DNA of 64,000 nt. Source: a virus. The stretch lies in IMG/VR virus record IMGVR_UViG_3300031707_000005, positions 20,624 through 84,623 of that record. One strand, written 5' to 3'. The notes beneath the pieces were generated by a model. It did no database searches and was not told the origin of the DNA. It saw nothing but the letters and a program-made list of their open reading frames with translations. Every line of letters starts with the position of its first letter. Positions within the stretch are counted from its first letter, which is position 1. The translations under genes and the position numbers were made by a program. Below are positions 1 through 64,000 of the stretch, piece after piece.

Positions 1-1796
1 TTACCAACATAAAGAACACAAGGACAAAGTTGAGAATCGTCTGCAGCAACATTTCCGCAGCAAGTGCAGATAGTGAAAAGAGATATACAATTAGAAACTC
101 CAACGCCGTTTACAACATATGAATGATCCACATCAACTTGAAGATCATATACAAATCCATTTAATTTCGAATTTTCAATATTCTTGACGACAGAGTATAC
201 ATGGCCTTTGGAAATCCAACGATCACAATTCCCGGAATTTCTTTTTTCGAAAGAGGTACCGGATTTTCTGATTTTCTCCGACGGAATGATGAAGGAACCA
301 GAGTTTCTAATCCGAATCTGGTGATCAATACCAGAAGAATTCGGAAGCATCTTTGTCCCTTTCCTCGGGATCGAAGATAATGTTCCGATGAGACCACAGC
401 GGTTCAGAATAGTAAGAAACTGAGTTGCGAGACCCTTGTTACGAGTAGATATGAAAACTTGTTTCGTTCCACGTTTGGTCGAACTAATACACCCATCAGA
501 GTCTATGACACCCGAAAGAAATGCAAGTTGATGTTTTTTCGGCCACAAAAGAACATCTCGTTCAAGGCATTTATCAAGAGCTCGTCGACCCGTAACATGA
601 CGATCAACCAAACCACGAACGGCTCTTGATGAACTAACGAGGTAGTTGGCTCCTCTACGCGTCGAACGCGAAACAGTTTTCGGAATAGAGCCGCCGACTG
701 CTATTCTCATTTCCTTGGCAAGCCAAGAAATGCGATTTATTTCGGATTCAACGAAGTTCGTTATTGATGCGTGTTCTTCCGAAGCATCAAGGCAGAAACC
801 AACACCAACGGTTGAGTCGTGTTTATTTTCGAATTTCCAACCATCTCCAACCCAAAGACCAAGGAGCCGAGCTTCCGATTCCGTGCAAGAAGGGACCACT
901 TCGCCCTTCAAAATCGGAGTAGCAACAATATCTCCAATTTCAAGGCATCCGGCTTCACGATATTCAAAACCGTAAGCTTCCGGACGAAGACGCTTCTTAC
1001 CACGTCGTACATCATATTGCACGATATCGCGAGGGACAGCATAAAATTTATGATTATTTGTCGCATGGATCGAGGGAAGTCCTACCACCTTCACACGACG
1101 CATAGACCAACGGTTTTCCCTGATCTGAAGATTATCGACTCGACAGATATTTCCCTTTTGGGAAATGACTTCCATATCAGGGCGAATCTCTTCAATAGGG
1201 AGAGTAGTCCCATCTGCCATTAGAACGGGCGTACCCGCTTCAAAGCAGCCCATGGACATCGCGTTAATATCACCGGACACGATATCCGTAACAAGCTGAC
1301 GGTGCTTACGATCAGTAGCAACCAGTATGTCAATATAAGCTGATTTCCCGAGGTCTCGGGCGATGGCGTCAACAATGAAGCCTTTTGATAAATCCGGAAG
1401 CTGGATATGCTCGAGATAGTTATGAGCTCCGATGAACGTTCGGTATGTAGAAAGAAGAAGCGAACGTTCCCAAGCATCGCCGTTATTATTAATAATCTCG
1501 TGACATTCCGGTTTAATACGGAAATCAGGCCAACGAACATCAATCTGAACGCCCTGAGTCATACTGCGTCCGGTCTTCACACCCTTGGGGGTGTATGTAT
1601 CGACGGACGCGACAATCGTGGCATGTGATAGAAGATATTGCTTCGGATCGCATTTACGAAGAACGGTCTTAGCCACACGGTGTATATGATCACGTGGAAC
1701 CGCACCTTCGTTTTGATTACGAAGAGTTTCCATCCAGTCATCAAATTCGATTCCAGGTCTCGAGACAATAGCTTTAGCTGTGCGTCTAAATGACAT
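1..1796 (-). CDS. Prohead (head-maturation) protease-like protein with intein, partial at left edge
   Basis: One open frame runs from an ATG at 1796 to the left end of the window, so the C-terminus lies outside. Residues 1-183 and 570 onward are the host protein, and residues 184-569 are an in-frame intein. Joining the two parts gives SMG-CISLFTICTCCGN, then a further CPC pair. This Ser-Met-Gly-Cys plus CxxCGN arrangement is one I associate with prohead-protease-like proteins of large phages, so the family call is from memory. Position supports it: the gene follows portal and terminase in transcription order, where head proteases usually sit. I cannot assign a catalytic triad. An alternative is another conserved head protein of unknown role. 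The intein call is stronger than the protease call. Confidence 0.6.
   Translation of the reverse strand, partial: MSFRRTAKAIVSRPGIEFDDWMETLRNQNEGAVPRDHIHRVAKTVLRKCDPKQYLLSHATIVASVDTYTPKGVKTGRSMTQGVQIDVRWPDFRIKPECHEIINNNGDAWERSLLLSTYRTFIGAHNYLEHIQLPDLSKGFIVDAIARDLGKSAYIDILVATDRKHRQLVTDIVSGDINAMSMGCFEAGTPVLMADGTTLPIEEIRPDMEVISQKGNICRVDNLQIRENRWSMRRVKVVGLPSIHATNNHKFYAVPRDIVQYDVRRGKKRLRPEAYGFEYREAGCLEIGDIVATPILKGEVVPSCTESEARLLGLWVGDGWKFENKHDSTVGVGFCLDASEEHASITNFVESEINRISWLAKEMRIAVGGSIPKTVSRSTRRGANYLVSSSRAVRGLVDRHVTGRRALDKCLERDVLLWPKKHQLAFLSGVIDSDGCISSTKRGTKQVFISTRNKGLATQFLTILNRCGLIGTLSSIPRKGTKMLPNSSGIDHQIRIRNSGSFIIPSEKIRKSGTSFEKRNSGNCDRWISKGHVYSVVKNIENSKLNGFVYDLQVDVDHSYVVNGVGVSNCISLFTICTCCGNVAADDSQLCPCVLYVG
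90..1247 (-). other. Intein with LAGLIDADG homing endonuclease (386 aa) in the prohead-protease-like gene
   Basis: The intein begins with Cys (CFEAGTPVLMADG, block A) at 1247 and ends at Asn in HSYVVNGVGVSN, followed by Cys as first residue of the C-extein (codon 89-87). A TNNH block B is present. Two dodecapeptide motifs, LLGLWVGDGW and LSGVIDSDGC, mark an apparently intact LAGLIDADG endonuclease. The penultimate residue is Ser rather than the usual His, which occurs in some active inteins. The frame is continuous with the host gene on both sides. The boundaries follow from the conserved Cys and Asn-Cys junctions. Confidence 0.88.
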
Positions 1797-1831
1797 TGCA
1801 ACCGGAGAATTTAAAGCAAGTCTAAAATCAA

Positions 1832-2407
1832 ATGGGTCGTAAATTAACTATACTGGACCGTACCCGCTATATGAGCGATAAAGTAGCAGATCTACTCCGA
1901 CATGTCAGCACCTCAAAGGTGGAAATAATGTTGTCGGAGCAGAATGTGGTTTCCGGAATCCCGGACTCCGGTTTTTGGCCAAGGGTTACTATCAGTATCC
2001 CGGGCAAATTCAGGACATTTCCACTTACCTACTATAAACAGCAAACTAAACAAACAAGTAGTATACTCAGTGAACTCGAAGTAGAAATTCTCATATTGGT
2101 TAGTGGGGGCTCAAAAACCGATGTAAACCATTATGGACGTAAAAGGGAACTAAGAGGTGCTGCTGCCAGAATACAGGGTGTCATTAATAGAGCCATTCTA
2201 AAGGCATCAACGAAAGACCCGATGGCCACTAGACATGCAGCTGCATCCCGTCGATATAGAAAGAATAAATTCTTGCAAAAGTTCAAAGACTTCTGCAAGA
2301 CGAACGGTTACGGAGTCGAATATGAAGACATCAGACCATCGGAACTTGGAAAAGTCTGGGATGACGTCCGACGAACGAAGCTAGCCGAGTCCGTGATGGA
2401 CAGCTAA
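1832..2407 (+). CDS. Hypothetical protein, 191 aa, on the strand opposite the head module
   Basis: I do not recognise this protein. It is the only plus-strand gene in the left 18 kb. Its stop abuts the stop of the convergent gene at 2408, and it starts 35 bases from the divergent protease-like start. The C-terminal half is basic (RHAAASRRYRKNKF followed by more Lys/Arg), which suggests nucleic-acid contact, but no domain can be named. No strong Shine-Dalgarno precedes the ATG. No competing minus-strand gene covers the stretch, which supports it being real. It may be a later insertion into the operon. Confidence 0.6.
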   Translation: MGRKLTILDRTRYMSDKVADLLRHVSTSKVEIMLSEQNVVSGIPDSGFWPRVTISIPGKFRTFPLTYYKQQTKQTSSILSELEVEILILVSGGSKTDVNHYGRKRELRGAAARIQGVINRAILKASTKDPMATRHAAASRRYRKNKFLQKFKDFCKTNGYGVEYEDIRPSELGKVWDDVRRTKLAESVMDS

Positions 2408-3157
2408 TTATTTTGCGGACGCCATTCTCATTCGCTTGATAACCGGCAAAAGAGCTGTTCTGAGTCTCGGACTCGAATGAGCAAGTCGGATCAATACCGG
2501 GAGAGCAGAAGAAATGGATGAAGTTTTGTGATGTTTGAGAATATCATAAATTTCTCTCATCATAACTTGGACTTCAGTCTTCGGATCCAGGACATCATAT
2601 ACTTCTTGCATCAGGGACTGGGTTTCATCTGAAGGCGTTTTTTTAGTTTCAACCTTAGGTTCAGTCTGCTTCGAGAGACCCTCGGCACCCTTCAAAACAG
2701 ACTTGATCCCGCCTTCAGAAGGTTCTTCCTCGAGATCGTCGAGCTCAACAAGAAATTGTTCCAATTCTTTAAGGTGAGGAACGTCTTTATCTTCGCCTTC
2801 ACCAGCGACTCGAGCCGAAGCGCTCTTCGCGCTCTTCGCGCTCTTCATCTTCTTAACGATCTCGCGAAGTTTTTCTTTTTCTTCAGCGGCTTCATCGTCA
2901 AAGAACTTCACAAATTCAGCCGACGCAGGATCGAGATCACCTGATTTGATTTTCTCAAGAGCCTTCTTCAAGGTATCCTGAAGCTTCTTCAGAACCGGGG
3001 CAGCCGACTCGAAATCTGAGTCAAAAGACTTCGGTTTCGGATCTGGATTTTCAGCCGCATATTGAAGAGTAGCCTTCTCGAGCTCGTATCCGAGAATTGG
3101 GTTGCTACTGGAAACGCGGCTAGCGATCTCCATTAATTTTGCGATATGCTGGTTCAT
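2408..3157 (-). CDS. Virion-associated hypothetical protein with C-terminal RLAHxxPxxRxxLLP segment
   Basis: The start is placed at MNQHIAKLMEIASRV (3157), directly after the stop of the upstream gene. An in-frame extension to 3205 would overlap that gene. The protein has about 249 residues and is highly charged, with a probable helical middle (Lys/Glu-rich, residues about 45-120) and a short SAKSASARVAGE segment. Its last 33 residues contain IRLAH-SSP-RLR-TALLP, which matches a segment near the C-terminus of the gene at 4889-6391. Function is unknown. Its place between portal and protease suggests a head, scaffold or connector role. Confidence 0.7.
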   Translation of the reverse strand: MNQHIAKLMEIASRVSSSNPILGYELEKATLQYAAENPDPKPKSFDSDFESAAPVLKKLQDTLKKALEKIKSGDLDPASAEFVKFFDDEAAEEKEKLREIVKKMKSAKSAKSASARVAGEGEDKDVPHLKELEQFLVELDDLEEEPSEGGIKSVLKGAEGLSKQTEPKVETKKTPSDETQSLMQEVYDVLDPKTEVQVMMREIYDILKHHKTSSISSALPVLIRLAHSSPRLRTALLPVIKRMRMASAK

Positions 3158-3159
3158 AG

Positions 3160-3603
3160 TCAAATACCCAATTCTGTATTCGCTCGAGTTAGATCGGAGA
3201 TCCACTCTGCAAGAATTTCTGGAATTTCCGTGTCCTTGGTTTTCTCAAAACGTGCAAGTGCACGATTTCCAGCGTATGAATGAGGGATACCGAGATCCGG
3301 ATAATCGATCGTTTCATCAATCGGTTTTCCGTTAAGGGTCCAAACCTCTTTCTCGGTACCACCACCAGAATCAATCAATCCATGGCCTACAAGCTCTCCA
3401 AGAGAGGTGTCGGCAACGACATGAAAACTACCATAACTACGTTTATCACCAGTTTCGTAAACAAATTCTTTAACAGTCACAGGGGCTATGGCAGCTATGA
3501 TTTTCTTCAAATCACGCGCCACAAGTGCGCGATCCGGATTCCGAGATTTATTGATTGCTGATGCAATCCGACGAAGAGTCTTGGAAAGTTCCGACGGTTC
3601 CAT
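3160..3603 (-). CDS. Hypothetical protein, 147 aa, head module
   Basis: Not recognised. The N-terminus, LSKTLRRIASAINKSRNP, is an amphipathic helix with the R-I-A-S pattern that recurs in neighbouring virion genes. The middle looks beta-rich with many Gly (GDKRSYGSF, IDSGGGTEKEV). The start codon overlaps the stop of the upstream gene at 3603 and the stop lies two bases before the next start, so it is translationally coupled in the operon. A minor virion or assembly role is likely from context only. Confidence 0.7.
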   Translation of the reverse strand: MEPSELSKTLRRIASAINKSRNPDRALVARDLKKIIAAIAPVTVKEFVYETGDKRSYGSFHVVADTSLGELVGHGLIDSGGGTEKEVWTLNGKPIDETIDYPDLGIPHSYAGNRALARFEKTKDTEIPEILAEWISDLTRANTELGI

Positions 3604-4292
3604 TAGTGAAGATCCTTAGGATGAATCACAAAGCTACAATCTTGGCATTGCAAGACTTTTTTACCCGCACGATAGACACGTGGCTTAAGTAAGCCTTTGC
3701 ACCGAGGACAGGACACCTTCCCAGAAGATTTCTCTTGTTGGGTTACTTTGTACCGACGCTTGTTATTCTTCCAGTAAATTGCAACTCGACGGCCGAGTTC
3801 ATATAGATTCGAGACCGTCAGTCGAACGGCTTCTTGCCCATACTCAGGACCGAAGGTAGAAGACATACGGAAATATGTCTCGACCTCGTCCATACCACAG
3901 TGCCACGCTTCACAGGCTGCTCTCCATAAAGGAAGAGTCCTATCTTCATAAGCGTCGACAGCGCGACTGGCGAGTGACTTACGGAATTTCTCATCAGCCT
4001 TCTGAACCGGCTTCGAATTAATATTCCGAGCACCTTCCCAGGTTGAATAACTCTGGTCAGCTTGTGACGGAGCGAAGTACTCAGAAGTATCTCTGATTAA
4101 CTCCGAAGCTGTCTCGAGCTCTGCACCCCAAGGCCATTGGACCTGAACTTTCCCGGTGTCCACGTTCGAATAGAGAACTCGACCAATATAGGGACTCATA
4201 ACGAAGTCGCGCAACCCAGCCTTGCGCACGACATCGCCGGTATTAAAATCCCTAGCAATCAGTTGGTCATCTACGAACGCAGTCCGGTGCAT
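3603..4292 (-). CDS. Hypothetical protein with beta-barrel-like N-terminus and C-terminal zinc ribbon
   Basis: The 229-residue protein starts MHRTAFVDDQL. Residues about 15-65 alternate hydrophobic and glycine positions (GDVV, YIGRVLYSNV, GKVQVQWPWG), a KOW/SH3-like pattern. The middle is helical (residues 85-175). The C-terminus holds CPRCKG...LQCQDC, a four-Cys zinc ribbon at about residues 196-218. I have an impression of similar proteins beginning MHRTAF in other large phages, but no function is known to me. It lies in the virion operon between two structural-type genes. Confidence 0.72.
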   Translation of the reverse strand: MHRTAFVDDQLIARDFNTGDVVRKAGLRDFVMSPYIGRVLYSNVDTGKVQVQWPWGAELETASELIRDTSEYFAPSQADQSYSTWEGARNINSKPVQKADEKFRKSLASRAVDAYEDRTLPLWRAACEAWHCGMDEVETYFRMSSTFGPEYGQEAVRLTVSNLYELGRRVAIYWKNNKRRYKVTQQEKSSGKVSCPRCKGLLKPRVYRAGKKVLQCQDCSFVIHPKDLH

Positions 4293-4328
4293 CTGGGTCT
4301 CCCTGGTGCCTCAGCCAGCAAACCAAGC

Positions 4329-4847
4329 TCAAGGAGCCCAGGTCTTACCAGCGGACGCGGTACGGGGAGCTTCAGAACCCTGCTTGGTGCTCTTACCGGC
4401 AGGACCCTTCGTCCAAGAAGGTTGCTTCTTGGTCGGTTCGGCCCATTCCGATAGATCACGGACCTGATGTTCCTTACGATCGGTCACCGTTGTGGTGCGG
4501 TCCTGATCGTAGTTGTCGATCCCATCAGCATTGAAAGACTTCTCAGTCTTATGCATGTATGGCTCGTCCGAATCCGACTGGATCACCTTATTCGGGTTGT
4601 CGAACGTATCCATATACTTCTCATCGGAGTCCTTCTGAAGAACCTTCGCGACCTTCGTCGCGTGGCGCTTCAGGGCATCATTACCGAACGCTGCGACCTG
4701 AAAACGGTCAGCAAACGTATCGATATCACGTGTAAGAGCCGCAGCAACCCGCGGGTCCATCTTACCCGCTTTAGCGAGAAGGTCAATCTTATTAGCGGTC
4801 TCGTCGAGATTCGCGAGGACCTTGTTAGCAACTTGCTTCTGAATCAT
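4329..4847 (-). CDS. Hypothetical virion-module protein, about 172 aa
   Basis: The ATG at 4847 is chosen because GGAG lies seven bases upstream on the coding strand. A longer frame to 4895 begins with an unlikely leader. The N-terminal 80 residues are helical (VANKVLANLDETANKIDLLAKAG). The rest is hydrophilic and low in hydrophobic residues, with two similar QSDSDEPYM / QKDSDEKYM segments about 20 residues apart, a small internal repeat. The tail ends in EAPRTASAGK. Such disordered, repeat-containing tails suit a scaffold or internal head protein, but no family is recognised. Confidence 0.65.
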   Translation of the reverse strand: MIQKQVANKVLANLDETANKIDLLAKAGKMDPRVAAALTRDIDTFADRFQVAAFGNDALKRHATKVAKVLQKDSDEKYMDTFDNPNKVIQSDSDEPYMHKTEKSFNADGIDNYDQDRTTTVTDRKEHQVRDLSEWAEPTKKQPSWTKGPAGKSTKQGSEAPRTASAGKTWAP

Positions 4848-4888
4848 GAGTATCTCCGGGCTTACCCTATAAGGGTTGCATGAAAGGT

Positions 4889-6391
4889 TCACCACTCCGC
4901 ATCGTCAATCGAAGCCTTTTTCTTGCCAAAAGGAGGAGCCTTTTTACCACCAAACGGAGGAGCTTTCTTACCTCCAAAAGGTGGTTTCTTCTTTCCGTCC
5001 TTACCGGCAGGAGCTTTCTTTTTAAGGGCTTTCTTACCCTTCTTCTTGTCCTTGTCCTTGTCCTTCTTTTTCTTGGCTGCAGCCAAGATCGGAAGAAGGG
5101 TGCTCCGAACAGCCGGAACTTCATGAGCAAGGCGGACAAGAGTGCTAAGACTGACGCGAACTGAGCTCGTCTTAACGTGTTTAGCAGCTTCTCCAACATC
5201 TGAGAAGAGTGCGTCGAGACCCTTCACGAAGGACTCGATGTCGTCATTTGCAAGAGCTTTATCAAGCTCAGAAGCTTGACCACTAAGAGTCTTCATGAAA
5301 GCTTTGCCTTCATCGTCAGACATTGAGTCGAGTGCGTCCAGAACGCTCTCAAGACTCGCGCCACCAATATCAGCAACACGCGCGGAAGCGGTCTTCTTCT
5401 CAAGAACTTCTGATATATCTTTCAAACCATCAACAAAACCTTCAACATCTTTGGAATTGACGAGCTTCTTCGTCTTTTCCTTAAGATCTTTCAGATCAAG
5501 ATGTCCTTCAACAAATGAGTTCATTTCTTTGTCAGATAAAGAACCCTGTTCTTGTTGTTGACCTTGTTGCTCCTGAGAGTTTTTACCCTCTTCCTGCTGT
5601 TCTTCCTGCTGCTGTGAGGTTTTACCCTCTTCCTGCTGCTGCTGCTGCTCTTCAGCAACACGCATTGATCGAACAGTTTTAACGATATCAAGCGCGGCGC
5701 GCGGATTTGAATGCCTTAGTTCACTGGCAATACGCAGGAAATCTTGAACATTGGTCATGACTGAGGCGCTCCTATTAGATCCGTCTCTAGGTAAAATAGT
5801 CTCGGCAAACTGATCATGCTTCCAACCTGCGACACGATTTAGAAGCATGTCGTATGTCTCAGCATCAATCTTAGATTGATATAGATTAGAGTCGGCAAGA
5901 TGGATGGCTAAGTCTAGCGCGGCTCGGATGGGAGCATCAGGAGCACCGCCTTCCCAACCATTTTTCAACCAATCTTCACCCATCAACTCTTTAGTGGCTG
6001 CCACGATAGAGTCGAAGTGGTCTTTCCCAAAATAACGCTTGTCGTACGACTTATACGGAGTATTTGTCGGACCGGACGGATGTCCTTGTCCAAGTACTCC
6101 GTGATATGAAGCAATCTTTTGAGACATAGCCTTAATAGGTCCGGTTTCATAAGAAGTTGCTATACTGGAAGCAATCTCATTAATAATAATAGGTTTCATA
6201 GACATAGTCGCGAGAGACATATCAGAATCATCTGTCTTAGTATCCGTGTCGCCAGTATCGATCCTACGACGCCTATTATCGTGTTTCGGTCCACGCTTAT
6301 CGTCTGTCTTACGAGATGGGGGAGTCTTTTTATCAATCAGGCGTTCTACCTGACGTTCCTCTTTCTCTGATGGAGTCAAATCAGTCGGCAT
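4889..6391 (-). CDS. Large low-complexity virion protein with Gln/Glu tract and Lys-Pro-Phe-Gly tail
   Basis: About 500 residues from MPTDLTPSEK (ATG at 6391). Residues 1-60 are very basic and acidic by turns, and residues 60-215 look folded. Residues about 225-275 form a Gln/Glu tract encoded by CTG/CTC-type triplet repeats at 5560-5655. Then comes a helical acidic region, a RLAH-EVP-AVR-STLLP segment shared with the gene at 2408-3157, and a Lys-rich tail carrying tandem PPFGGKKA units (4920-4990). The tail resembles a histone-H1-like nucleic-acid-binding tail. A role in DNA condensation or head scaffolding is an inference. No enzyme motif was seen. Confidence 0.72.
   Translation of the reverse strand: MPTDLTPSEKEERQVERLIDKKTPPSRKTDDKRGPKHDNRRRRIDTGDTDTKTDDSDMSLATMSMKPIIINEIASSIATSYETGPIKAMSQKIASYHGVLGQGHPSGPTNTPYKSYDKRYFGKDHFDSIVAATKELMGEDWLKNGWEGGAPDAPIRAALDLAIHLADSNLYQSKIDAETYDMLLNRVAGWKHDQFAETILPRDGSNRSASVMTNVQDFLRIASELRHSNPRAALDIVKTVRSMRVAEEQQQQQEEGKTSQQQEEQQEEGKNSQEQQGQQQEQGSLSDKEMNSFVEGHLDLKDLKEKTKKLVNSKDVEGFVDGLKDISEVLEKKTASARVADIGGASLESVLDALDSMSDDEGKAFMKTLSGQASELDKALANDDIESFVKGLDALFSDVGEAAKHVKTSSVRVSLSTLVRLAHEVPAVRSTLLPILAAAKKKKDKDKDKKKGKKALKKKAPAGKDGKKKPPFGGKKAPPFGGKKAPPFGKKKASIDDAEW
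4920..4993 (-). repeat. In-gene tandem repeat encoding PPFGGKKA units
   Basis: Three tandem copies of a 24-base unit, read on the minus strand as (K)PPFGGKKA, PPFGGKKA, PPFGKKKA, near the end of the virion gene. The repeat is followed only by a short SIDDAEW terminus. The copies are close to identical at DNA level, which points to recent expansion. Confidence 0.85.
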
Positions 6392-6439
6392 AAATATTCG
6401 ACATAACAAGACAATGAAAGTCTATTGCATGATATTATA

Positions 6440-8260
6440 TCATGCCGAGTCTTCAGACTGTCCGAATCTATCACCCTTCTTCTTAATCATTTTGAGACCG
6501 GCATTTGTGACAATTTTCTCTAGTGCATCGGTTTCGTCAATAGCTTTATCTCCAGCCTTCTGGAGAACATTTTTTAAGAATTCATTGAATGTTGAGTCAT
6601 TCGGGGTAAACATATCACGCTTTAGCTCTTCAAGAGTTTCGTCTGAATCTATATTCAGGAGTTCAAGAATAAACGAAATCGGAAGTGATCCCTTTTGATA
6701 GAGATTAAACATGAAGTCTTGGAGCTCCGTATTATCTCGGAGGGCAAGACGAGTAAACTGAAGTTTCGGATAAAGGTATACCTTATTTCCGAATTCATCG
6801 ATTTCAAAGAATCCTTTTTTCTCTGCAACGGGTTCAAAAAGCTGCTCCTCAACAAATTGGGCAATACTCTCCCGGTACAGAAGATACATCGTATTCATGA
6901 CATCAAGATGAATTCGTTCACCAGAGTAAGTTGACTCTCCGGTCAACATTGACTCAGTGATACGAAGACCGATGAACAAGAGCTTATTTGTAATCTCATA
7001 TTCAGTTCCGAGATCAAGAAGACGATCTCGTGATCCAATTTCATCCCAATGAACTTCAAAGTTCGTAACAACAGTGAAATCAGGATCAATAATAGCTTGA
7101 TCTATTTGATCACGCAAAGCATCAACGTCTGGTTCAGACATCTTATCTGCCCATATGATACGTTTCGGAGTCATCGCACGAGACGCAATTGAAGTTTGGG
7201 CTTGACGAAGTTTATCTTGATATAAAAGAGTACGGAGACAACGTTCTAAAAGTGATATTCCACGCTCATCATATGATGACTTCTTGTGGGAAAGATGGTG
7301 GCAAAATGATGAACAAAGAAAAGAATCATATGGACTTGAATTAAGAGGTATAGGTTGTCCAGACATCAAGTTTTCACGGATTTGCTCCGGAATATCATCA
7401 GCAATACGTGCCGACTCTTCGTCGTGTTGTTCCGTAGCCTTCATAACGAGAAGTCTATCCTTCTCGGAAGGAATAAGTTCTATTTTCGCTTTATTTGTAT
7501 ACTGAAAAACCTCAAGCTTAACTTGTTCTGGAGGAAGAATTTGGAGTCTTTCCCACCCAGTATAATTCTCAGCCACGTACTCGCGGATGGTTTTATTCAT
7601 CTCGCTTTCCGGTTTCATTGCGCGTTTACGCTCTGTTTTCGTTCTCGCACGACCAGCGTAATCAACTTCAACGACGTTTTCTTCAGCGGGTTCACCTTCT
7701 TTAGGAGGCTCAAGAAACATTTCGTCAGTTATACTAGAAGTAAGGTCATGGTCTTCACAGAAGATAAAAACGTTCCCGTGAAGCCAGTATTCATGGGTGG
7801 CATCATACAAAGTCTGAAATAAACGAACCCTCTTACACATTCTTTCATAAAAATGAAGAATTTGTTTGTTCCGGGTCTTGTCTTTTCCCTTCGGGAGAGA
7901 AAGACGAATTTTGCTCATCGGAACGTCTGTATGGAAATCAATAGCTGACCCAACTATAGGGTGTGTCGTGTACCAAAATCTAAAAAGCTCACGTTTTTCA
8001 CGTTCAGACTGAGGTAATTCAAGAAAGTCTGTGGAAAGCTGAGGACTATAAAATGCAGAGTCGGCATTCGCAATGGCACTGGAACCAGAGTTCCCGAAAC
8101 CACCGGCAAATGAAGCAACACGAATAGACTGAGAAGCTTCCTTCCTAGCCATCTTCTCGAGCTTTGACAATCTAGACTTAGTAGCAACCTGTTCTTGTGC
8201 CTCAACGACAGGAAGACCTGGTCGCGGGGGTTGAACTCCTGTCCGTGGTTTCTTAGGCAT
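6440..8260 (-). CDS. Portal protein
   Basis: The 606-residue protein has portal-family features. It has a disordered N-terminus, then FWYTTHPIVGSAIDFHTD (residues about 95-113), the typical early portal segment in which two helices precede the wing. The middle is a long mixed region, with SYDERGISLLERCLRTLLYQDKL at about 325-350, the stretch before the clip and stem. The C-terminal part follows ITESMLTGESTYSGERIHLDVMN. It would form the dodecameric DNA channel at the head vertex. It lies two small genes downstream of large terminase, the canonical order. An N-terminal SIRVASFAGG segment fits a possible processing region. Confidence 0.87.
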   Translation of the reverse strand: MPKKPRTGVQPPRPGLPVVEAQEQVATKSRLSKLEKMARKEASQSIRVASFAGGFGNSGSSAIANADSAFYSPQLSTDFLELPQSEREKRELFRFWYTTHPIVGSAIDFHTDVPMSKIRLSLPKGKDKTRNKQILHFYERMCKRVRLFQTLYDATHEYWLHGNVFIFCEDHDLTSSITDEMFLEPPKEGEPAEENVVEVDYAGRARTKTERKRAMKPESEMNKTIREYVAENYTGWERLQILPPEQVKLEVFQYTNKAKIELIPSEKDRLLVMKATEQHDEESARIADDIPEQIRENLMSGQPIPLNSSPYDSFLCSSFCHHLSHKKSSYDERGISLLERCLRTLLYQDKLRQAQTSIASRAMTPKRIIWADKMSEPDVDALRDQIDQAIIDPDFTVVTNFEVHWDEIGSRDRLLDLGTEYEITNKLLFIGLRITESMLTGESTYSGERIHLDVMNTMYLLYRESIAQFVEEQLFEPVAEKKGFFEIDEFGNKVYLYPKLQFTRLALRDNTELQDFMFNLYQKGSLPISFILELLNIDSDETLEELKRDMFTPNDSTFNEFLKNVLQKAGDKAIDETDALEKIVTNAGLKMIKKKGDRFGQSEDSA

Positions 8261-8289
8261 TGTATGTCAAATCGAACGTAAAAAGTGTA

Positions 8290-8649
8290 TCACCGGAGCA
8301 GTTCCGGGTCTCGAATGGCTTCCTCGAGTTCGTTTCTCTTAGTCTGTAATGATTTCCCTACGGATTTAGTAACAGACGAAGTCTTAGAACTAACATTTCT
8401 TATATCCTGTATTACTGCCTGAATGGCAAGACGCCGTGATACCATAGCAGCCCTCAAAGCAGGATTCTTATCACACATTCGACGAAAGTGGTCAGCATCA
8501 ACGAGGGCGGCTTCAAGAATCGGAGTAGCTTCAGACAACCGATTAGAAACCGACCCGAATAGCTTGAGAGCTTTTTCTAAGTCATCCTGACGATCGCGCA
8601 ATTCAACAGCACTAAGTCCTCGCGATGGGTGATTTGACATATCTGCCAT
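8290..8649 (-). CDS. Hypothetical helical protein, 119 aa
   Basis: Not recognised. It is almost entirely predicted helix (ELRDRQDDLEKALKLF, RLAIQAVIQDIRNV) with no Cys-rich motif or membrane segment. It starts three bases after the stop of the upstream gene and sits between terminase and portal, so it is co-transcribed with the packaging genes. A small coiled-coil accessory factor is possible. Confidence 0.65.
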   Translation of the reverse strand: MADMSNHPSRGLSAVELRDRQDDLEKALKLFGSVSNRLSEATPILEAALVDADHFRRMCDKNPALRAAMVSRRLAIQAVIQDIRNVSSKTSSVTKSVGKSLQTKRNELEEAIRDPELLR

Positions 8650-8652
8650 GTT

Positions 8653-8940
8653 TTACCCTACTAGTCCGATAAACTTTGAAGCAATTCGAGCAGCAATCTT
8701 TCCAACCCCTCGAGACTTTACAAGATGGTCTAAGGCATCCTCAATAATCTTTACGGATCTCATATCACCATCCATGAGTGCCTGCCACGAGCCGCCTCGA
8801 CGGTGAAAATCGTGATATAAACCTATGAAATCCTTATTCGACATTTCCTCATCGTCACCATATATATGATCCATAATTTGTCGGGATATAGTATAGGCCG
8901 TCGTATCCTTAACACCGGCTTTGTTGTTAGAGTCATCCAT
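8653..8940 (-). CDS. Hypothetical protein, 95 aa, ending in IAARIAS motif
   Basis: Not recognised. It is acidic and helical, and its C-terminus GKIAARIASKFIGL carries the recurrent I-A-x-R-[IV]-A-S motif found in many genes of this module. It begins 24 bases after the terminase stop and is two bases from the next start. It is probably a small packaging or head accessory protein by context only. Confidence 0.65.
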   Translation of the reverse strand: MDDSNNKAGVKDTTAYTISRQIMDHIYGDDEEMSNKDFIGLYHDFHRRGGSWQALMDGDMRSVKIIEDALDHLVKSRGVGKIAARIASKFIGLVG

Positions 8941-8963
8941 TATGCTGAAAGAAGACGAAAGGG

Positions 8964-10910
8964 CTATGGAAGTCTCCTAGCTTGCCGTGAAGCTGTTCGA
9001 AGAGATCCTCCATGTAAACGAGTACGCTGTCGATGATATTGGTGATATCCGACACTAGATTGTCTTGAGGAATGTTGCGTAGCAATTTGACGTCCATTTG
9101 AGTCAAGAACTCCAGGATTTTCACGAACATGTTCCATAACAAGCATGATGGAACGGGCAAGTGAGTCAGACATATCGTCATGTTTCCCGGCTATTTTCGG
9201 GGACTCAACGGAAATCATGTTTTTTCCACTAGACGACGACTGAAGTTCAAGAAGTTCAGATATTAAAGGAGAATGTCGTACACTTCCACTTTCAGCCAAA
9301 GCCTGCTCTGGAATAGGCCAGTCATAAAGGGCGAGCTGACGGTTGAACATCGCCATCCTGAAAGTTTGCCACATTTGAGATGTTTCTGACGGAAAGAAAT
9401 TTCGCATTTCAAATTGAGTCAAATTTTTCTTATGCAGAACTTGCTCAAAAACTGGACCTGCCCACTGATCGAAAACACCGCGATACATATAAAAACGTTT
9501 CGATAGGGCAAAAAACCAGTTAGCTATCTCATCAAGATCAAGACGAGATTGATCCTGGAGTGTCATAGCATACGGAACCATCGGAGCTTCGAGATGCGGA
9601 TTAGCGTCTTTCCAATTCCTTTTCGGATACCAAACTTCATGATAAGCAAGTTCGATTTTCCCACCAGATATATGGGTGAGAGATATAGCCGTTCCATCGT
9701 TTGAAAGACCGAAATCAACACCGGCCCAGTGGGCTTCACGTGGGAATCCACGAGTAGCAGGACGCAAAGACGGGACTATACAATCCTGCAAATCTTTCCA
9801 ATTCTCGATGAAACCACGAACGCGATCAGAAAACTCAGCCCCATACTCAGTCATGAATGACTTCGGGTCTTTAGCGTATTCGACCTTATAATCTTCTTGA
9901 GAAAGAGTCGGATTCACTTCCCAAGTCGGAGCTTGGATAATTAAAGTGTTTGAAGCTTCAACGCCACCAGACATGGCTTGTTGGTAAAGACGGTAAAAGA
10001 ATCCCTCTTTAGCGTCCGGTGACGATATGAGAATCATGCGACCGTCTGTTGGACCGATCGGTTTATGTTTATCTTTTGAATCTTTCGGAGTAAACTGCTT
10101 TAATGATGGAGCAAGACCACGATATACCTGTTCAGCGCTACTCTTACCATCATCGATAAAAAATGCGATCTCGTCCAAAATAGCACAAATAACGCCACGA
10201 CCACGAAGACCTTTTGCGATCGAACTTTTAAAAGTAGCAGTTATCGTTGCTTTCCCATCCGGTCCGAAACGTTTTCTATCACTATCTGTTCTAAACTTCA
10301 CATATGTTTGGGTGTCATGGGCAACGTTATTTTTAAAGTAATCAACTGCTTGAATATGAGATTGAATGTCACCGTAAACGATGGATGCTTGCTCTTTATC
10401 ATTAGCAATATCCAACACACGCATTTCAGAACCAGGAGGAAGGCCGTAATAAGCCTGCGGGGAACCGCGTTTCAGAAGTTTGTATAGCTCATACGCAGCA
10501 AAAATAGCCGCCATGGAGCTTTTACCAGAACGACGACCGAGAATTAAAATAAGTTCTCGACGAACTTTATCATCCTGTTCTTTAATATTGCATCGTCCCT
10601 GGTCATATAAATACTTAAGATATTCTACTTCAGTAAATTCATATTTTACACGATTGTTTAAATAATCCTTAACTAGAATGGTTTTATTTACATCATCGAG
10701 CGGTAGGTTATAATACAGTTTAACAATAAATTTTTGAGCTGGGAAGAGACCATACGGAAAAAGTTTAAATTTTTCAATAAATTCTAAAATTGAAAGAAAA
10801 TCTTCATCACCGTTGCCTTCATCGCCATATTTATCACGACGTTTCTTTCCGATAAAGTCGGAAACCTCTCCAGTGAGTTGGCTTTGAAACTTTGGTTCTT
10901 TAGTAGGCAT
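8964..10910 (-). CDS. terL: Terminase large subunit
   Basis: The ATP-driven packaging motor and headful or site-specific nuclease. Walker A is LILGRRSGKSS (residues 123-132), and Walker B with catalytic Glu is ICAILDEIAFF (241-251). The coupling motif region follows with ISSPDA (about 295-300). The RNase-H-like nuclease domain starts at WAGVDFGLSNDGTAI (D399) and ends with the acidic KHDDMSDSLA at about residue 590. The length of 648 aa is normal for large phages and no intein interrupts it. The C-terminal 60 residues are basic and end with RTASRQARR. It lies immediately downstream of a 198-aa gene with a four-base gap. Confidence 0.96.
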   Translation of the reverse strand: MPTKEPKFQSQLTGEVSDFIGKKRRDKYGDEGNGDEDFLSILEFIEKFKLFPYGLFPAQKFIVKLYYNLPLDDVNKTILVKDYLNNRVKYEFTEVEYLKYLYDQGRCNIKEQDDKVRRELILILGRRSGKSSMAAIFAAYELYKLLKRGSPQAYYGLPPGSEMRVLDIANDKEQASIVYGDIQSHIQAVDYFKNNVAHDTQTYVKFRTDSDRKRFGPDGKATITATFKSSIAKGLRGRGVICAILDEIAFFIDDGKSSAEQVYRGLAPSLKQFTPKDSKDKHKPIGPTDGRMILISSPDAKEGFFYRLYQQAMSGGVEASNTLIIQAPTWEVNPTLSQEDYKVEYAKDPKSFMTEYGAEFSDRVRGFIENWKDLQDCIVPSLRPATRGFPREAHWAGVDFGLSNDGTAISLTHISGGKIELAYHEVWYPKRNWKDANPHLEAPMVPYAMTLQDQSRLDLDEIANWFFALSKRFYMYRGVFDQWAGPVFEQVLHKKNLTQFEMRNFFPSETSQMWQTFRMAMFNRQLALYDWPIPEQALAESGSVRHSPLISELLELQSSSSGKNMISVESPKIAGKHDDMSDSLARSIMLVMEHVRENPGVLDSNGRQIATQHSSRQSSVGYHQYHRQRTRLHGGSLRTASRQARRLP

Positions 10911-10913
10911 TAA

Positions 10914-11510
10914 TCAACCGGCCACTTCAAGTAGTTTCTTCTCCCAATCCTGCATATCAGCTTCCATCTGCTTGAAGACTACGTCGATGGTAGACTCAGG
11001 AAGGTCAGCTTTTGACATCGAGTCATAGACAAATTCCATCCACAAATGAAGAACTTGTTTAAACCTCGGGCTCTGGAGATCGAGTCTCTCTGCCCTAGTA
11101 TTTTCTTGCCGTTTTTGTAGAACATCAGCAAGTTGCCGAAGAGAAGCTATACGTGAGATAGTATAATTAGCGGTATTTTTACCTTCTTCAGTTGCTTTCC
11201 GACGCTCATATTTAAGGTGAGATAACTCCTCAGCTATTTCATTTAAAACAGCATCAACAACATCAGAAACAGGAGCTTTCTCAGCAATAACCCGAACGAG
11301 TTTCTGAGAACTGACAAAATTTTCCCTTTTGCGAATTTCGCGTTCAATAAACCTGGGGTCTATAAGTTCAGTGGTGGGAAGATCCCCGCCCTGACCTACA
11401 ACAAAATCAACACCAACTTCTTTGGTGTCAACTTTTTCACCACCAGGGAATGAGAGTAACTTCCCATTACTCCCATTCTTATCGCCATCTTTATCATCGG
11501 TGTCGCTCAT
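10914..11510 (-). CDS. Hypothetical protein upstream of terminase; possible small terminase by position
   Basis: The 198-residue protein has a disordered acidic start (SDTDDKDGDKNGSNG), a long charged helical core (residues 70-150) and an acidic end. It lies four bases upstream of terL, a usual place for the small terminase subunit. However, I see no clear HTH or recognised small-terminase signature, so that role is only positional. An Asn-rich linker (NTANYTISRIASLRQ) contains an R-I-A-S pattern. Confidence 0.6.
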   Translation of the reverse strand: MSDTDDKDGDKNGSNGKLLSFPGGEKVDTKEVGVDFVVGQGGDLPTTELIDPRFIEREIRKRENFVSSQKLVRVIAEKAPVSDVVDAVLNEIAEELSHLKYERRKATEEGKNTANYTISRIASLRQLADVLQKRQENTRAERLDLQSPRFKQVLHLWMEFVYDSMSKADLPESTIDVVFKQMEADMQDWEKKLLEVAG

Positions 11511-11532
11511 GCTTCACCGACTATACAAGTTG

Positions 11533-13509
11533 TTAATCGTCGAGGCTACCGCTAGGGATAAAAACATCAATCCCCCTTGACCTCGAGCCATTTAAATCTA
11601 CAGAAAGCTCGCTCGAAAGTTCATATTTTTCAACAGGATTCTCAACAGGACCGGGCTGAATGACAGGAAGGCTCCTAGCCGCAGCAATATGTTCACGAAC
11701 CTGGGTCGGGACCTGTCGAATCAGATTCTTAGCATATTTAGAACACCAACCGGGTGCAGTTTGAAGGGTGCATCCAGTGCATCCTCTGGAAGCAAGAACG
11801 CTCGAGGCACCCTGCTTCCGGAAGTGTTTAGCACCTTCAACGCACCCTTTACCATAATCCAAGTATGCGGTCGGGTCAATAAAATAATGACCCTGAACAC
11901 CGTCATCAACGGATGCCCTACGACCAACTTCCGGAACCTGACGAAGGTCTTCAACTGAATAACGCTTAAGAAGTGCGCTTTGAAGAGCTCTACCGGAAAG
12001 ACCGGTATTCATCAAATGAGAGAGAGTTCGACGAACCTCATCAGAGTCCATCTTGGTAGTGACACTAGAGTCACTTCGACCAGGATCACCGTAGTGAGCC
12101 GAAACGTTAATACCACTATATTCCGAAGGACCACTATTCGAAGGAGGCGAATAAAGATTAGCCTGAGAAGTGAGTTTAGCCCACGCAGCATTGTCGTTAA
12201 CGGCACCAAGAGCCACGCTGACTTGACTGGACGCGATACGACCTTGAGAAACGGCACGTTCCATAGCGGAAATGAAAGCGGCTTTGCCAATATCCGGTTT
12301 TGAAGCCGTCAAAACAGAACGCTTGCAAATTTCAGCACAAGCCCCGTCTGATGCATGGTTACAAATAGAACAAGATGACGATCTGCGAATGACGAAGTCA
12401 GGAGAGAGAGAACGCACATTCATTGTAGAAAGAGCGTTCCGACATCCACCGAGAGCATCCATATCAAGATATGTATGGCCAAGAATTCCAAATTCTCCGG
12501 CAAGAGAACGGACCTCGGGATCTATTGAAGCTACGAGAAAAGAACGATCATCCGCACCATTCATCATTCGACGGGCATACTTAAACCAAACAGATGATGG
12601 CGTTTTTTCAAGTTTCGGAGCAGAGGCTGCCCTATCAAGGAAACTGGCAACATCTTGATTGGTAACCTGCGGCTTTACCGGAGTGCGTTGTGTGTGAACA
12701 GTCTTAATTCCACCGTCGCGATGGGCAACCGGAGACTTCAAGAAGGCAGAACGAAGAATTTCTTTATATTCACGACCAGATGCCGATAAAATATCCGGAC
12801 CAACTTTCGGAAGGGTTATCGGACGCTTTTCAGAGGCAAGTCGCGAAGCATAATGAGAAGCAAGATTTGCACCCCAAGGAACCTCATCTACAACGCGTTT
12901 GTTACCAAACGTGGCACACATGCCAGTTTCATGACAATTACACCCGTTTTTACCACCACATCCACCGATTACAAATACAGCATTCTTTCCGAAGGTTGTC
13001 GCATATTTGCGTTCTTTCGGGTCACGGTGAGCATTTGGAAAATGGCTAGCATCAATATAAACATTCCCGAGAACACCACGTTCATCCATGACTGAACGAA
13101 TAGCATCAGCAGCTAATCTAATATCTCCAGGAGCGAATTCGAGACGAACTCGCTTCTCGATCTCAGCAGGAGGAAGACCCGCCATAACTAGTCTAGCAAC
13201 TCGGTTACGAATCGGGGAAGTTTGATCAGACTCAGAAGTCTGCATATACTCATTTGAAAGTGGATTTCGGTTCACAATTGTATGTGGACGAAGCGGAATA
13301 AGTTGAGGAACATCTTCTTTCGAATCGGCAAGGAGAGCTTTTTGAAGCTCAGGGATAATATCTAAGTTTTGTTTAGGTAGGGCCTCAGCTGCCCTATAAT
13401 CAATTTCATCGATTGCGAGCCACGACAAGTCAGATATACCTTGATTATGCATCAAGGAGGATATATCCCCTAAGCCATGTTCGGAATAAATGTCTTTCTT
13501 ATCAGCCAT
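11533..13509 (-). CDS. Virion-module protein with three Cys-rich repeat domains
   Basis: The ATG at 13509 has GAG-rich sequence just upstream, which prefers it over the in-frame start at 13521. The protein has about 658 residues. Three copies of a domain of about 55 residues occur at roughly 145-200, 342-396 and 538-593. Each opens with a G-x-x-Y-[IL]-D pattern (GNVYID, GHTYLD, GHYFID), then a [DA]xx[FAY] turn, a Cys or His, and a cluster of four to six Cys (GCGGKNGCNC, CSICNH...CAEIC, CTGC...WC). The Cys spacing suggests zinc or disulphide knots. Linkers are helical. I infer a structural or tail-baseplate role from the neighbours. Confidence 0.75.
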   Translation of the reverse strand: MADKKDIYSEHGLGDISSLMHNQGISDLSWLAIDEIDYRAAEALPKQNLDIIPELQKALLADSKEDVPQLIPLRPHTIVNRNPLSNEYMQTSESDQTSPIRNRVARLVMAGLPPAEIEKRVRLEFAPGDIRLAADAIRSVMDERGVLGNVYIDASHFPNAHRDPKERKYATTFGKNAVFVIGGCGGKNGCNCHETGMCATFGNKRVVDEVPWGANLASHYASRLASEKRPITLPKVGPDILSASGREYKEILRSAFLKSPVAHRDGGIKTVHTQRTPVKPQVTNQDVASFLDRAASAPKLEKTPSSVWFKYARRMMNGADDRSFLVASIDPEVRSLAGEFGILGHTYLDMDALGGCRNALSTMNVRSLSPDFVIRRSSSCSICNHASDGACAEICKRSVLTASKPDIGKAAFISAMERAVSQGRIASSQVSVALGAVNDNAAWAKLTSQANLYSPPSNSGPSEYSGINVSAHYGDPGRSDSSVTTKMDSDEVRRTLSHLMNTGLSGRALQSALLKRYSVEDLRQVPEVGRRASVDDGVQGHYFIDPTAYLDYGKGCVEGAKHFRKQGASSVLASRGCTGCTLQTAPGWCSKYAKNLIRQVPTQVREHIAAARSLPVIQPGPVENPVEKYELSSELSVDLNGSRSRGIDVFIPSGSLDD

Positions 13510-13573
13510 TACGAGCCTCAAACTTATCAGGACACATAGTCATATTGAAAACACGGCTATCAAAGTCGCAAAC

Positions 13574-14677
13574 CTATATGGTCTCGAGCCTCTCCAAGTC
13601 CGCGATAATATTCGAGATATTTGCAGCACAGCGTCTGAACTGTGACGATACCTCGGGTTGAAGGATTGAATCAATCTCCAACTGAATAAGCTTCTCACGG
13701 ATTGCGGATAAAGAAAACTTCCCATCCGACGCTGTCTTAGCAATCGGAAACTCGTCAAGTACATCCTTCACGAAAACTGAATGACGAAGCTTAAGGCACC
13801 TGATGATATCAGATGCCAAAAACTGCGGCTGATTCTGACCGGACAAAAACGACATAATATGTCGACGCGTCAGGTCTTTCTTCCCAAACTTCTTTACGAA
13901 GTCTTGAGTCAACCCGGTAACAAGCTCAATATTGGTTGCCTGACGATGATTCATGGTTCCTGTCTCCGACGCAATAATGCGACCTCCATTTTGAAGATCG
14001 CTCCTGTCGTAATCAACATTCTCAGAAAAATCCTCTGACGGAAAGCCCTGAGGACCCGATATATCTTCAGTCTCGTGTCCGGACCAAAAATTCCCGAGGG
14101 AATTCAGGAAGTTATCCATCGTAACTTCGTTCTTCTGAACTCCGGGAAGTGAATCTTCTTCAGTGGAATATGAACCGGAGTCCTCATCTGCCCATTCGTC
14201 GCCAGAAAAACCCATCTTCATATGATCGTAGTAGTCAGCTCGAGCTGATGGATTGTTCCCGTCATTCGGAAGCTCAGCTGTCTCAGCTACGGAAGGGGTT
14301 ACAGGTTCCTTAACATCCATCTTTGGATGTTGATGGGTCGTATTAGTGTCTTGGTCACCTGGAAGCATTCCAGTAGCATCACGAAGACGATCAGAGAGCT
14401 CCCTAGTATACGCTTCGATAGTAATAACTCGACCGTCTTGCGTAGTTATTCGACGATCTGCCGCGAACGTCTGCGGATAACTTAATAGTCGATCAGGACC
14501 GAATGGGTCCGTACCATGCGTTCCAGGCAAAGCGTCGCCATGCGGCGAGGTTTCCGATCTCGGATCCTCGTCGTCTTCCCCACGTGAGGTAACACCGTTA
14601 TCCGAGTCATAAGTCCCTATGCCAAACTCATTAACTGCTTTACCTAAGGCATTCTCTGTAGGGAGAGACGCAGGCAT
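13574..14677 (-). CDS. Acidic hypothetical virion protein, 367 aa
   Basis: Not recognised. Residues 1-230 are acidic and rich in Gly, Asp and Pro, so probably disordered. Residues 230-367 look folded and helical, with KFGKKDLTRRHIMSFL and RCLKLRHSVFVKDVLDEFP. The start follows the stop of the upstream gene directly (TGA-ATG). With its neighbour at 14678-16045 it forms a pair of long acidic proteins upstream of terminase, a position compatible with scaffold or tail-assembly proteins. Confidence 0.7.
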   Translation of the reverse strand: MPASLPTENALGKAVNEFGIGTYDSDNGVTSRGEDDEDPRSETSPHGDALPGTHGTDPFGPDRLLSYPQTFAADRRITTQDGRVITIEAYTRELSDRLRDATGMLPGDQDTNTTHQHPKMDVKEPVTPSVAETAELPNDGNNPSARADYYDHMKMGFSGDEWADEDSGSYSTEEDSLPGVQKNEVTMDNFLNSLGNFWSGHETEDISGPQGFPSEDFSENVDYDRSDLQNGGRIIASETGTMNHRQATNIELVTGLTQDFVKKFGKKDLTRRHIMSFLSGQNQPQFLASDIIRCLKLRHSVFVKDVLDEFPIAKTASDGKFSLSAIREKLIQLEIDSILQPEVSSQFRRCAANISNIIADLERLETI

Positions 14678-16045
14678 TCAAAATTCTACCTCCCAGAGGT
14701 CTTTCGGATCAACTTTTCTTTTCGGAGCCTCGATTCCTGCAGGAAGTATCGGAGCCGCTTGTTGACGCATCCAATCGAGGTCATCATCTGTGAGACCACG
14801 TTCGTAATAATTCAGATTCCGGTCATTCGAAGCACCAGGGAGCCATGAATAACTATCTTGAACTGAGATAGCAACACGACTTGAGATTTTCAAAACTGTC
14901 TCATCACCATCGGTCGAGTTATCATCTCCAGTGACGCCATCCATCGTCCAATCCTCGTAAAGAGGTTTAGACATGTTTGTGCCACTCGGAAGGCCATCTC
15001 CGGCCAAGTCATCCGATCCAAATGAATCTCCATATCCACCACTCTCAGTCCCGGACGCACCAGGACCGATGTGTTTAACTCGAGGGCCTGGAAGAGTCTC
15101 AACCGGTATCGAGGAACTACCGCCAGCTATCATGAACCGCTCAATAAATTGTTCGAACGAAATAGGTTCACGTTTCCCAGCAACTCTAGCTTCATGATAA
15201 GACCGATATGCCTTAAAAACACGAGCCATCGCTGATGAATATCCGCCTTCATTTGATGACGTGGTATTCATTACCATTTCAGAAACAGTTTTACCCTGCC
15301 CCTGCTCGCCAGAGTCAGAAGGGAGTTCGGATCCAGGTTCTTCTGGTTCCGGATATTTAAGTTTCTTTAGGTCCTTCGCATCAGCAAAAGCATTCTCAGA
15401 GGCAATTTGAGAGAAGAAGTCATCATCTTCTTCTTCATCACTGTCATCATCCGATCCATCATCAAGGACAAAGCCCTCATCAAAGTCCTCAGGAACAGGA
15501 TTTGAAATGGGTTTTTCGTCCTCTTCATCGTCGTCGTTGCCAGGACCCGGGTCAAACCCTTCATCTTCTTCAAATTCGTCTTCTATGAATCCTTCAGGGT
15601 TCCCCTTCACTTGCTCCGCATCTTGAACCATTCCAGAAATTTTATCATCAGAAACCCGCTTCCAGTGTTCTGCATTAATTTCATCGTGAACGGTATCAGT
15701 AAAACTCGACATGGTCTCAACAGCCGTAGCAAGAGATTGCCTCATCTCTTTAACAGCTTGAATATACCCGCGACCACCAAGAAGACCGTCCGGGGAAAAA
15801 CCGGAAGACGGGATCTTACTAAACAACCGATATGCGGCGATGGCATAACTATGGGACCGTTGTGCAGCCCAAAGAATTTTTGCTAAGTTCTTAAGATTTT
15901 CAGGAGTCCATTCAAACCCTTCAACCCGAATATCACGACGTACAGGACCGGAGTCCTTAACGAACTCGATTTTCCCGGCTGTACGAACAGTCCCATGACT
16001 GGATGCAAGTCTTCGGGCGATTGTGTCAAAATCCTTCGAATTCAT
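14678..16045 (-). CDS. Acidic hypothetical virion protein, 455 aa
   Basis: The N-terminus, FDTIARRLASSHGTVRTAGK, carries the IARRLAS motif common in this module. Residues about 45-150 are helical and may be folded. Residues 160-230 are extremely acidic (runs of Asp/Glu such as EEDDDFF). The rest contains Gly/Ser/Pro-rich linkers with YHEARVAGKREP and ISSRVAISVQ. No enzymatic motif is visible. Its stop is immediately followed by the next start. Such highly acidic proteins often serve as scaffolds or DNA mimics, but this is inference. Confidence 0.7.
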   Translation of the reverse strand: MNSKDFDTIARRLASSHGTVRTAGKIEFVKDSGPVRRDIRVEGFEWTPENLKNLAKILWAAQRSHSYAIAAYRLFSKIPSSGFSPDGLLGGRGYIQAVKEMRQSLATAVETMSSFTDTVHDEINAEHWKRVSDDKISGMVQDAEQVKGNPEGFIEDEFEEDEGFDPGPGNDDDEEDEKPISNPVPEDFDEGFVLDDGSDDDSDEEEDDDFFSQIASENAFADAKDLKKLKYPEPEEPGSELPSDSGEQGQGKTVSEMVMNTTSSNEGGYSSAMARVFKAYRSYHEARVAGKREPISFEQFIERFMIAGGSSSIPVETLPGPRVKHIGPGASGTESGGYGDSFGSDDLAGDGLPSGTNMSKPLYEDWTMDGVTGDDNSTDGDETVLKISSRVAISVQDSYSWLPGASNDRNLNYYERGLTDDDLDWMRQQAAPILPAGIEAPKRKVDPKDLWEVEF

Positions 16046-16046
16046 A

Positions 16047-16301
16047 TCAGCTCTTTACAGGCCCATCCGAGTCATCAATAAGACGCTCGATATAATACCC
16101 GTCGGTGTCTTGACCGAGTTTCCAAAAGTCATTCTGGGAAATTCGAACCAATTGGTCCTCAGCAATAATGCGAAAACCGGCAAGATGGCTGAGATTCGCT
16201 ACACGCATCTTCCCACTCGACGCAATTTTCAGTGCTGGTGAGGAGAAAAAATCGTCGATAGAACTCGACGAAAATCTCAAGTCCTCAATTTTAAGAGTCA
16301 T
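16047..16301 (-). CDS. Hypothetical protein, 84 aa
   Basis: Not recognised. The short mixed alpha/beta sequence (AEDQLVRISQNDFWKLGQ) has no Cys cluster. An ALKIASSGKMRVA segment again resembles the recurrent R-V-A pattern. It is one base from the next gene of the operon and follows a 109-base gap containing inverted repeats. Confidence 0.6.
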   Translation of the reverse strand: MTLKIEDLRFSSSSIDDFFSSPALKIASSGKMRVANLSHLAGFRIIAEDQLVRISQNDFWKLGQDTDGYYIERLIDDSDGPVKS

Positions 16302-16375
16302 AAATAAACCTCTCGATTAAACCCCGATGAAGGGCTTATGAGTTTCTTTGTCCTACGTCTAACGGCAGTATATAG

Positions 16376-16394
16376 TCCAGTATAAAACACTGGA
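16376..16394. terminator. Inverted repeat between genes; possible terminator or regulatory hairpin
   Basis: TCCAGT, a seven-base loop, then ACTGGA, in the 109-base gap between the BACON-like gene and the 84-aa gene. A second, overlapping pairing (TAGTCC with GGACTA) spans about 16373-16412. There is no clear T-run, so intrinsic termination is not certain. Confidence 0.4.
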
Positions 16395-16410
16395 ACTGTC
16401 GTATAAAGGA

Positions 16411-17319
16411 CTAAGGACTTACCGTCAAACTACAAATGAGGGTGATTGGACCGTTAGAAGCATTCGGAGACGACACGAGAACGGTCTCCGTATATACCCC
16501 AGGGGATAACGGAACACCGGAGTTTATGACCGAGAAAGTGACCGGAGAAATAGCCAAAGACGCCAGCGGACCGACCGCCGTAGGAACAAACTGAAGCCAT
16601 GGACTTCGGTTTTGAACCTTCGCCAGGGTGGCGTTCAAGATGGACCCGGCAGGACCAGAGTTCGAAATTTGGACCTGTTGAGAACCACCAGACGTCGCAA
16701 AACCTATTGAATAAGTCAGGTTAACCTGTGTAATATCCGTAAGAATTGCGGGTTTCGGTAAAACCGTCGCGTTAAAGTTATATACGATAACAGTTGCCGG
16801 TTGTCTATTATCTTGAAGAGTTATATGACCAGTATAGGGAGAACCCGTAGATAAAAGAGTTGACGGAACAATTTTAATACTAAATTGTCCTTGTTCGTTC
16901 TTGTTCAAACCGGAAACAATAGATGGGTCAGATTGAAGCCACGGAACATCCGGGGTTGCAATGGCTGTAAGAAAAGACCCGAAAGCACCGGAATTTTGGA
17001 AAACAATCGTAGCGATAGATGAGGAGGCATCACCTTCTGTAACGGTTATGGAGATATTCAAATTGGACGGAGATATGATCGAAAGAAGAGGAGCAAGTTG
17101 TTGTTGAACTTGCTGAAGCGTATCAGCCATGGCCAGAACGATATCTCCCGGAAGAGGTAATTCTACATCAGAAAACCTCCCGAATGGAGACATAATATCA
17201 ATAACCCTATATAGCTGGTTGGACCCGTGCACATTGTCCGCCTGAACGGTCCAATACCACTTACCACCAACAGAGTTCAGGTCGAAAGTAAAACCACCCG
17301 CTGATATATTAGACGCCAT
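16411..17319 (-). CDS. Virion protein with BACON/Ig-like domains
   Basis: The 302-residue protein has an N-terminal virion-type domain (residues 1-75, GGKWYWTVQ and LPGDIVLAMADTL), followed by two similar beta-sandwich domains of about 105 residues. Each has the pattern SGAFGSFL...PWLQ... and SGPAGSILN...PWLQF..., then GxYTxxI/V. The PWLQ plus closing strand pattern resembles BACON-type Ig-like domains, which often bind carbohydrate and decorate phage tails or heads. It is the gene after the sigma-like regulator. A tail-associated adhesion or decoration role is inferred. Confidence 0.68.
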   Translation of the reverse strand: MASNISAGGFTFDLNSVGGKWYWTVQADNVHGSNQLYRVIDIMSPFGRFSDVELPLPGDIVLAMADTLQQVQQQLAPLLSIISPSNLNISITVTEGDASSSIATIVFQNSGAFGSFLTAIATPDVPWLQSDPSIVSGLNKNEQGQFSIKIVPSTLLSTGSPYTGHITLQDNRQPATVIVYNFNATVLPKPAILTDITQVNLTYSIGFATSGGSQQVQISNSGPAGSILNATLAKVQNRSPWLQFVPTAVGPLASLAISPVTFSVINSGVPLSPGVYTETVLVSSPNASNGPITLICSLTVSP

Positions 17320-17409
17320 AGTTATCTAGGCATAACGTCGAAAAAGAAGCTCATTAAGTATGGATGAAGGTCACGGAATAAAACCGAGTCCCGTACATCC
17401 CGATCGGTG

Positions 17410-18183
17410 TTATCCAGTAATAGTGAGGATTTGAGCATCCCCTCTATCCCTGAATTGCGGTAAAGATACTTCATGCAGTATATTGAAGTGCTTATCAGAT
17501 ATGGCGAAGTAAACAGTCCAATACTTACCGAATCTAGAGTTATTGATCGCATCATCAACAGCTCTCTCAGCTGTGGCGATTTCTTCAGCACTTCGACCAT
17601 GTTTTCGAAGCATTTGAACTTGAACTTGCTTTTCGCGAGCTTCCTCGGCAATGAGGTCCTTAATTTTCTGAAGAGCTCGAAAGAATCTATGTCGAACACG
17701 ACCCTGTGTCAAATTCATTTGTTTAGCAATTTCTGATTGACATGTAGTTTCATACATACGCCAGAGAATCTCACGATCTTGATCACAAAACTTGGATCCG
17801 AGCTCAAGTTCGAACTGATCACGATCAAGCTCCGGAATAGTGCGCAAAAATTGAATACGCTTAATTCCTCTATGTAGACGATATGAAACGGCAGCTTGAG
17901 TGATCCCGAAAAGTTTCGCGATCTGCTCTTGTTTCATTTTATCTTTATGATATAAACGGATCAAATCCGCTTCTCGAGGCGGAATCCTATCTAGATATCT
18001 AGATATAGCATCAAAATTAAGTGAATTACCTTCTGTAGCAAGGTCTTCTTCAACCTCTGGGGCGAGGTTATGTTCAATCAGACTTTCAAGGTCATCTGAA
18101 TCATGATCATATCCGAGACGATCCTGATTGCTAAACCTCGAAGAAAGACTACTCGGATCCTGAATCAAAATATGGGTCGACAT
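17410..18183 (-). CDS. Sigma-70-region-4-like regulator with two tandem HTH domains
   Basis: Residues about 60-115 (LDRIPPREADLIRLYH...QEQIAKLFGITQAAVSYRLHRGIKRI) are a clear sigma region 4 / LuxR-like HTH. Residues about 125-180 (FCDQDREILWRMYE...SEIAKQMNLTQGRVRHRFFRALQKI) are a second one. A basic helix and a beta-rich C-terminus (YWTVYFAISDKHFNILHEV) follow. No region 2 is visible, so it cannot be a full sigma factor. It may act as an anti-sigma-like, activator or partial sigma protein on virion operon promoters. GGAG lies upstream of the ATG. It is first in the virion transcription block. Confidence 0.78.
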   Translation of the reverse strand: MSTHILIQDPSSLSSRFSNQDRLGYDHDSDDLESLIEHNLAPEVEEDLATEGNSLNFDAISRYLDRIPPREADLIRLYHKDKMKQEQIAKLFGITQAAVSYRLHRGIKRIQFLRTIPELDRDQFELELGSKFCDQDREILWRMYETTCQSEIAKQMNLTQGRVRHRFFRALQKIKDLIAEEAREKQVQVQMLRKHGRSAEEIATAERAVDDAINNSRFGKYWTVYFAISDKHFNILHEVSLPQFRDRGDAQILTITG

Positions 18184-18200
18184 TGCTCTCCATGTGATAT

Positions 18201-18213
18201 TGGGCCGGGCCCA
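18201..18213. promoter_or_regulatory. GC-rich dyad just upstream of the sigma-like gene
   Basis: TGGGCC-G-GGCCCA, a perfect 6+1+6 dyad, lies about 18 bases upstream of the regulator's start codon in an otherwise AT-rich 260-base intergenic region (18184-18443). It could be an operator or a leader hairpin. The rest of the gap has AT-rich stretches that could hold promoters, but no element that I can define firmly. Confidence 0.4.
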
Positions 18214-18443
18214 TGAGGTATCCAGTATTCGTATTGATCTAGCGGGGTTCCGCGGTTTGTATACGTATTTGTCTGAATATCTCGGCGGAGAGCGGTATGA
18301 ACCGATGCCTGAATTACATTACCAAGTGAAAAAATAAGAAGTTTTCATAGTTTAGTCATTATAGTAACCGATTATGTACGAGTTAGGAATACATGACTTT
18401 TATACGTGCCATGCTGATCAGTGACGGGCTAGTATTTTCAGTG

Positions 18444-19514
18444 TTATATATCAGATAACCATGAATCCATTGGAATTGATTCAGGAATTGATGGAGCAAT
18501 TGATGGAGCAATTTGTGTTCCGGTCCTAAATGGTGCTATGTCTATGGATAACATTCCGAAATCTTGACGGATGATATCAAGAGCTATTTGAAAATCTTGA
18601 CGTCCAGCTTCTCTAAGAAATTTAGGTAAATTAATTTCATTATCAAATCCGACTAAGTCATAATTAAGAGTTACACGATCACGTAGAGCAAAAGACTTTT
18701 CTCGTTCTGATGCAGACATTCCAGGAAGACCACTGGAGTATAAGTCATCAATGCTTTTGTGATGACATAAAGCAGCAGCAACTTTCTTCCTGAGTCTATC
18801 GACACCGTGTATTCCGTCAGATGAATCACCGCAGAGAGCTTTAAACATACGAACATGAGCTGGAGGAATTGCCGGATGTTTACCATTATTCATTCGAGCC
18901 CAGTGCTGAGTGGACTTATCAGCATCGAAAAATCTGTCCCCGTCAAGACCAGGGACGTAGCAAGCTACACGAGGATCCACGAGAAGCTGAAAAAAGTCCT
19001 TATCGGCGGATACAATCACCCGAATGGAATCGGGATGAGACTTACAAAAACTAGCAATAAGATCATCTGCTTCTTCTTCGGGATGATGATATATATCACA
19101 CCCGAGAAGAGAAAAAATATGAGCGACAATGTCAACTTCACATGTGGCCGCATAACCATCCTTCAAAATCTTATCAAATCTAATTCCCGTGGAAGACGGA
19201 TCAACAAGCTTCAAACCACGATTCGACGCCTCATCTCTATTTGATTTATATGTTGGATCAAGTTCTTTTCGTCGTCTTGAATACCCATCAAAAAACACTG
19301 ATATTTTGGTTATATCTGGAATAGAGTATAGCCAATTTGAAAGCATGGAAAGAGAACCGAAAATAACTCCGGTCGGATAACCGCCCGGACCAGAAAGAAG
19401 GGGTTCTCCACGACCAAAACGAGCCTCTACATATGCATAATAAGCTCTATGAACAAGATTGTTCCCGTCAACAAGCACATGACGTTCAGTCTCTTTACCA
19501 CCAACACGTCTCAT
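18444..19514 (-). CDS. 5'-3' exonuclease (FEN/T5-type, PIN-like)
   Basis: The 356-residue protein has the acidic metal sites of the FEN family: LVDGNNLVHRAY (14-25), FFDG (74-77), EEEADDLIASF (146-156), SADKDFFQLL (169-178) and GDSSDGIHGV (229-238), the last two followed by an H3TH region. It would remove RNA primers and flaps and degrade host DNA, as T4 RNase H and T5 D15 do. Its ATG overlaps the stop of the NusG-like gene (ATGA), so both are translated together. It is last in the replication operon before the intergenic gap. Confidence 0.9.
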   Translation of the reverse strand: MRRVGGKETERHVLVDGNNLVHRAYYAYVEARFGRGEPLLSGPGGYPTGVIFGSLSMLSNWLYSIPDITKISVFFDGYSRRRKELDPTYKSNRDEASNRGLKLVDPSSTGIRFDKILKDGYAATCEVDIVAHIFSLLGCDIYHHPEEEADDLIASFCKSHPDSIRVIVSADKDFFQLLVDPRVACYVPGLDGDRFFDADKSTQHWARMNNGKHPAIPPAHVRMFKALCGDSSDGIHGVDRLRKKVAAALCHHKSIDDLYSSGLPGMSASEREKSFALRDRVTLNYDLVGFDNEINLPKFLREAGRQDFQIALDIIRQDFGMLSIDIAPFRTGTQIAPSIAPSIPESIPMDSWLSDI

Positions 19515-20125
19515 TCTTCAATTGCTTTCAGATAAGATACAGGAAAGTCTATCAAAATCGGTTTACTCTTTAATTTTACATGTACCTGAGCATTTTCTCC
19601 ATCCTCATGTACATATGATATTTCAGCTTGAAGGCCCTTAAAGTTTCCTTTAACAATTTTAACATACTGACCTTCTTTAAAGCTCCCAAGTTTGAGAGTT
19701 TGCATACCGACTCTCATCGGAGCAATATCTTTGTCATCAAGCAGAGAAAATACCTTTCTGCGTTCTCCATTAATAGTACTTGTTTGAATCAATACGGTGC
19801 TGAAATACATGGTATCAACAAGTTTCAAATATTGAACACCATCTTCATGACGAATGAAGACATACCCATCCATATAAAACATGGTTTGAGATTCGTCTCT
19901 AACATTCTGAGAAACTGCCGGAACAAAAACATCAAGGGGTTTACCAAGTATTCGGTGAGCAGACCGAGTGATCGATTGAATATTTTTCTCACGTTCACCA
20001 AGAGAAGTAAGTTGAACGATGACCCATTTTATGGGAGCAGAAGGAGGAATTGAAGAAGTCTTAGTCTTAGTTTTAGACCCTGACTTCAATTTATTAGTTT
20101 TATCTGATTTGAGTGTTTTGTTCAC
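19511..20125 (-). CDS. NusG/Spt5-like transcription elongation protein
   Basis: The 204-residue protein begins with a basic, Lys/Ser/Thr-rich 30-residue leader. An NGN-like domain follows (IKWVIVQLTSLGEREKNIQSI...VFVPAVSQ...MDGYVFIRH), then a C-terminal KOW domain (GQYVKIVKGNFKGLQAEISYV, about 150-172). NusG couples RNA polymerase to pausing, termination or antitermination, and a phage copy may modify host polymerase as RfaH-type factors do. The start is a GTG inside a 24-base palindrome, which may control its own translation or transcription. It overlaps the exonuclease gene. Confidence 0.75.
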   Translation of the reverse strand: MNKTLKSDKTNKLKSGSKTKTKTSSIPPSAPIKWVIVQLTSLGEREKNIQSITRSAHRILGKPLDVFVPAVSQNVRDESQTMFYMDGYVFIRHEDGVQYLKLVDTMYFSTVLIQTSTINGERRKVFSLLDDKDIAPMRVGMQTLKLGSFKEGQYVKIVKGNFKGLQAEISYVHEDGENAQVHVKLKSKPILIDFPVSYLKAIEE

Positions 20126-20134
20126 AAAACACTC
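20111..20134. promoter_or_regulatory. 24-base palindrome spanning the start codon of the NusG-like gene
   Basis: GAGTGTTTTGT-TC-ACAAAACACTC has 11-base perfect arms around two bases. The GTG start codon (20125-20123, minus strand) lies at the tip. In the mRNA this would fold into a hairpin hiding the start codon, or as DNA serve as a dimer-binding operator. No T-run follows, so it is not a standard terminator. Confidence 0.65.
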
Positions 20135-20160
20135 TACCCATCAGTTCATTACGGAAGTTG

Positions 20161-21600
20161 TTATTTAACGGTATTTCCTGTCATTCTGTTTATGAAACCA
20201 CGTGAAAATTCTTTCTCAGGAAGTGGTATCTTAGATTTGTCTAATTCCGTATTTGCAGTTATGGGCACGGACTGCTGAGGTGTATGGACGCTAGGTTCTA
20301 TTTTATGATCTAATGATGTTAACTTTTCATCATGAGTAAATTTAATACCATCAATCTCAAGCGGTCTCTTAGATGGAGGATCAGCTTTCATAGGAATAGG
20401 TTTCAATGCGGGAGACGCTGTCGGAGTTGAAGACTCAACTGGAGCGGATCTCAATTGGACTAATGGCACTACCAAACTCGTAAGACTTTGAACTACTGCA
20501 GGAATAATTACAGGAACCGGAACCGGAACCGGAACCGGAATTTGCTGTTGATGCTCAGACGCGCTAAAAACTGTCGCATCAACAGATGCGGTTCCAGTCG
20601 ATATTATGGCAGCCTCGATATCATGCGATGTCGGACGATCAAGAGCACCGAGAGCACGAGCAAGATCACCCCAACGAAGTCCTCGAGCAGGGAAGAAATT
20701 TGAGTTGACTGGGTAAGTGGCTTTAGCTCCGACAGCGACACGAAGAGAACTTGAAATGGCTGCAACCATATTATCACGAACCCAAGTCACACCATCATGA
20801 GAAAAAAGAATATCAAGGTCTTCAAAAGCTGTAGATGGGTCAGAGTCTAATCTTGAAAGAACATTAACAAGAAGTTCCATGGAGCCATACCGAAATAACT
20901 CTTTTACGAGTCTGTCTGTAACTCCACCAATTATGCGAAGCGTATCAAGAGATGTGAGACATGTGCGAGGGCAGCATTTATTATGTCTCGCAACAGTGTT
21001 TAAAGCTTCCAAGTCATACTGAATATTTTCCGCTCTACAAACAAATTCAAGTTTAGAAACAATTTCCTTTTCAGAAGGAGGAGATACAGGATACTCCTCC
21101 AAACGAGAGCGAATGGCCTCTCCAATCTTATGCGGTTCAGTAGTACAAAAAATAATTATAAATCTTCGGTCTTCAACTGCTTTCAAAAGAGCATCTTGAG
21201 CTGCTTTAGATAAACGTTGAGCCTCATCTAGGATGATGACTCTTGTTTTCCCATCAATAGACCCATATTCTAGGTCATCAATTATAGATCGTATGCGGTC
21301 AACCGTTCCCTGCGTAGCAGCATCAAATTCATCCATGCTTGATGATGAATCATGGACGACAGACTCGCATGAGTTACATACGCCACATGGTTCACCATCT
21401 TGTATATCATCGCACACTATTGCCATGGCAACAATGCGAGAAAGGGACGTTTTACCACACCCCTTCGGTCCACTAAACATGATAGACCGACCAGCAAGTG
21501 TACCGGTATGTGATCTACGGAGTAAAAGATTTACAACCCCGGAGTTCCCGACTACGTCAGAAAACTTCCGAGGTCTATACTTTAAGTCTAAAACTTCCAT
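20161..21600 (-). CDS. dnaX: DNA polymerase III gamma/tau-like clamp-loader ATPase
   Basis: The 479-residue protein opens with the DnaX signature LDLKYRPRKFSDVVG. Walker A is SGPKGCGKTSL (43-53), the zinc-binding Cys set is C63, C72, C75, C78, Walker B is VIILDEAQRLS (121-131), and a sensor-type SRLEEY follows, in place of the SRC motif. After residue 330 the protein is Pro/Val/Ser-rich and includes a PV repeat encoded by tandem CCGGAA units (20517-20540). It would load the sliding clamp together with the delta and delta-prime subunits encoded at 39-41 kb. The call is from clear motifs. Its lineage within DnaX is unknown. Confidence 0.9.
   Translation of the reverse strand: MEVLDLKYRPRKFSDVVGNSGVVNLLLRRSHTGTLAGRSIMFSGPKGCGKTSLSRIVAMAIVCDDIQDGEPCGVCNSCESVVHDSSSSMDEFDAATQGTVDRIRSIIDDLEYGSIDGKTRVIILDEAQRLSKAAQDALLKAVEDRRFIIIFCTTEPHKIGEAIRSRLEEYPVSPPSEKEIVSKLEFVCRAENIQYDLEALNTVARHNKCCPRTCLTSLDTLRIIGGVTDRLVKELFRYGSMELLVNVLSRLDSDPSTAFEDLDILFSHDGVTWVRDNMVAAISSSLRVAVGAKATYPVNSNFFPARGLRWGDLARALGALDRPTSHDIEAAIISTGTASVDATVFSASEHQQQIPVPVPVPVPVIIPAVVQSLTSLVVPLVQLRSAPVESSTPTASPALKPIPMKADPPSKRPLEIDGIKFTHDEKLTSLDHKIEPSVHTPQQSVPITANTELDKSKIPLPEKEFSRGFINRMTGNTVK
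20517..20541 (-). repeat. Hexanucleotide repeat in dnaX-like gene (Pro-Val tract)
   Basis: Tandem GGAACC/CCGGAA-type hexamers on the plus strand encode alternating Pro-Val on the minus strand within the disordered C-terminal tail. The number of copies could vary by slippage. Confidence 0.8.
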
Positions 21601-21650
21601 GAGTTAAATTACACTAACTGAATCGAAGTTAGACCATATATGTAGAGAGA

Positions 21651-22193
21651 CTAACGATCTTGCAAAGAGTTTCCGAGTTCGACAAGCTCGTTATTCCATC
21701 TACCGTAACGTTCTGCAATTTCCGAAAACTCCTGAATCTGAGGAGGACGAATGCTATATCTCATCTCACCGGATTTTTCATCTTCAGTTCCGACGCACCG
21801 TGTAAGAAGATGATCAACGAGTGCATGGCGTTGATTAGGTTGCATATTATTCCAAACTTCAAGAGCTACAGTCATGATGAAATGCGCTTCTTGGTTATCT
21901 TCATGATTACTTGAAAAGTACGAACGTGAGATATGGGCTTCAGTCGGTGTAGCTTTCTTCAAATGTCCAGGGACAAGTTTTCCAGCAGACTTCGCAGCCT
22001 TATTACGACACAAATAAATGATGTTGGCACTAGCGAGCTCAGGGTGATGTTTCGGGATAAGTCTTTTCGCTATTTCCGCAACAGTGTCCGAGTCACCAAT
22101 GATAAGTGGCTCAGGGGCAACTTTTTCTTTCTTACCACGAACAGCGTCATTTTCTTGTTTCATTGTCAGTTCATCTTGAATACGTGCAGTCAT
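21651..22193 (-). CDS. Phage metallopeptidase-family protein with a lost HExxH site
   Basis: The 180-residue protein matches my memory of the putative phage metallopeptidase family: IIYLCRNKAAKSAGKLVPG (58-76), FIMTVALEVWNNMQPNQRHALVDH (105-128) and a closing EIAERYGRW. In the family, ALxDHExxH carries the zinc site. Here the stretch reads ALVDHLLTRC (124-133), so the catalytic Glu is Leu and the second His is Arg. It is probably inactive as a protease or repurposed. It overlaps the primase gene by four bases (ATGA). Confidence 0.68.
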   Translation of the reverse strand: MTARIQDELTMKQENDAVRGKKEKVAPEPLIIGDSDTVAEIAKRLIPKHHPELASANIIYLCRNKAAKSAGKLVPGHLKKATPTEAHISRSYFSSNHEDNQEAHFIMTVALEVWNNMQPNQRHALVDHLLTRCVGTEDEKSGEMRYSIRPPQIQEFSEIAERYGRWNNELVELGNSLQDR

Positions 22194-22978
22194 GTTCTCA
22201 TTATCTCCTTGAAATGTCGCCTAAACTTATCATCCCCGATTTTTTTCCAAATATCACCAGCATCTTTACCGGCTCCAGGGATACCATATTTTACGTCAAC
22301 AATGTCGAAATCAAACCCATGCTGATGAATGAAGCTTTGCGCACCCTTCCTACCAGCTGAATCCAAATCGAGACACAAATAAATACGACGAACAAAACGT
22401 TTTAAAAAACGAACTTGAAATGTACCGGCACCAGCAGTAGTAAGAGCAAGAACGTCAGGGCGAATAAGACGTTCCATTATGAGTTGATCCCCCGGACCCT
22501 CAACTAGAACAACTTCTCGAGAGGACCAAATAGACTCCATGTTCGGACCGATACCAAAAAAGTACCCCTCTGGACGCCTCTTTAAAGCAAATGTGTCATA
22601 TTCTTTTCGATCAAGAGATCGAATTTGAAAACCAACAGCTTTACCGGAGTATGAAGTAAGAGGAAATACGACACCGCCAGTTATGCGACGGCCAACATGT
22701 CGAGTTTTCTTTGATCCTTCTTCAGGAGCTTCCCACACCGCAGACCAGTTTCGATAATGACAGGAGTCACACCAAAGGTGTTTCTTTTCCCAATCACTAC
22801 ATACTTCATTATGACCCTGGTCGTGTGTCGGATCAACGTCGAATTCACCGCCAACAAATCCGAGTTTATGCTTCGACCATTGTTCTTTCGATATACCACG
22901 ACCAAGAAGATACTCTTGAGCACGTTCGGAGTTTTCGAGATGGCCATTCGCCCATTCAATGAACTGTTCTACGAACAT
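22190..22978 (-). CDS. DNA primase with TOPRIM domain
   Basis: The start at MFVEQFIEWANGHL (22978) follows the upstream stop as TGA-T-ATG. A longer frame to 23044 would overlap that gene. The roughly 262-residue protein has an N-terminal YLLGRGISKEQW-type helical entry, a possible zinc site (CSDWEKKHLWCDSCH), then a TOPRIM fold with REVVLVEGPGDQLIMERL (conserved Glu) and IYLCLDLDSAGRKG (DxD). This is the bacterial DnaG/T7 gp4 primase type without a helicase domain. It would prime lagging-strand synthesis. It belongs to the replication operon with translational coupling on both sides. Confidence 0.85.
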   Translation of the reverse strand: MFVEQFIEWANGHLENSERAQEYLLGRGISKEQWSKHKLGFVGGEFDVDPTHDQGHNEVCSDWEKKHLWCDSCHYRNWSAVWEAPEEGSKKTRHVGRRITGGVVFPLTSYSGKAVGFQIRSLDRKEYDTFALKRRPEGYFFGIGPNMESIWSSREVVLVEGPGDQLIMERLIRPDVLALTTAGAGTFQVRFLKRFVRRIYLCLDLDSAGRKGAQSFIHQHGFDFDIVDVKYGIPGAGKDAGDIWKKIGDDKFRRHFKEIMRT

Positions 22979-22979
22979 A

Positions 22980-23597
22980 TCATTTACGGGGACAAAACGC
23001 GATACTATGCTTAATGTTGTGAAGCACAATACTTGACTTACCACCTAGAATTTGAGTATACATCCCAACGAAATCAGGTCTCGATAAAAAAATCGGGAAT
23101 TTCACCCCACACTGTTGAATGCGACATGTTTTTTTATATACAGAAACCGTATCACGTGTTCCATCTGAATTAGAAGGAGTTGATCCATGAGTCAAATTAG
23201 ATTTCCCGGCCCATTTTTCAAGTTCTTTCTGACTCCAAGATAATGGAACTAGCACACAGTGAGGCTGTGCCTCGGTCCCACTCTGCTTTTGTAACCAGTT
23301 AAATGCAGACTCTGATGTCTTATGGATATTATCCCATTTTTCACTAAGAGAAAGCTCATAAGCCGCATTCATAAGATCGGGAATAATCTCATCTAAGCGA
23401 TCAGAGTCATACTTAAAAACACCAGATCTTATCATCCCGTCTACAAGTTTTCTTGCAACACTAAACTTCGGCGTTGATAAACTTACAACAGCCGGTAAAA
23501 ATGATGGCTTTGCTGGAACTTCAATCCAAAAGATCGTCCCGTCAACCCCACGTTTGTACTTATGAAGATCGTGATCAAGTATTCGAAGAAGGATCAT
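22980..23597 (-). CDS. Hypothetical protein, 205 aa, replication operon
   Basis: Not recognised. It starts inside the last codons of the upstream gene and ends one base before the primase start, so it is coupled to both. The middle contains a long helical stretch (SDRLDEIIPDLMNAAYELSLSEKWDNI) and a central hydrophobic strand (HCVLVPLSW). Two Cys pairs are scattered without a clear zinc motif. A primase or replication accessory factor is possible from location only. Confidence 0.6.
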   Translation of the reverse strand: MILLRILDHDLHKYKRGVDGTIFWIEVPAKPSFLPAVVSLSTPKFSVARKLVDGMIRSGVFKYDSDRLDEIIPDLMNAAYELSLSEKWDNIHKTSESAFNWLQKQSGTEAQPHCVLVPLSWSQKELEKWAGKSNLTHGSTPSNSDGTRDTVSVYKKTCRIQQCGVKFPIFLSRPDFVGMYTQILGGKSSIVLHNIKHSIAFCPRK

Positions 23598-24150
23598 CCC
23601 AAAGGTCCTTTGGAAGAGATGGAAGAGGGACTGTCGCGGACGGTTTTAGCACACGAATAAAGAAACATTTAACCCACAGAACAAAACGTTCCAAGTTGGT
23701 TAACGGAACTTCGTGAATACGCTCACCTAAAACCCATTGAAGCGTCGCAACATCCCTATAGTTATTGAAAACATATTCATCGTTAGCAACGAGTTCAAGA
23801 AATTCATCTTTAGCAGTCTGAGCGTCTACTCTCGGTTTGAACATTGAACATGATTTAGCAATATCATCGGAGTCACACATGGATCCTTGCCATTTATTGG
23901 AGTCAGATCCATACATGCAAAGATGAGTTACATCTTGTCTTCCGTGAAAAACAACAAGAGTAACCTGATCTCTCGGAGCTATGGGCATTTCAATGGACTT
24001 AGTCCGAGTATACGGAAGATCCCGAGTTTCATGAACTTCGTTAAAAACGCAGTTCAGATGTTTCCTTTCTTGAGAAGCACTAGCGTATTTATTTGCATAT
24101 CTAACACGCAATTTCCTAAGACGTTTCTCTATATCTTCCTGATTTTTCAC
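23575..24150 (-). CDS. Hypothetical protein, 191 aa, replication operon
   Basis: Not recognised. It starts with GTG overlapping the stop of the ABC-ATPase gene. The basic N-terminus (KRLRKLRVRYANKYASASQ) precedes a beta-rich core (QVTLVVFHGRQDVTHLCMYG). An aromatic helix, FVLWVKCFFIRVL, is at about 160-172. No catalytic motif is seen. The tight coupling to recombination genes suggests a partner of the primase or the repair ATPase. Confidence 0.58.
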   Translation of the reverse strand: MKNQEDIEKRLRKLRVRYANKYASASQERKHLNCVFNEVHETRDLPYTRTKSIEMPIAPRDQVTLVVFHGRQDVTHLCMYGSDSNKWQGSMCDSDDIAKSCSMFKPRVDAQTAKDEFLELVANDEYVFNNYRDVATLQWVLGERIHEVPLTNLERFVLWVKCFFIRVLKPSATVPLPSLPKDLWDDPSSNT

Positions 24151-24788
24151 GTTACGTCTCCGGATCCACCGGATCTAATCCGCTTAAGTTTTAGGCTACC
24201 GTCTTTATGACCTTCATATGCCACATGAGCATGAGATATGAATTCCGGATTATGGGTAACCATTAAGATATTGATCCCGGTCTGTTCCGATAACTGACGC
24301 ATAAAATCAGCACAAGAAGGAACATATCCATTCCAAAGAGCTGCCATTGACTCATCAAGCAAAAGAAGATTCCCCATACCCATACGGGCCATAACGGCGA
24401 GTCGAAGTACTAAAGAAATAACGACAGCAGCACCACCACCAAATGACGCAAGTGGATCACCCTCATTCCCATCTTCCTCAACTATGAAACGCATAGCTAA
24501 ACGATTCTTTTGAGGGTCTTGGCGAATATGGAAAGATAACTCTTGATCACCAAGGACATGCCTCAACCCCGTAGTAGCCAGTTGAGCGATGGAGTTCACA
24601 TTCTTGTCAAGAGAGTCTTCAAGCCAAGTTTTGAAAACTTCAGTACACTTCTGATGTAGATCAGCATTATATCTGAGACTTTTTTCTAAAGTTTCAGCAG
24701 CATCGGCTTGAGAGACAAGAATGTCCCTGTACGCTTTCAACCTGGAAACATCATTTCTTAATTGCTTCAGACGATCTAGTGACGTCAT
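24147..24788 (-). CDS. SbcC/Rad50-like ABC ATPase C-terminal lobe (no Walker A)
   Basis: The ATG at 24788 overlaps the upstream stop (TGATG). Residues 1-70 are helical or coiled-coil. Then come ASFGGGAAVVISLVLRLAVM (ABC signature, about 120-140), LLLLDESMAAL (Walker B with catalytic Glu, about 152-162), and LMVTHNPEFISHA (the H-loop His). These are the C-lobe elements of SMC/Rad50 ATPases. No P-loop is present, so ATP binding would need a partner carrying the N-lobe. Next to it are a coiled-coil gene (25920) and an Mre11-like nuclease (27102). A split SbcC is the best guess. Confidence 0.78.
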   Translation of the reverse strand: MTSLDRLKQLRNDVSRLKAYRDILVSQADAAETLEKSLRYNADLHQKCTEVFKTWLEDSLDKNVNSIAQLATTGLRHVLGDQELSFHIRQDPQKNRLAMRFIVEEDGNEGDPLASFGGGAAVVISLVLRLAVMARMGMGNLLLLDESMAALWNGYVPSCADFMRQLSEQTGINILMVTHNPEFISHAHVAYEGHKDGSLKLKRIRSGGSGDVT

Positions 24789-25918
24789 CACGTCCCTCTT
24801 TCTTTCATCGCCTGTAGAAAATGCCGTGAACGAACACTAAAAACTTTCACTCCAAGTTTTTTAGTGTCACATATTTCTAAAATTGTCGGGGATATTTTAT
24901 GTTGAAACCTAAACAGAATTTTTTCTGATTCAGTATATGAGATAACCCCAGCAAGTATATCCGCCGGGAAATCCGCAGACATCGAGTCACCAGATAAAAA
25001 TGAAATAGGAAGACTGGAAACTTCTTGACCATTACATGACATAGTCATGGAGCCATCAGACATCTTAAAAGAAACGCGACGAGTTCCCTCACGAGCCATG
25101 TTAGCCCACTGAAGAGCTTTAACTAATTGCGATCTATCAACTTCAAATTCAACGCCATACCCATCATCTGGAAGAACTTGAAGAGAAGGTTTATTACAGG
25201 AAATTCGACTAAATGATATAATTGACCCTGACTTAGGATCAGATAAAAACATCTTTGTTCGGTCCTGGCCGATTACAACATCATCCCCAGATGATTTTGA
25301 GCAAAAAGCTCGCATAACCGGAAGATCATCTGATACAATGGATAGCTCGAGAGCAAGGTCATCCATATATGCGACCGTTGCATAAGTACGAGCATTTGAA
25401 TAACCGCACTTTTCAGTCGGATAAAAGTGAACTTGATTCACTTTTCGGTCTTCATCTGTTTTCGTTTTTTTAACTAATGCAGAACACGAAAGCTGATGAA
25501 GAAGCTCTTCAAATTTTTTCGCGGAAACAGAAGAACCAGACATGGACGGCTTAGGTGACATTGGTGAGCGTCTAGCCGAATCGACACGTTTTTTAACAAC
25601 AGCTTGACGAGTTTGGCCATCACCATCAGCTTTAATCGTTAAACCTTTGTCATTAACAGATAATGTAACTTTAGTGAGCTCACTATCAAAAAATGCAGAC
25701 CTGTCAACAGACAAATAAAAATCGTCAGAAGAACTTCCGTCTGAGTCCGATGACTGAGATGAAACAACGGCATGAACCTGACGACGTCGGTCTGTTGAAT
25801 TAATCCAAAGATCGTTACCAACAACACGAAGAACATAATCTCCAGACATCGGGCGAACCAATTTCACCATAGCAAAACCACGACGTAAATCGTCGGGAAG
25901 AAAAAATAACTTCGTCAT
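24788..25918 (-). CDS. Divergent sliding-clamp-like protein (DnaN-type)
   Basis: The 376-residue length and the internal pattern suit a three-domain beta clamp. Residues about 268-360 hold VEFEVDRSQLVKALQWANMAREGTRRVSFKM, then MTMSCNGQEVSSLPISFLS, then ADILAGVISYTESEKILFRF, which follow the strand-helix-strand order of a DnaN domain. A Ser/Asp-rich insertion lies at 52-66 and a Ser/Pro linker at 115-130. It sits in the same operon as the clamp-loader ATPase and primase, and the loader would need a clamp. The similarity is weak, so fold prediction should decide. Confidence 0.6.
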   Translation of the reverse strand: MTKLFFLPDDLRRGFAMVKLVRPMSGDYVLRVVGNDLWINSTDRRRQVHAVVSSQSSDSDGSSSDDFYLSVDRSAFFDSELTKVTLSVNDKGLTIKADGDGQTRQAVVKKRVDSARRSPMSPKPSMSGSSVSAKKFEELLHQLSCSALVKKTKTDEDRKVNQVHFYPTEKCGYSNARTYATVAYMDDLALELSIVSDDLPVMRAFCSKSSGDDVVIGQDRTKMFLSDPKSGSIISFSRISCNKPSLQVLPDDGYGVEFEVDRSQLVKALQWANMAREGTRRVSFKMSDGSMTMSCNGQEVSSLPISFLSGDSMSADFPADILAGVISYTESEKILFRFQHKISPTILEICDTKKLGVKVFSVRSRHFLQAMKERGT

Positions 25919-25919
25919 A

Positions 25920-26219
25920 CTATAAACTTAATTCTTTCAACATTGGCTTGAGAATAATCTCAGCCGCGTCAAGATCTGCTTCATAATTGTCAAGTTTAAT
26001 CTTAAATACTTCTTTTGCTCTACGAATATCTTCCTGAATCGTATCAGGGTCCCAGTTATTCTTCTTACATTCTTCCATTATGCTCTTGAGAGTACGTTTA
26101 TTCTCAACCTGAGCAGCATCGATTCTTAGCTTTTCTTGAGTAAGTATACTTCCTCTCTGAGATAAAGTTTTATATCTAGACTCAAGTTCTTCCAAACTTT
26201 TTTCAATTATTTGTGACAT
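25920..26219 (-). CDS. Small coiled-coil protein, 99 aa
   Basis: Nearly all helix with heptad-like spacing (SLEELESRYKTLSQRGSILTQEKLRID, then AAEIILKPMLKEL). A good Shine-Dalgarno (GAGGAGAAAC) precedes the ATG. It lies between the clamp-like gene and the Fe-S nuclease. It could be the coiled-coil piece of a fragmented SbcC/Rad50, or an unrelated adaptor. It has no Cys and so no zinc hook. Confidence 0.65.
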   Translation of the reverse strand: MSQIIEKSLEELESRYKTLSQRGSILTQEKLRIDAAQVENKRTLKSIMEECKKNNWDPDTIQEDIRRAKEVFKIKLDNYEADLDAAEIILKPMLKELSL

Positions 26220-26242
26220 GTTTCTCCTCAGGCCATCTTACA

Positions 26243-27088
26243 CTAAAAACTCTCAATGTCGAACACCGAATTATCTATTCTACCACCAGTCTCCACACGT
26301 CGATGAGCTATATATTTCTTACCATCATCACATTTTTCTCTATAGTCACATCGATGACATTCTCCAGATGGAGTAGCTCCGAAAACTTTGAGTTTAATCT
26401 TCTTAGCAATATCAAACGTGTCGTCAAGAAGAGCACGCATCTTAGACTCGTCGTAGTCTATCCACTTAATCGGATCATCCGGAAATTTCCAAAATATGAA
26501 TCCAAGTCTGGTTGGAGCTACGTGATACTTTATATAATGCTGGACCGCATACCAAATTAATTGATCAGCATCAGCATATTTCTCACGATGTTGAGAACCT
26601 TTCCCATCTATAATCCAAACATCCGTACGGTCTTTTGAATGAATAAAGTCAGCATATCCGCCGAGCTTCAGTGTCATCCCATATTTATCATTTCCATAAA
26701 CAACATTCAAATTTTCTTCAGCACGACTATGCGGAGTTAAAAATCCATGAAGTCTAATATTTTCAATTGCTCTAGGAAGATATATAGATAAATCTCTGCG
26801 TAGGAGATTAACGAATGCCGGATCCGATACACGGTCAAAGTTTTCTTTAAAGAAAATAGTGTCGATCGCATCGTCTATACGCGACATCGCAGAAGCGACC
26901 GGGTCATCTTCAGCCCAAAGTCTTTTATTATAAAACCACTCGAGTATTTTTCCAATAACAGACCCGAACATGGCGGAACGTGAATCACGAGTTACGGGCT
27001 CTTTTATTACATACCGATAATTATATGAAGATGGACATGCCTTATATGTCTTCCGACCAGAATAACTAAGATAAACATCGAAGGACAT
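26243..27088 (-). CDS. PD-(D/E)xK nuclease, Cas4/RecB-like, with likely 4Fe-4S cluster
   Basis: The 281-residue protein starts with LSYSGRKTYKACPSSYNYRYV, the typical RecB-family opening that holds the first cluster Cys (C18). The other three Cys are C244, C247 and C253 (CHRCDYREKC), an arrangement of the Cas4/AddB/Dna2 kind. The active site is represented by GGYADFIH and VWIIDGKGS (Asp and the D-x-K type motif). It would trim DNA ends 5'-3'. Its neighbours SbcD-like, RecD2-like and ABC-lobe genes form a double-strand-break processing group. No CRISPR array or other cas genes were seen. Confidence 0.82.
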   Translation of the reverse strand: MSFDVYLSYSGRKTYKACPSSYNYRYVIKEPVTRDSRSAMFGSVIGKILEWFYNKRLWAEDDPVASAMSRIDDAIDTIFFKENFDRVSDPAFVNLLRRDLSIYLPRAIENIRLHGFLTPHSRAEENLNVVYGNDKYGMTLKLGGYADFIHSKDRTDVWIIDGKGSQHREKYADADQLIWYAVQHYIKYHVAPTRLGFIFWKFPDDPIKWIDYDESKMRALLDDTFDIAKKIKLKVFGATPSGECHRCDYREKCDDGKKYIAHRRVETGGRIDNSVFDIESF

Positions 27089-27101
27089 AAGAACACCATT
27101 C

Positions 27102-28094
27102 TTATTCGTCTGCTACGCCTGACTCTGCTGCTTCGAGAAGTTCAAGGGCAAGATTTCTTAAGTCCTGAGGGAACTTATCGAGTTCTTTCTTACGAAGTTC
27201 CATGGAAGAGTCAGATGCCATTTCTCTATTCATATGAAGTTGAGAAATAAATTCATTTAAAGAACGTCGTTCTCCGTCAAGTCTCTTTTTAAGTTCCAAG
27301 TCAAAAACGGAAGAAGAGTCTTCGTGCGGTACGATGTGTTCCTCAACTGTAATTCCACTCGAGTCTGCTTTAATCAAACCAACTTTCGGTTTACGATCTA
27401 AATTTTCAAACGTTAAAGCTCCACGAGATATAGCACCGAGATTAACAAACTTCACACCCATATGATCTACAATTCCTTGGTCTTTATGATAATGACCGAA
27501 AACGTAGACATCAGGACATCCATCAAATACTAAATCACGATAATCAAAAATATTTTCATGAAAAAATGACTGTATACGCTCTTCCGGTGCCATAGATGCG
27601 AGAGCGTGAACAAAAGCGACAGTGTATGTATCGCCAGGCTTCTTCCTAACAAGATCAGCAAGACCATCAACAGCTAAGTCAGTAGTATATTCAACACCAA
27701 CAACTCTTACTTTTAGTGTCCCATCAACAAAGGATTCATCTCGAAGTTGTCGAAAAACACCACTCTTTAAAAGAATTCCGAGTGGCTGTCTATGTATCGA
27801 CGACGGGTCATTGTTTGACATATCATGGTTACCAGCCATTGCATATGTAGGGCAATGGTAACGACGATGAATTTCAGCAGCTGCAGTTGTCGTTGCATAT
27901 GTCGTCTTATTGGCAGCCTTTACATGGAAAAAATCTCCACCGCGAAGAACAGCTGTAGCTCCGAACTTCTTAGCAATTTCACCTTGCCATTCTACTTTTT
28001 TAAGAATAGAATCGCGATAATTATCTTTGCGGAATCCTGGATTCAGATCCGCAAGATGTTCATCGGATGAGGTCAAAAGTCGAATTTCTGACAT
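27102..28094 (-). CDS. SbcD/Mre11/T4 gp47-like nuclease
   Basis: The 330-residue calcineurin-like phosphoesterase has all metal motifs in order: SSDEHL (D11, H13), GGDFFH, AGNHDM, FVHAL and VFGHYH. The C-terminal 90 residues are helical and charged and would contact the partner coiled coil. As part of an SbcCD-type complex it would open hairpins and process broken or host DNA. The usual SbcC partner is reduced here to a lone C-lobe at 24147. The gene overlaps neither neighbour but is within 15 bases of the next start. Confidence 0.87.
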   Translation of the reverse strand: MSEIRLLTSSDEHLADLNPGFRKDNYRDSILKKVEWQGEIAKKFGATAVLRGGDFFHVKAANKTTYATTTAAAEIHRRYHCPTYAMAGNHDMSNNDPSSIHRQPLGILLKSGVFRQLRDESFVDGTLKVRVVGVEYTTDLAVDGLADLVRKKPGDTYTVAFVHALASMAPEERIQSFFHENIFDYRDLVFDGCPDVYVFGHYHKDQGIVDHMGVKFVNLGAISRGALTFENLDRKPKVGLIKADSSGITVEEHIVPHEDSSSVFDLELKKRLDGERRSLNEFISQLHMNREMASDSSMELRKKELDKFPQDLRNLALELLEAAESGVADE

Positions 28095-28119
28095 GTGTTA
28101 TTGTACAGCAAACCATTAG

Positions 28120-28377
28120 TTACTTGTTATACCATAAAACATGAGAAAAAGTTATACCAGTTTGATTTTCTATATCATCAACTTGTTTCTTAATGTTTCT
28201 ATACTCTGAAGGAGAAACACGAAAACGTGATACACGATCAACTGTAGCGAGTTCACCATACCCATCATGGTCAACAAATGATCCATTTTTACAGGATTCC
28301 ATAAAATCCTGTAGACAAAGAATCATTCCGTCTTCCGAATCAAAAATTTCTAATTTCATATTCGTATTAGTGTTCAT
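28120..28377 (-). CDS. Hypothetical protein, 85 aa
   Basis: Not recognised. The ATG overlaps the stop of the upstream gene (ATGA). It is a compact alpha/beta sequence (LEIFDSEDGMILCLQDFMESCKNGSF) that contains one short helix and no known motif. It is co-transcribed with the helicase and SbcD-like genes. Confidence 0.6.
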   Translation of the reverse strand: MNTNTNMKLEIFDSEDGMILCLQDFMESCKNGSFVDHDGYGELATVDRVSRFRVSPSEYRNIKKQVDDIENQTGITFSHVLWYNK

Positions 28378-29318
28378 ACTTTCGGCATTATAGCATCAGA
28401 ACCAACAAACATTTCTGAGGGCCAAAGTCCAGATGACTGCGCAGCTAACCGAGTTCTAACATACCGTTTATCCCAGTTACCGTATTTCTTGCACATGAGT
28501 TCTTGGATTAGAATTTTCGAAAAATTAGGAGAAATGAGTTTTGATTGACAAAACAATAAACACTCAGCTGCAATACCAGGGGCATTAACACTATGCGCAT
28601 GATATACACACATAGCAAGGTCCACATCAATTTTTAAATGTGAGTCATCAAGAATAGATGAATCCATAACTTTAATTTTCGAAAGAGTTTGATATGTACT
28701 GAGTTCTAATTTCTGTTGACCTTCCACAAGATATTGAGTTGCACATGTTATCTGTGATGCGTAAGTTTCTGAATCAGAAAATAGGTTGTGAAATAAAATA
28801 GCCCATGTTTCTGCCGAAGCACGATCTTGTCCACTCTGAGGAACAAGTCCGTTCACGGGAGCAAAAGTATTCCTGATAACATCACCGGGGATTGGTTTAC
28901 CTAATGAATCACGAAGAACCCCGTCCGGAGAAAGATACCAACCAATTTTAGAAAAAGCACTTGAAAGGCCCTTCCAGTTTACATTTTTCTCTGGGTGCGG
29001 AGAGCCATTTTTATCCGCATATATGACACCAAGTGAGTCTCTTATTTTAGAAATTATTCCAAAAAGAGGACCCTGTTTTAAAGTACTAGGGTAAACTGCA
29101 ATCCAATGGAAAGGTCCTGCGCTTATCCCGGCACCGTCATAACTTTGAATGGAACCCCATGAAGGAGATTCCAAAGATGTGGCCAAATAAGCGGCCCTTT
29201 GAAGATGAAAGTTGGTCTTAAATGCTTTAATCGATACAGGAATAGACCCTATGGCTCGTATTCCAGCATATTTGTTATATGTAACTCTATCAAATTTCGA
29301 CAGTGTGTTTACAGTCAT
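28374..29318 (-). CDS. Lysozyme/chitosanase-like hydrolase candidate, 314 aa
   Basis: Residues about 45-85 hold LATSLESPSWGSIQSYDGAGISAGPFHWI. This is a Glu followed some 10-12 residues later by a Ser-Tyr-Asp-Gly-Ala-Gly-Ile-Ser segment, reminiscent of glycoside hydrolases of the lysozyme superfamily. The remainder is largely helical (FKTNFHLQRAAYL, QTLSKIKVMDSS). I recall similar proteins in large phages but cannot name a verified activity. If real, it could be a virion-bound or lytic peptidoglycan hydrolase, although it lies within replication genes. No signal peptide is seen. Confidence 0.42.
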   Translation of the reverse strand: MTVNTLSKFDRVTYNKYAGIRAIGSIPVSIKAFKTNFHLQRAAYLATSLESPSWGSIQSYDGAGISAGPFHWIAVYPSTLKQGPLFGIISKIRDSLGVIYADKNGSPHPEKNVNWKGLSSAFSKIGWYLSPDGVLRDSLGKPIPGDVIRNTFAPVNGLVPQSGQDRASAETWAILFHNLFSDSETYASQITCATQYLVEGQQKLELSTYQTLSKIKVMDSSILDDSHLKIDVDLAMCVYHAHSVNAPGIAAECLLFCQSKLISPNFSKILIQELMCKKYGNWDKRYVRTRLAAQSSGLWPSEMFVGSDAIMPKV

Positions 29319-29320
29319 AC

Positions 29321-31573
29321 CTATATACTTTCTTGCTGAATTGGTTCCGGTTCGAGTTTTTCAGACAAGCTATCTTGAATCAAATTTCTGAGATTCGAAT
29401 TTCGAATTGTTTCGCGTTCATTGTGGATGGCAAGAGAAAAAGCTCTTGGGTCTCCAAACATGAAGACCTTCTTTTTAGCACGAGTAATCGCAGTATAAAC
29501 TAAATTTCTATATAACATTATGCCATACTGCATGGTCATTGGCATCAAGACGAAATCAAATTCTTGTCCTTGAACTTTATGCGCTGTGCAAGCATATGCA
29601 ACTTTTAGAACATGCCTAGCTTCTTCAATCTTGAACAAGAAAACCTTATCTATGTATCTCGGAACAGATGAATCCTGATCAAACCAGTCAAATATTTTTA
29701 CTTCAACTTCATCCTGTTTAATTGAAACACGGGTTACTTTCCCAACGTCACCATTGAAGATCATTCGTTCATAGTCATTCTTGACTATCATGACACGATC
29801 ACCTTCAAACAAATCAACATTACCATGTTTAAGTTTTGTAGCTTTCCCAGAAATAAAATCAGGGTTCAAAACTCCACGAAGTCGTTTATTCAAAGTATCA
29901 ACACCAAGTTCACCGTTATACATCGGTGCAATAACCTGGAAATTCATATCTCTTGATTTCAACGCAGTAGACATTTTACATATTTCGTCTGCAACATCTT
30001 CAATTGGAATGTTCATGTAAACAAATTGAGACGATGTATTAGTTCGAGTATCTACCGCATTTCCTTTCAAAATGGCATGAGCAACAGTAATAATATCTGA
30101 TTGCTTCTCTTGACGATAAACACGAGTAAGAGACACGTGAGGAACGTCACGACACTGCATTAAACTATTCAAAACATAGCCAGCTCCGACAGATGGGAGC
30201 TGTGCTGAGTCACCAACCATTATTACGATAGTTGTCGGCAATAACGCGGAAATTAGGTTAAATAGAGTTGAACTATCAACCATTGACATCTCATCAACGA
30301 TAACAGCATCAACATGGAAATGATTTCCGGAATAAAACTCCCAACCACCATCTTTTTTGTAACCGAGTGCTCTATGGATCGTATAAGCAGGTTTTCCGGT
30401 AACTTGAGATAAACGCTTAGCAGCAATACCGGTAGGAGACATCAAAGTATAATGAAGACCGGCTTTTTCAAAAAGATTAACGAAAGCTGACACGAGAGTA
30501 GTTTTGCCGGTACCTGGATATCCAGATATAACACAAAACCTTGAGCGCTCAAGCATAAGAAAAGCATCTCGTTGATCATCAGATAATGAAATTCCGCGGG
30601 ATTCTTCAAAGTCATTCAAGATCAACTTTAGATCACCCATAACACGCGGAGGCTGACGAACGATTTCCGATATATACTTAGCAGACTCAGATTCATATTT
30701 CCAATTATGAGCTAGGTAGATGAAATCACCAGAACAAAAAATGTCACCAGAACTCTGGAGTGACTTCAAACCCGAGAAAAAATGCGAGTCAGACATATAC
30801 TCGCCATGAGAAAAAGCAGACACGGAGTGCCTTCGAAACATTTTCTTTGACATATACTCGAGAATTTGTCCAGAAGTGCAATAAACGTGTCCATCTGATG
30901 CAGCAAGTTCACGCATGACGAACGTAATCATTGCACAAATACGTCTCGAATCATCTACACCGATACCGGTTTTCTGAGCCGCACTGTCCGCAGTGGCAAA
31001 CCCGACACTTGGACATTCACAAAGTCTATATGGATCTTCACGAACAATATTTTTAGTTTGAATACCAAATTTCGTAAAAACATTTCTTACCTGAGCTGCA
31101 TTTAACCCAAGATCCGTTAAAAAGATCGCGACAGTTCGACTTTCTGAGGCTTCAGTCCATTCCCTAACTATAGCATCGGCCTGAGTCTTTGTAAGAAATG
31201 GCAAACTACGAACTTGTTCCGGATCAGTATTTAAAGTATTAACTAATTCATCACCGAGGGCATCATATAATCTAGTGGCAGTAATCATTCCAATAGAAGG
31301 AACGTTAGCCATTAAATATATTATGATGCCGTTTCGTCCTTTTTCAGGAAGGACTTCACAGTCGGTGGCATTGAATTGCTTGCCGAATTTTTCATGAACT
31401 TCGTAACCACCGGTAAACTTAGCTTTCAGACCAGTTGCGATAGACACTCCAGGAAATGTTCCACGAATCGTAACTTGCTGTGAATTGTTATCAAGCGTGG
31501 CCTTAACAATGTAAAAACCGGTTTGACGATTCTGAAATTGAATACCAGATACTTTTGCGGTAATTTGCTCCAT
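29321..31573 (-). CDS. RecD2-like superfamily 1B DNA helicase
   Basis: The start ATG at 31573 has GAGGTG seven bases upstream. The roughly 750-residue protein has the RecD2 order. It has an OB-like N-terminus (TAKVSGIQFQNRQTGFYIVKA), helix-hairpin-helix segments (VPSIGMITATRLYDAL, LPFLTKTQADAIV), then Walker A ISGYPGTGKTTLVSAF near residue 352 and VIVDEMSMVDS (motif II). UvrD_C_2-type AYACTAHKVQGQEFDFVLMP and YRNLVYTAITRAKKKVFMFG close the protein. It is a 5'-3' helicase for recombination or replication. It could replace the missing T4 Dda-type helicase. The gene follows the ligase C-half. Confidence 0.93.
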   Translation of the reverse strand: MEQITAKVSGIQFQNRQTGFYIVKATLDNNSQQVTIRGTFPGVSIATGLKAKFTGGYEVHEKFGKQFNATDCEVLPEKGRNGIIIYLMANVPSIGMITATRLYDALGDELVNTLNTDPEQVRSLPFLTKTQADAIVREWTEASESRTVAIFLTDLGLNAAQVRNVFTKFGIQTKNIVREDPYRLCECPSVGFATADSAAQKTGIGVDDSRRICAMITFVMRELAASDGHVYCTSGQILEYMSKKMFRRHSVSAFSHGEYMSDSHFFSGLKSLQSSGDIFCSGDFIYLAHNWKYESESAKYISEIVRQPPRVMGDLKLILNDFEESRGISLSDDQRDAFLMLERSRFCVISGYPGTGKTTLVSAFVNLFEKAGLHYTLMSPTGIAAKRLSQVTGKPAYTIHRALGYKKDGGWEFYSGNHFHVDAVIVDEMSMVDSSTLFNLISALLPTTIVIMVGDSAQLPSVGAGYVLNSLMQCRDVPHVSLTRVYRQEKQSDIITVAHAILKGNAVDTRTNTSSQFVYMNIPIEDVADEICKMSTALKSRDMNFQVIAPMYNGELGVDTLNKRLRGVLNPDFISGKATKLKHGNVDLFEGDRVMIVKNDYERMIFNGDVGKVTRVSIKQDEVEVKIFDWFDQDSSVPRYIDKVFLFKIEEARHVLKVAYACTAHKVQGQEFDFVLMPMTMQYGIMLYRNLVYTAITRAKKKVFMFGDPRAFSLAIHNERETIRNSNLRNLIQDSLSEKLEPEPIQQESI

Positions 31574-31586
31574 GAGCACCTCGAAA

Positions 31587-32390
31587 TCAAGAAGCGTTGG
31601 AACCCATCATCTTATACAGGTCAGACTCAGAGATTACCTGAACACCATGTTTCTTAGCGCTCTTCATCTTGGAACTAGTGGTATCAGAGTCATTAGTAAC
31701 AAGGTATGACAAACCGGAACCAACAGAACTTTTCGAAACCCCTCCAGCGTCCATAATCATTTTTTCAACAGCTTTTCTAGGTTTTGAAGTAGATCCGGTT
31801 ATACAAAAAGATTTTCCAGAAAGAAGACCACCAACCGGTTTTTTAAGATCAAGAACCTCTGACAAGTCGAGTATAGCACGGTGATGTTCTTGGAGACCGT
31901 CAAAAACTTGCCTCGCGGTCACTTCTCCAATATTCGGAATTTTCAAAAGTTCTTCGTGAGTAACCGCTAAAACCTTGTCAACAGTATCATACCCGGCTTG
32001 AACGATATCCGTAGCCGTAGCAAGAGCAAAATTTGGAATGTTAAGTGACGCTAGGAGCAACTCAAGAGGAATTTTCTTACCTGCATGAAGAACTTCATAA
32101 CATTTCTGCGCCATTTTCTGGCCGGATGTACACATAACTAAGTCATCGATAGTTAATTTATATAGATCGGCAATGGATTGTATGCGAGGATTATTTGGAT
32201 CAGTGAGCTCGTCTATGAGGGCATCACCCCAATGAAGTAGACCAAGTCTCATAATCCATACTTTTATAGACCCGGCAAGCTTCGCAGAGCAAGACCGATT
32301 TCGACACCAAAGGAAGAAACCCTCGGTGGAAGTTGGTCCATTACATATAGGACAAAAGTCCGGAATTTTAAAGCGATCCTGGTCTCCCAT
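31587..32390 (-). CDS. ligB: NAD-dependent DNA ligase, C-terminal part (Zn finger, HhH, BRCT)
   Basis: The 267-residue protein lacks the adenylation domain. It contains exactly the LigA C-terminal domains: a four-Cys zinc finger (FCPICNGP...WCRNRSC, 13-35), helix-hairpin-helix repeats (LNIPNFALATATDIV, IPNIGEVTARQVFDGL, 115-170) and a BRCT domain (LSGKSFCITGSTSKPRKAVEKMI, 190-265). The N-terminal half is encoded on the opposite strand at 33100-34218. T5-type phages also split this ligase into two genes, and the symbol follows that usage. Both parts should assemble to seal nicks. Confidence 0.88.
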   Translation of the reverse strand: MGDQDRFKIPDFCPICNGPTSTEGFFLWCRNRSCSAKLAGSIKVWIMRLGLLHWGDALIDELTDPNNPRIQSIADLYKLTIDDLVMCTSGQKMAQKCYEVLHAGKKIPLELLLASLNIPNFALATATDIVQAGYDTVDKVLAVTHEELLKIPNIGEVTARQVFDGLQEHHRAILDLSEVLDLKKPVGGLLSGKSFCITGSTSKPRKAVEKMIMDAGGVSKSSVGSGLSYLVTNDSDTTSSKMKSAKKHGVQVISESDLYKMMGSNAS

Positions 32391-32419
32391 AAGGAAGAGT
32401 ACAGGACAGAAAGTCAGCT

Positions 32420-33004
32420 TTACTCAGCAGCTTGTTCCTGAGTCTCTTCAGGAGCTTCATAATCTTCTTCAGATTCCTCCTCTTCCTCTTCTTGCCCCTC
32501 TTCCTCAGCTCCGGAAGGCTCCTGGCTCATATCAGGTGTTTCAGTATCGTAGGAAGGAGGGGTCTCACCAGCGGGAGTTCCACCGGCACCGGCTTCAACA
32601 TCATCCAGTGATTGGTTCTTCGGGATAGGCGCCCCTCCCTCATCACCATAGGTATATTCAGACTGAAGCATCTCATATTTACCTTCATAAAAGGCCTTCG
32701 AGAAGGTCGAGAGTTCGTCTCCAATAGCAAGAACAGCTTCCGAAATCTTTGAGAGCCGGGCGAGTTCCTCCCCAGCAAAGTCTCCCTGAAGTCGGGCGAG
32801 TTTAGCATATAAAACGTGAGTGTCTTTTAAGACGTCAGCAACGTAAGAATTAACGCGTTGCCACTCACCGTCACGATCTTCGGTAGCAACACGATTAAAA
32901 ATACTTTGTCGTACTTCAGAAGCTATACGGGAAAATTCAGTCCGAGGCTCATCAGACGTGGCTTTTTGAACTTCGGATGCAGCGTTGCGAAATATAGTGG
33001 TCAT
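32420..33004 (-). CDS. Acidic hypothetical protein between the two ligase genes
   Basis: The 194-residue protein has a helical first 115 residues with TEFSRIASEVRQSIFNRVATEDR and AKLARLQGDF. A disordered tail follows and becomes a Glu-rich run (EEEGQEEEEEE) at the end. The R-I-A-S and R-V-A patterns are those of the virion-module proteins, so this may be a virion protein rather than a replication protein. The leader holds CCCTTT paired with AAAGGG (33011-33037), and the latter is the likely ribosome-binding site on the minus strand. Confidence 0.65.
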   Translation of the reverse strand: MTTIFRNAASEVQKATSDEPRTEFSRIASEVRQSIFNRVATEDRDGEWQRVNSYVADVLKDTHVLYAKLARLQGDFAGEELARLSKISEAVLAIGDELSTFSKAFYEGKYEMLQSEYTYGDEGGAPIPKNQSLDDVEAGAGGTPAGETPPSYDTETPDMSQEPSGAEEEGQEEEEEESEEDYEAPEETQEQAAE

Positions 33005-33099
33005 AGTTTTCCCTTTACAGCAGAAGGTAACAAAGGGTCTAGAAAATTAGAAAGGATACTATACTATTAAGTAAAGAACTCTCGAGCGTAGTTTTTTAG
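33005..33099. promoter_or_regulatory. Divergent intergenic region between ligase N-half and acidic gene
   Basis: The 95-base AT-rich region separates divergent genes, so it should hold promoters for both. TATACT-like boxes (about 33058-33068, ATACTATACTATTA) could serve as -10 elements for the plus-strand ligase gene. The hairpin CCCTTT/AAAGGG at 33011-33037 covers the minus-strand ribosome-binding site. No -35 box is defined with confidence. Confidence 0.45.
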
Positions 33100-34218
33100 A
33101 TGTCACAAAATCGTATCAATGAACTAAGGTCAAGTCTCAAAAAATGGAGAGACGCATATTATAACTTGGATCCGAAAGTTTCAGACCAAGAATATGACTC
33201 AGCCAGGGATGAACTGGCAGGACTATCTCCAGATGATACGGAAATTATTGCAATAGGTGCGACACCATCTCAACACTCTGTATGGGAAAAAGTTCGACAC
33301 GAAATACCGATGGGATCACTCGGAAAAGCAAATTCTGAGAAAGAAATTGATGACTGGATTGAAAAAACAGGCGCAAAAGAGTGGTTCATAACACACAAAA
33401 TTGATGGATCATCCATGGAGCTCGTTTACAAGTCCGGAAAACTAATAAGATGCGTAACTCGAGGGGATGGAATTATCGGTGAAGATGTGACAGTAAATGT
33501 GTCAAAAATTCCATCAGTCCCGAAATCTTTACCGATGCCTATAGATACGATTGTACGCGGGGAAATAGTGATGTTGAAGAGTGTATTCACTCAGAAATAC
33601 TCAGAAGAATATGCAAATCCACGAAACACAGCAGCCGGAAAAGTGCGTGAAAAGAAAGGTGGAGGAGAAGCGTGTAAAGACCTTGAGTTTCTCGCCTATT
33701 GGATTCATTTCGAAAAACAGGCAGATAAGCAAAATGGCATGTTTGCATCCATACTTTGGCTCAAAGAGAATGGATTTAAAACTCCGACATGCACTGTAAG
33801 TCGAAATCTAGATACTATTAAATCGGTATATACTGATCAGTCGACAAAAAGAGACGATATAGATTATGAAATAGATGGAATGGTTGTTTCCGTCGAAGAT
33901 TTAAATCTAATCGAAGAGTTAGGTTCAATTAATGGGCGACCAAGAGGTCAGATCGCGTGGAAATTTGATCCCGCCATGCGAGAAACAAGAATAGTTGACG
34001 TAAAATGGCAAGTCGGTAACTCTGGAAGAATAACGCCTGTAGCAGTAGTAGAACCGGTTGATGTCGGAGGAGTTACAATAACAAATATATCCCTACATAA
34101 CCTATCACTATTTCGAGATCTCGCCTTAAATAAAGGAAATCGAGTCCTTGTGTCACGTAGAAACGACGTCATTCCGTTTTTAGAAAAGAACCTAGATATT
34201 GATATTGATCAAGAGTGA
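33100..34218 (+). CDS. ligA: NAD-dependent DNA ligase, N-terminal adenylation and OB part
   Basis: The 372-residue protein holds the NAD-binding Ia region (AYYNLDPKVSDQEYDSARDEL), the adenylation site ITHKIDGSSMELVY with catalytic K100, then TRGDGIIGEDVT (motif III region) and DYEIDGMVVSVED. The closing segment GRPRGQIAWKF...VGNSGRITPVAVVEPV through LVSRRNDVIPF is the OB fold. It stops exactly where LigA's zinc finger begins, and that piece is encoded at 31587-32390 on the other strand. It is one of few plus-strand genes in the replication region. The two products must meet in trans, unless the N-half works alone. Confidence 0.92.
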   Translation: MSQNRINELRSSLKKWRDAYYNLDPKVSDQEYDSARDELAGLSPDDTEIIAIGATPSQHSVWEKVRHEIPMGSLGKANSEKEIDDWIEKTGAKEWFITHKIDGSSMELVYKSGKLIRCVTRGDGIIGEDVTVNVSKIPSVPKSLPMPIDTIVRGEIVMLKSVFTQKYSEEYANPRNTAAGKVREKKGGGEACKDLEFLAYWIHFEKQADKQNGMFASILWLKENGFKTPTCTVSRNLDTIKSVYTDQSTKRDDIDYEIDGMVVSVEDLNLIEELGSINGRPRGQIAWKFDPAMRETRIVDVKWQVGNSGRITPVAVVEPVDVGGVTITNISLHNLSLFRDLALNKGNRVLVSRRNDVIPFLEKNLDIDIDQE

Positions 34219-34227
34219 CATTACAAT

Positions 34228-34419
34228 ATGATTAAACAACACAGATGGTCAGGATGGCCCGGGGCTTTCTGCCTAGATTGCTTCGCAGAAGACCAAGGCG
34301 AAGCATGCTTAGTTGACGAATGTTATGGCGCCATACAGTGCATTAAAGGACATATTCAATGTGAAGAACATGAATATATCGGTTGTGAAAAACACAAAAA
34401 TTCACCATGCACTAAATAA
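34228..34419 (+). CDS. Small Cys-rich zinc-binding protein, 63 aa
   Basis: Eight Cys and several His in 63 residues (FCLDCF, ACLVDEC, AIQC, HIQCEEHEY, GCEKHKNSPC) suggest one or two zinc sites. It begins MIKQHRWSGWPGAFCLDC. I recall similar small proteins in other large phages, without known function. It lies 10 bases after the ligase gene on the same strand and stops three bases before the convergent hpt gene. Confidence 0.72.
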   Translation: MIKQHRWSGWPGAFCLDCFAEDQGEACLVDECYGAIQCIKGHIQCEEHEYIGCEKHKNSPCTK

Positions 34420-34421
34420 AA

Positions 34422-34937
34422 TCAGACTTGAATTTCACCGATATACGGAAGGTTCCGATGTTTCTCCTGATAATCCATACCATATCCAACAACAAACTTA
34501 TCTTCAATAGTAAACCCGGTATAATCGATTTTCACTGGAACTCGAGTTCTACACGATTTATGTAAAAGAGCACAAATCGAAATGGAAGCTGGTTCTCTAG
34601 TTTGAAGAATTTTAATTAAGTGTTGAATTGTAAGTCCAGAATCAACAATATCCTCAACAATAAGTATATCTTTTCCCTTAATAGACCGTGTTAAGTCATG
34701 AGTGATCATAATGGAACCGGAAGACGTTCCACCATTATACGAACTAATACCGAGAAAATCAACAAACGTATCCGGAAGCTTAATGGTCCGAATCAGATCA
34801 CCAGCAAAAACAAAAGACCCCTTTAACACAGGAATCATCGTTAATGGACTCCTAGCGAAATCCTGAGTGATAGCCTGTCCGATCCACGAAATGCGATTAG
34901 CGATACTAGACGCTGATATCAATTCGCGAATCGGCAT
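34422..34937 (-). CDS. hpt: Hypoxanthine-guanine phosphoribosyltransferase
   Basis: The 171-residue protein has the full type-I PRTase layout. It has a hood and N-terminal core, FVDFLGISSYNGGTSSGSIMITHDL, and the PRPP motif ILIVEDIVDSGLTIQHL (about 93-110) with the conserved Glu-Asp pair. It also has KIDYTGFTIEDKFVVGYGMDYQEKHRNLPYIGEI, the purine-contact loop and closing. It would salvage hypoxanthine or guanine into IMP or GMP. This is unusual in phages and fits the purine-focused set here (purZ, nrdJ, dNMP kinase). The gene is two bases from the next start. Confidence 0.95.
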   Translation of the reverse strand: MPIRELISASSIANRISWIGQAITQDFARSPLTMIPVLKGSFVFAGDLIRTIKLPDTFVDFLGISSYNGGTSSGSIMITHDLTRSIKGKDILIVEDIVDSGLTIQHLIKILQTREPASISICALLHKSCRTRVPVKIDYTGFTIEDKFVVGYGMDYQEKHRNLPYIGEIQV

Positions 34938-34938
34938 A

Positions 34939-35193
34939 TTAATGTTCCTCGCTCTGAGACTGAACTTTCTGCATCATTGCTTCAATGGCTTCCATTGCAT
35001 CGAAAGCAACGCACGTCACACGAACACGTTTACCGAGGAGGGATCGAAGAAGCGCTTGATTCGAAAAAGCAATTCCTTCGTCGTCAACTATGACGACTTC
35101 TCCGGTATCTGGATCAGTTTGAACAATTCCATCAACAATTGTACCAGCATCATATCCGTGAGAAAAACGATCTCGATCGTTGTTATAGTCCAT
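34939..35193 (-). CDS. Hypothetical acidic protein, 84 aa
   Basis: Not recognised. It has an Asp-rich beta segment (GTIVDGIVQTDPDTGEVVIVDDEG) followed by a helix (AMEAIEAMMQKVQ). It lies ten bases after the ribonucleotide reductase stop and just before hpt, so it belongs to the nucleotide operon. Confidence 0.62.
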   Translation of the reverse strand: MDYNNDRDRFSHGYDAGTIVDGIVQTDPDTGEVVIVDDEGIAFSNQALLRSLLGKRVRVTCVAFDAMEAIEAMMQKVQSQSEEH

Positions 35194-35202
35194 GGTGTTG
35201 TT

Positions 35203-38200
35203 TCAACTACAACCTGTCGTAGTTCCACATGAGGAACAAAGATAACAAGAACCATTACGTTGAGTTATGTTACCACAACGAGCACATGGAGGACCGCCAA
35301 GGTTCTTACGCGGCGTCTTTATCGTAGCATCAGTAGAATGTAACGGAGGCGGCGGTATTGAAGGCGGCGATGAATGGTATTGATCCGATACTTCATCCTT
35401 CGCAATGCTTTCATTAACGTCGTTGTCCGACTCATCAGAACGATTAGAAAGACCGGAGTGTTCCCCATTATAATAATGAACATCAAGAACTTTGAACATA
35501 TAATCATATAAACTCTTAGCAAACCGAACTTTCTTGTTCGTTGTCATCCCAGCGGGTTCAAATCGGGTATCGATGAAACTTGAAATAAGTTTCGGTAAAG
35601 GAATCCCGTATTGAATGGCAATAGAACAGAGCTGGGTGAAACCATCTATCAGACCAGATACAGTGCTACCGGGTTTCCCGAGTTTAAGAAAGATTTCACC
35701 CGGACGACCGTCAGGATACTCACTAACAATAAGATATCCCTTATATCCGTCAATTTCAAACTTATGCCGCCAACTCTTAACATCATTCGGCATTTTCTCA
35801 CGACGAACAACAGGAACTTGAATTTCACGAACAACTTCTCTGATGTTCATGTCAACGGCTTTTAAGGCCGCTTGCAGTGAATCCTTGGAGTCCTTCGTCG
35901 TGAGAGGCTGAGACGCCTTACACTTATCACGATATAGAGCTATACACTTCAAACCGAGACGCCACGATTCTTCATAAATCTTAGCAATCTCGTCAGAGGT
36001 AACGCTCTCAGGAAGATTAACAGTCTTGCTCATCGCACATGTAATAAGTGGCTGGATGGCAGCCATCATTTTGACATGCGCCATAGGCGATAGATACCGC
36101 GCCGATGGACCGGCAGGCATCGCAGTGTCGAAAACATGAATATGCTCGTCCTTTAGACCGGGAGCTCCTTCTATCGTGTCATTAGATTCGACATGATTGC
36201 AAATCTCTGCAACTTCATCTGTCGAATATCCGAGATTCACCAGGGCCTCGCGAACACCGAAGTTGATGAGCTTCATTACGCCGCCACCGACGAGCGACTT
36301 ATAACTCACAAGTGAAAACGCCGGTTCGATACCAGTAGTGTTCATTCCCATCAGGAACGATATAGTTCCGAGTGGGGCCTGCAGTGTGGCTTGAGAGATA
36401 TTATAGCCGTACTTTTCACCAAGAGAGATGGCTTCTTTCCAGACTTCAGCGGACAATGAAACCACGTCATCATTGACCGGATCCTTCGGAAGGTGCCAAC
36501 GCTCGATGATTTTTGCATCAGCTTCCTGATGCATTCGCATCACGCGAAGCATATCTTCACGGTTCTTCTCGAATTCAGAGAATGCGCCGACACGAGCAGC
36601 AAGCTTTGCTGATGTTAGATAAACAATTCCGGTCATGAGAGATGCCATGCGAGCGGCAACAGCACGACCCTCATCGGAATCATATCCATAACCGAGATTC
36701 ATGACGAGCGCACCAAGATCACCATAGTTAGTGCCAATGGGACGAAGCTTTATTGAATTAGACCCGATTTCGTCAGTCGGATATGCAGCCTTCGCAACAA
36801 TAGCCATCTGAGCGGTACTAAAGATTCTCGTGGCTTGAGTAAATCTCTCAGGAACAAATTTGCGGCCATCGAAAAACTTCGTCAGGTTAATCGCACAGAG
36901 ATTACAGGCTGTGTTGTCAACATGAAGGAATTCACTACAATTATGAGCAACAATCCCGTTTGCGATGAGCGAACTAGTTTCAGGCTCGGTAATGTCGTAA
37001 ACGGGAACAATCTCACCATTGTTAATCACACGGACAACATCATCTGTCCATTTATCGCGGCCGTTATGATTAATTGAATCAGGAATATCGGAGAATCGAG
37101 CTTGTTTCCTATCAGAAAGCAATCCGATTGATTTCATAAGATTTCTGAAAGTTTTAAGACTCTGGCCAGTGATAACAAGATCATTTGTCTTCTCTTTCGA
37201 GAAATACGTTCGAGTTTCGCCCGACACTGTCGTATATGAAAACGTCGGTTTATCGTTAGGACGACGATCTTTGTAAAGAGTGCTGTTAACACCAAGATTC
37301 AAAAGAAGATCCTGGACTCCGCGTAGAAGTTCAAGACTAGTAGAACTAAAACGAGCGTCAACATTCTTCTTCGGTTGAATATTGAAAGTCCCATCTGCAG
37401 AAAAAAGACCAGCAAGAAATGCAAGTTGTTCCTGAACTGTTGATCGAAAAACGGCATCCATGACTTTTTTAGTCGGAGCTTTAGACCCAGGTTCACAAGC
37501 CCAGACCAACATGGATTCCCAAATGGCTTTCCTGTGAATCCGAATATAATCCGGGCTTTCACCGACAGATCCATTTTGATATTTTTGAGAGAATGGGATG
37601 TCTTGATCACGGAAAAATGCAAGAATCTTATCCATTGCATCTTTGTCATCTTTACCAAAAACGAGCCCAACTTCGTGAGTATTTCTACAAGGAAGTGCTT
37701 TCAAGATCCATCCATCACCAACAATCCACCCAGCAATCTTGTGCCACATGAGATCAAGACCAGATGACTCCGTCGAGTATGCACCAACTCCGGCTTGCAA
37801 ACAAAGAACACTATCTTCCGTCAGATCGGATGCCTCTACCCACCCATCAGTCGTCATAAGACGATGATCAGGGGTTACCTTCAGTATTCTACCTCTTCTC
37901 GTATGAACTTCAACAACATTTTTCACACCAGTCGGAAAAACTGTGGCTGCTTTCAAAACAGGTCCATCTGGTGTTTGAACGAGAGTCAAAAATTTCGAAG
38001 AACAACCTGATGACTCGAATTCTGCACACAAATCTTCAATACGTACTAAGCCAAGCTCAGTGGCAATGCGAGTATCGGGATGGAAGCATGGATTTGAAGC
38101 ACGAATCTTCCCATTCTTTGGGGTAGTGTGCCACTTGTTTATATTGTCGGAGAATTGAACGCCCGGGTCACCACAACGCCACGCAGCATCGGCAACTTCT

Positions 38201-39219
38201 TTCCAAATTTCACGAGCTTTGTAGTTATGAACTACTTTTCCACTCTTACGCTCACGAGTTTGCCATGAACCGTCATCGAGCATGGTTTGCATAAACGCGT
38301 CAGGAACAGATACAGAGTGATTTGCGTTCTGATATGGAACTATTTTGTATGCACCATTCGGGTCGTCATACTCTGCAGAATAACCAATAGAAACAAGATC
38401 ATGAGCAAGCTTCTCCGACCACGACTTGCAACGAATGAAACCGGGACGACCATCACGTGTTTCAAGAATGTCAGGATGATCCATATCCATAACAACCATC
38501 TTCGCTGCGTTTCTCGTAGCACCACCCGATTTCATCGCACCAGCGTATGAATTATTCCCCTGCATCCAAGACATCGGACCAGAAGTATACGAACCAGCAG
38601 AAATCTTTTCATAAGAAGAACGGAGATTTGATAAATTAGCACCGGAGCCGGATCCACCACGGAAAATGGTAAGCTCTGACGTCTGAAAACGCATAATGTC
38701 ATCAAGAGAATCTTCAACACCAGAAATGAAACAAGCCGAAGCTGCTTGTTTACGACCTTCAACACCAAGGTTAAACCAAACCGGAGAATTAAATGCTCCG
38801 TATTGATGCAAAAGAGCATGAATAAGCTCTTCTTCAAATACTTGAGCATCAATTTCAGTATTGAAAAAGTTCTGTTCTTCCGCCCAATTTCGAATGGCAC
38901 AACAAACACGAGTAAACATTTGCTTTACTGATGTTTCACGAACACCATTAACAACACGAAGATATTTATCTGCTACAACATTTACGTTATTTTGAGTCCA
39001 CCAAGCAGGAACCTCAATATTCTTTTGTTCGAAAACAATCTCACCTTTACCATTACGAATACAGGCATCAGCAGTCTTCCATTCAACTTGGTCAAACGGA
39101 TGAGATCCTTCTGAGGTAAATACACGAGGCCAATGACCCGCATCGCGTGATATCAAGTCCTTAGTGGAGTGAGCCCTAAGGTTTACTACTGGTGCGGATA
39201 TAGCCTCAGTGTTTGACAT
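35203..39219 (-). CDS. nrdJ: Class II (B12-dependent) ribonucleotide reductase with intein
   Basis: After splicing out a 383-residue intein the enzyme has 955 residues. It shows NrdJ features: QYGAFNSPVWFNLG (early loop), FQTSELTIFRGGSGSGANLS, then NP-CSEFLHVDNTACNLCAINL with the catalytic Cys, GTISFLMGMNTTGIEP, and the C-terminal double CxxC (CARCGN...CYLCSSCG) for electron transfer. It reduces ribonucleotides without oxygen or an iron subunit, needing host or imported cobalamin. Strong AGGAGG is upstream of the ATG. It feeds dNTPs to the phage replisome and shares the operon with clamp-loader delta. Confidence 0.95.
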   Translation of the reverse strand: MSNTEAISAPVVNLRAHSTKDLISRDAGHWPRVFTSEGSHPFDQVEWKTADACIRNGKGEIVFEQKNIEVPAWWTQNNVNVVADKYLRVVNGVRETSVKQMFTRVCCAIRNWAEEQNFFNTEIDAQVFEEELIHALLHQYGAFNSPVWFNLGVEGRKQAASACFISGVEDSLDDIMRFQTSELTIFRGGSGSGANLSNLRSSYEKISAGSYTSGPMSWMQGNNSYAGAMKSGGATRNAAKMVVMDMDHPDILETRDGRPGFIRCKSWSEKLAHDLVSIGYSAEYDDPNGAYKIVPYQNANHSVSVPDAFMQTMLDDGSWQTRERKSGKVVHNYKAREIWKEVADAAWRCGDPGVQFSDNINKWHTTPKNGKIRASNPCFHPDTRIATELGLVRIEDLCAEFESSGCSSKFLTLVQTPDGPVLKAATVFPTGVKNVVEVHTRRGRILKVTPDHRLMTTDGWVEASDLTEDSVLCLQAGVGAYSTESSGLDLMWHKIAGWIVGDGWILKALPCRNTHEVGLVFGKDDKDAMDKILAFFRDQDIPFSQKYQNGSVGESPDYIRIHRKAIWESMLVWACEPGSKAPTKKVMDAVFRSTVQEQLAFLAGLFSADGTFNIQPKKNVDARFSSTSLELLRGVQDLLLNLGVNSTLYKDRRPNDKPTFSYTTVSGETRTYFSKEKTNDLVITGQSLKTFRNLMKSIGLLSDRKQARFSDIPDSINHNGRDKWTDDVVRVINNGEIVPVYDITEPETSSLIANGIVAHNCSEFLHVDNTACNLCAINLTKFFDGRKFVPERFTQATRIFSTAQMAIVAKAAYPTDEIGSNSIKLRPIGTNYGDLGALVMNLGYGYDSDEGRAVAARMASLMTGIVYLTSAKLAARVGAFSEFEKNREDMLRVMRMHQEADAKIIERWHLPKDPVNDDVVSLSAEVWKEAISLGEKYGYNISQATLQAPLGTISFLMGMNTTGIEPAFSLVSYKSLVGGGVMKLINFGVREALVNLGYSTDEVAEICNHVESNDTIEGAPGLKDEHIHVFDTAMPAGPSARYLSPMAHVKMMAAIQPLITCAMSKTVNLPESVTSDEIAKIYEESWRLGLKCIALYRDKCKASQPLTTKDSKDSLQAALKAVDMNIREVVREIQVPVVRREKMPNDVKSWRHKFEIDGYKGYLIVSEYPDGRPGEIFLKLGKPGSTVSGLIDGFTQLCSIAIQYGIPLPKLISSFIDTRFEPAGMTTNKKVRFAKSLYDYMFKVLDVHYYNGEHSGLSNRSDESDNDVNESIAKDEVSDQYHSSPPSIPPPPLHSTDATIKTPRKNLGGPPCARCGNITQRNGSCYLCSSCGTTTGCS
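36940..38088 (-). other. Intein (383 aa) with LAGLIDADG endonuclease inserted at the nrdJ active-site Cys
   Basis: The intein starts CFHPDTRIATELGLVRIEDL (Cys codon 38088-38086) and ends SSLIANGIVAHN, with the next residue Cys of the extein (36939-36937). Block B is TPDH. LAGLIDADG motifs are IAGWIVGDGW and LAGLFSADGTF. The C-terminal HN-Cys is canonical. The extein junction becomes ASNP-CSEF, so the insertion is at the conserved catalytic Cys that gives the mature enzyme its activity. All splicing residues look intact. Confidence 0.93.
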
Positions 39220-40126
39220 TCTTCACCTCCTCAGACATTCGAATAATTTCAGACTCTAAACCAAAACGAGCCGATTCATCACCGCGCTTATGCGCGACAT
39301 CTAAATCGCAAAGAGTATGGAAACTAACCATTAAAGACTTCCTAGACCACAGACCACATCTTGTAGATATAAACTTTTTGAAAACGAACGGATGAACACC
39401 GAGAAGTTCAGCTGCGCGATCATCTGAAAGTTTACGTTCAAGTGCTTCTTCAAGTTTAAGTTGTTGCAATACGTGACGTTGCATGTACGCAATAATCCAT
39501 CCAGTTTCTTCAGCTCGATCTTGTAACTTGTCATAGTAAGCAAGGGCCCTGACTGTATGTCCATCACATACAGCATCTATAACTTCACGCGGACTGATCT
39601 CCGCAGAGAAAATTATGAGAGAACGGGCTTCTTCTGGAGAAACAACGGTACCTGGAGAGGTTGCTGCGGCAAGTTTTTCAATTTCTGAATGAAGCTTACG
39701 CAGACACGTTCCTGAGTTCACAAAAAGAGCACCCGCAATCCTGCTTAGATCTATGTTAAAAGACTGGCCCTCTTTTAGAATCCACTTAGTTACTTCGTTA
39801 TTGTTACTGAATGACTTTAACTTCGGAAAAACAAGAGAACGCTTCGCTCTTTTATCTTGAAGTACACGCTTTCCTGAAGGAGAAACACATATAAGTGTAT
39901 CTATACCGGACTCAGGAAGATTTGGTATTTCTTTTACGTCCCAAAGGATAAAAACACGTGATATACCGGACATCAGCGGTACTTGTGAATCGTATGAATA
40001 CGATTCAAGTCCTTCAGGAAGAGTATATTCAATAACTTCAGAAGCTAGTGATGAAGCTGCTTCTTGTCTTGCTGCTCTCTCCATCAAGAAGTCTTCTTCG
40101 CCACTGATAAGAATGAGAGAGGACAT
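39206..40126 (-). CDS. holA: DNA polymerase III delta-like clamp-loader subunit
   Basis: The ATG at 40126 (MSSLILISGEEDFLMERAARQE) is chosen. A TTG start three codons earlier is less likely. The roughly 306-residue length and the motifs SGEEDFLMERAA (N-terminal wrench-like start), VNSGTCLRKLHSEIEKLAAAT and a helical C-terminus with LEEALERKLSDDRAAELLGVHPF match HolA. It lacks an ATP site, as expected for delta. Together with delta-prime (40137) and the DnaX-like ATPase it could form a complete clamp loader. It overlaps the RNR gene start by 14 bases. Confidence 0.78.
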   Translation of the reverse strand: MSSLILISGEEDFLMERAARQEAASSLASEVIEYTLPEGLESYSYDSQVPLMSGISRVFILWDVKEIPNLPESGIDTLICVSPSGKRVLQDKRAKRSLVFPKLKSFSNNNEVTKWILKEGQSFNIDLSRIAGALFVNSGTCLRKLHSEIEKLAAATSPGTVVSPEEARSLIIFSAEISPREVIDAVCDGHTVRALAYYDKLQDRAEETGWIIAYMQRHVLQQLKLEEALERKLSDDRAAELLGVHPFVFKKFISTRCGLWSRKSLMVSFHTLCDLDVAHKRGDESARFGLESEIIRMSEEVKNVKH

Positions 40127-40136
40127 GAGTATCAAA

Positions 40137-40940
40137 TTACATTAAGAGGTCGGAAACCATTCTCATCCAATGAACATCAGTATTGGCAGAAGTAGAATTA
40201 GATAAAACACTACAAAATTTAAGAATTGGAATCGATATAGACTTATTGAAAAAATATGGTTTACAAGCACAGCGAATCGTATGAATAACAGCATCACGAG
40301 TAAGACTATATCCATTTTCAAGATCGGATATTACTTTCGGTGGCTTTGAAAAAATAGACAGATCACGCTTTGCTGCAGAAATTATAGAGTTGTGAAGTTC
40401 TTCAAAACCACCGGTTTCCACAATTAGTTTATATAACTCCGGAAGACCACATGCCATCACAAGAATGTCGTTAGACACAGGAACGACGAGAGATGAAGCA
40501 TATTCTCGCATTTCGTCCATAGAAAGTGGTGTAAATCTGATTTCTGCACGGATTCTAGAAGACAGAGCTGGTTGTAAAAGGCCGACATCGTACGCAATAA
40601 GTACGATGACTACAGAATCAGGAGGAGACTCAGACAACTTCAAGAGAGCATCCTGCGCTGGTTCAGAAAGACGATCAGCATCGTCTACGAGAATAACTTT
40701 TACTAGACCACCAACCGGCTCAGTACGGGCAAATTCAACAACTTCTCGAGCTCCGTCGATACCGGATCCCATTTCCATGAAATCCGATTCATGGAAATCT
40801 CTTGAGAGAAGTACTTTAATAGAAGTACTTTGACACAAAAAACGAGAACCAGTAATAGCAATGACCGACGGATTATTCGGGTTTTTCCTCAACAGAAAAC
40901 TCTGGAGGCAGGATAGCTGGTTGTTGTTCCCCCGGTTCAT
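40137..40940 (-). CDS. holB: DNA polymerase III delta-prime-like clamp-loader subunit
   Basis: The 267-residue protein keeps the AAA core. The P-loop position reads AITGSRFLCQSTSI, so Walker A is lost. It has VILVDDADRLSEPAQDALLKLSESPP (Walker B and sensor region), and SSRIRAEIRFTPLS in place of SRC. Inactive P-loops are normal for delta-prime. The start overlaps the upstream zinc gene by 68 bases, so the true start may be a downstream TTG near LQSFLLRKNP. It is followed by the delta-like gene within ten bases. Confidence 0.78.
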   Translation of the reverse strand: MNRGNNNQLSCLQSFLLRKNPNNPSVIAITGSRFLCQSTSIKVLLSRDFHESDFMEMGSGIDGAREVVEFARTEPVGGLVKVILVDDADRLSEPAQDALLKLSESPPDSVVIVLIAYDVGLLQPALSSRIRAEIRFTPLSMDEMREYASSLVVPVSNDILVMACGLPELYKLIVETGGFEELHNSIISAAKRDLSIFSKPPKVISDLENGYSLTRDAVIHTIRCACKPYFFNKSISIPILKFCSVLSNSTSANTDVHWMRMVSDLLM

Positions 40941-41076
40941 TTTGAAGTAAAGGTCCCGACACCTTTATAATGGCAACACTAACTGAAAATATACATCTAC
41001 AAGTTGCACACAGAAAATAATTAAATCGACCTGTAGCTTGTAAACTTGAACCGTCGTCAGGGCAGTAGAAAATCAT
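40873..41076 (-). CDS. Small zinc-ribbon-like protein, 67 aa
   Basis: FYCPDDGSSL followed by FLCATCRCIF suggests a zinc ribbon with three or four Cys. The tail is Pro/Glu-rich. Its ATG overlaps the stop of the next upstream gene (ATGA), and its end overlaps the delta-prime start. The short length and Cys layout are common for phage regulators, but the function is unknown. Confidence 0.62.
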   Translation of the reverse strand: MIFYCPDDGSSLQATGRFNYFLCATCRCIFSVSVAIIKVSGPLLQNEPGEQQPAILPPEFSVEEKPE

Positions 41077-41267
41077 ATATTCAAACTACCACCAACCGGA
41101 ACTGTCCAAACGTGCTGACATAATTTACAACGAAGCTGTACATATGAAGACCCATCAGGAGTGAGTTTCTCAGCTTGCATCCCTTGGCAGGCTTGCCCGC
41201 GAGTCGCAGCGTCATTTCCACGACGACACTTCATGTGGACCACAGGGTTTTCAGTTTTTTCAGTCAT
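41073..41267 (-). CDS. Small Cys-containing protein, 64 aa
   Basis: HMKCRRGNDAATRGQACQGMQAE and LRCKLCQHVW give four Cys in C-x-C pairs, consistent with a zinc ribbon. A putative Shine-Dalgarno (GAGATAG) precedes the ATG. It is linked by ATGA overlap to the following zinc gene. Function is unknown. Confidence 0.62.
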   Translation of the reverse strand: MTEKTENPVVHMKCRRGNDAATRGQACQGMQAEKLTPDGSSYVQLRCKLCQHVWTVPVGGSLNI

Positions 41268-41269
41268 AT

Positions 41270-41632
41270 CTATCTCCCGGAAAACTCTACCCGGAGATAA
41301 GCAGCAATGCGTTTTTTCAGGTCTTGTATAGGTTCAGATGAAAAAGCAGAGATCCGTCCGGGGCCATGTTTATTTTGAGAAAAAGCAATAGCGATTCGTC
41401 TACATATGATGAAGTCTTCTTCACGAAGAACGAATCGTTTCTCGAAGTATAATGGGAGAAATACATGAATATTTTCAGCGCCGTTCGGACCTGAAGCAAC
41501 GGCGTAAGAAATTGAATACTGGCCGGAAATGAGTCCGACAACTACATCAGGGTAGTCTCTGATGATCGCATCCATCGGAATTGGTCGATCAAGATGACCT
41601 TTTACAACCCTATTTGCACGAGTTCCGTCCAC
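41270..41632 (-). CDS. Hypothetical protein, 120 aa
   Basis: Not recognised. It reads from a GTG at 41632 that overlaps the stop of the upstream gene. A later ATG (MDAIIRDYPDVVVG) is an alternative start. Beta-rich (VVVGLISGQYSISYAVASG), then helical at the end (QDLKKRIAAYLRVEF). It belongs to the same minus-strand run as the zinc genes. Confidence 0.58.
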   Translation of the reverse strand: MDGTRANRVVKGHLDRPIPMDAIIRDYPDVVVGLISGQYSISYAVASGPNGAENIHVFLPLYFEKRFVLREEDFIICRRIAIAFSQNKHGPGRISAFSSEPIQDLKKRIAAYLRVEFSGR

Positions 41633-41633
41633 A

Positions 41634-43088
41634 TCACCATCCGTGATTGACAGAAGCTATCCTCGCAGCAATTCCGAGAATGGATGCCTGTCGAGAGCTA
41701 GCAGTTTCTTGCTTACGCTTCTCTCTAAGACTCTTCGTTGTCTTAGCTGAACCTTCAGGGTTCTCACTTGATGGGATAGTATCAACGTCAATCCCCTGTC
41801 CCTTGAGTTTTTTAACAAGAGACTCGTAGGTCTTCTTATCCTTATCAGAGATCGTCCCTTGTTCAGTTTCCCATTTAAGGCGAGAAATTTTTCGCTCATC
41901 AATACCGCGTTGATAGGACTCTTTCTCGGATTCTTTCTTCATTTCAAGGGCTTCAACATCACCCTCAGTTGTATCACTAAAGAAAGTGTCGTAAAGAACC
42001 TGTTGTTGTGCGGGAGATAGAACGTTCTCAACGAAATCTGTTATCTTAGTGAGAAGCTTTTTTCTCGTATCTCCAACAAATCCGGACCAACGCTTTTCAT
42101 TCTTCTCAACAATGGCTTTTCCAGCCTCGGATTCAGAAAGCTTTTCTTTAAGCTTCGAGGCTTGTTTCATATTCTCTTTAATATCAGAACCGAAGCCACC
42201 TTCGTCTTCATAAAAGATGAGATCAAAAAGAGCAACTTCTTCCGGAGAAAAAGTCTCACGAAGATTCGGAACTTCGTCTTCGAGCAAATCCATGAATTCT
42301 TTAATAGCAGCTTGATCATCAAGCGCACGGCCTAAAGAACTCTCCGGATTGGTCGGCATTCTGCCTTCACCACCAGAAGGATCCCCACCTTCTTCACCTC
42401 TAGTCCCGAACGCTTCATCAATACTCTTAGTCTTTTGACTTTTCCAACCAGCCTTCGGGATAGGCTTAATGGTCGAAATATCGGTACCATCATACTCGAG
42501 GGTTTCCTCGAGTTGTTTCATTCGCTTGTCGTCATCAGGGCCCCATTTTTTAATATGGGTCTTACCTTCGTCTGTATCAAGAAGACGAGATTTTTGTTTC
42601 CCATCACCAACAAGATTCTGATTCTGTTTTCTGAAAAGAAGTTCGCCGTACTCTTCAGCCGGGTCTTTCTTTGATCTAAAACGAGACATCGACTGAGACA
42701 TGGCAGTCGTTTTAACGTTATTTAATATATTATTGAGAGCCTGTTTCCATGTTTTGGCTCCCGGGGAGCCTTTTTTCGTAGGACCACGGAAGTCAAATTC
42801 CGGTCTGTCCTTCCGACCAACGATCTTAATCATGAAGTTTTGAACGGCGTCTAAAGCCTCTGCATAGTCTCCCTGCAGTTCCTTTTTGGCCTTACTGACC
42901 ATCATATTACCGATCTGAGTGCCGTTCAGGTCTATTTCCCCGGCTTGATCAGGGTACTGACGTTTCAGAATTTCAAGGATATGCCGTCCTAGAGATGTCT
43001 CTATGTCTGCAGCAAGACGCAGCATAGCATAAATCAAACGGACTGACGCAGATATATGGGTATTGGCGACTTTAGTGGTCATCGCCAT
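41634..43088 (-). CDS. Hypothetical protein with sigma-like motif and virion-type C-terminus
   Basis: The 484-residue protein is helical and charged. Residues about 80-95 (AEALDAVQNFMIKI) resemble the sigma region 2.2 pattern seen in the protein at 43111, and EVALFDLIFYED is at about 290. The C-terminus, ASSRQASILGIAARIASV, holds the recurrent IAARIAS motif of the virion module. It may be a divergent transcription protein packaged into the virion, but that is inference. It sits directly upstream of the zinc proteins in the same operon. No enzymatic site was found. Confidence 0.6.
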   Translation of the reverse strand: MAMTTKVANTHISASVRLIYAMLRLAADIETSLGRHILEILKRQYPDQAGEIDLNGTQIGNMMVSKAKKELQGDYAEALDAVQNFMIKIVGRKDRPEFDFRGPTKKGSPGAKTWKQALNNILNNVKTTAMSQSMSRFRSKKDPAEEYGELLFRKQNQNLVGDGKQKSRLLDTDEGKTHIKKWGPDDDKRMKQLEETLEYDGTDISTIKPIPKAGWKSQKTKSIDEAFGTRGEEGGDPSGGEGRMPTNPESSLGRALDDQAAIKEFMDLLEDEVPNLRETFSPEEVALFDLIFYEDEGGFGSDIKENMKQASKLKEKLSESEAGKAIVEKNEKRWSGFVGDTRKKLLTKITDFVENVLSPAQQQVLYDTFFSDTTEGDVEALEMKKESEKESYQRGIDERKISRLKWETEQGTISDKDKKTYESLVKKLKGQGIDVDTIPSSENPEGSAKTTKSLREKRKQETASSRQASILGIAARIASVNHGW

Positions 43089-43110
43089 GAATAGGGCACA
43101 AAGGGCTTAT

Positions 43111-44562
43111 TCAGTTGGAATATACGTCGGAAGTAGAACTAAGGATGGACGCACGGTTAATGGCGGATAGAACACGGTCTTCCGACATACCATAACGTAA
43201 AGAAACCTCAGAAACGCTGAATCCAGACATACGTAAAAAGTCAAAGAAATATGCACGAGCAATGATAGCAGAACCAAGACATACTCGCGGAGATAACATG
43301 TCGGAGACAGAACAACCATATCTCTCCGATATTTTAGATGCCATTGCCGTAATTATATCCGGACCGGCCCCACCGGCTCGAAGTTTCTTCAGTGCTGACT
43401 GACGAATCCGGTGAATTTTCTGAATTGGTTTACCGAGTTCGTTAGACATTTCACGAATTGAAATATCCTCAAGGTCAATCTTGGTGATAACCAACGATTC
43501 TTCTTCAGTCAATTCGCACGCTTTAACCATCCGTTCGAGGTCGTGTATATCTTCCGTTTCTTGAAACTTTTTAAAAGAAGAAACGTCACATAGTATGCGA
43601 GTTTTTCCTTCTTCAGTCGTATCATCAGTCTCCCAGGAGACTTGATCCTTATCGGAAAGCTCAGGAGACTTACCGTTATTGAAAACCATTGAATGAATGT
43701 CATTTGAACGAGACATTCGTTTGAAGTCGTTTACAACTTCATTATCGATTATTTTCTCGGCATATTTCAGAAGTCCAGCATCAATGCCATGTTTACGATC
43801 AGTTCGCATGATGTAAAGAGGAGTGTTCTTGACTTTATTCGTTTGATGCCAACCGCGTAAGAACGGTTTGAGTTGAGAGTCATTCCAACGAAGTTTTGAC
43901 GCTGCAACAGCAACGGACGGGTCCCCCCAGTTATTTGCAAGGGAAAGACGGCGTGATGCTAAGATAGAACGACCATGATCGCATTCAAGGCAACCACCAC
44001 CGATGCAAACATGCTCAGTAAACTCAGCGGGTTTAATACGACCCTGGCGATACATTGATTGAAGAAGAGTATACTGAGTTTCCGGATAACCGAGCAAACG
44101 TAAAAACTTACCGGAGTCTATCGTATGATTTTGAGGAGAATAGTAGTATCTCTCATGATCAAATTTCGCAAATTCAAGAATGTCAGATACACGCCACAAT
44201 GAATTTGCGCAAGAACGCAAACAACCACGGTCTTGATCATGGCGACGAACACAAGCCTTGTTCGTACATAAACCATTCGGAATGTCGACCGGAAAAATAC
44301 TTCCGATATATACAATCGATACTTCGCCAAGAATTCTCTCAGCTTGAGACCGATCAACAAGTTCATCAGATAGGTGTTTGAAAAACCACCGACCAATGAA
44401 ATCTTTTGAAAGGAGGCGGAGCCGCACATTCTGCGCGGTGTCTAACGCTCTCTCTTTATCCCGTTTAAAATGCCGAACAACTTTGGCATAAGTCCAGTTA
44501 TACCATTGTTGGGTAAACGACTTATTCGTAGGGATGACTATGCTGACGTACGCGCGCTTCAT
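43111..44562 (-). CDS. Large sigma-70-like protein with DnaA-domain-IV-like C-terminus
   Basis: The ATG at 44562 has GGAGAAACTG upstream, which prefers it over 44574. The roughly 483-residue protein starts with a region-2-like part (SFTQQWYNWTYAKVVRHF, then ALDTAQNVRLRLLSKDFIGRWFF, up to about residue 75). It has Cys-rich inserts (LCTNKACVRR...GCLRSC near 100-120; CIGGGCLECDHGRS near 190), then a region-4-like HTH (LTEEESLVITKIDLEDISIREMSNELGKPIQKIHRIRQSALKKL, 350-395). The last 70 residues (ISERYGCSVSDMLSPRVCLGSAIIARAYFFDFLRMSGFSVSEVSLRYGMSEDRVLSAINRA) are HTH-like and resemble DnaA domain IV. A transcription or replication-initiation role is likely. Confidence 0.75.
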   Translation of the reverse strand: MKRAYVSIVIPTNKSFTQQWYNWTYAKVVRHFKRDKERALDTAQNVRLRLLSKDFIGRWFFKHLSDELVDRSQAERILGEVSIVYIGSIFPVDIPNGLCTNKACVRRHDQDRGCLRSCANSLWRVSDILEFAKFDHERYYYSPQNHTIDSGKFLRLLGYPETQYTLLQSMYRQGRIKPAEFTEHVCIGGGCLECDHGRSILASRRLSLANNWGDPSVAVAASKLRWNDSQLKPFLRGWHQTNKVKNTPLYIMRTDRKHGIDAGLLKYAEKIIDNEVVNDFKRMSRSNDIHSMVFNNGKSPELSDKDQVSWETDDTTEEGKTRILCDVSSFKKFQETEDIHDLERMVKACELTEEESLVITKIDLEDISIREMSNELGKPIQKIHRIRQSALKKLRAGGAGPDIITAMASKISERYGCSVSDMLSPRVCLGSAIIARAYFFDFLRMSGFSVSEVSLRYGMSEDRVLSAINRASILSSTSDVYSN

Positions 44563-44616
44563 CAGTTTCTCCATGCGCCGGTTGTCCCAGCGACTAGCGG
44601 AGTTGAACTACTAGAA

Positions 44617-44633
44617 TAACGGAAAATCCGTTA
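44617..44633. terminator. Hairpin TAACGGA-AAA-TCCGTTA between genes
   Basis: A perfect 7-base stem with a three-base loop in the 118-base gap between the small gene at 44693 and the sigma-like gene. The minus strand continues with TTCT, not a long T-run, so it may be a weak terminator or processing site. No tRNA could be folded from it. Confidence 0.45.
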
Positions 44634-44692
44634 CCCACCAGTCACACTACCACAAAAGATCAAAAAACACAAGGCTTTTGAGACTCAAGACA

Positions 44693-44956
44693 TTACTTCA
44701 CCGTTGGTTCGATTTCCAAATATTGAGTAAAGCCCGCAAGCCCGGGTCTAGACCCATATTTAAGAATACGTCTTTTAATTAAGTAAGGACCCTCAATTAT
44801 TCTCGAGCGCTTCGTTACCTTATCTCTAACAGTCATTTGTTCAAAGACAATCTCGGAACCGGGAGAAAGGATAGGTGTAAGCCCAACCCTAAATTCAAGG
44901 TGTGCCGGGAGATCCGTGAAAACGATAACTGTTCTTACCCCACACATCCCATTCAC
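44693..44956 (-). CDS. Hypothetical protein, 84-87 aa, OB-like pattern
   Basis: It starts from GTG at 44956 or ATG at 44947. Alternating strands (TVIVFTDLP, EFRVGLTPILSPGSEIVF, RSRIIEGPYLIKRRILKYG, QYLEIEPTV) suggest a small beta barrel. I know similar short phage proteins but no function. It is the last minus-strand gene before the 447-base gap. Confidence 0.62.
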   Translation of the reverse strand: MNGMCGVRTVIVFTDLPAHLEFRVGLTPILSPGSEIVFEQMTVRDKVTKRSRIIEGPYLIKRRILKYGSRPGLAGFTQYLEIEPTVK

Positions 44957-45403
44957 CGGGTCCGTAAATGACCCCTTATTCCTATCAAGCTACTCTTCAT
45001 GACTCGCCTCCACATCTGACTCCGTCTCCGACTCTGTCTCTATCTCTGCTAACTCTGCTTCGCTACGTTGTGTAAAAACAAGAACGGGATCGAAAAAAGA
45101 AAAAGAAAAGATCAGATCTTTCAACTAAGAAGCTTACGGATTAACCGGGCGGACTTAGTTCTGAGAGTATACCCATGCACAAGAGCTTGTAAGGTATATC
45201 CCATACTTTTTCTTCGAATCTTCCTGGAACACGCCGCTGATCTTTACTTCTAGATTCGGGGACGAAACACTTCTGACAGCTCTTGAAGTGTTCCTCCTCG
45301 CCAGACCTCTATAACGATATATTGTCATGTATGGTCTGCAGTCCGCGTTCTTGTGAGCAAACTCTACAGTTAAAACTTAAAATGAGATCGATATAGTTCC
45401 AAG
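44957..45403. other. Gene-free 447-base region with several inverted repeats
   Basis: I see no convincing gene here. It begins with a pyrimidine-rich, imperfect TCTGACTCCGTCTC repeat (45010-45060). On the minus strand this reads as a short Glu/Ser/Thr acidic peptide (44990-45124, no ATG). Three inverted repeats follow: AAAGATC-A-GATCTTT (45107-45121); TATACC...GGTATA (45168-45198) enclosing ACAAG-AG-CTTGT and followed by ATACTTTTTC on the plus strand; and AACACTTC...GAAGTGTT (45266-45292). This is the longest gap in the window. It may hold a small RNA, promoters for the plus-strand genes or an origin-like region. Confidence 0.5.
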
Positions 45404-46150
45404 ATGATAAAGGCAACGAAAACGCCTAGGAAGACAAAGAAGGCTCCAGAGCTACCTAACGACGTCGAAATCAAAGAGGCGGTAGAGAAATGTATCAAGA
45501 GAATCGCGGGACCGGTTGAAGCATCATATTTACGCGTATGGCTTTTGGAAGTGGTCCGGAACAATGCTATCCCGATAAGCCTTCTTGAGTATCTTCCAGT
45601 CCCAGCAGCGGAAGTTGGAAAAACAAGATTTGATCAGTTATATGACGCTTCCATGGCTCTAGTATACCCCGGTTATTCGAAAGAAACGCTTGAAAGACTT
45701 CTAGGGCCTTCACCAAAAAAAGGCATCAAAATATGGAGGGTAATTCTTCCAGAAAAATTCAAGATAGCTCATGTCTTAATACGGGCAGAAAGTTTTCAAA
45801 AAGCGTTTGCTTTAGGGTGTGATTATACGTGTAGGATGTCTCTCCGCTTATACGGGAAGATACCGACTGATGTGACCATAAGAGTGATCTATATGACCGA
45901 AAGAGCTTTAAGAAGATATCTAGATTTAAAGTGGGCGAATAGAACATCACGTCGTAGAAAATTTAAACTCGAGGGTAGAGAAATAACGCAAAGGCAGATA
46001 AACGGGGTTCGTTTGTTTGCTCTCGGTTCTACGAAAAGTCCTTTGTATAGTGTGGCCAGATATTGTGAGAAAAAAGATTTGGACCGTGTAAGAAAATCAA
46101 AAGGACTTTCACGAGAGTCGTCTGTGGAGACCGAATCTAGGCAAGCGTAA
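45404..46150 (+). CDS. Hypothetical basic protein, 248 aa
   Basis: Not recognised. The N-terminus is very basic (IKATKTPRKTKKAPELP). The middle alternates helices and strands (ASYLRVWLLEVVRNNAI, IWRVILPEKFKIAHVLI). The C-terminal quarter is Arg/Lys-rich (WANRTSRRRKFKLEGREITQRQINGVR), consistent with nucleic-acid binding. It precedes purZ by about 50 bases on the same strand and may share its promoter. No strong ribosome-binding site is visible. Confidence 0.65.
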   Translation: MIKATKTPRKTKKAPELPNDVEIKEAVEKCIKRIAGPVEASYLRVWLLEVVRNNAIPISLLEYLPVPAAEVGKTRFDQLYDASMALVYPGYSKETLERLLGPSPKKGIKIWRVILPEKFKIAHVLIRAESFQKAFALGCDYTCRMSLRLYGKIPTDVTIRVIYMTERALRRYLDLKWANRTSRRRKFKLEGREITQRQINGVRLFALGSTKSPLYSVARYCEKKDLDRVRKSKGLSRESSVETESRQA

Positions 46151-46202
46151 GTTATGGGTAAGTCTAGTACGGACTGTAAATAATTTAAGACTGGAGACTA
46201 AA

Positions 46203-47399
46203 ATGCAAGAGGGAAAACTGAACGTGTTGTTGGACGCATTCTGGGGGTCATCCGGTAAAGGAAAGACGTCCGCATGGCTTGCCGATAAATTCGGGGTAAC
46301 ACGAGTCTCAAGTTCAAATTTCCCGAATGCAGGTCATACAGCCGCATTTGAAGATGGCACGAAGTTCATAGCAAAAGCTATTCCGACGGCTGCAATCTTA
46401 AAGAAAGTTAAAGGAGTCGGGATGCAGTGCTGGTTATCTCCTGGTTCCGGATATGACTGGAATCAACTAATTAAAGAATGGGTTGAATCTGAAAAGCCGG
46501 AGATCAATATCCACTCACGTGCGTCAATCGTAACAGCAGAACACAAACAACGTGAAGCCAGTGGTTCAGAATCTACGAAGCATATTGCAAGTACGATGCA
46601 GGGTTCAGCCACAGCGATTGTTGACAAAGTCTTACGAAAAGCAGACTGTCAACTTGCAGAAACGATCGACCCGCGCATTATGATTGAGTCTCTATATGAG
46701 TCAAATCCAGTAACGCGTGATATTTTAGATCGTAGCGGAGCTTTACAAGAAATTGATCGAATTCGTGTTGTTGATGCGTTAGTTTTTCGTAAACTAACTC
46801 ATAGAGCACTTCGAAGCGGCCATACTTGGTTACATGAAGGCTCTCAAGGATACGCGCTTTCCATTGATCACGGATCTCATTATCCATTTTGTACGAGTCG
46901 AAACTGTTCAGTTCAAGCTGCCATGGATCATATGGCGGTTCCCCCGTCGATGGTAGGTGATGTTTATTTAAATCTACGAACTTTTCCAATTCGAGTAGGA
47001 AATGTCATTGAAGACGGAGTCCAAAAAGGTTTTTCCGGTGACTTTTATCCTGACTGTCGTGAAATGACATGGGAAGAAGTCGCGGCTGAGTCTGGTATGC
47101 CTCCTGAAGAAGCTAGAATGCTTGCTGAACGTGAAAGAACCACAGTTACGAAGAGAATTCGACGTGTCTGTAATTTTTCGTTTGAAGGACTTAAGGACGC
47201 TGTAGCAGTAAATGGCGCGACGAAACTAGTTATGAATTTTATTCAGTATATTAATTGGGAAGATGCCGGATGTGTTGAATTCGACAAACTTTCAAAAAAG
47301 AGTCGCGAGTTTATTTCGAAAGTTGAAGAAACTGTAAACGTTCCGGTCGTTTTAGTTGGAACCGGAGCACTTCATAATGAAATGATTAGTCGCTTGTGA
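46203..47399 (+). CDS. purZ: PurZ-type adenylosuccinate synthetase (2-aminoadenine pathway)
   Basis: The 398-residue enzyme has a clear PurA/PurZ fold: LLDAFWGSSGKGKTSAWLADK (9-29), then SSNFPNAGHTAAF with the active His, GSATAIVDK, LHEGSQGYALSIDHGSHYPFCTSRNCS, and TTVTKRIRRVCNFSFE. In PurA the loop is WGDEGKGK, where the Asp is the catalytic base. Here it reads WGSSGKGK, so Ser16 replaces that Asp. This replacement distinguishes PurZ, which joins aspartate to dGMP on the way to the 2-aminoadenine nucleotide, as in S-2L and phiVC8. Host PurB would finish the conversion. GGAG lies seven bases before the ATG. Confidence 0.87.
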   Translation: MQEGKLNVLLDAFWGSSGKGKTSAWLADKFGVTRVSSSNFPNAGHTAAFEDGTKFIAKAIPTAAILKKVKGVGMQCWLSPGSGYDWNQLIKEWVESEKPEINIHSRASIVTAEHKQREASGSESTKHIASTMQGSATAIVDKVLRKADCQLAETIDPRIMIESLYESNPVTRDILDRSGALQEIDRIRVVDALVFRKLTHRALRSGHTWLHEGSQGYALSIDHGSHYPFCTSRNCSVQAAMDHMAVPPSMVGDVYLNLRTFPIRVGNVIEDGVQKGFSGDFYPDCREMTWEEVAAESGMPPEEARMLAERERTTVTKRIRRVCNFSFEGLKDAVAVNGATKLVMNFIQYINWEDAGCVEFDKLSKKSREFISKVEETVNVPVVLVGTGALHNEMISRL

Positions 47400-47620
47400 T
47401 TTGTTACGGGACCCAATCGGAGACCGTCTGGCTGCCTCAAGGACTTCCTGCAAAAATATTTGGACCATGTAGATATGAAGCGATTAAGCTTATCGAAGTA
47501 AAAAATCGCTTCATCAATAAATTAGTCATACGTCCTGCATGCAAGTCATGTATAGAAAGTATGGATTGTGTTGTCCTTGATGATGATTTATTCATCATAT
47601 GGGAAATAATGAATTCATGA
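47396..47620 (+). CDS. Small hypothetical protein, 74 aa
   Basis: It starts from a GTG that overlaps the purZ stop codon, suggesting coupling. It contains GPCRYEAIKLIEVKNRFINKLVIRPACKSC and a second Cys pair, then a hydrophobic, acidic C-terminus. The two Cys groups hint at a zinc site. No function is known. Confidence 0.5.
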   Translation: MICYGTQSETVWLPQGLPAKIFGPCRYEAIKLIEVKNRFINKLVIRPACKSCIESMDCVVLDDDLFIIWEIMNS

Positions 47621-47856
47621 GTTCAAAAGTATTCGGCGTCGGCGACGTTACAATATGTTCAAATCAAGAAGAACTACGATTATATGTAGGTCATCTTGAG
47701 GTGAGTTACATTAAAAAACTGGAAGTGAAATTCGAGAATAATAAAGCATATATAGATGTATCGTTCTTCACCAGTCATGAACCAGAAACAGCTAAATCAA
47801 TAGAAGAAGCTGTTAGAACTGTCAAAACTATTCCATGGATTCGCGTTAATCCGTAG
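47617..47856 (+). CDS. Small hypothetical protein, 79 aa
   Basis: It starts MSSKVFGVGDVTIC (ATG 47617); an upstream in-frame ATG at 47599 would overlap the previous gene. It is a compact alpha/beta sequence with LYVGHLEVSYIKKLEVKFENNKAYIDVSFF. It overlaps the convergent minus gene by 11 bases. No family is recognised. Confidence 0.55.
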   Translation: MSSKVFGVGDVTICSNQEELRLYVGHLEVSYIKKLEVKFENNKAYIDVSFFTSHEPETAKSIEEAVRTVKTIPWIRVNP

Positions 47857-48412
47857 TATTATCGCGTTTTTTACGCTTCAGGTGTATACCAATTTGGTCA
47901 GGATTAGCATTCATATATTCATAGCATGATTGAAAATACCCGTGTACCGGTTTGGCGGCGTCACGTAGCATGAGAGCTTCGAAAATTATTTGTTTATTAA
48001 CTTCAGACCACAACCATTGTTCTGTAATTGGAACGTCCGGCGCGCTTTGACTCCAAACATTTCCATAAGGAAACATCATTAAAATGAATTCTTTTTTATC
48101 AAAATGTGGTTGCGGGAATGCTATAAACTCTTCTTTTCGTTTAATTGACAAATAAACACCATCTGGGAGATCTATCCCTTCAGGGGTTTTCGTTACCCAT
48201 CGCTTAATTGACATCCATTTAACTTCAGGAGCTTTAAGACCCATCCCTTTCCGACATGAAAGAGAACAGTTGTAAAGAGCGGAAGGTGATAGGTTGGACT
48301 CCCATGGCTTAAACCCATTCGGTATGTTACTGAATGAGTGGAGGGACTTAATGAATGGTGTCTTCATCACCGAAACCCGTTGCTGTACTTTTCGTAAGAT
48401 TTCTGAATCCAT
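47846..48412 (-). CDS. Hypothetical protein, 188 aa
   Basis: The ATG at 48412 (MDSEILRKVQQ) is preferred because the longer frame would overlap the divergent thyX-like gene. The protein is mixed alpha/beta, with two Cys close together (YNCSLSCRKG), hydrophobic strands (EFILMMFPYGNVW) and a basic end (IHLKRKKRDN). It is not recognised. Confidence 0.6.
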   Translation of the reverse strand: MDSEILRKVQQRVSVMKTPFIKSLHSFSNIPNGFKPWESNLSPSALYNCSLSCRKGMGLKAPEVKWMSIKRWVTKTPEGIDLPDGVYLSIKRKEEFIAFPQPHFDKKEFILMMFPYGNVWSQSAPDVPITEQWLWSEVNKQIIFEALMLRDAAKPVHGYFQSCYEYMNANPDQIGIHLKRKKRDNTTD

Positions 48413-48427
48413 CAGGAGAACTCCATA

Positions 48428-49777
48428 ATGACGACCGGGCCGGATGTCTTTTGTCTTCGAGGTGTCGATGGTCGACTCCTCCCGCCAGCTGTCCAAGCAA
48501 CTGTACTAGCTAAATATTCACGATCCCCATTATCAGCTCGCGAGATTGTTCAGAAACTGACTGAAGAAGAGGCTGACAAATTTCAGGAGAAATTTGTAAT
48601 TGAGTATAACCACTCAAGTGTAGCTGAGTTAGCAGCTATACCAGTTTGTTTTGAAGGAGTTTCAATCGTCGCGTCAAAATTCCTCGAGTCTTTTCAACGA
48701 ATGGGTTATTCCGAGAAGAGTACTAGATATCAAATTTTCACTAGAAACTCTTTTATCACCCCTCCAGGAGCTCCTTCAACTATGAAGGAATTCGCAGCCC
48801 GGTTTTATGACACATATGAACGTTTATATCCGCGTGTAATTCGTAGATGTGCAGAGCTGATGGGGAAAGACCCAAATGACCCAAAGGTATTAGAAGATAG
48901 AACCGTAAAAGCAAGAGCCTTTGATAATGTCAGATACCTCTTGCCTGCTGGCACAGGAACTAATTTGGCCGCTGTTGGATTTCTTCGTGATTTCCGCTAT
49001 ATGATTCAAGAGGCACGCGGACATTCAAACCCAGAGATTCGTGCTCTTGGTGATGATACTCATAAAGCCGTTTCAGAAATTTGTCCAGTTTTGGTTAAAA
49101 AAGCCGACGCGGACACCTTTGAACCGACGATTAAATCACTTGGAAATCTGCCATCAACCATAAATTTTGAGAAACCGTCATGGTATGTTGGTTTATATAA
49201 ACCACACACTCTCGGTGAACCGGAACTTGTCCAAAAAGCCTTCATTTCTACATTGGCTGATCGGTATGGAATGAGTTGGTCTGCATTCAGCAAACTCATG
49301 GAAGAACGTGGGAAAAGAGCCGTACCTAAAATTTTTCGGACTGTCAGAATATCATTCGATATGATGATGGACTATGGTGCATTTCGAGATTTACAAAGAC
49401 ATCGTCGTTGCGAACAGTATGTAGAACCGCTAACTTCACATTACGGCTATTTAGTTCCAGACGATATAATCGGTACTGACATGGAAGCCGAATACCGAAC
49501 TACGATGGAGCAGGTCCATTTATATGAAGATGATCGCGTGTCACATGACATGGACCTGATGCAGTATGTAATACCTCTTGGGTACTTACATAGATCAGTC
49601 TTCGAAATGGACCTTCAAGAGTTATACTATATGACTGAGCTCAGAACTCAGCCACAAGGACACATTTCATATAGAAGAGTCGCTTATGAAATGGCAAAGG
49701 TCGGCACGAAGTTGTATCCAGAGTTGATGCAGTGGTGTAAGGCGACTGCTCCAGATAACATCGGACTTCACACTTAA
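48428..49777 (+). CDS. Two-domain ThyX-like protein (FAD-dependent thymidylate synthase family)
   Basis: The 449-residue protein seems to be two fused ThyX units. The first (residues 20-200) contains FQRMGYSEKSTRYQIFTRNSF, resembling the substrate half of the ThyX motif. The second contains FDMMMDYGAFRDLQRHRRCEQYVEPLTSHYGYLVP (the RHR motif, near 310-345) and ends with YMTELRTQPQGHISYRRV. Bacterial two-domain members of the family look alike. Classic ThyX reads RHRxxSxNExSxRY within one domain, and here the two halves are divided between the domains. It may supply dTMP, or a modified pyrimidine, but catalysis is not assured. Confidence 0.7.
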   Translation: MTTGPDVFCLRGVDGRLLPPAVQATVLAKYSRSPLSAREIVQKLTEEEADKFQEKFVIEYNHSSVAELAAIPVCFEGVSIVASKFLESFQRMGYSEKSTRYQIFTRNSFITPPGAPSTMKEFAARFYDTYERLYPRVIRRCAELMGKDPNDPKVLEDRTVKARAFDNVRYLLPAGTGTNLAAVGFLRDFRYMIQEARGHSNPEIRALGDDTHKAVSEICPVLVKKADADTFEPTIKSLGNLPSTINFEKPSWYVGLYKPHTLGEPELVQKAFISTLADRYGMSWSAFSKLMEERGKRAVPKIFRTVRISFDMMMDYGAFRDLQRHRRCEQYVEPLTSHYGYLVPDDIIGTDMEAEYRTTMEQVHLYEDDRVSHDMDLMQYVIPLGYLHRSVFEMDLQELYYMTELRTQPQGHISYRRVAYEMAKVGTKLYPELMQWCKATAPDNIGLHT

Positions 49778-49783
49778 TTCCAG

Positions 49784-50047
49784 ATGAAACAAACAAGATA
49801 CGCAGAATGGATTAAAGAGTGGTGTAAGGAAACTGCTCGTAATGGTCTCCGAAGTCGTATTCAAGACTCGGTAGAAGCTGCAGTTCAAAGTGGAATGTCA
49901 GATGAAATCATACTGAATGAAGCAAAAAAAGCCATTCGAAGGGCAAAAAGAAAACGGGCTAAGTATGAGACTTCGGATACATCATCTCAGCATTCCATGA
50001 AATTGTCTCCCGTTCATGAAGTACCGGCATGGCAAAAATCTTCGTAA
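49784..50047 (+). CDS. Small basic helical protein, 87 aa
   Basis: The N-terminal 60 residues are helical and basic (WIKEWCKETARNGLRSRIQDSVEAAV, EAKKAIRRAKRKRAKYE). The C-terminal 25 residues are coded in the region that overlaps the convergent gene by 89 bases. It begins six bases after the thyX-like stop. Function is unknown, though a nucleic-acid-binding role is plausible. Confidence 0.55.
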   Translation: MKQTRYAEWIKEWCKETARNGLRSRIQDSVEAAVQSGMSDEIILNEAKKAIRRAKRKRAKYETSDTSSQHSMKLSPVHEVPAWQKSS

Positions 50048-50285
50048 GTTCCATATCAACTTGTTTTGTTTCTTCGTCATAAACCGGGACATACGCGATA
50101 GTTAGGCATGGACCTCCTTTGTCACGGGCTTTTAGACTTTCTGGCGATAAGATCATAGGGTCGACGGGCTCCCTCCCATACCCACCGACAATCTGGCAGT
50201 ATTCTGCTGGTTTATTCGGCATCCGTAATGGACTGGAACCGAAACGGTGACATGAACTTGAAATTCTACATTTTTTACAGTCCAT
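49959..50285 (-). CDS. Small Cys-containing protein, 108 aa
   Basis: The start at MDCKKCRISSSCHRFGSSPL (50285) fits a zinc-binding opening with CKKC, SSCH and EYC. The longer frame to 50558 overlaps the divergent PAS-like gene and is unlikely. The GGYGREPVDPMILSPESL segment is a pattern I recall from similar phage proteins. The role is unknown. Confidence 0.65.
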   Translation of the reverse strand: MDCKKCRISSSCHRFGSSPLRMPNKPAEYCQIVGGYGREPVDPMILSPESLKARDKGGPCLTIAYVPVYDEETKQVDMELTKIFAMPVLHERETISWNAEMMYPKSHT

Positions 50286-50346
50286 TTTAAGAACATTTGG
50301 CATAAAGCACGTTACCATCAGAACATTTTTATTGCTTTTATATTGT

Positions 50347-51258
50347 ATGCTTCTTGATAATAGCGAAGTTGAAACAATCAGAGACCAGGGTCGTGAATTA
50401 CGCGACCGAGGGTTTATGGAGGTCAACCTCGTCTCCGGATATTTTTCTTGGGCAAATGAATATGCGCTCGACAAGTATGGGATAACCCTTGAACAACTGC
50501 AAAGACTGACCATATTTGATCTTGTTCCGGAAGAATTCCATGATGACGTCAGAAACACGGTTTCTGATCAGGTAAACGGGAAATACCACAAGTTTTCAAT
50601 CTGGCCCGGGAAATGTCAAGAGGGGAAGCTTATATGGTGGTATTCAACACGTGTAAAAGTTAATGGTCCTTCATACTGGTTTAAAATAGAATACTTGAAC
50701 ATAACCGATGGTTACGGTCCACAATATTCTTCCATGAGGGCCGCTATGGAAACAACTAACAGTTACAATGATCTATATAATAGATTCACTGAACTTCGAA
50801 GTTGGACTGAAGAAAGTGTCCACCGTCTTGAAAAAGAAACTGCTGAAACTAGAGAAGCGATCAATAGTTTAAGAGACCAAATGCGTTCTTGCCTGGCTGC
50901 AGCAAATAGAGCGGCAAATGCAGCACTTGAAAATGTTCACGTCATAAACAAATTTAAACAAGATATGTCAAATGAGTTATCAAATCATACGACAGAAATT
51001 CTTAGACTCATCACGACTGATGCCGTACATGGTCAGCGGATGGAAGCTTTTAACGGTCATATGAAGACAGTTGAAAACCGTGTAGAAGAAGAGTTCGAAA
51101 AACATATAAAAAACACTACGAGTCAAGCTGTCATGTCAATCAGAGTTCAAGCTGAGAACTCTGGAAAAGGACTTACGAAGAGAGTTACTATTCCAGTTGG
51201 CGTAATCGCCACTATCGCCACTATCGTTCAGTGGATGCTGACTCATCTCATAAAATAG
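50347..51258 (+). CDS. PAS-like domain, coiled coil and membrane anchor protein
   Basis: It starts MLLDNSEVETI (ATG 50347; an earlier TTG exists). Residues about 25-125 (FSWANEYALDKYGITLEQLQRLTIFDLVPEEFHDDVRNTV...HKFSIWPGK...LIWWYSTRVKV) match a PAS sensor-type fold. Residues 140-260 form a long coiled coil with heptads (RFTELRSWTEESVHRLEKETAET). The last 30 residues contain a single transmembrane helix (VTIPVGVIATIATIVQWMLTHLI). This resembles a membrane-bound sensor or a phage nucleus/spanin-like scaffold, but no enzymatic output domain is present. Confidence 0.65.
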   Translation: MLLDNSEVETIRDQGRELRDRGFMEVNLVSGYFSWANEYALDKYGITLEQLQRLTIFDLVPEEFHDDVRNTVSDQVNGKYHKFSIWPGKCQEGKLIWWYSTRVKVNGPSYWFKIEYLNITDGYGPQYSSMRAAMETTNSYNDLYNRFTELRSWTEESVHRLEKETAETREAINSLRDQMRSCLAAANRAANAALENVHVINKFKQDMSNELSNHTTEILRLITTDAVHGQRMEAFNGHMKTVENRVEEEFEKHIKNTTSQAVMSIRVQAENSGKGLTKRVTIPVGVIATIATIVQWMLTHLIK

Positions 51259-51259
51259 C

Positions 51260-51664
51260 TTAGCTACTATGGATTATTTCTACGGATTTAGCGAAATGAT
51301 CCGCCATCACAATCGATGCTTCGGTATTCGGAAGAATTGATCGAACTCCGTTAAAAATTTCAATCAACCAGTTCGAATTAATGTCGAATGGAATATCGTA
51401 AAGAATTTTTCCGTCATTATAATCAATCATGGTAATACGATTCTCGAGAGCAAGTTCGTAGCAAATTCTCGAGAGTCGGTGGATCTTTTTAAAATCTCCG
51501 GGAGTAGCATTTTCCTGTCGGGCGTTCCTCCGAATTTCCTCGGACAGAGTATCAATGAGTTGTCTGGACCTCCACTCTTCCAGTTCAATCTCCAAAAAAC
51601 CATCTTGGAGTCTCCATTTTACCTCACCGTGCCCAGTATTCCAAATAGAGTATTTACCCATCAT
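51260..51664 (-). CDS. Hypothetical protein, 134 aa
   Basis: Not recognised. Beta strands with alternating Trp (VKWRLQDGFLEIELEEWRSRQLIDTL) are followed by helices. It is convergent with the PAS-like gene, ending two bases from it. Confidence 0.58.
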   Translation of the reverse strand: MMGKYSIWNTGHGEVKWRLQDGFLEIELEEWRSRQLIDTLSEEIRRNARQENATPGDFKKIHRLSRICYELALENRITMIDYNDGKILYDIPFDINSNWLIEIFNGVRSILPNTEASIVMADHFAKSVEIIHSS

Positions 51665-51702
51665 AGTATACTTACAGTTAACCCACGTGAATTTACGAAT
51701 AA

Positions 51703-52542
51703 CTACATATCATGTTCAAAGTCATCGGGCTTCTTGAAAGGCTTCGTGGGTCTTTCGGTCAGGTCAGGAGAGCGTTTCTTGGCCTTCTGAGCAGCCTTGG
51801 CCTTCTGAACGCTTTCAGACTTGCAAAAGTCTTGGAAAGCTGCTATCGGGTCCTCAGTAACCCCTTCTTTCAGGATATCCGTCCCATTTATACCGAATTG
51901 ATAATTCCACAAAAGATGATCAACTGAAACAGTAGCTTCAAAAATTTCTCCAATATCAACTGTCATGACAGTTGAATAGTCATCCCCATCAACCTTAACC
52001 TTCCAACCTTTTTCGGCCATATCTGCTCTCAGATTGGCGATATCTTTTATTTCATCATCATCTAAACCGAAAACTGTAGAGAAAATTTTTCGTACCGATG
52101 TTACATCAATATCACCAGCCATAATCGCCATGGCTCGACGTAAAGTTTTAAATAAACGCTTTGGCCCTATTGAACCGTTATCAATACTACTCGACAAATG
52201 AAGAAGAGTGCTGCATAGGTCATCAGGACTCATAGACATTCTATTTTTAAAATATTCGTCGCCTAAAGTTCCGGTACTGATAAAGTCAATGATAAACTCG
52301 ACCGGATTATCGGTTATACTTTCATCTGAATCAGATGAGTTATCCTTATCTTTAATCTTAACATAATATAAAGTTGAATCTGGTTCTACTTTCACATTAT
52401 ATGTACCGGACCACGCGGTAAGAATACCGTCATCAACAACTGATCGCCAGTTGTCTTTATCATCACGATTACTACCATGACTGCCCTTAAAGAAATAGGA
52501 AAGTTCTTTAAGAGTAACTGAACTTACATGAGTTCGCATCAT
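51703..52542 (-). CDS. Hypothetical protein, 279 aa
   Basis: Not recognised. The N-terminal half has DKDNSSDSDESITDN as a Ser/Asp linker. Then come helical parts (LFKTLRRAMAIMAGDIDVTSVRKIFSTVF, a Tyr-free helix bundle) and a beta-strand pair (KVKVDGDDYSTVMTVDIGEIFEATVSVD). The C-terminus is basic and Lys-rich (KAAQKAKKRSPDL). It might bind nucleic acid or be virion-associated. Confidence 0.6.
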   Translation of the reverse strand: MMRTHVSSVTLKELSYFFKGSHGSNRDDKDNWRSVVDDGILTAWSGTYNVKVEPDSTLYYVKIKDKDNSSDSDESITDNPVEFIIDFISTGTLGDEYFKNRMSMSPDDLCSTLLHLSSSIDNGSIGPKRLFKTLRRAMAIMAGDIDVTSVRKIFSTVFGLDDDEIKDIANLRADMAEKGWKVKVDGDDYSTVMTVDIGEIFEATVSVDHLLWNYQFGINGTDILKEGVTEDPIAAFQDFCKSESVQKAKAAQKAKKRSPDLTERPTKPFKKPDDFEHDM

Positions 52543-52568
52543 ATATATTATTTGGTATAGAAAACTTA

Positions 52569-53507
52569 CTAAGAATTGACAGCTTCTATAATTTTCTCAG
52601 AAAGTTGATCCGGTCCAGGAGCTTCGTCTACAGAAAGATGGAATCCGGCAGCTCGTTCGTGACCTCCCCCACCGTAATACTTAGCGATGACGTTAGCTGC
52701 AATCTTTTCGTTCGTTCTTATGGAAACGCTGATCTTCATCGCTCCGTCTTCGAACAAGTGAAAATAACCGATTGCTACATCAGCACCTTCATTTAGAAGT
52801 GTGTGCGCAACATCCGATATAATTTTTTCCGTGCAGTTAAAATAGGCGGTTTTCAGTTCCCCGATTTTGGTTTGAATTGGTTTCAAGTATGCGCCACGTG
52901 CAACAAGCTTCGTTTTACGTTCTGCTTGCTCGAGAAGAGATAAACCAAGACCACTTAATTCATTGAACTGAAAATCACCAGAACCGACTATTTCAATCAA
53001 TTTCTTCGAACCATGAAACTGAAGAGCCATTGCCTGCGCGCATGCTTCTCTCCATCTCGGATGGTCCTGTTTCCACGTATCTCGAATCATGGCGAGTTCA
53101 GCCAAATCTCTCCATCGGGCCAAATCTTGAATTTCGCCGTTTCCAGATCCTGCAATAGCAGAAAGAACATGATCATATGCTAGCATGGCTCCAGAATGCG
53201 TCTCATTTAGTCCATATATACCACCAAGACCTTCAGTCACCTGTTTGGCGGTTTCGTGGTGGTCTAGAATTATCGGAGAATACGCTTTCCATTCCTCCCA
53301 TCGAGGAATTGGTGGTGTGATATCAACGAAAAGTTGACCACTACGAGGCTCAAGCCTCGACATAAAATCAGTTCCATACTGAATCGAATAAAATTCAACG
53401 TCCGGACCAAGAGCGGCGCGACAAATCATCGCCGCAGCAGTCCCATCGGGACATGACTCATGGAACAGAACTTCCTTCACCATTTTTAATTGATCGATGG
53501 TTATCAT
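52569..53507 (-). CDS. DHH-family phosphoesterase (NrnA/RecJ-like)
   Basis: The 312-residue protein carries all DHH motifs: HESCPDGTAAA (D21), FVDITPP (D62), ILDHHETA (82-84), and the DHHA1 GGGGHERAAGF near residue 285. Proteins of this type hydrolyse short oligonucleotides or cyclic dinucleotides. As a phage enzyme it might recycle nanoRNA or degrade signalling nucleotides such as c-di-AMP or defence-related cyclic oligonucleotides. The start overlaps the stop of the dNMP kinase gene by four bases. Confidence 0.9.
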   Translation of the reverse strand: MITIDQLKMVKEVLFHESCPDGTAAAMICRAALGPDVEFYSIQYGTDFMSRLEPRSGQLFVDITPPIPRWEEWKAYSPIILDHHETAKQVTEGLGGIYGLNETHSGAMLAYDHVLSAIAGSGNGEIQDLARWRDLAELAMIRDTWKQDHPRWREACAQAMALQFHGSKKLIEIVGSGDFQFNELSGLGLSLLEQAERKTKLVARGAYLKPIQTKIGELKTAYFNCTEKIISDVAHTLLNEGADVAIGYFHLFEDGAMKISVSIRTNEKIAANVIAKYYGGGGHERAAGFHLSVDEAPGPDQLSEKIIEAVNS

Positions 53508-54493
53508 GGTATGTATGTTTCCTGTAGTTCTGGAAGAACAAATGATGGGTCCCAGTTTTTACCGACCCAGGATGGACTAGAGCATGTCTTTACAATAATG
53601 TCTATATTATTGTAAAGATCGTCGAGAGTCGAGTCATTGTTAATGATGAAATCGTATGCAGCGTCACGAATGCGAGTTTGTTCAGTTTCTGACCGATGAT
53701 TGAATGGAGGTTTCGTGACTGTCGGACGCTTAATTCTGATGAGCACCGGAACGAGAGTTTCATCTGCCGCGTTCTTAGCAAGACGGTGTTCATGAATATG
53801 GCGAAAATCAGAAAAACAAGTTATAGATAATAATTTTTCGGAGCCGAAATCCGAATTATAATATGGTGGACCCTTTAGTGTGATTCCATTTGATTTAGAA
53901 TAAACGCACCTACCAGCTGCGAGCATGCGATGGTCTTCGATGCCTTTCCGTATCCATGTATCCGCATAAAGAGTATTCATGAGCTCCATATACTTTTGGA
54001 GCGATTCTCGTGGAGAGAGCCACAGAACTGAATCACCTTCTCGAGCAAAGAAACGAAATAAATCTGCCGCATCTTTATTATTTATCTGATATGGTTTGTT
54101 TGTAAATAATGCTCCAATATGTGAATTTCGTTTTAACCATGACGAACACCATACAGGTCCGCTACCTGATATGAATGGCTTCCCATCCATATCTACGTAT
54201 GGTCTACCATGGTCGTCTTCAGCAGGAAAAATGTCATCTGGAACATCTCCTTCCCATGGTCGCAGTCGAACTTCATCGATGACCGGTTTCGGGTATCTTC
54301 GATCACCGGCATTCCGAAATGCCGATGGACCCCACAGTTGTTCATCAGAAAATCCGTAAGCGTCTTTCATATGACGCTTTCCCGGATCAGCTAAACCGGT
54401 GTGGACAGCACCATGAATTTTAACAAGCCTACCGGCACATTCGTCTTTGCCGGTTCCGGCCCATCCGGAAACACACACCATTAGATGTCGCAT
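53504..54493 (-). CDS. Deoxynucleoside monophosphate kinase (T4 gp1-like)
   Basis: The 329-residue protein starts VCVSGWAGTGKDECAGRL (P-loop, residues 9-17). LSPRESLQKYMELMNTLYADTWIRKG matches the LSPREALQ-type substrate motif of T4 dNMP kinase, and CFSDFRHIHEH corresponds to the VSDxRFxxE region. A long insertion of about 80 residues (50-130), with Pro/Gly-rich sequence, is not usual. With purZ in the window the enzyme may also phosphorylate an unusual dNMP such as dZMP. It is followed by the DHH gene with an ATGA-like overlap. Confidence 0.75.
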   Translation of the reverse strand: MRHLMVCVSGWAGTGKDECAGRLVKIHGAVHTGLADPGKRHMKDAYGFSDEQLWGPSAFRNAGDRRYPKPVIDEVRLRPWEGDVPDDIFPAEDDHGRPYVDMDGKPFISGSGPVWCSSWLKRNSHIGALFTNKPYQINNKDAADLFRFFAREGDSVLWLSPRESLQKYMELMNTLYADTWIRKGIEDHRMLAAGRCVYSKSNGITLKGPPYYNSDFGSEKLLSITCFSDFRHIHEHRLAKNAADETLVPVLIRIKRPTVTKPPFNHRSETEQTRIRDAAYDFIINNDSTLDDLYNNIDIIVKTCSSPSWVGKNWDPSFVLPELQETYIP

Positions 54494-54513
54494 ATCAGAT
54501 ATTACACTGAGAA

Positions 54514-55203
54514 TTAGCGTCCGTCGACGCTTTTAATTTGAATAGTTCCGAAAGTAGATGCAGAGTACCAAAGTGCAAGGTCTACAATTCCGAGAGGAAC
54601 GTCATCTTCTTCTCTCATTGAACGGCACATCTCTTCACAATCTTTGAAACCCCAGTGTTCAGCCATACGTACAAGATGCAAGTCTGGTTTCACACAATTG
54701 AGAAGTCCAATATTTCTACCAAGATGGTACCTGGTTATCTTCCCTATGTACGGCAGTTTTCCAATTTCTTCCACGCTTGAAAGATTCTGGTTTTTCCAGT
54801 CACTCCATCCCATTTTATTATTTACGTCGTTTACTAATTTTTTCGCAGTTGAATGAATGGCTTTCGCTTTTTGAGGATTGTTGCAAACAAGTTTAACCCT
54901 CTTCATTACGTCATCAAATTTTTCAAGTCCACATTCGTCCCATGGGCTATATGCTTCAAGAAGTTTTGGCATAAAACTACCAACGGCTTTTGCTGAAAAG
55001 CCCGTCGCATGCACGACCCATATATACTCAACAAAGAAAAAATCAGGAGTTACATCTTCTAACTTAACAGAAGAAATTCGGTCTACTTCATCACCATAGA
55101 ATTTCTTCGCAAAGGCCATCGCCTTTTCGTAATAAGCTCGAGGTCCGGCTGAAATATCGGGTCGAAAATCTTCAGTTCCAGAAAGGATTCGATGTGGTTC
55201 CAT
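54514..55203 (-). CDS. HhH-GPD superfamily DNA glycosylase-like protein
   Basis: The 229-residue protein holds a helix-hairpin-helix LPYIGKITRYHLGRNIG (150-166) and VKPDLHLVRMAE (171-182), in which D174 is the glycosylase Asp of the GPD/VPD motif. The upstream VEYIWVVHATGFSAKAVG resembles the substrate-binding region of 3-methyladenine/OGG types. A base-excision role on damaged or modified bases fits a phage that may carry unusual DNA bases. The Fe-S cluster of EndoIII is absent. It overlaps the neighbouring Cys gene by 32 bases. Confidence 0.7.
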   Translation of the reverse strand: MEPHRILSGTEDFRPDISAGPRAYYEKAMAFAKKFYGDEVDRISSVKLEDVTPDFFFVEYIWVVHATGFSAKAVGSFMPKLLEAYSPWDECGLEKFDDVMKRVKLVCNNPQKAKAIHSTAKKLVNDVNNKMGWSDWKNQNLSSVEEIGKLPYIGKITRYHLGRNIGLLNCVKPDLHLVRMAEHWGFKDCEEMCRSMREEDDVPLGIVDLALWYSASTFGTIQIKSVDGR

Positions 55204-55504
55204 CTTCGTATTCTAGGCAGAGAGTTACATTTTCATTCCAACTAAGAAAGACATCTCGTTTCCACTGCCCTGGAACAACATTACACTCGTCATCAACAAA
55301 TCCATTCCAACATTGTGAACAAAACATAGTACAACACCCATGTGCCGTAAATCTACGTACATTCTCATGGATGATTCCACACTGATGGCACGACCCTCTT
55401 TCTGGGTTCCATAAAACGTGTACCTCTTCCATACTTCTATCGTCAGAATAGAGAGCGATTGCCTCGACTTCTGGCCTTGCTATACACTTTCTAGAACGTC
55501 CCAT
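55172..55504 (-). CDS. Small Cys-rich hypothetical protein, 110 aa
   Basis: Two Cys groups (SCHQCG; CCTMFCSQCWNGF and CNVV) suggest a treble-clef or ribbon zinc site. It overlaps the glycosylase start by 32 bases, and the divergent gene starts 18 bases away. An internal Met at about residue 25 is an alternative start. Not recognised. Confidence 0.58.
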   Translation of the reverse strand: MGRSRKCIARPEVEAIALYSDDRSMEEVHVLWNPERGSCHQCGIIHENVRRFTAHGCCTMFCSQCWNGFVDDECNVVPGQWKRDVFLSWNENVTLCLEYEDGTTSNPFWN

Positions 55505-55521
55505 CAGATGTAATCTCTCAC

Positions 55522-56034
55522 ATGTCCTTGAAAACGTTTAGTGTTCTGTACCATGAAGGCAGAGTCTGTTATCTAACTAATTCAGAATCTGAGTGGAAAG
55601 CAACCGTAGAATGCTACGGAGTCAAAAAAGCGTTTCGCTTTTCGTACAACGGAAAACATCCGATCCAAATTGGAGAATGGGTAAGATTTCGAGGTTCCAC
55701 CAAAATTGACTCTGAAAGTAAAAAGGGTGATGAATACTACCATAATCCTCATGATGACAGTCCGAGGAAAGTATGGGAATTTTTCGAAATGATTGATGGT
55801 ACAGAGGTACAAATCATTCCTACTCCAGAAATATTTCAGTGTCTCAAAAAGACCATGACTTATATCCGTCGTCATGTTGAATCATGGACAGCGAACTCCG
55901 GGTCAATAGAGCTTAAAGAGACAATATCCTCGTTAGAAGCAGCAATCGAAACGCTTCGACCAATATTACAATATCAAGAGAAAATAGAAGCTGATAGAAG
56001 TATTCGAATTGAAACGATAGACATCACGGTTTAG
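55522..56034 (+). CDS. Hypothetical protein, 170 aa
   Basis: Not recognised. The first 100 residues are beta-rich (SVLYHEGRVCYLTNSES, WVRFRGST), then a helical coiled coil ends with SSLEAAIETLRPILQYQEKIEAD. It overlaps the convergent gene by 11 bases and lies divergently from the Cys protein. Confidence 0.62.
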   Translation: MSLKTFSVLYHEGRVCYLTNSESEWKATVECYGVKKAFRFSYNGKHPIQIGEWVRFRGSTKIDSESKKGDEYYHNPHDDSPRKVWEFFEMIDGTEVQIIPTPEIFQCLKKTMTYIRRHVESWTANSGSIELKETISSLEAAIETLRPILQYQEKIEADRSIRIETIDITV

Positions 56035-56257
56035 TCTTTTCTGTCGTGTTAGCTTTAACACCCATTCCGGCGAGGGCTTCGATGACCATTTGAAGATTTG
56101 CCTGTGGTGATTTATTCCTTATGTCAGGTATACTTGGCATGAGAAGCCCGTTTCTTCTCTTAAGTTCTTCAGAAGCACAGTCAAGGAGCTCAAAAAGCTC
56201 ATCATCATTAATTTCTTGAATTTTTGACTTGATTTCTAAAAGTATTTCGGAAAACAT
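56024..56257 (-). CDS. Small helical protein, 77 aa
   Basis: The ATG at 56257 (MFSEILLEIKSKIQEI) is preferred over an upstream GTG. It is helical with an acidic hydrophobic core (DDELFELLDCASEELKRR) and ends in a Lys/Thr tail. It faces the plus-strand gene at 56276 across 18 bases. Not recognised. Confidence 0.5.
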   Translation of the reverse strand: MFSEILLEIKSKIQEINDDELFELLDCASEELKRRNGLLMPSIPDIRNKSPQANLQMVIEALAGMGVKANTTEKTKP

Positions 56258-56275
56258 ATATAACTGTACCACAAA

Positions 56276-56707
56276 ATGTCAAAATCGGAATTAAAAAGTG
56301 TTCATATCCATGATCGTATAAATTCTAATGGTTTTAACCTCGTAGTTCGTTTTACAAATGTTTCTTTCGTAGTTCCCTTAAATGATGGACTAAATGCTGA
56401 TGAAATTCTTCATTCCACGTACGGAACGATTTTATATACTGTGAGATCTGAAGTTACCTCTATACTGATATTAACCGAACACAAACCATTTTTGAGAGAG
56501 ATAATCAAAGATCTCATTTCGATACATACTAATGATAAAGTTACATTAGCTTTCAATGTGAAAAAATCGAAGTTATTTTTACAACGTTGGGAAGTGGGGT
56601 TGCTTCGAAAGTTTCTGTTAAGTTATGACCTTCCGAAAAAACTTCCAATTGAATCAGCAGTACAAGTAGTCAAAGAACTCTATGTAGAACAAGTCATGGA
56701 ATCATAG
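56276..56707 (+). CDS. Hypothetical protein, 143 aa (paralogue of the next gene)
   Basis: Not recognised. It has strands FNLVVRFTNVSFVVPLNDGL, then helices. The end (FLQRWEVGLLRKFLLSYDLPKKLPIESAVQVVKELYVE) resembles the last 40 residues of the following gene. The next gene begins three bases after its stop. Low GC (about 33%) relative to neighbours. Confidence 0.6.
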   Translation: MSKSELKSVHIHDRINSNGFNLVVRFTNVSFVVPLNDGLNADEILHSTYGTILYTVRSEVTSILILTEHKPFLREIIKDLISIHTNDKVTLAFNVKKSKLFLQRWEVGLLRKFLLSYDLPKKLPIESAVQVVKELYVEQVMES

Positions 56708-56710
56708 AGC

Positions 56711-57169
56711 ATGACGTACACGAGACCAATTCTAGAGGCCATAGAACTCGATGTAAATGAACTCGGAATGAAATATATTAAAATAATAAGACGCCCATCT
56801 GACGATAAGCCAATTCTCGATATTATGTTTCTAAATGGGTTAAGACTTACCGTAGATATGACTTATAATATGAGTGTTCATGATATAGGGAGACAGCTTC
56901 ATATCAATCTTAAAGAGGTTAGACCCCACAGCTTTATAGAGTATGAATCTGCCATCAATGCAATAATCTACTCAATTGAGAGGGTATTTAGCTATCCGAA
57001 TGGTAAAATCATCCAGATTGATTTTAATAAGAAAGAAAAAATAGAACTAGAACTTCATAAACGATGGTCAGAATCGCTTTTCTTCGTTTGGATGAAGAAA
57101 TCTGAATTTATGAAGAGATATCCGTATGAACTTATTTTACGAACTATTACCGAATTATATATAGAATAA
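56711..57169 (+). CDS. Hypothetical protein, 152 aa (paralogue of the previous gene)
   Basis: Not recognised. It has the same outline as the preceding gene: strands (MKYIKIIRRPSDDKPILDIMFLNGLRLTV) followed by helices that end KRWSESLFFVWMKKSEFMKRYPYELILRTITELYIE. Divergence is strong, so the pair is an old duplication. It is AT-rich and convergent with the 57170 gene, touching it. Confidence 0.6.
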   Translation: MTYTRPILEAIELDVNELGMKYIKIIRRPSDDKPILDIMFLNGLRLTVDMTYNMSVHDIGRQLHINLKEVRPHSFIEYESAINAIIYSIERVFSYPNGKIIQIDFNKKEKIELELHKRWSESLFFVWMKKSEFMKRYPYELILRTITELYIE

Positions 57170-57571
57170 TTATATTATCGGTGTAACCCATACATTCAAT
57201 ATGGGTCCGGTATACTGAACTAATTTAACTTCTCCAAAACTCCATATAAGTTTACCTTGAGAATGAATATTTTCTATTTTTGAAATGGCTTCTTGTTCGT
57301 TGTATGCACTAACGTTTTGAGTATATGCACTAATATGTATGCGTGAAGTCAGTGAAACTTGAAAGGATCCTACTTCGGATCCAATTGCCCAAACACTATT
57401 TAATGGACCAACGTACGCACCGATTTGTTGGTTTTGGTACGTCCAATAAACCTGAGCTCGCATATGGAGGCGTCTTGCTTCTATTTCTGCTGCTTCTTTT
57501 GAAGAAGCCAAAATAGACAACGAGCCCGATACACTAATTTCAGCTAATAATGAAACGTTAAAAAGTGACAT
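57170..57571 (-). CDS. Hypothetical protein with an internal duplication, 133 aa
   Basis: Two halves of about 60 residues align. Residues 5-63 run from VSLLAEISVSGSLSILASSKEAAEIEARRL to AYVGPLNSVWAI. Residues 72-131 run from VSLTSRIHISAYTQNVSAYNEQEAISKIENI to QYTGPILNVWVT. Each half has paired strands, a helix and a [VT]GPxxxVW closing motif. A small repeated beta/alpha module is evident, but no name applies. A 14-base palindrome lies in its leader (57595-57608). Confidence 0.65.
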   Translation of the reverse strand: MSLFNVSLLAEISVSGSLSILASSKEAAEIEARRLHMRAQVYWTYQNQQIGAYVGPLNSVWAIGSEVGSFQVSLTSRIHISAYTQNVSAYNEQEAISKIENIHSQGKLIWSFGEVKLVQYTGPILNVWVTPII

Positions 57572-57594
57572 TTAACCCGCTTGATCACAAGGGA

Positions 57595-57608
57595 TTTAAA
57601 CGTTTAAA
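57595..57608. promoter_or_regulatory. 14-base perfect palindrome TTTAAACGTTTAAA upstream of the duplicated gene
   Basis: It lies about 24 bases upstream of the ATG at 57571, inside the leader on the minus strand. Perfect dyad symmetry suggests binding of a dimeric regulator. It could also be a chance AT-rich palindrome. Confidence 0.45.
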
Positions 57609-57634
57609 CGTCTTTCAGTATATCATCCAGGACC

Positions 57635-57832
57635 CTATCTATGTGATCCACGACACGTTGTGCACTGAGGCTGATTTCTGATCATCCCACTCTTCATTTG
57701 TCGAAGACCAAAGCTCTTTCCGAGCTTCCATTCACCACACTTGGTGCAGCGAAATTTAGCGTTTGTCAAAATGACGCGACCGGACTCATGTTTCACGGTA
57801 TTATGTTCTTTGCTCATTTGCTTTTCTTTCAT
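57635..57832 (-). CDS. Small zinc-ribbon protein, 65 aa
   Basis: The Cys pairs FRCTKCGEWKLGKSFG and PQCTTCRG form a classical four-Cys ribbon in the C-terminal half. The motif KCGEWKxxxxFGxRxM is one I know from small phage proteins. The ATG at 57832 is used; a later Met (57817) and an earlier TTG are alternatives. Function is unknown. Confidence 0.62.
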   Translation of the reverse strand: MKEKQMSKEHNTVKHESGRVILTNAKFRCTKCGEWKLGKSFGLRQMKSGMIRNQPQCTTCRGSHR

Positions 57833-57852
57833 TACGGTTTGATGCAATTAGT

Positions 57853-58332
57853 TCAACCATTTCTTTCTACCAGGTATTGAGAGAGTGCTTTCGTATGTGT
57901 CGGAAATGCTAGTTCAGTATCTTGATTAGTAATAACGAGTTCTGAGACTTCAGAATTCGGCGTGAATTCTGATATGATATTGCTTGGAAGGTATGGAGTA
58001 CGACCGAAAATTATAATTCGTTCTTTATCCGTAGATGACTCAATACCGTCGAGTCTAAATAAACTTGGTGCTATATCAAGACCAGTTTCTTCTCGTAATT
58101 CTCTAGACATCCCTTCTTGCCATGTTTCGCCGATTTCTAAATAACCGCCTGGAAAAGCTAATTTTCCGAGTCCAGGGTCTCGAGCTCGACGAATCAAAAG
58201 AATACCGCCACCAATTATCACCTTAGCAACTACAACAGGTATCGGATTTTCCCATGAAGTTTGGTTGCAGTTCAAACACGTACGAGGAGACTCATACGTC
58301 ATGCTAACTCCACAGTTACTACAATAGTTCAT
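57853..58332 (-). CDS. Nudix hydrolase with N-terminal zinc ribbon
   Basis: It starts MNYCSNCGVSMTYE (ATG at 58332); the longer frame adds an unlikely leader. Four Cys (CSNC...CLNC) form a zinc ribbon as in NudC-type enzymes. The Nudix box, FPGGYLEIGETWQEGMSRELREETGL, matches GX5EX7REUXEEXGU. It would cleave nucleoside diphosphates linked to another group, for example NAD-like or modified dNTP substrates. It belongs to the accessory gene group near the right end. Confidence 0.88.
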   Translation of the reverse strand: MNYCSNCGVSMTYESPRTCLNCNQTSWENPIPVVVAKVIIGGGILLIRRARDPGLGKLAFPGGYLEIGETWQEGMSRELREETGLDIAPSLFRLDGIESSTDKERIIIFGRTPYLPSNIISEFTPNSEVSELVITNQDTELAFPTHTKALSQYLVERNG

Positions 58333-58371
58333 ATCAACGTTGCGACCGATTTCAAGATGCCACACGACCTC

Positions 58372-58701
58372 TCAATCGTGAATTCGACGTGCTGGAAGCA
58401 TTGGTTCACCGACGTCATCAACGAAAATCTTCAAAGTTCCGGAATCCTCACCAATAACCGTCATCCCAACAATTTGTGGAGGAATTGCGAACGTTGCATA
58501 AATTTCATCCATACACGGTTCACAGATGTCGGAACAATATTTATCCCCGTCTTTTTGAGAACCATATCCGTAAGTGTTACGAATTTCAGTAAAATCAGGA
58601 TGAGTTTCATCCGAGTTCACTTTGTAGGTTTTTCCACACTTGTTGCAGACAACCTTGAACGGTTCTGCCTTGTCAATTCGAACGTTGCGATAGTATATCA
58701 T
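58372..58701 (-). CDS. Cys-containing hypothetical protein, 109 aa
   Basis: It has FKVVCNKCGKTYKV and YCSDICEPCMDEIY, giving four or five Cys in zinc-ribbon spacing. The start is ATG at 58701, just after a TTG. It lies 39 bases before the Nudix start. Not recognised. Confidence 0.62.
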   Translation of the reverse strand: MIYYRNVRIDKAEPFKVVCNKCGKTYKVNSDETHPDFTEIRNTYGYGSQKDGDKYCSDICEPCMDEIYATFAIPPQIVGMTVIGEDSGTLKIFVDDVGEPMLPARRIHD

Positions 58702-58707
58702 CAAGCC

Positions 58708-59172
58708 CTAAAGTCGTTTGCTAAGTTTTTCGGCTTCTACGAATGTTCGACCATATCCAGCATTATATGCTGTTGTTTGAGAAATCTCAAACTCAGCCGC
58801 TATATCACGTGAACTATAACCATTGGCTACGAGGTCTCGGATTTCAGCAGCCGTTACAATGTCAAGTTTTTGCCCATTACATACTTCGCGAATAGTCATA
58901 AACTGACCGCGTTCTTGAATAGTTCCGACAAAGTGGTGATCTGGATTGATACATCTATCCTGACCACAAGTTCTAATTACTTGTTTGTTAGATGGAAGAA
59001 CTTCATCTGGGTTCTGAAATATCCAGGCTATGCGATTGGCCGCATGAAGCTTCCCAAAAATCCAGAACTTCCCGTGAGTTCCATCTGAACTGCCGGTCCA
59101 CAACCAATGACCGGAAGCAGTTTTACGAATTTTTTGTTCAAAACGCTGTTGGATTTTATCGTCAAGTTTCAT
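58708..59172 (-). CDS. HNH endonuclease with C-terminal helix-turn-helix
   Basis: The 154-residue protein has the small HNH homing-type pattern: SGHWLWTGSSDGTHGKFWIFGKLHAANRIAWIF, then CGQDRCINPDHHFVGT, in which the zinc Cys and metal-binding His residues are placed as in HNH_3-like enzymes. The last 45 residues hold an HTH (IVTAAEIRDLVANGYSSRDIAAEFEISQTTAYNAG). It is a free-standing gene, not in an intein or intron, and probably selfish or DNA-modulating. Confidence 0.78.
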   Translation of the reverse strand: MKLDDKIQQRFEQKIRKTASGHWLWTGSSDGTHGKFWIFGKLHAANRIAWIFQNPDEVLPSNKQVIRTCGQDRCINPDHHFVGTIQERGQFMTIREVCNGQKLDIVTAAEIRDLVANGYSSRDIAAEFEISQTTAYNAGYGRTFVEAEKLSKRL

Positions 59173-59188
59173 TTCTAAAGAAATACAT

Positions 59189-59431
59189 TCAACTAGTCAT
59201 AATTTCCCGACAACAAAATTCTTCAACAGATAAATTGATGAAATTCACAATAGATTCTAAATCATCATGGAAGTGTTCTTCGCATCGACGATATAACTGG
59301 TTATTATTTGCACGAGACATATAGAAATGTATGGCCGGTCGACCGCACGGTGTCGGTGTCAGTGCTAGTGGACCGGCCACATTTCCCGAAATTTCCCAGT
59401 CTAGCTTATCACATTTAATGCCATGTTCCAT
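59189..59431 (-). CDS. Small Cys protein, member of a three-gene paralogue family
   Basis: About 80 residues from an ATG that overlaps the KH gene's stop (TGATG). It holds CGRPAIHFYMSRANN, then RRCEEHF and a closing LSVEEFCCREIMTS. The same layout (C-G-x-P-[AS]-x-x-F, then Cys/His, then a short LSVEEF-like tail) is repeated in 60443-60649 and 60702-60902. Probably zinc binding, with no known role. Confidence 0.6.
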   Translation of the reverse strand: MEHGIKCDKLDWEISGNVAGPLALTPTPCGRPAIHFYMSRANNNQLYRRCEEHFHDDLESIVNFINLSVEEFCCREIMTS

Positions 59432-60024
59432 CAATACGGACGACTGGGACCATTTCTGCGTGACTGTTTATATGAACGCTGCGGACGTTCGAACGATTGG
59501 TCCTGTCGATACGGCCTATCTCCATTCCCATTCTGGTGGTTATCATTCGGATAATTCGGATAACCCTGGTGATGATTCGATTGATTCGGATAGTAATCCG
59601 GTCGCCGATTTTGGCTCATATAATTCTGGTTTGATGGACGTTCTTGATAGCCATAATCCGGACGATTCTGTCGATTATTTGGCCGGAAGTTCTGCTGAGC
59701 TTCCGCCTCCCCAGCAATATGAACGTAAGTGCGACTCTGGTTCGCAACTGCCACACGACTGAAGATATGACGGATTGCTTGAATGGTCGAATGATCTCGA
59801 CCGATGACAATGCCGACGTCTTTCGGGTTCACGTGAATCATGAGAGTGGATGAATGGTTATCATTATCACGGTTTTCCTCCACTCGAATGTCAAGTGGAC
59901 ACGTGACAAACGCACGTAGAATCTCAGTCAACAAATCCGCATCAGTAAGTGGATCCATATCAGATGATGGTTCAGTGGGATTATCGGAGACGTCTTGCGA
60001 GTCAATATCGGAAGTTTTGGTCAT
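59431..60024 (-). CDS. KH-domain RNA-binding protein with Q/N/Y/R-rich tail
   Basis: The 197-residue protein holds a KH-like domain at about 30-104: ILRAFVTCPLDIRVEENRD, LMIHVNPKDVGIVIGRDHSTIQAIRHIFSRVA, with the GRDH loop (75-78) in place of GxxG. It resembles bacterial KhpA. Residues 110-197 are a low-complexity tail of Gln, Asn, Tyr, Pro and Arg (RPNNRQNRPDYGY, YPNQSNHHQGYPN). Such tails promote condensates in RNA-binding proteins. It may regulate phage or host mRNA. The GT-rich repeat region lies in its leader. Confidence 0.8.
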   Translation of the reverse strand: MTKTSDIDSQDVSDNPTEPSSDMDPLTDADLLTEILRAFVTCPLDIRVEENRDNDNHSSTLMIHVNPKDVGIVIGRDHSTIQAIRHIFSRVAVANQSRTYVHIAGEAEAQQNFRPNNRQNRPDYGYQERPSNQNYMSQNRRPDYYPNQSNHHQGYPNYPNDNHQNGNGDRPYRQDQSFERPQRSYKQSRRNGPSRPY

Positions 60025-60061
60025 ATTATCTCTATACTGTCAGATTCGATTCAGTCAGATC

Positions 60062-60100
60062 GGGTTAGGTTGGGTTGTTGGTTGGGTTGTTGATTTGGTT
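60062..60100 (+). repeat. GT-rich tandem repeat and G-quadruplex-prone run
   Basis: A 12-base unit GGTTGGGTTGTT occurs twice in tandem (60068-60079, 60080-60091), preceded by GGGTTA and followed by another GG. Four or more G-runs on the plus strand could form a two-layer quadruplex. It lies in the 114-base leader between the KH gene and the next minus gene. Confidence 0.6.
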
Positions 60101-60138
60101 CGTGTCGCGGTCATAACTGACCGAACGAATGTTGAAAA

Positions 60139-60435
60139 CTAAGACAGCCAAGAAGTCCTTGAGTCTCTACTGATGTGGATGTCGCCTGTTGCATCATAAC
60201 AAGTACTGAGATATAAAGTCGGTTCAGCTACTCTAGCATGCCATATAGCTGTTATTGCAACATCATCCAAGAATTTAGGGTCACATGAATCACGCGGTTC
60301 TTCAAAAAACTCAATCGGAAGATTAACTGTGCTACCATCTGAACCCTGTTGTACGTCGCAGTGAAAAACATTATCACCATCGAGACGGATGGTTATTTTA
60401 ACTTCACCAGAGTATCGGAATATCTTCTTCACCAT
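60139..60435 (-). CDS. Hypothetical protein, 98 aa
   Basis: Not recognised. It is beta-rich (YSGEVKITIRLDGDNVFHCDVQQ) with an acidic, aromatic second half. The two ends hold Cys (CDV, DSCDP, CYDAT) without a classic motif. It sits in the accessory group upstream of the KH gene. Confidence 0.55.
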   Translation of the reverse strand: MVKKIFRYSGEVKITIRLDGDNVFHCDVQQGSDGSTVNLPIEFFEEPRDSCDPKFLDDVAITAIWHARVAEPTLYLSTCYDATGDIHISRDSRTSWLS

Positions 60436-60442
60436 CAGATGG

Positions 60443-60649
60443 CTAGCTCATCATAATTATCCAGCAATCAAATTCTTCAACAGTTAAACGAGTAACAAGC
60501 GGAGATGTTTCAAGAACAGAATTTTTCCAGTGGTCTGGACATCGGGGATGGGATAATTCACCTTCCGGGTGATTAGAAATGAAAAAATCCGTGGCTGGTT
60601 TACCGCAATTTGACGAAGAGATATTACGACGTTTACCGGGTGGTTGCAC
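60443..60649 (-). CDS. Small Cys protein, second member of the paralogue family
   Basis: It starts from GTG at 60649. It holds NCGKPATDFFISNHPEGELSHPRCPDHW and ends RLTVEEFDCWIIMMS, matching the family described at 59189. The shared C-G-[KR]-P-[AS]-[TI]-x-F core and LxVEEFxC tail show common ancestry. Confidence 0.6.
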   Translation of the reverse strand: MQPPGKRRNISSSNCGKPATDFFISNHPEGELSHPRCPDHWKNSVLETSPLVTRLTVEEFDCWIIMMS

Positions 60650-60701
60650 TCATGGAACATTATACACTACCAAATAAAAACACTAATTTACGATCTATAG
60701 T

Positions 60702-60902
60702 TTAGCTCAACATGACCAAGTATGCAATATACTCATCATTGGAAATTTGTTCATAACTCATAAACTTTGAAGAATGTTTATCGCAACAAGACTCGAGCTT
60801 ACGTTTACAAATAATGAAAAAATGGGTGGATGGCTTACCGCATAGGAGCCATGTGCTCTGATGCCCATCCATCATGAAATAACTACAAGACTCGGTTTTC
60901 AT
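60702..60902 (-). CDS. Small Cys protein, third member of the paralogue family
   Basis: It starts at 60902 with an ATG that overlaps the upstream stop (ATGA). LCGKPSTHFFIICKRKLESCCDKHSSKF and the end EYIAYLVMLS give the family pattern in a more diverged form. Probably a zinc-binding protein of about 66 residues. Confidence 0.58.
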   Translation of the reverse strand: MKTESCSYFMMDGHQSTWLLCGKPSTHFFIICKRKLESCCDKHSSKFMSYEQISNDEYIAYLVMLS

Positions 60903-61219
60903 GGAGTTACTAAAAAAGGGAGACTGGCGCGATAAATGACCAGTACAACATCATAAAATATCCGGTAAGTTTGTCGACTAAGTAATGAAATATCGGAGTG
61001 ATTCTCTGGATAATTCTTCTCTGGATAAACTCGATTAAGTATTTCAGATAAACTCGCACCGCCAATTATAGCGGTGGATAAACTACAGAACACTTCGCGG
61101 TCAGCGGAAGACGCTTTTTCCCATGAAGGAAAATCAGCGGTTGAGGTTATTTGGCAAAAAGAATAAACAGCCTCGGTAGCGGCACGAGCACAAATTTGTA
61201 ACTGTTGCTGAGTGTTCAT
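60899..61219 (-). CDS. Hypothetical protein, 106 aa
   Basis: It starts MNTQQQLQICARAATEAVY (ATG 61219), as the longer frame adds an unlikely His/Pro leader. It is helical, and the segment FPSWEKASSADREVFCSL has a weak resemblance to a RyR-type domain. The evidence is too slight to name it. Ends with a hydrophobic segment (FYDVVLVIYRASLPFLV). Confidence 0.52.
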   Translation of the reverse strand: MNTQQQLQICARAATEAVYSFCQITSTADFPSWEKASSADREVFCSLSTAIIGGASLSEILNRVYPEKNYPENHSDISLLSRQTYRIFYDVVLVIYRASLPFLVTP

Positions 61220-61300
61220 AAGCCTCGGATGGTGATGTGGACGGAACTCGTGCAAATAAGGTTAGGGTGGGGGTGGACTAAATCCACCCCCACCCTATTA

Positions 61301-61735
61301 CTAAATGGCGGCAAGTGGCTCGGATAATTGCGGGACGTCTGATGATTTTCTGAGTCCGGGCTTTCCATAAGCGGCCAAACCGTATCGAAAGAAAACTCGA
61401 GCGAGTTCACCGATGATGGCTTTCTTAAAAACTTCGGTGAGTTCGGTGTCGGGTTTTCTTGGATACGAGTCGAAGTAGTTCGGATCGAGCTCTTGGATAG
61501 CTCGAAGAACGGCTTCAGGCTCTCGGTCGTGAAACTTATTCAGAACCATATACCCATATGCGATAGTCTCGTCCGGATTTGATGGACGCCGTGTCGCGTT
61601 CATTGCATACTGGAACACCGCAATACGTGGTTGACGGGCTTGGCGCTTCTCCCAAGGCTCAGAACACCACTTACGTTTATCAGGAGAAAGAAGACTAGGA
61701 CGAGATTCTAGTGGAAGGTGCTGTTGTTCTGGCAT
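61301..61735 (-). CDS. Hypothetical protein, 144 aa
   Basis: Not recognised. It has an N-terminal basic, Pro-rich region (LPLESRPSLLSPDKRKWCSEPWEKRQ) and a helical body. Its upstream region contains the 11-base tandem repeats at 61858-61890. The sequence is GC-richer than the central part of the window. Confidence 0.58.
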   Translation of the reverse strand: MPEQQHLPLESRPSLLSPDKRKWCSEPWEKRQARQPRIAVFQYAMNATRRPSNPDETIAYGYMVLNKFHDREPEAVLRAIQELDPNYFDSYPRKPDTELTEVFKKAIIGELARVFFRYGLAAYGKPGLRKSSDVPQLSEPLAAI

Positions 61736-61857
61736 GATGAGTCTCCGCAGTTTGATTTAGTATCGCCGGTAGTCCGATGACTTAGGAGCGTCTAGGAGCC
61801 GAAGCTCAATCTCCTCCGGTTGATTTATTAGAGCACATCGGATAAACGTAGACAATG

Positions 61858-61890
61858 ATCTGCGTTCCATCTGCGTTCCATCTGCGTTCA
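61858..61890. repeat. Three tandem 11-base repeats (ATCTGCGTTCC)
   Basis: ATCTGCGTTCC occurs at 61858-61868 and 61869-61879, then ATCTGCGTTCA at 61880-61890, in the 186-base gap upstream of the 61735 gene. Phased 11-base spacing (one helix turn) suits repeated protein binding, like iterons or operators. Confidence 0.7.
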
Positions 61891-61921
61891 AGCTGCTTCT
61901 GATGTAGATTATACACCTACA

Positions 61922-62266
61922 TTAATATTCTGAATGCGCGCGATTTGCTTTTTCCCACGCATCTACCAACGGGCCGATTTGCGGATGCAATCCTTTACGA
62001 TCACTGTCCACTATGTACGTGATCCGACCGCCAGCCACATGTGTCCATAGGCCGAAGCGCCCAGTACACGCAAGCCGTGCCGAGTAGAAACCCGTGGGTC
62101 GACCATGCCGCCCTTCATAGTCCCGATGCGCTTGTTGTTGCGGTTCGCGCCCACACTTGTAGCAGACGCTAGGGCGGTGGTCCGTTGCCACATAACCGCA
62201 CTGACAATTTGGCCACCACGGGATAGTAGAGCAACGTGGGCAAGCTGAGAAAATATCATCGGTCAT
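61922..62266 (-). CDS. Cys-rich zinc-binding hypothetical protein, 114 aa
   Basis: It starts MTDDIFSACPRCSTIPWWPNCQCGYV (ATG 62266). The longer frame to 62326 would overlap the divergent gene. It has six or more Cys in three pairs (CPRC, CQCG, CYKCG), suggesting one or two zinc ribbons. The C-terminal half is mixed. It starts 31 bases from the divergent plus-strand gene. Confidence 0.62.
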   Translation of the reverse strand: MTDDIFSACPRCSTIPWWPNCQCGYVATDHRPSVCYKCGREPQQQAHRDYEGRHGRPTGFYSARLACTGRFGLWTHVAGGRITYIVDSDRKGLHPQIGPLVDAWEKANRAHSEY

Positions 62267-62296
62267 AGTATTGGAAAATACACCGAGGTCGTTGTA

Positions 62297-63091
62297 ATGT
62301 TCGATATGATTCGAGTAGAACGCCACACTTCATATGCGACTTCCACGGGTTTGTTGCAATATTCTGAACACTGTCCGGAGTCGGAGCACCTAAATCTTCG
62401 GATATGTAACTGCACGACCGATGTATCCGAACGACCGGAGGGAAAGCCGAGCCATGTGGTTCAAGATGTGACGTTATCGGGCGAATCGTGGGAATTTAGA
62501 CTCGCTAGTATGAGTTTCATATACCGATGGAAAGACGCTACGGGAAAAATTAAGTTCTCTCCGCACACCTATTTCACGTTCGGAAACGGCGGACGGTCGA
62601 TTCGGATGGAAGTCATAAGTGCGGACTACGAATCGGATATTTTGAACCCAAGAAAAGCATTTTTCGGTAACTTATATGTAGGTCCGCAGATAGATACGAG
62701 CCAAATGATGAACGGACATGCGAAAAGCCGGGTTGTTGATCCGGGTAGGATTGGTCCATCGGACGTTTGGATGCACACGTGCAACTTCGGTAAAGAAGCG
62801 ACGGGTCCGGTTTTTAAAAAAGAATTCTGGTTGGAACTGACGAATCTGGCGGAAGAACTGCACTCTATACCGACCCAATATCTAACTGATATAGAGTCTC
62901 CGGTCGAAAGCGTGTACGAGAGGGTGAAATCGAATGCCCGGTTCTTGCAGTTAGTAGACGAAATCCAGACCCGATTATCTACGATTGCGCCAATGGACGG
63001 GTTTCAAAAAACGGAGGCATTCCGGGTAGGAGTGAAGCTTTTGAAAAAAGTTAGCAATTTTAAGTCTAAACAAGTGTCCACGTCTAACTGA
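62297..63091 (+). CDS. Hypothetical protein, 264 aa
   Basis: Not recognised. It is rich in beta-strand patterns in the first 140 residues (DVTLSGESWEFRLASMSFIYRW, RSIRMEVISADYES). The rest is helical (FWLELTNLAEELHSI, RVKSNARFLQLVDEIQTRL). It is one of few plus-strand genes at the right end and is GC-richer than its neighbours to the left. Confidence 0.6.
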   Translation: MFDMIRVERHTSYATSTGLLQYSEHCPESEHLNLRICNCTTDVSERPEGKPSHVVQDVTLSGESWEFRLASMSFIYRWKDATGKIKFSPHTYFTFGNGGRSIRMEVISADYESDILNPRKAFFGNLYVGPQIDTSQMMNGHAKSRVVDPGRIGPSDVWMHTCNFGKEATGPVFKKEFWLELTNLAEELHSIPTQYLTDIESPVESVYERVKSNARFLQLVDEIQTRLSTIAPMDGFQKTEAFRVGVKLLKKVSNFKSKQVSTSN

Positions 63092-63217
63092 TAGCTGAAT
63101 ATTATTCAGGATATGTGCCGGAGAAATTCGAGCAGGTCCGAAAGTACTCGGATGTGTTGAAAATGCGCACGAGCCGGATTACTTACGGTCGCGTTCGTTC
63201 CGGTATATAAGTAGCCT
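63092..63217. other. 126-base gap before the tail-fibre-like gene end
   Basis: No gene is visible. It holds short GC-rich runs and a TATATAAG box near 63203-63212, but no firm promoter or terminator. Confidence 0.3.
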
Positions 63218-64000
63218 TTAGAGGATTTGATAGGTGAAGGTATAGCGCATAGCAACTGCGGCGGTGTTTACAGCAACCCAATCCATGAAAGCCAGGTCTG
63301 TGCCGCTGTCAGCACCTATAGCCGCAGTTTCAGCACCAGTGCTCGCAGTACCGCCGCACTGCTCTTCGGCAGTAAAGTTGCTTGCGACAGGAAGACTCAT
63401 TTGCAGGCTAGCCGCAGCCGCAGCTATCGCGTCCACAACAAGTTTCCCGCTCACCGTCACCACGTTACCGATGCGCAACCACTGTGCCACCGAAGCAACA
63501 ACGGGACTCAGATTTGAAATGTTGCTAATCACAGGCGTGTACGTGCCGAAGTCGAGTCCTAACATCGCCCGCACTCCCGATGGCGTCATACTGCTCAGGT
63601 CACTGCCGACAGGACGGCCCACAAGCTCGCCTTCGCCAATCACAAGCGCCGCGATGTCGTTGCCCACCCCGACACTCGCGAGTAGCGAGTTGTCGAACAT
63701 GGCCGCGCCGTTAGGACGCCCAGCAAACGTAGATGTTGGGATAAAGCGAGGATTGCTGCCCAGTGCCCACTGGAAGACGTCTTCCGGTAACCATATCTTC
63801 GTCGAGCCGTTGAAACGCAGAATGGACACGATAGGCGCGGGCACTGAAGGCTGCTTGATCGTGTAGACCGGATTCCCTGGGATAAAGATGAAGTCGGGGC
63901 CACCCACGTTTGCCGTGATCAACATCGAACCGTTCATGCCGTATTCGTTCAAGAACCCGATTACATCACCATCGACGCCTAGCGGGAGCGCAATCGCGAG
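63218..64000 (-). CDS. Tail-fibre/receptor-binding-like protein, C-terminal part (cut at right edge)
   Basis: The frame stays open to 64000, so the N-terminus lies outside. The last 90 residues, SVAQWLRIGNVVTVSGKLVVDAIAAAAASLQMSLPVASNFTAEEQCGGTA...MRYTFTYQIL, match the C-terminal tip domain common to phage tail fibres, in which an IGNVVTVSG strand is followed by a beta-sandwich ending in FTYxI/V. The preceding part is Gly/Pro-rich and beta-rich. This gene is clearly GC-richer than the rest of the window, which suggests recent exchange, as is usual for fibres. It would bind the host surface. Confidence 0.72.
   Translation of the reverse strand, partial: LAIALPLGVDGDVIGFLNEYGMNGSMLITANVGGPDFIFIPGNPVYTIKQPSVPAPIVSILRFNGSTKIWLPEDVFQWALGSNPRFIPTSTFAGRPNGAAMFDNSLLASVGVGNDIAALVIGEGELVGRPVGSDLSSMTPSGVRAMLGLDFGTYTPVISNISNLSPVVASVAQWLRIGNVVTVSGKLVVDAIAAAAASLQMSLPVASNFTAEEQCGGTASTGAETAAIGADSGTDLAFMDWVAVNTAAVAMRYTFTYQIL

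What the first reader, a model, noticed from the sequence alone, without database searches (positions are those of the whole stretch)
31587..34218. NAD-dependent DNA ligase split into two genes on opposite strands
The adenylation and OB half (33100-34218, plus; K100 in KIDG) ends exactly where LigA's zinc finger begins. The zinc finger, HhH and BRCT half (31587-32390) is on the minus strand, with an unrelated acidic gene and a divergent promoter region between them. T5-like phages have a split ligase too, but I know of no case with the halves on opposite strands. The pieces would be expressed from different promoters.
Basis: partly seen in the sequence, partly recalled or inferred. Interest (0 to 1): 0.75.

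Follow-up and report, generated by a model that had tools for sequence, protein, structure and literature searches.

The report
Phage DNA ligase split across strands
A group of large, uncultured phages has cut its NAD-dependent DNA ligase into two genes on opposite DNA strands, and the arrangement is kept in 23 other phage contigs, so the two proteins most likely assemble into one working enzyme although each half seems to have its own promoter region.

Summary
Confirmed, and stronger than stated. LigN (33100-34218, +) carries domain Ia, adenylation domain and OB fold; LigC (31587-32390, -) carries zinc finger, HhH and BRCT. Together they cover a full LigA model (TIGR00575 1-378 and 385-652). 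An acidic-tailed gene and a 95-bp divergent spacer lie between them. The order LigN(+) | acidic(-) LigC(-) RecD2(-) recurs in 23 other IMG/VR contigs (LigN 44-74% identical), which excludes an assembly inversion. Active-site and zinc residues are kept, both halves are under purifying selection, and each half's tree puts the opposite-strand ligases in one clade. Several fused relatives sit directly upstream of RecD2, so the N-half lies where an in-place inversion would leave it. Two other jumbo phages are split at the same linker on one strand, with an endonuclease-like gene in the gap, which suggests how the fission started. Closest known: the T5/PR1-type heterodimeric phage ligase (PDB 9hu3), probably an independent fission, halves on one strand. 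Most likely a two-chain ligase assembled in trans; this was not tested biochemically. New variant of a known kind.

The parts
33100..34218 (+). LigN, 372 aa: N-terminal half of NAD-dependent DNA ligase (domain Ia ~33100-33282, adenylation ~33283-33972 with KIDG at 33397-33408, OB fold ~33982-34188)
   Evidence: Pfam PF01653/PF03120, TIGR00575 positions 1-378, PDB LigA hits, conserved motifs
31587..32390 (-). LigC, 267 aa: C-terminal half (four-Cys zinc finger 32289-32354, HhH ~31887-32057, BRCT ~31611-31832)
   Evidence: Pfam BRCT/HhH, TIGR00575 positions 385-652, PDB hits incl. 9hu3_B
32420..33004 (-). Acidic-tailed gene, 194 aa: predicted two-helix hairpin (residues 23-106) plus disordered Glu-rich tail; between the halves in all 24 contigs; function unknown
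   Evidence: ORF, conserved core, AlphaFold2 model, no family
33005..33099 (.). Divergent spacer between the acidic gene and LigN
   Evidence: Sequence; same position in relatives
33030..33041 (.). Conserved element ACAAAGRGYYTA (here ACAAAGGGTCTA), mostly 24-30 nt from the acidic gene's start
   Evidence: Within 1 mismatch in 10 of 16 distinct spacers; shuffle mean 0.03, max 1
33082..33090 (+). Conserved element YYRAGCGTA, 9-10 nt before LigN's ATG
   Evidence: Within 2 mismatches at 8-10 nt in 6 of 16 spacers; shuffle mean 0.3, max 3
29321..31579 (-). RecD2-like helicase, follows LigC; its homologue directly follows fused LigA in several relatives (context gene)
   Evidence: Pfam HHH_RecD2/AAA_30; synteny
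34228..34419 (+). Small ORF after LigN (63 aa) on the same strand; coding status unsure
   Evidence: ORF only, no family

Best explanation
The two genes encode the two chains of one heterodimeric NAD+-dependent DNA ligase. Expected working: LigN binds NAD+ through domain Ia and adenylates itself on Lys100; LigC, carrying zinc finger, HhH and BRCT, grips DNA; the two chains close together around the nick and seal it, as in the PR1 phage heterodimer. The gene pair arose from one fused ligA that sat upstream of recD2: it was cut in the linker between OB fold and zinc finger, and the N-terminal part was inverted in place, so that today LigN is read on the plus strand from the divergent spacer while LigC is read with the acidic gene and recD2. 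Shown by sequence: domain content, conserved order and strands, conserved catalytic residues, purifying selection, one clade for both halves. Inferred: assembly in trans, nick sealing, separate promoters, an endonuclease gene as the agent of fission, the inversion as a single event.
For: Complementary coverage of one LigA model. Same layout in 23 other contigs. Ia residues Y20, D29, D33, motif residues K100, D102, G103, E155, D259, G260, K288 and the four zinc Cys invariant in all 24. pN/pS 0.20-0.27 for LigN and 0.15-0.19 for LigC, RecD2 0.18-0.19. The opposite-strand ligases form one clade in the N-part and the C-part tree (SH-aLRT 99 and 100). LigN and LigC distances correlate beyond RecD2 (partial r 0.45, Mantel p 0.0005). 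In L113, nested in the clade by RecD2, both halves are missing while the acidic gene and RecD2 stay. Solved precedent: 9hu3, PR1 phage heterodimeric ligase on nicked DNA, matched by LigN and LigC. Ancestral order: fused LigA directly upstream of RecD2, e.g. L044, L067, L073, L167, L172. Fission agent in other phages: a TnsA-like endonuclease gene fills the cut in L042 and L069, and L042's closest relative L033 is still fused.
Against: No interaction or activity was tested, and no two-chain model could be run. The position of E. coli LigA Lys290 (from memory: contacts NAD+, important but not strictly essential) is Ser in the window and S/R/T/N in the clade, though most fused phage ligases have Arg there. 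LigN and LigC each also correlate with the acidic gene beyond RecD2, so shared locus history may explain part of the co-variation. No member was seen that shows the intermediate (same-strand split with the acidic gene). Clade phages also carry ATP-ligase-like genes, so the NAD ligase may not be their only one.
Confidence: 0.85

Rival explanations
1. The halves work apart: LigN is a minimal nucleotidyltransferase and LigC a free DNA-binding/BRCT factor acting with RecD2 and the acidic protein in repair.
For: LigC is co-directional with the acidic gene and RecD2; a free BRCT ORF (108 aa by the called start) exists elsewhere in the record of L113; ATP-ligase-like genes are present in five clade records.
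Against: Zinc finger and HhH are fully kept in LigC; both halves are kept together in 24 contigs and absent together in one; PR1 precedent for a heterodimer.
Confidence: 0.08
2. The chains are joined after synthesis: a trans-splicing intein or a split intron makes one polypeptide.
For: Inteins or large inserts are common near this locus: the window's RNR and several RecD2 copies.
Against: Neither half carries intein sequence at the cut; LigN has its own stop and LigC its own start, with tails that vary between members; no Rfam intron.
Confidence: 0.01
3. Assembly inversion, or an invertible (phase-variable) segment.
For: None beyond the odd strand order.
Against: Identical order and orientation in 23 other contigs; no long inverted repeats flank LigN; inversion would not restore a fused frame because the acidic gene stands between.
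Confidence: 0.01
4. A decaying relic: the host ligase or a phage ATP ligase does the work.
For: L113 lacks both halves; ATP-ligase-like genes in clade records.
Against: Low pN/pS on both halves and invariant catalytic and zinc residues across 24 contigs.
Confidence: 0.05

Closest known systems
T5-type two-subunit phage ligase (LigA/LigB; PR1 heterodimer, PDB 9hu3/9i5i)
   Same: Same domain partition at the same linker; two chains; phage NAD-dependent ligase; PR1 solved as a heterodimer on nicked DNA
   Different: Both genes on one strand, LigA upstream of LigB, with at most short genes between; apparently a separate lineage (one clade with ours rejected on joined halves, AU p 0.018; not rejected on LigN alone, p 0.43)
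Fused LigA of jumbo phages (phrog_3869; e.g. L013, L026-L088)
   Same: Homologous end to end, roughly 32-44% identical to the window's halves; in several the gene stands directly upstream of RecD2
   Different: One ORF of about 615-660 aa on one strand; no acidic gene
Same-strand split ligases L042 and L069
   Same: Cut at the same linker
   Different: Halves co-directional, with a TnsA-like endonuclease gene in the gap; no acidic gene
Genes-in-pieces by homing endonuclease insertion (phage Aeh1 nrdA/mobE, T4 topoisomerase/mobA; PMC2988022)
   Same: Phage enzyme cut into two chains that assemble
   Different: There the endonuclease gene stands between the pieces; here the pieces are on opposite strands and no endonuclease lies between them in the window
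Split mitochondrial cox2 of Campsomeris (PMC5374615)
   Same: Fission attributed to a nuclease ORF, found in a screen of segmental inversions
   Different: Animal mitochondrial membrane protein, unrelated enzyme

Membership tests
NAD+-dependent DNA ligase (LigA, EC 6.5.1.2) | Domain Ia, adenylation domain and OB fold with motifs I, III, IV, V | tested here: met
NAD+-dependent DNA ligase (LigA, EC 6.5.1.2) | Four-Cys zinc finger, HhH array, BRCT | tested here: met
   Present on the second chain:
NAD+-dependent DNA ligase (LigA, EC 6.5.1.2) | NAD+-dependent nick sealing | not testable with these tools
   Needs purified proteins
Two-subunit phage ligase (T5/PR1 type) | Two ORFs cut between OB fold and zinc finger | tested here: met
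   LigN and LigC match 9hu3 A and B
Two-subunit phage ligase (T5/PR1 type) | Physical heterodimer | not testable with these tools
   No two-chain prediction offered; known for PR1 (9hu3)
Two-subunit phage ligase (T5/PR1 type) | Halves on one strand, N-half upstream | tested here: not met
   Opposite strands in window and 23 contigs
Two-subunit phage ligase (T5/PR1 type) | Common descent with the T5-type split | tested here: inconclusive
   AU p 0.018 for the joined halves, 0.019 for LigC, but 0.43 for LigN
Split-intein fractured gene | Intein halves at the cut | tested here: not met
   Junction sequences carry no intein

The most novel reading that the evidence does not exclude
The opposite-strand arrangement is kept because it lets the phage make the catalytic chain and the DNA-gripping chain at different times or amounts, so ligase activity is switched by subunit supply, with LigC, the acidic protein and RecD2 forming a repair or replication unit that LigN joins.
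Probability: 0.15. Interest if true: 0.65.

Novelty: new variant of a known kind. Interest (0 to 1): 0.5.

Why it matters
A replication enzyme cut at the same linker in several phage lineages shows that this linker tolerates fission, and the opposite-strand form shows that synthesis from one message is not needed for the pair to persist over long evolution. The clade, with its fused and same-strand split relatives, gives a series in which the steps fused, split, inverted can be tested by biochemistry and by sequence. It also shows where single-chain NAD ligases could be cut for two-part ligase tools.

Tried and rejected
Assembly inversion: rejected by 23 contigs. Invertible segment: no flanking repeats. 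Intein or intron trans-splicing: no sequence for it. Standard sigma-70 promoters and terminators: no more than in shuffles. Scan of bacterial and archaeal genomes with the LigC profile: no relative. The acidic protein: no family, only a helix hairpin with tail; it remains in L113 without either ligase half, so it does not depend on the ligase. Literature search for a phage ligase split across strands found nothing; the library holds open-licence papers only, so this is weak evidence of absence.

Full report
Observation. LigN, 33100-34218 on the plus strand, has 372 residues with the adenylation and OB domains; LigC, 31587-32390 on the minus strand, has 267 residues with HhH, BRCT and a four-Cys zinc finger. 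On the LigA model TIGR00575 they cover positions 1-378 and 385-652 of 652, so no domain is missing or doubled. The record is an IMG/VR virus contig of 84,623 bases with portal and terminase genes in the window.

Conservation. Relatives were sought in viral contigs with each half, with alignments of each half, with the acidic protein and with RecD2. The order LigN(+) | acidic(-) LigC(-) RecD2(-) is present in 23 contigs besides the window; two pairs among these are near copies. Identity to the window is 44-74% for LigN and 39-80% for LigC. One further contig (L010) ends before the LigN position. This excludes an assembly error.

Function kept. Across the 24 copies the domain Ia residues Y20, D29 and D33, the motif residues K100, D102, G103, R121, R153, E155, R175, D259, G260, K288 and the four zinc Cys are invariant. 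Between the window, L002 and L003, pN/pS is 0.20-0.27 for LigN, 0.15-0.19 for LigC, 0.18-0.19 for RecD2 and 0.26-0.38 for the acidic gene; synonymous sites are near saturation, so these ratios overstate the true dN/dS. The position of E. coli Lys290 is Ser in the window and S, R, T or N in the clade, while most fused phage ligases have Arg.

Origin. In trees of the N-part and of the C-part the opposite-strand ligases form one clade. T5-type split ligases fall elsewhere; uniting them with our clade is rejected for the joined halves (AU p 0.018) and for LigC (p 0.019) but not for LigN alone (p 0.43), so independent fission is likely, not proven. Among relatives with a fused ligase, several have it directly upstream of a co-directional RecD2 gene, for instance L044, L056, L067, L073, L079 and L167, L168, L172, L174. 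In the window LigC keeps the place before RecD2, and LigN lies on its 5' side but turned round, as an in-place inversion of the N-part would leave it.

How such a cut can arise. In L042 and L069 the halves are split at the same linker but lie on one strand, and the gap holds a gene with a TnsA-like endonuclease domain (Pfam PF08722 E 7.2e-6 and 8.1e-13). L033, whose RecD2 is almost identical to that of L042, has a fused ligase, so that cut is recent. Nuclease genes also sit at other junctions of the clade's locus: a 577-residue one after RecD2 in L113 (PHROG homing endonuclease/HNH matches), and, named here only from resemblance, a 704-residue ORF between LigN and the acidic gene in L098, a remnant in L022 and a 198-residue HNH-like ORF between LigC and RecD2 in L031. 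Phage enzymes cut by homing endonuclease insertion and still working as two chains are reviewed in PMC2988022. That the opposite-strand clade began this way is an inference.

Loss of both halves. In L113 (a 257-kb contig) the acidic gene is followed directly by RecD2, with no LigN before it. The record has no PF01653 match; the LigC profile finds only a free BRCT ORF elsewhere. By RecD2, L113 lies inside the clade next to L025 (98 support). The two halves flank the acidic gene, so two losses are needed, as expected if neither is useful alone. The contig may be incomplete, and this is a single case. Two ATP-ligase-like matches are found in L113's record and in each of four other clade records tested, so sealing may be backed up.

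Spacer. The 95-bp spacer holds ACAAAGGGTCTA at 33030 and TCGAGCGTA ending 9 nt before LigN's ATG. The first is within one mismatch in 10 of 16 distinct spacers (shuffle mean 0.03, largest 1), mostly 24-30 nt from the acidic gene's start; the second is within two mismatches in 6 of 16 at 8-10 nt before LigN (shuffle mean 0.3, largest 3). The motifs were chosen by eye from these same spacers, and the spacers share descent, so the shuffles overstate the case. The first element has one other exact match in the window, at 43098, also between genes; over the whole window the count is not above chance. They look like signals for the two genes; no transcript data exist.

Structure. AlphaFold2 of LigC gave mean pLDDT 75.7; Foldseek finds LigA chains and 9hu3_B, entitled PR1 phage heterodimeric DNA ligase in complex with nicked DNA. 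TM-scores are low (about 0.4), with uncertain domain placement and a poorly modelled zinc-finger region. The acidic protein is predicted as two long helices with a disordered tail.

Comparison. In annotated T5-like phages LigA and LigB lie on one strand. 911 phage records hold a T5-type LigB match; not all were checked for strand. Where the spread lists show both genes for the same phage, such as Lindwurm, or for near-identical Vibrio records, the strands agree. I found no report of a ligase with its halves on opposite strands, in a library limited to open-licence papers.

Verdict. A real, conserved, opposite-strand split of an NAD-dependent DNA ligase in a clade of large phages; a new variant of the known two-chain phage ligase. 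Function in trans is strongly suggested, not shown.

Noticed in passing
35203-39219: B12-dependent ribonucleotide reductase carries an intein (NCBIfam intein_Nterm at residues 378-456; 1338 aa against about 950 in most relatives); L008, L021 and L022 have similarly long copies.
   Followed up: partly
46203-47399: PurZ-like protein (NF038379 E 4.3e-55, but 187 bits against a cut-off of 300), a hint of 2-aminoadenine DNA or of an adenylosuccinate synthetase relative; other genes of that pathway were not sought.
   Followed up: no
L217:2483-2809 (record of L113): Free BRCT ORF in the contig that lacks both ligase halves.
   Followed up: partly
L128-L135: Five clade records (L113, L002, L014, L017, L006) each hold two PF01068 (ATP-dependent ligase-type) matches; the window's own partial record has none.
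   Followed up: partly
L004, L018, L022 (RecD2): RecD2 ORFs of 1105-1529 aa against about 745 usual, probably inteins or other inserts.
   Followed up: no
32420-33004: Acidic-tailed helical-hairpin protein conserved in 26 contigs, always before LigC or RecD2, function unknown.
   Followed up: partly
43098-43109: Second exact copy of the spacer element, between two minus-strand genes, 9 nt before the start of 41634-43088.
   Followed up: no
34422-34937: Phosphoribosyltransferase-domain gene (PF00156 E 4.1e-28), convergent with LigN; homologues near LigN in L017 and L097.
   Followed up: no

Follow-up and report, generated by a model that had tools for sequence, protein, structure and literature searches.

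A PurZ-type enzyme conserved in jumbo phages points to a possible further lineage with 2-aminoadenine DNA

We analyzed a window of 64,000 nucleotides, bases 20624-84623 of a linear IMG/VR record of 84,623 bases, and found that it encodes an enzyme of the PurZ family within a gene block shared with jumbo relatives. From the residues, fold and phylogeny of this enzyme and the gene content of sister genomes, we consider it probable that the phage uses it to supply dZTP and builds DNA in which 2-aminoadenine (Z) stands for much or all of the adenine. With somewhat less assurance, we favor the view that these phages form a third Z-DNA lineage of jumbo genomes (about 250-436 kb), combining a non-DpoZ PolA and a bacterial-type clamp and loader with an altered-gate DatZ-family enzyme and, in some members, PurB. 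The source record is a fragment (84.6 kb) of a tailed phage, as its terminase and portal genes indicate. Two features of the window are listed here:

8964-10910, - strand: terminase large subunit, the mark of a tailed phage
46203-47399, + strand: PurZ (predicted succino-2-aminodeoxyadenylate synthase), with Ser16, His45, T313 and N345/F346/Q348

In the pathway we propose, PurZ would join aspartate and dGMP into N6-succino-2-amino-dAMP (dSMP), spending ATP or dATP. An adenylosuccinate lyase, either the host's or phage-encoded as in ten relatives, would turn dSMP into dZMP, and kinases, possibly including the phage's own dNMP kinase, would make dZTP. A DatZ-family HD hydrolase, its gene lying elsewhere in the genome, would lower the dATP pool, as would PurZ itself if dATP is its energy source. 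The phage replisome, in which a PolA-family polymerase works with a clamp and loader of bacterial type, would then put Z in place of much or all of the A. An alternative that we regard as unlikely accepts a real PurZ that makes dZ nucleotides but supposes a lack of strict discrimination by both polymerase and HD hydrolase; the DNA would then be partly Z-substituted, or Z synthesis would mainly drain dATP and dGTP.

Residues, fold and phylogeny of the PurZ-type enzyme

The reading frame at 46203-47399 (+) is open and encodes 398 residues of the adenylosuccinate synthetase (PurA/PurZ) family. It matches PHROG 1211 (PurZ) at E=1.4e-56 and Pfam PF00709 at E=2.7e-34, and its top-scoring NCBIfam model is that of PurZ (NF038379, E=4e-55). 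These matches are far beyond chance, although the NCBIfam score of 187 bits falls short of the curated threshold of 300; the enzyme misses the thresholds of the PurA models by a wider margin.

We mapped the active site using the residue list of the S-2L PurZ crystal structure (PMC8342488). The loop reads FWGSSGKGK, bearing out the claim of the first-pass annotation that Ser16 takes the place of the catalytic Asp of PurA. Ten dGMP-pocket residues are kept (N42, A43, H45, T131, R145, Q215, T231, R264, V265 and R320), and departures from the S-2L pocket occur at A129, F229 and A389, the last of which is also Ala in Burkholderia phage Bm1. T313 corresponds to the PurZ-specific loop Thr (T273 in S-2L), while N345, F346 and Q348 correspond to N305, F306 and Q308, which surround the adenine in S-2L. 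PurA and PurZ0 both have Asp at the Q348 site, and both PurA hallmarks, catalytic Asp13 and the GTP-site Asp, are replaced in the window enzyme (Ser16, Gln348). Ser16, T313, N345 and F346 are invariant in the jumbo PurZ sequences aligned (25/25), in which the Q348 site is Gln (21), Asn (3) or His (1). Across a wider set of 88 retrieved relatives, the G-S-x-x-K-G loop was found by pattern in 85, and the other three have GSCGKG or, when aligned, Ser. Comparison of purZ with five relatives gave dN values of 0.19-0.30 with synonymous sites saturated, which indicates purifying selection. In two relatives (L055 and L064) the purZ reading frames are longer, at 821 and 807 aa, and hold an intein directly after the catalytic His45 (NAGH/C...HN/T, slashes marking its ends); the window's NrdJ is likewise intein-bearing.

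The first-pass annotation had called the enzyme PurZ-type and proposed structure prediction and a PurA/PurZ phylogeny as checks, and both agree with the residues. The AlphaFold model is confident (pLDDT 93.1, pTM 0.92), and its top five PDB matches are the PurZ structures of phiVC8 and S-2L with dGMP. In a maximum-likelihood tree, the jumbo PurZ sequences form one clade (95/95) that adjoins the classical PurZ clade (98/98) without falling inside it, and the two together are separated from PurZ0 and PurA at 99/94. The next-best structural match after the PurZ crystals is an archaeal PurA (PH0438, 5k7x), and this shared fold is what speaks for the enzyme being a plain PurA, converting IMP to adenylosuccinate, with a neutral Asp-to-Ser change. 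That reading, which the first-pass annotation had also raised, is highly improbable: Ser is present in every relative retrieved, the GTP-site Asp has become Gln, the loop Thr and the N/F pair are of PurZ type, and the tree groups the enzyme with PurZ. A PurZ0-type enzyme acting in a Wayne/Ghobes pathway with DutZ/DmtZ deserves equally little credence, since, although two relatives (G006 and G007) encode a DutZ-like dUTPase, PurZ0 retains Asp at position 348 and occupies a separate clade, and neither DmtZ nor DUF5664 was found in the genomes read. We rejected both readings on residues and tree, and PurZ chemistry for the window enzyme is, on these data, very likely.

Relatives and the conserved gene block

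At 40-77% identity, the closest relatives of the window's purZ come from 29 further IMG/VR contigs, the longest of which measures 436 kb; below that set, identity falls to 29-36% and the IMG/VR contigs measure 4-64 kb. A search of 50,697 phage records found its best cultured-phage match in the PurZ of Bm1 (33.9%), and a DNA-level search against cultured phages gave no match. The window's phage belongs to an apparently undescribed group whose genomes reach 436 kb and all carry purZ. The block NrdJ-delta-delta'-g072-sigma-g074-g076-purZ-g080-thyX is strongly conserved in about 17 records, which marks purZ as a core gene and not cargo. The genes of the window that bear on nucleotide supply and replication, or that flank purZ, are:

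20161-21600, - strand: DnaX-like clamp-loader ATPase
22190-23044, - strand: DnaG-type primase (DNAG_N and Toprim)
24788-25918, - strand: beta sliding clamp-like protein (weak Pfam match; conserved among sisters)
33100-34218, + strand: NAD-dependent DNA ligase, adenylation and OB domains
34422-34937, - strand: Hpt-like purine phosphoribosyltransferase (PF00156)
35203-39219, - strand: NrdJ class II ribonucleotide reductase with intein
39206-40135, - strand: DNA polymerase III delta-like clamp-loader subunit
40137-40940, - strand: clamp-loader (delta'-like) subunit
45404-46150, + strand: g076, conserved orphan directly upstream of purZ
47846-48496, - strand: g080, conserved orphan between purZ and the thyX-like gene, kept in 17 core relatives
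48428-49777, + strand: ThyX-like tandem protein with two Thy1 stretches
53504-54493, - strand: dNMP kinase-like protein (PHROG 139)

The purine and dNTP set described in the first-pass annotation stands for hpt, NrdJ, the dNMP kinase-like gene and the ThyX-like gene. A Nudix gene was found neither by motif scan nor among the subset of window ORFs scanned with Pfam. The ThyX-like protein is of double length and lacks the canonical RHRxxS motif, and it may carry out different chemistry. A fold search with the confident model of g080 (pLDDT 86) returned no PDB match below E 0.07. Beside the dNMP kinase, g088 (54514-55203, -) has by eye the look of an HhH-type DNA glycosylase, and Pfam gave nothing significant for it.

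The DatZ-like hydrolase and the polymerase

The first-pass annotation saw no DatZ, MazZ or DNA polymerase gene, and, within the sensitivity of the searches, this holds for all 84.6 kb of the record: searches for PolA, DnaE and HD families found none, and PurB is absent from the record as well. It had also named the lack of any dATPase in the full genome as evidence against Z. We took this question to the sister genomes, and there the PurZ reading was not refuted: seven core relatives (G001, G002, G003, G004, G006, G008 and G011) carry a gene for a DatZ-family HD hydrolase. Full reading of four sister genomes placed this gene some 10 kb away from polA and 130-205 kb away from purZ, a distance too great for a fragment of 84.6 kb that surrounds purZ. 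The window's own genome, known from this fragment, presumably carries DatZ-like and PolA genes too. G006 has identical 127-base ends and is probably complete; it holds purZ, the HD gene, polA and the DutZ-like dUTPase gene, and searches of it for PurB and MazZ found neither.

The best PHROG of the HD protein is 'dATP triphosphohydrolase' (1e-16 to 1e-20, near the score of S-2L DatZ itself), and by Pfam it is a YfbR-like protein. In the four proteins aligned, all metal and phosphate residues of DatZ are conserved, W20 is replaced by Tyr, position 79 (P79) is Thr or Pro, and I22 is replaced by Ser or Thr, so that the gate for the 2-amino group is Ser/Thr where DatZ has Ile/Leu/Met. In S-2L DatZ, I22 keeps out the 2-amino group, and the I22A mutation weakens dATPase activity and permits slight dZTPase activity (PMC8065100). 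Because the gate has changed and I22A has these effects in S-2L, we do not accept the HD protein as a proven DatZ and class it, by its sequence, as a DatZ-like family member.

Scanning IMG/VR for this HD subfamily returned just 15 contigs, seven of them purZ-positive; the other eight comprise five from metagenomes with a purZ-positive fragment, two near-copies and one weak match. PolA relatives sought as independent contrasts all belonged to the same clade or looked like its fragments. The association of DatZ-like and PurZ genes is thus not independent and may reflect only a single shared ancestor. PurB is encoded in 10 of 30 records, among them the nearest sister of the window's purZ. MazG-like genes occur in three relatives only (G007, G008 and G011), and MazZ was not found in G001, G003 or G006; the PF04447 search, silent on its own controls, is uninformative. 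A divergent purZ-positive jumbo branch (G005, G007 and G017) has a DnaE polymerase and lacks the DatZ-like HD gene.

Replisome genes of the window include those for delta, delta', DnaX, beta and DnaG-like proteins, and the core relatives have a PolA about 950 aa long. Like DpoZ-1 and DpoZ-2, it is a PolA-family protein with a 3'-5' exonuclease domain. Unlike them, it retains the motif-B Tyr that is Phe in both DpoZ groups (PMC8599892), and it falls in its own clade, which also takes in the PolA of phage LR745208 (485 kb); neither purZ nor the HD gene was found in that phage. We rejected its identification as a DpoZ on these grounds.

The missing DpoZ, the Ser/Thr gate of the DatZ-like protein and the general lack of MazZ all suit partial substitution or a drain on dATP and dGTP. 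However, S-2L keeps A out of its DNA by combining DatZ with a PrimPol that is not selective (PMC8065100), showing that a DpoZ is not required, and seven core relatives have retained a DatZ-family gene. We judge that Z is likely present in the phage DNA, because PurZ is a core gene, the core branch has retained a DatZ-family gene, PurB turns up repeatedly, and S-2L sets a precedent for doing without a selective polymerase. As the Ile22 gate is not kept and the PolA is not a DpoZ, replacement of A by Z, which we think likely, would rest on pool control or on a third polymerase solution.

Comparison with known Z phages

The PurZ enzymes of phiVC8, S-2L and SH-Ab 15497 (PDB 6fko, 6fm1, 7odx) have in common with the window enzyme the fold, the Ser-for-Asp exchange, the T-T-V-T loop, the adenine-site N-F-x-Q/N motif and the dGMP-pocket residues. 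The window enzyme differs in being longer, at about 27-34% identity to them, and in belonging to a separate jumbo clade, in which the Y203 and P336 positions vary; the genomes of the jumbo relatives are 5-10 times larger. Bm1, the closest cultured relative, has Ala at the P336 site as here, but it is a 67.5 kb phage with DatZ and a DpoZ-type polymerase adjacent. The HD protein of the sisters shares with DatZ its best PHROG and all metal- and phosphate-binding residues, and differs in the changes at Ile22 and Trp20 and in lying near polA, not beside purZ.

Known PurZ and PurZ0 systems fall into two clades, with DpoZ-1 or DpoZ-2 (PMC12884076). Neither description covers the phages studied here, and what would be new is therefore the lineage. 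The Z phages for which we found descriptions have small genomes (about 38-83 kb) and rely on DpoZ or PrimPol, and we found no jumbo Z phage in the open-access PMC literature. If our reading is true, these would be the largest known Z genomes. A widespread jumbo PurZ lineage would demonstrate that Z-DNA is workable in genomes as large as 400 kb, and that discrimination between A and Z arose again in another polymerase or can be achieved by pool control alone. It would also be a source of new PurZ, DatZ-like and PolA enzymes for Z-DNA production.

Two further observations came from the sequences collected. L032 and L234, named Acinetobacter phage MD-2021a, resemble bacterial chromosome contigs (alaS, purA, polA and crp). 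The 'adenosuccinate synthetase' of Flavobacterium phage MaF61 (L029:18052-19395) carries Ser in place of Asp13, together with the PurZ signature N/F/N, with a phage PurB gene nearby, and MaF61 is a possible unreported Z phage of Bacteroidota.
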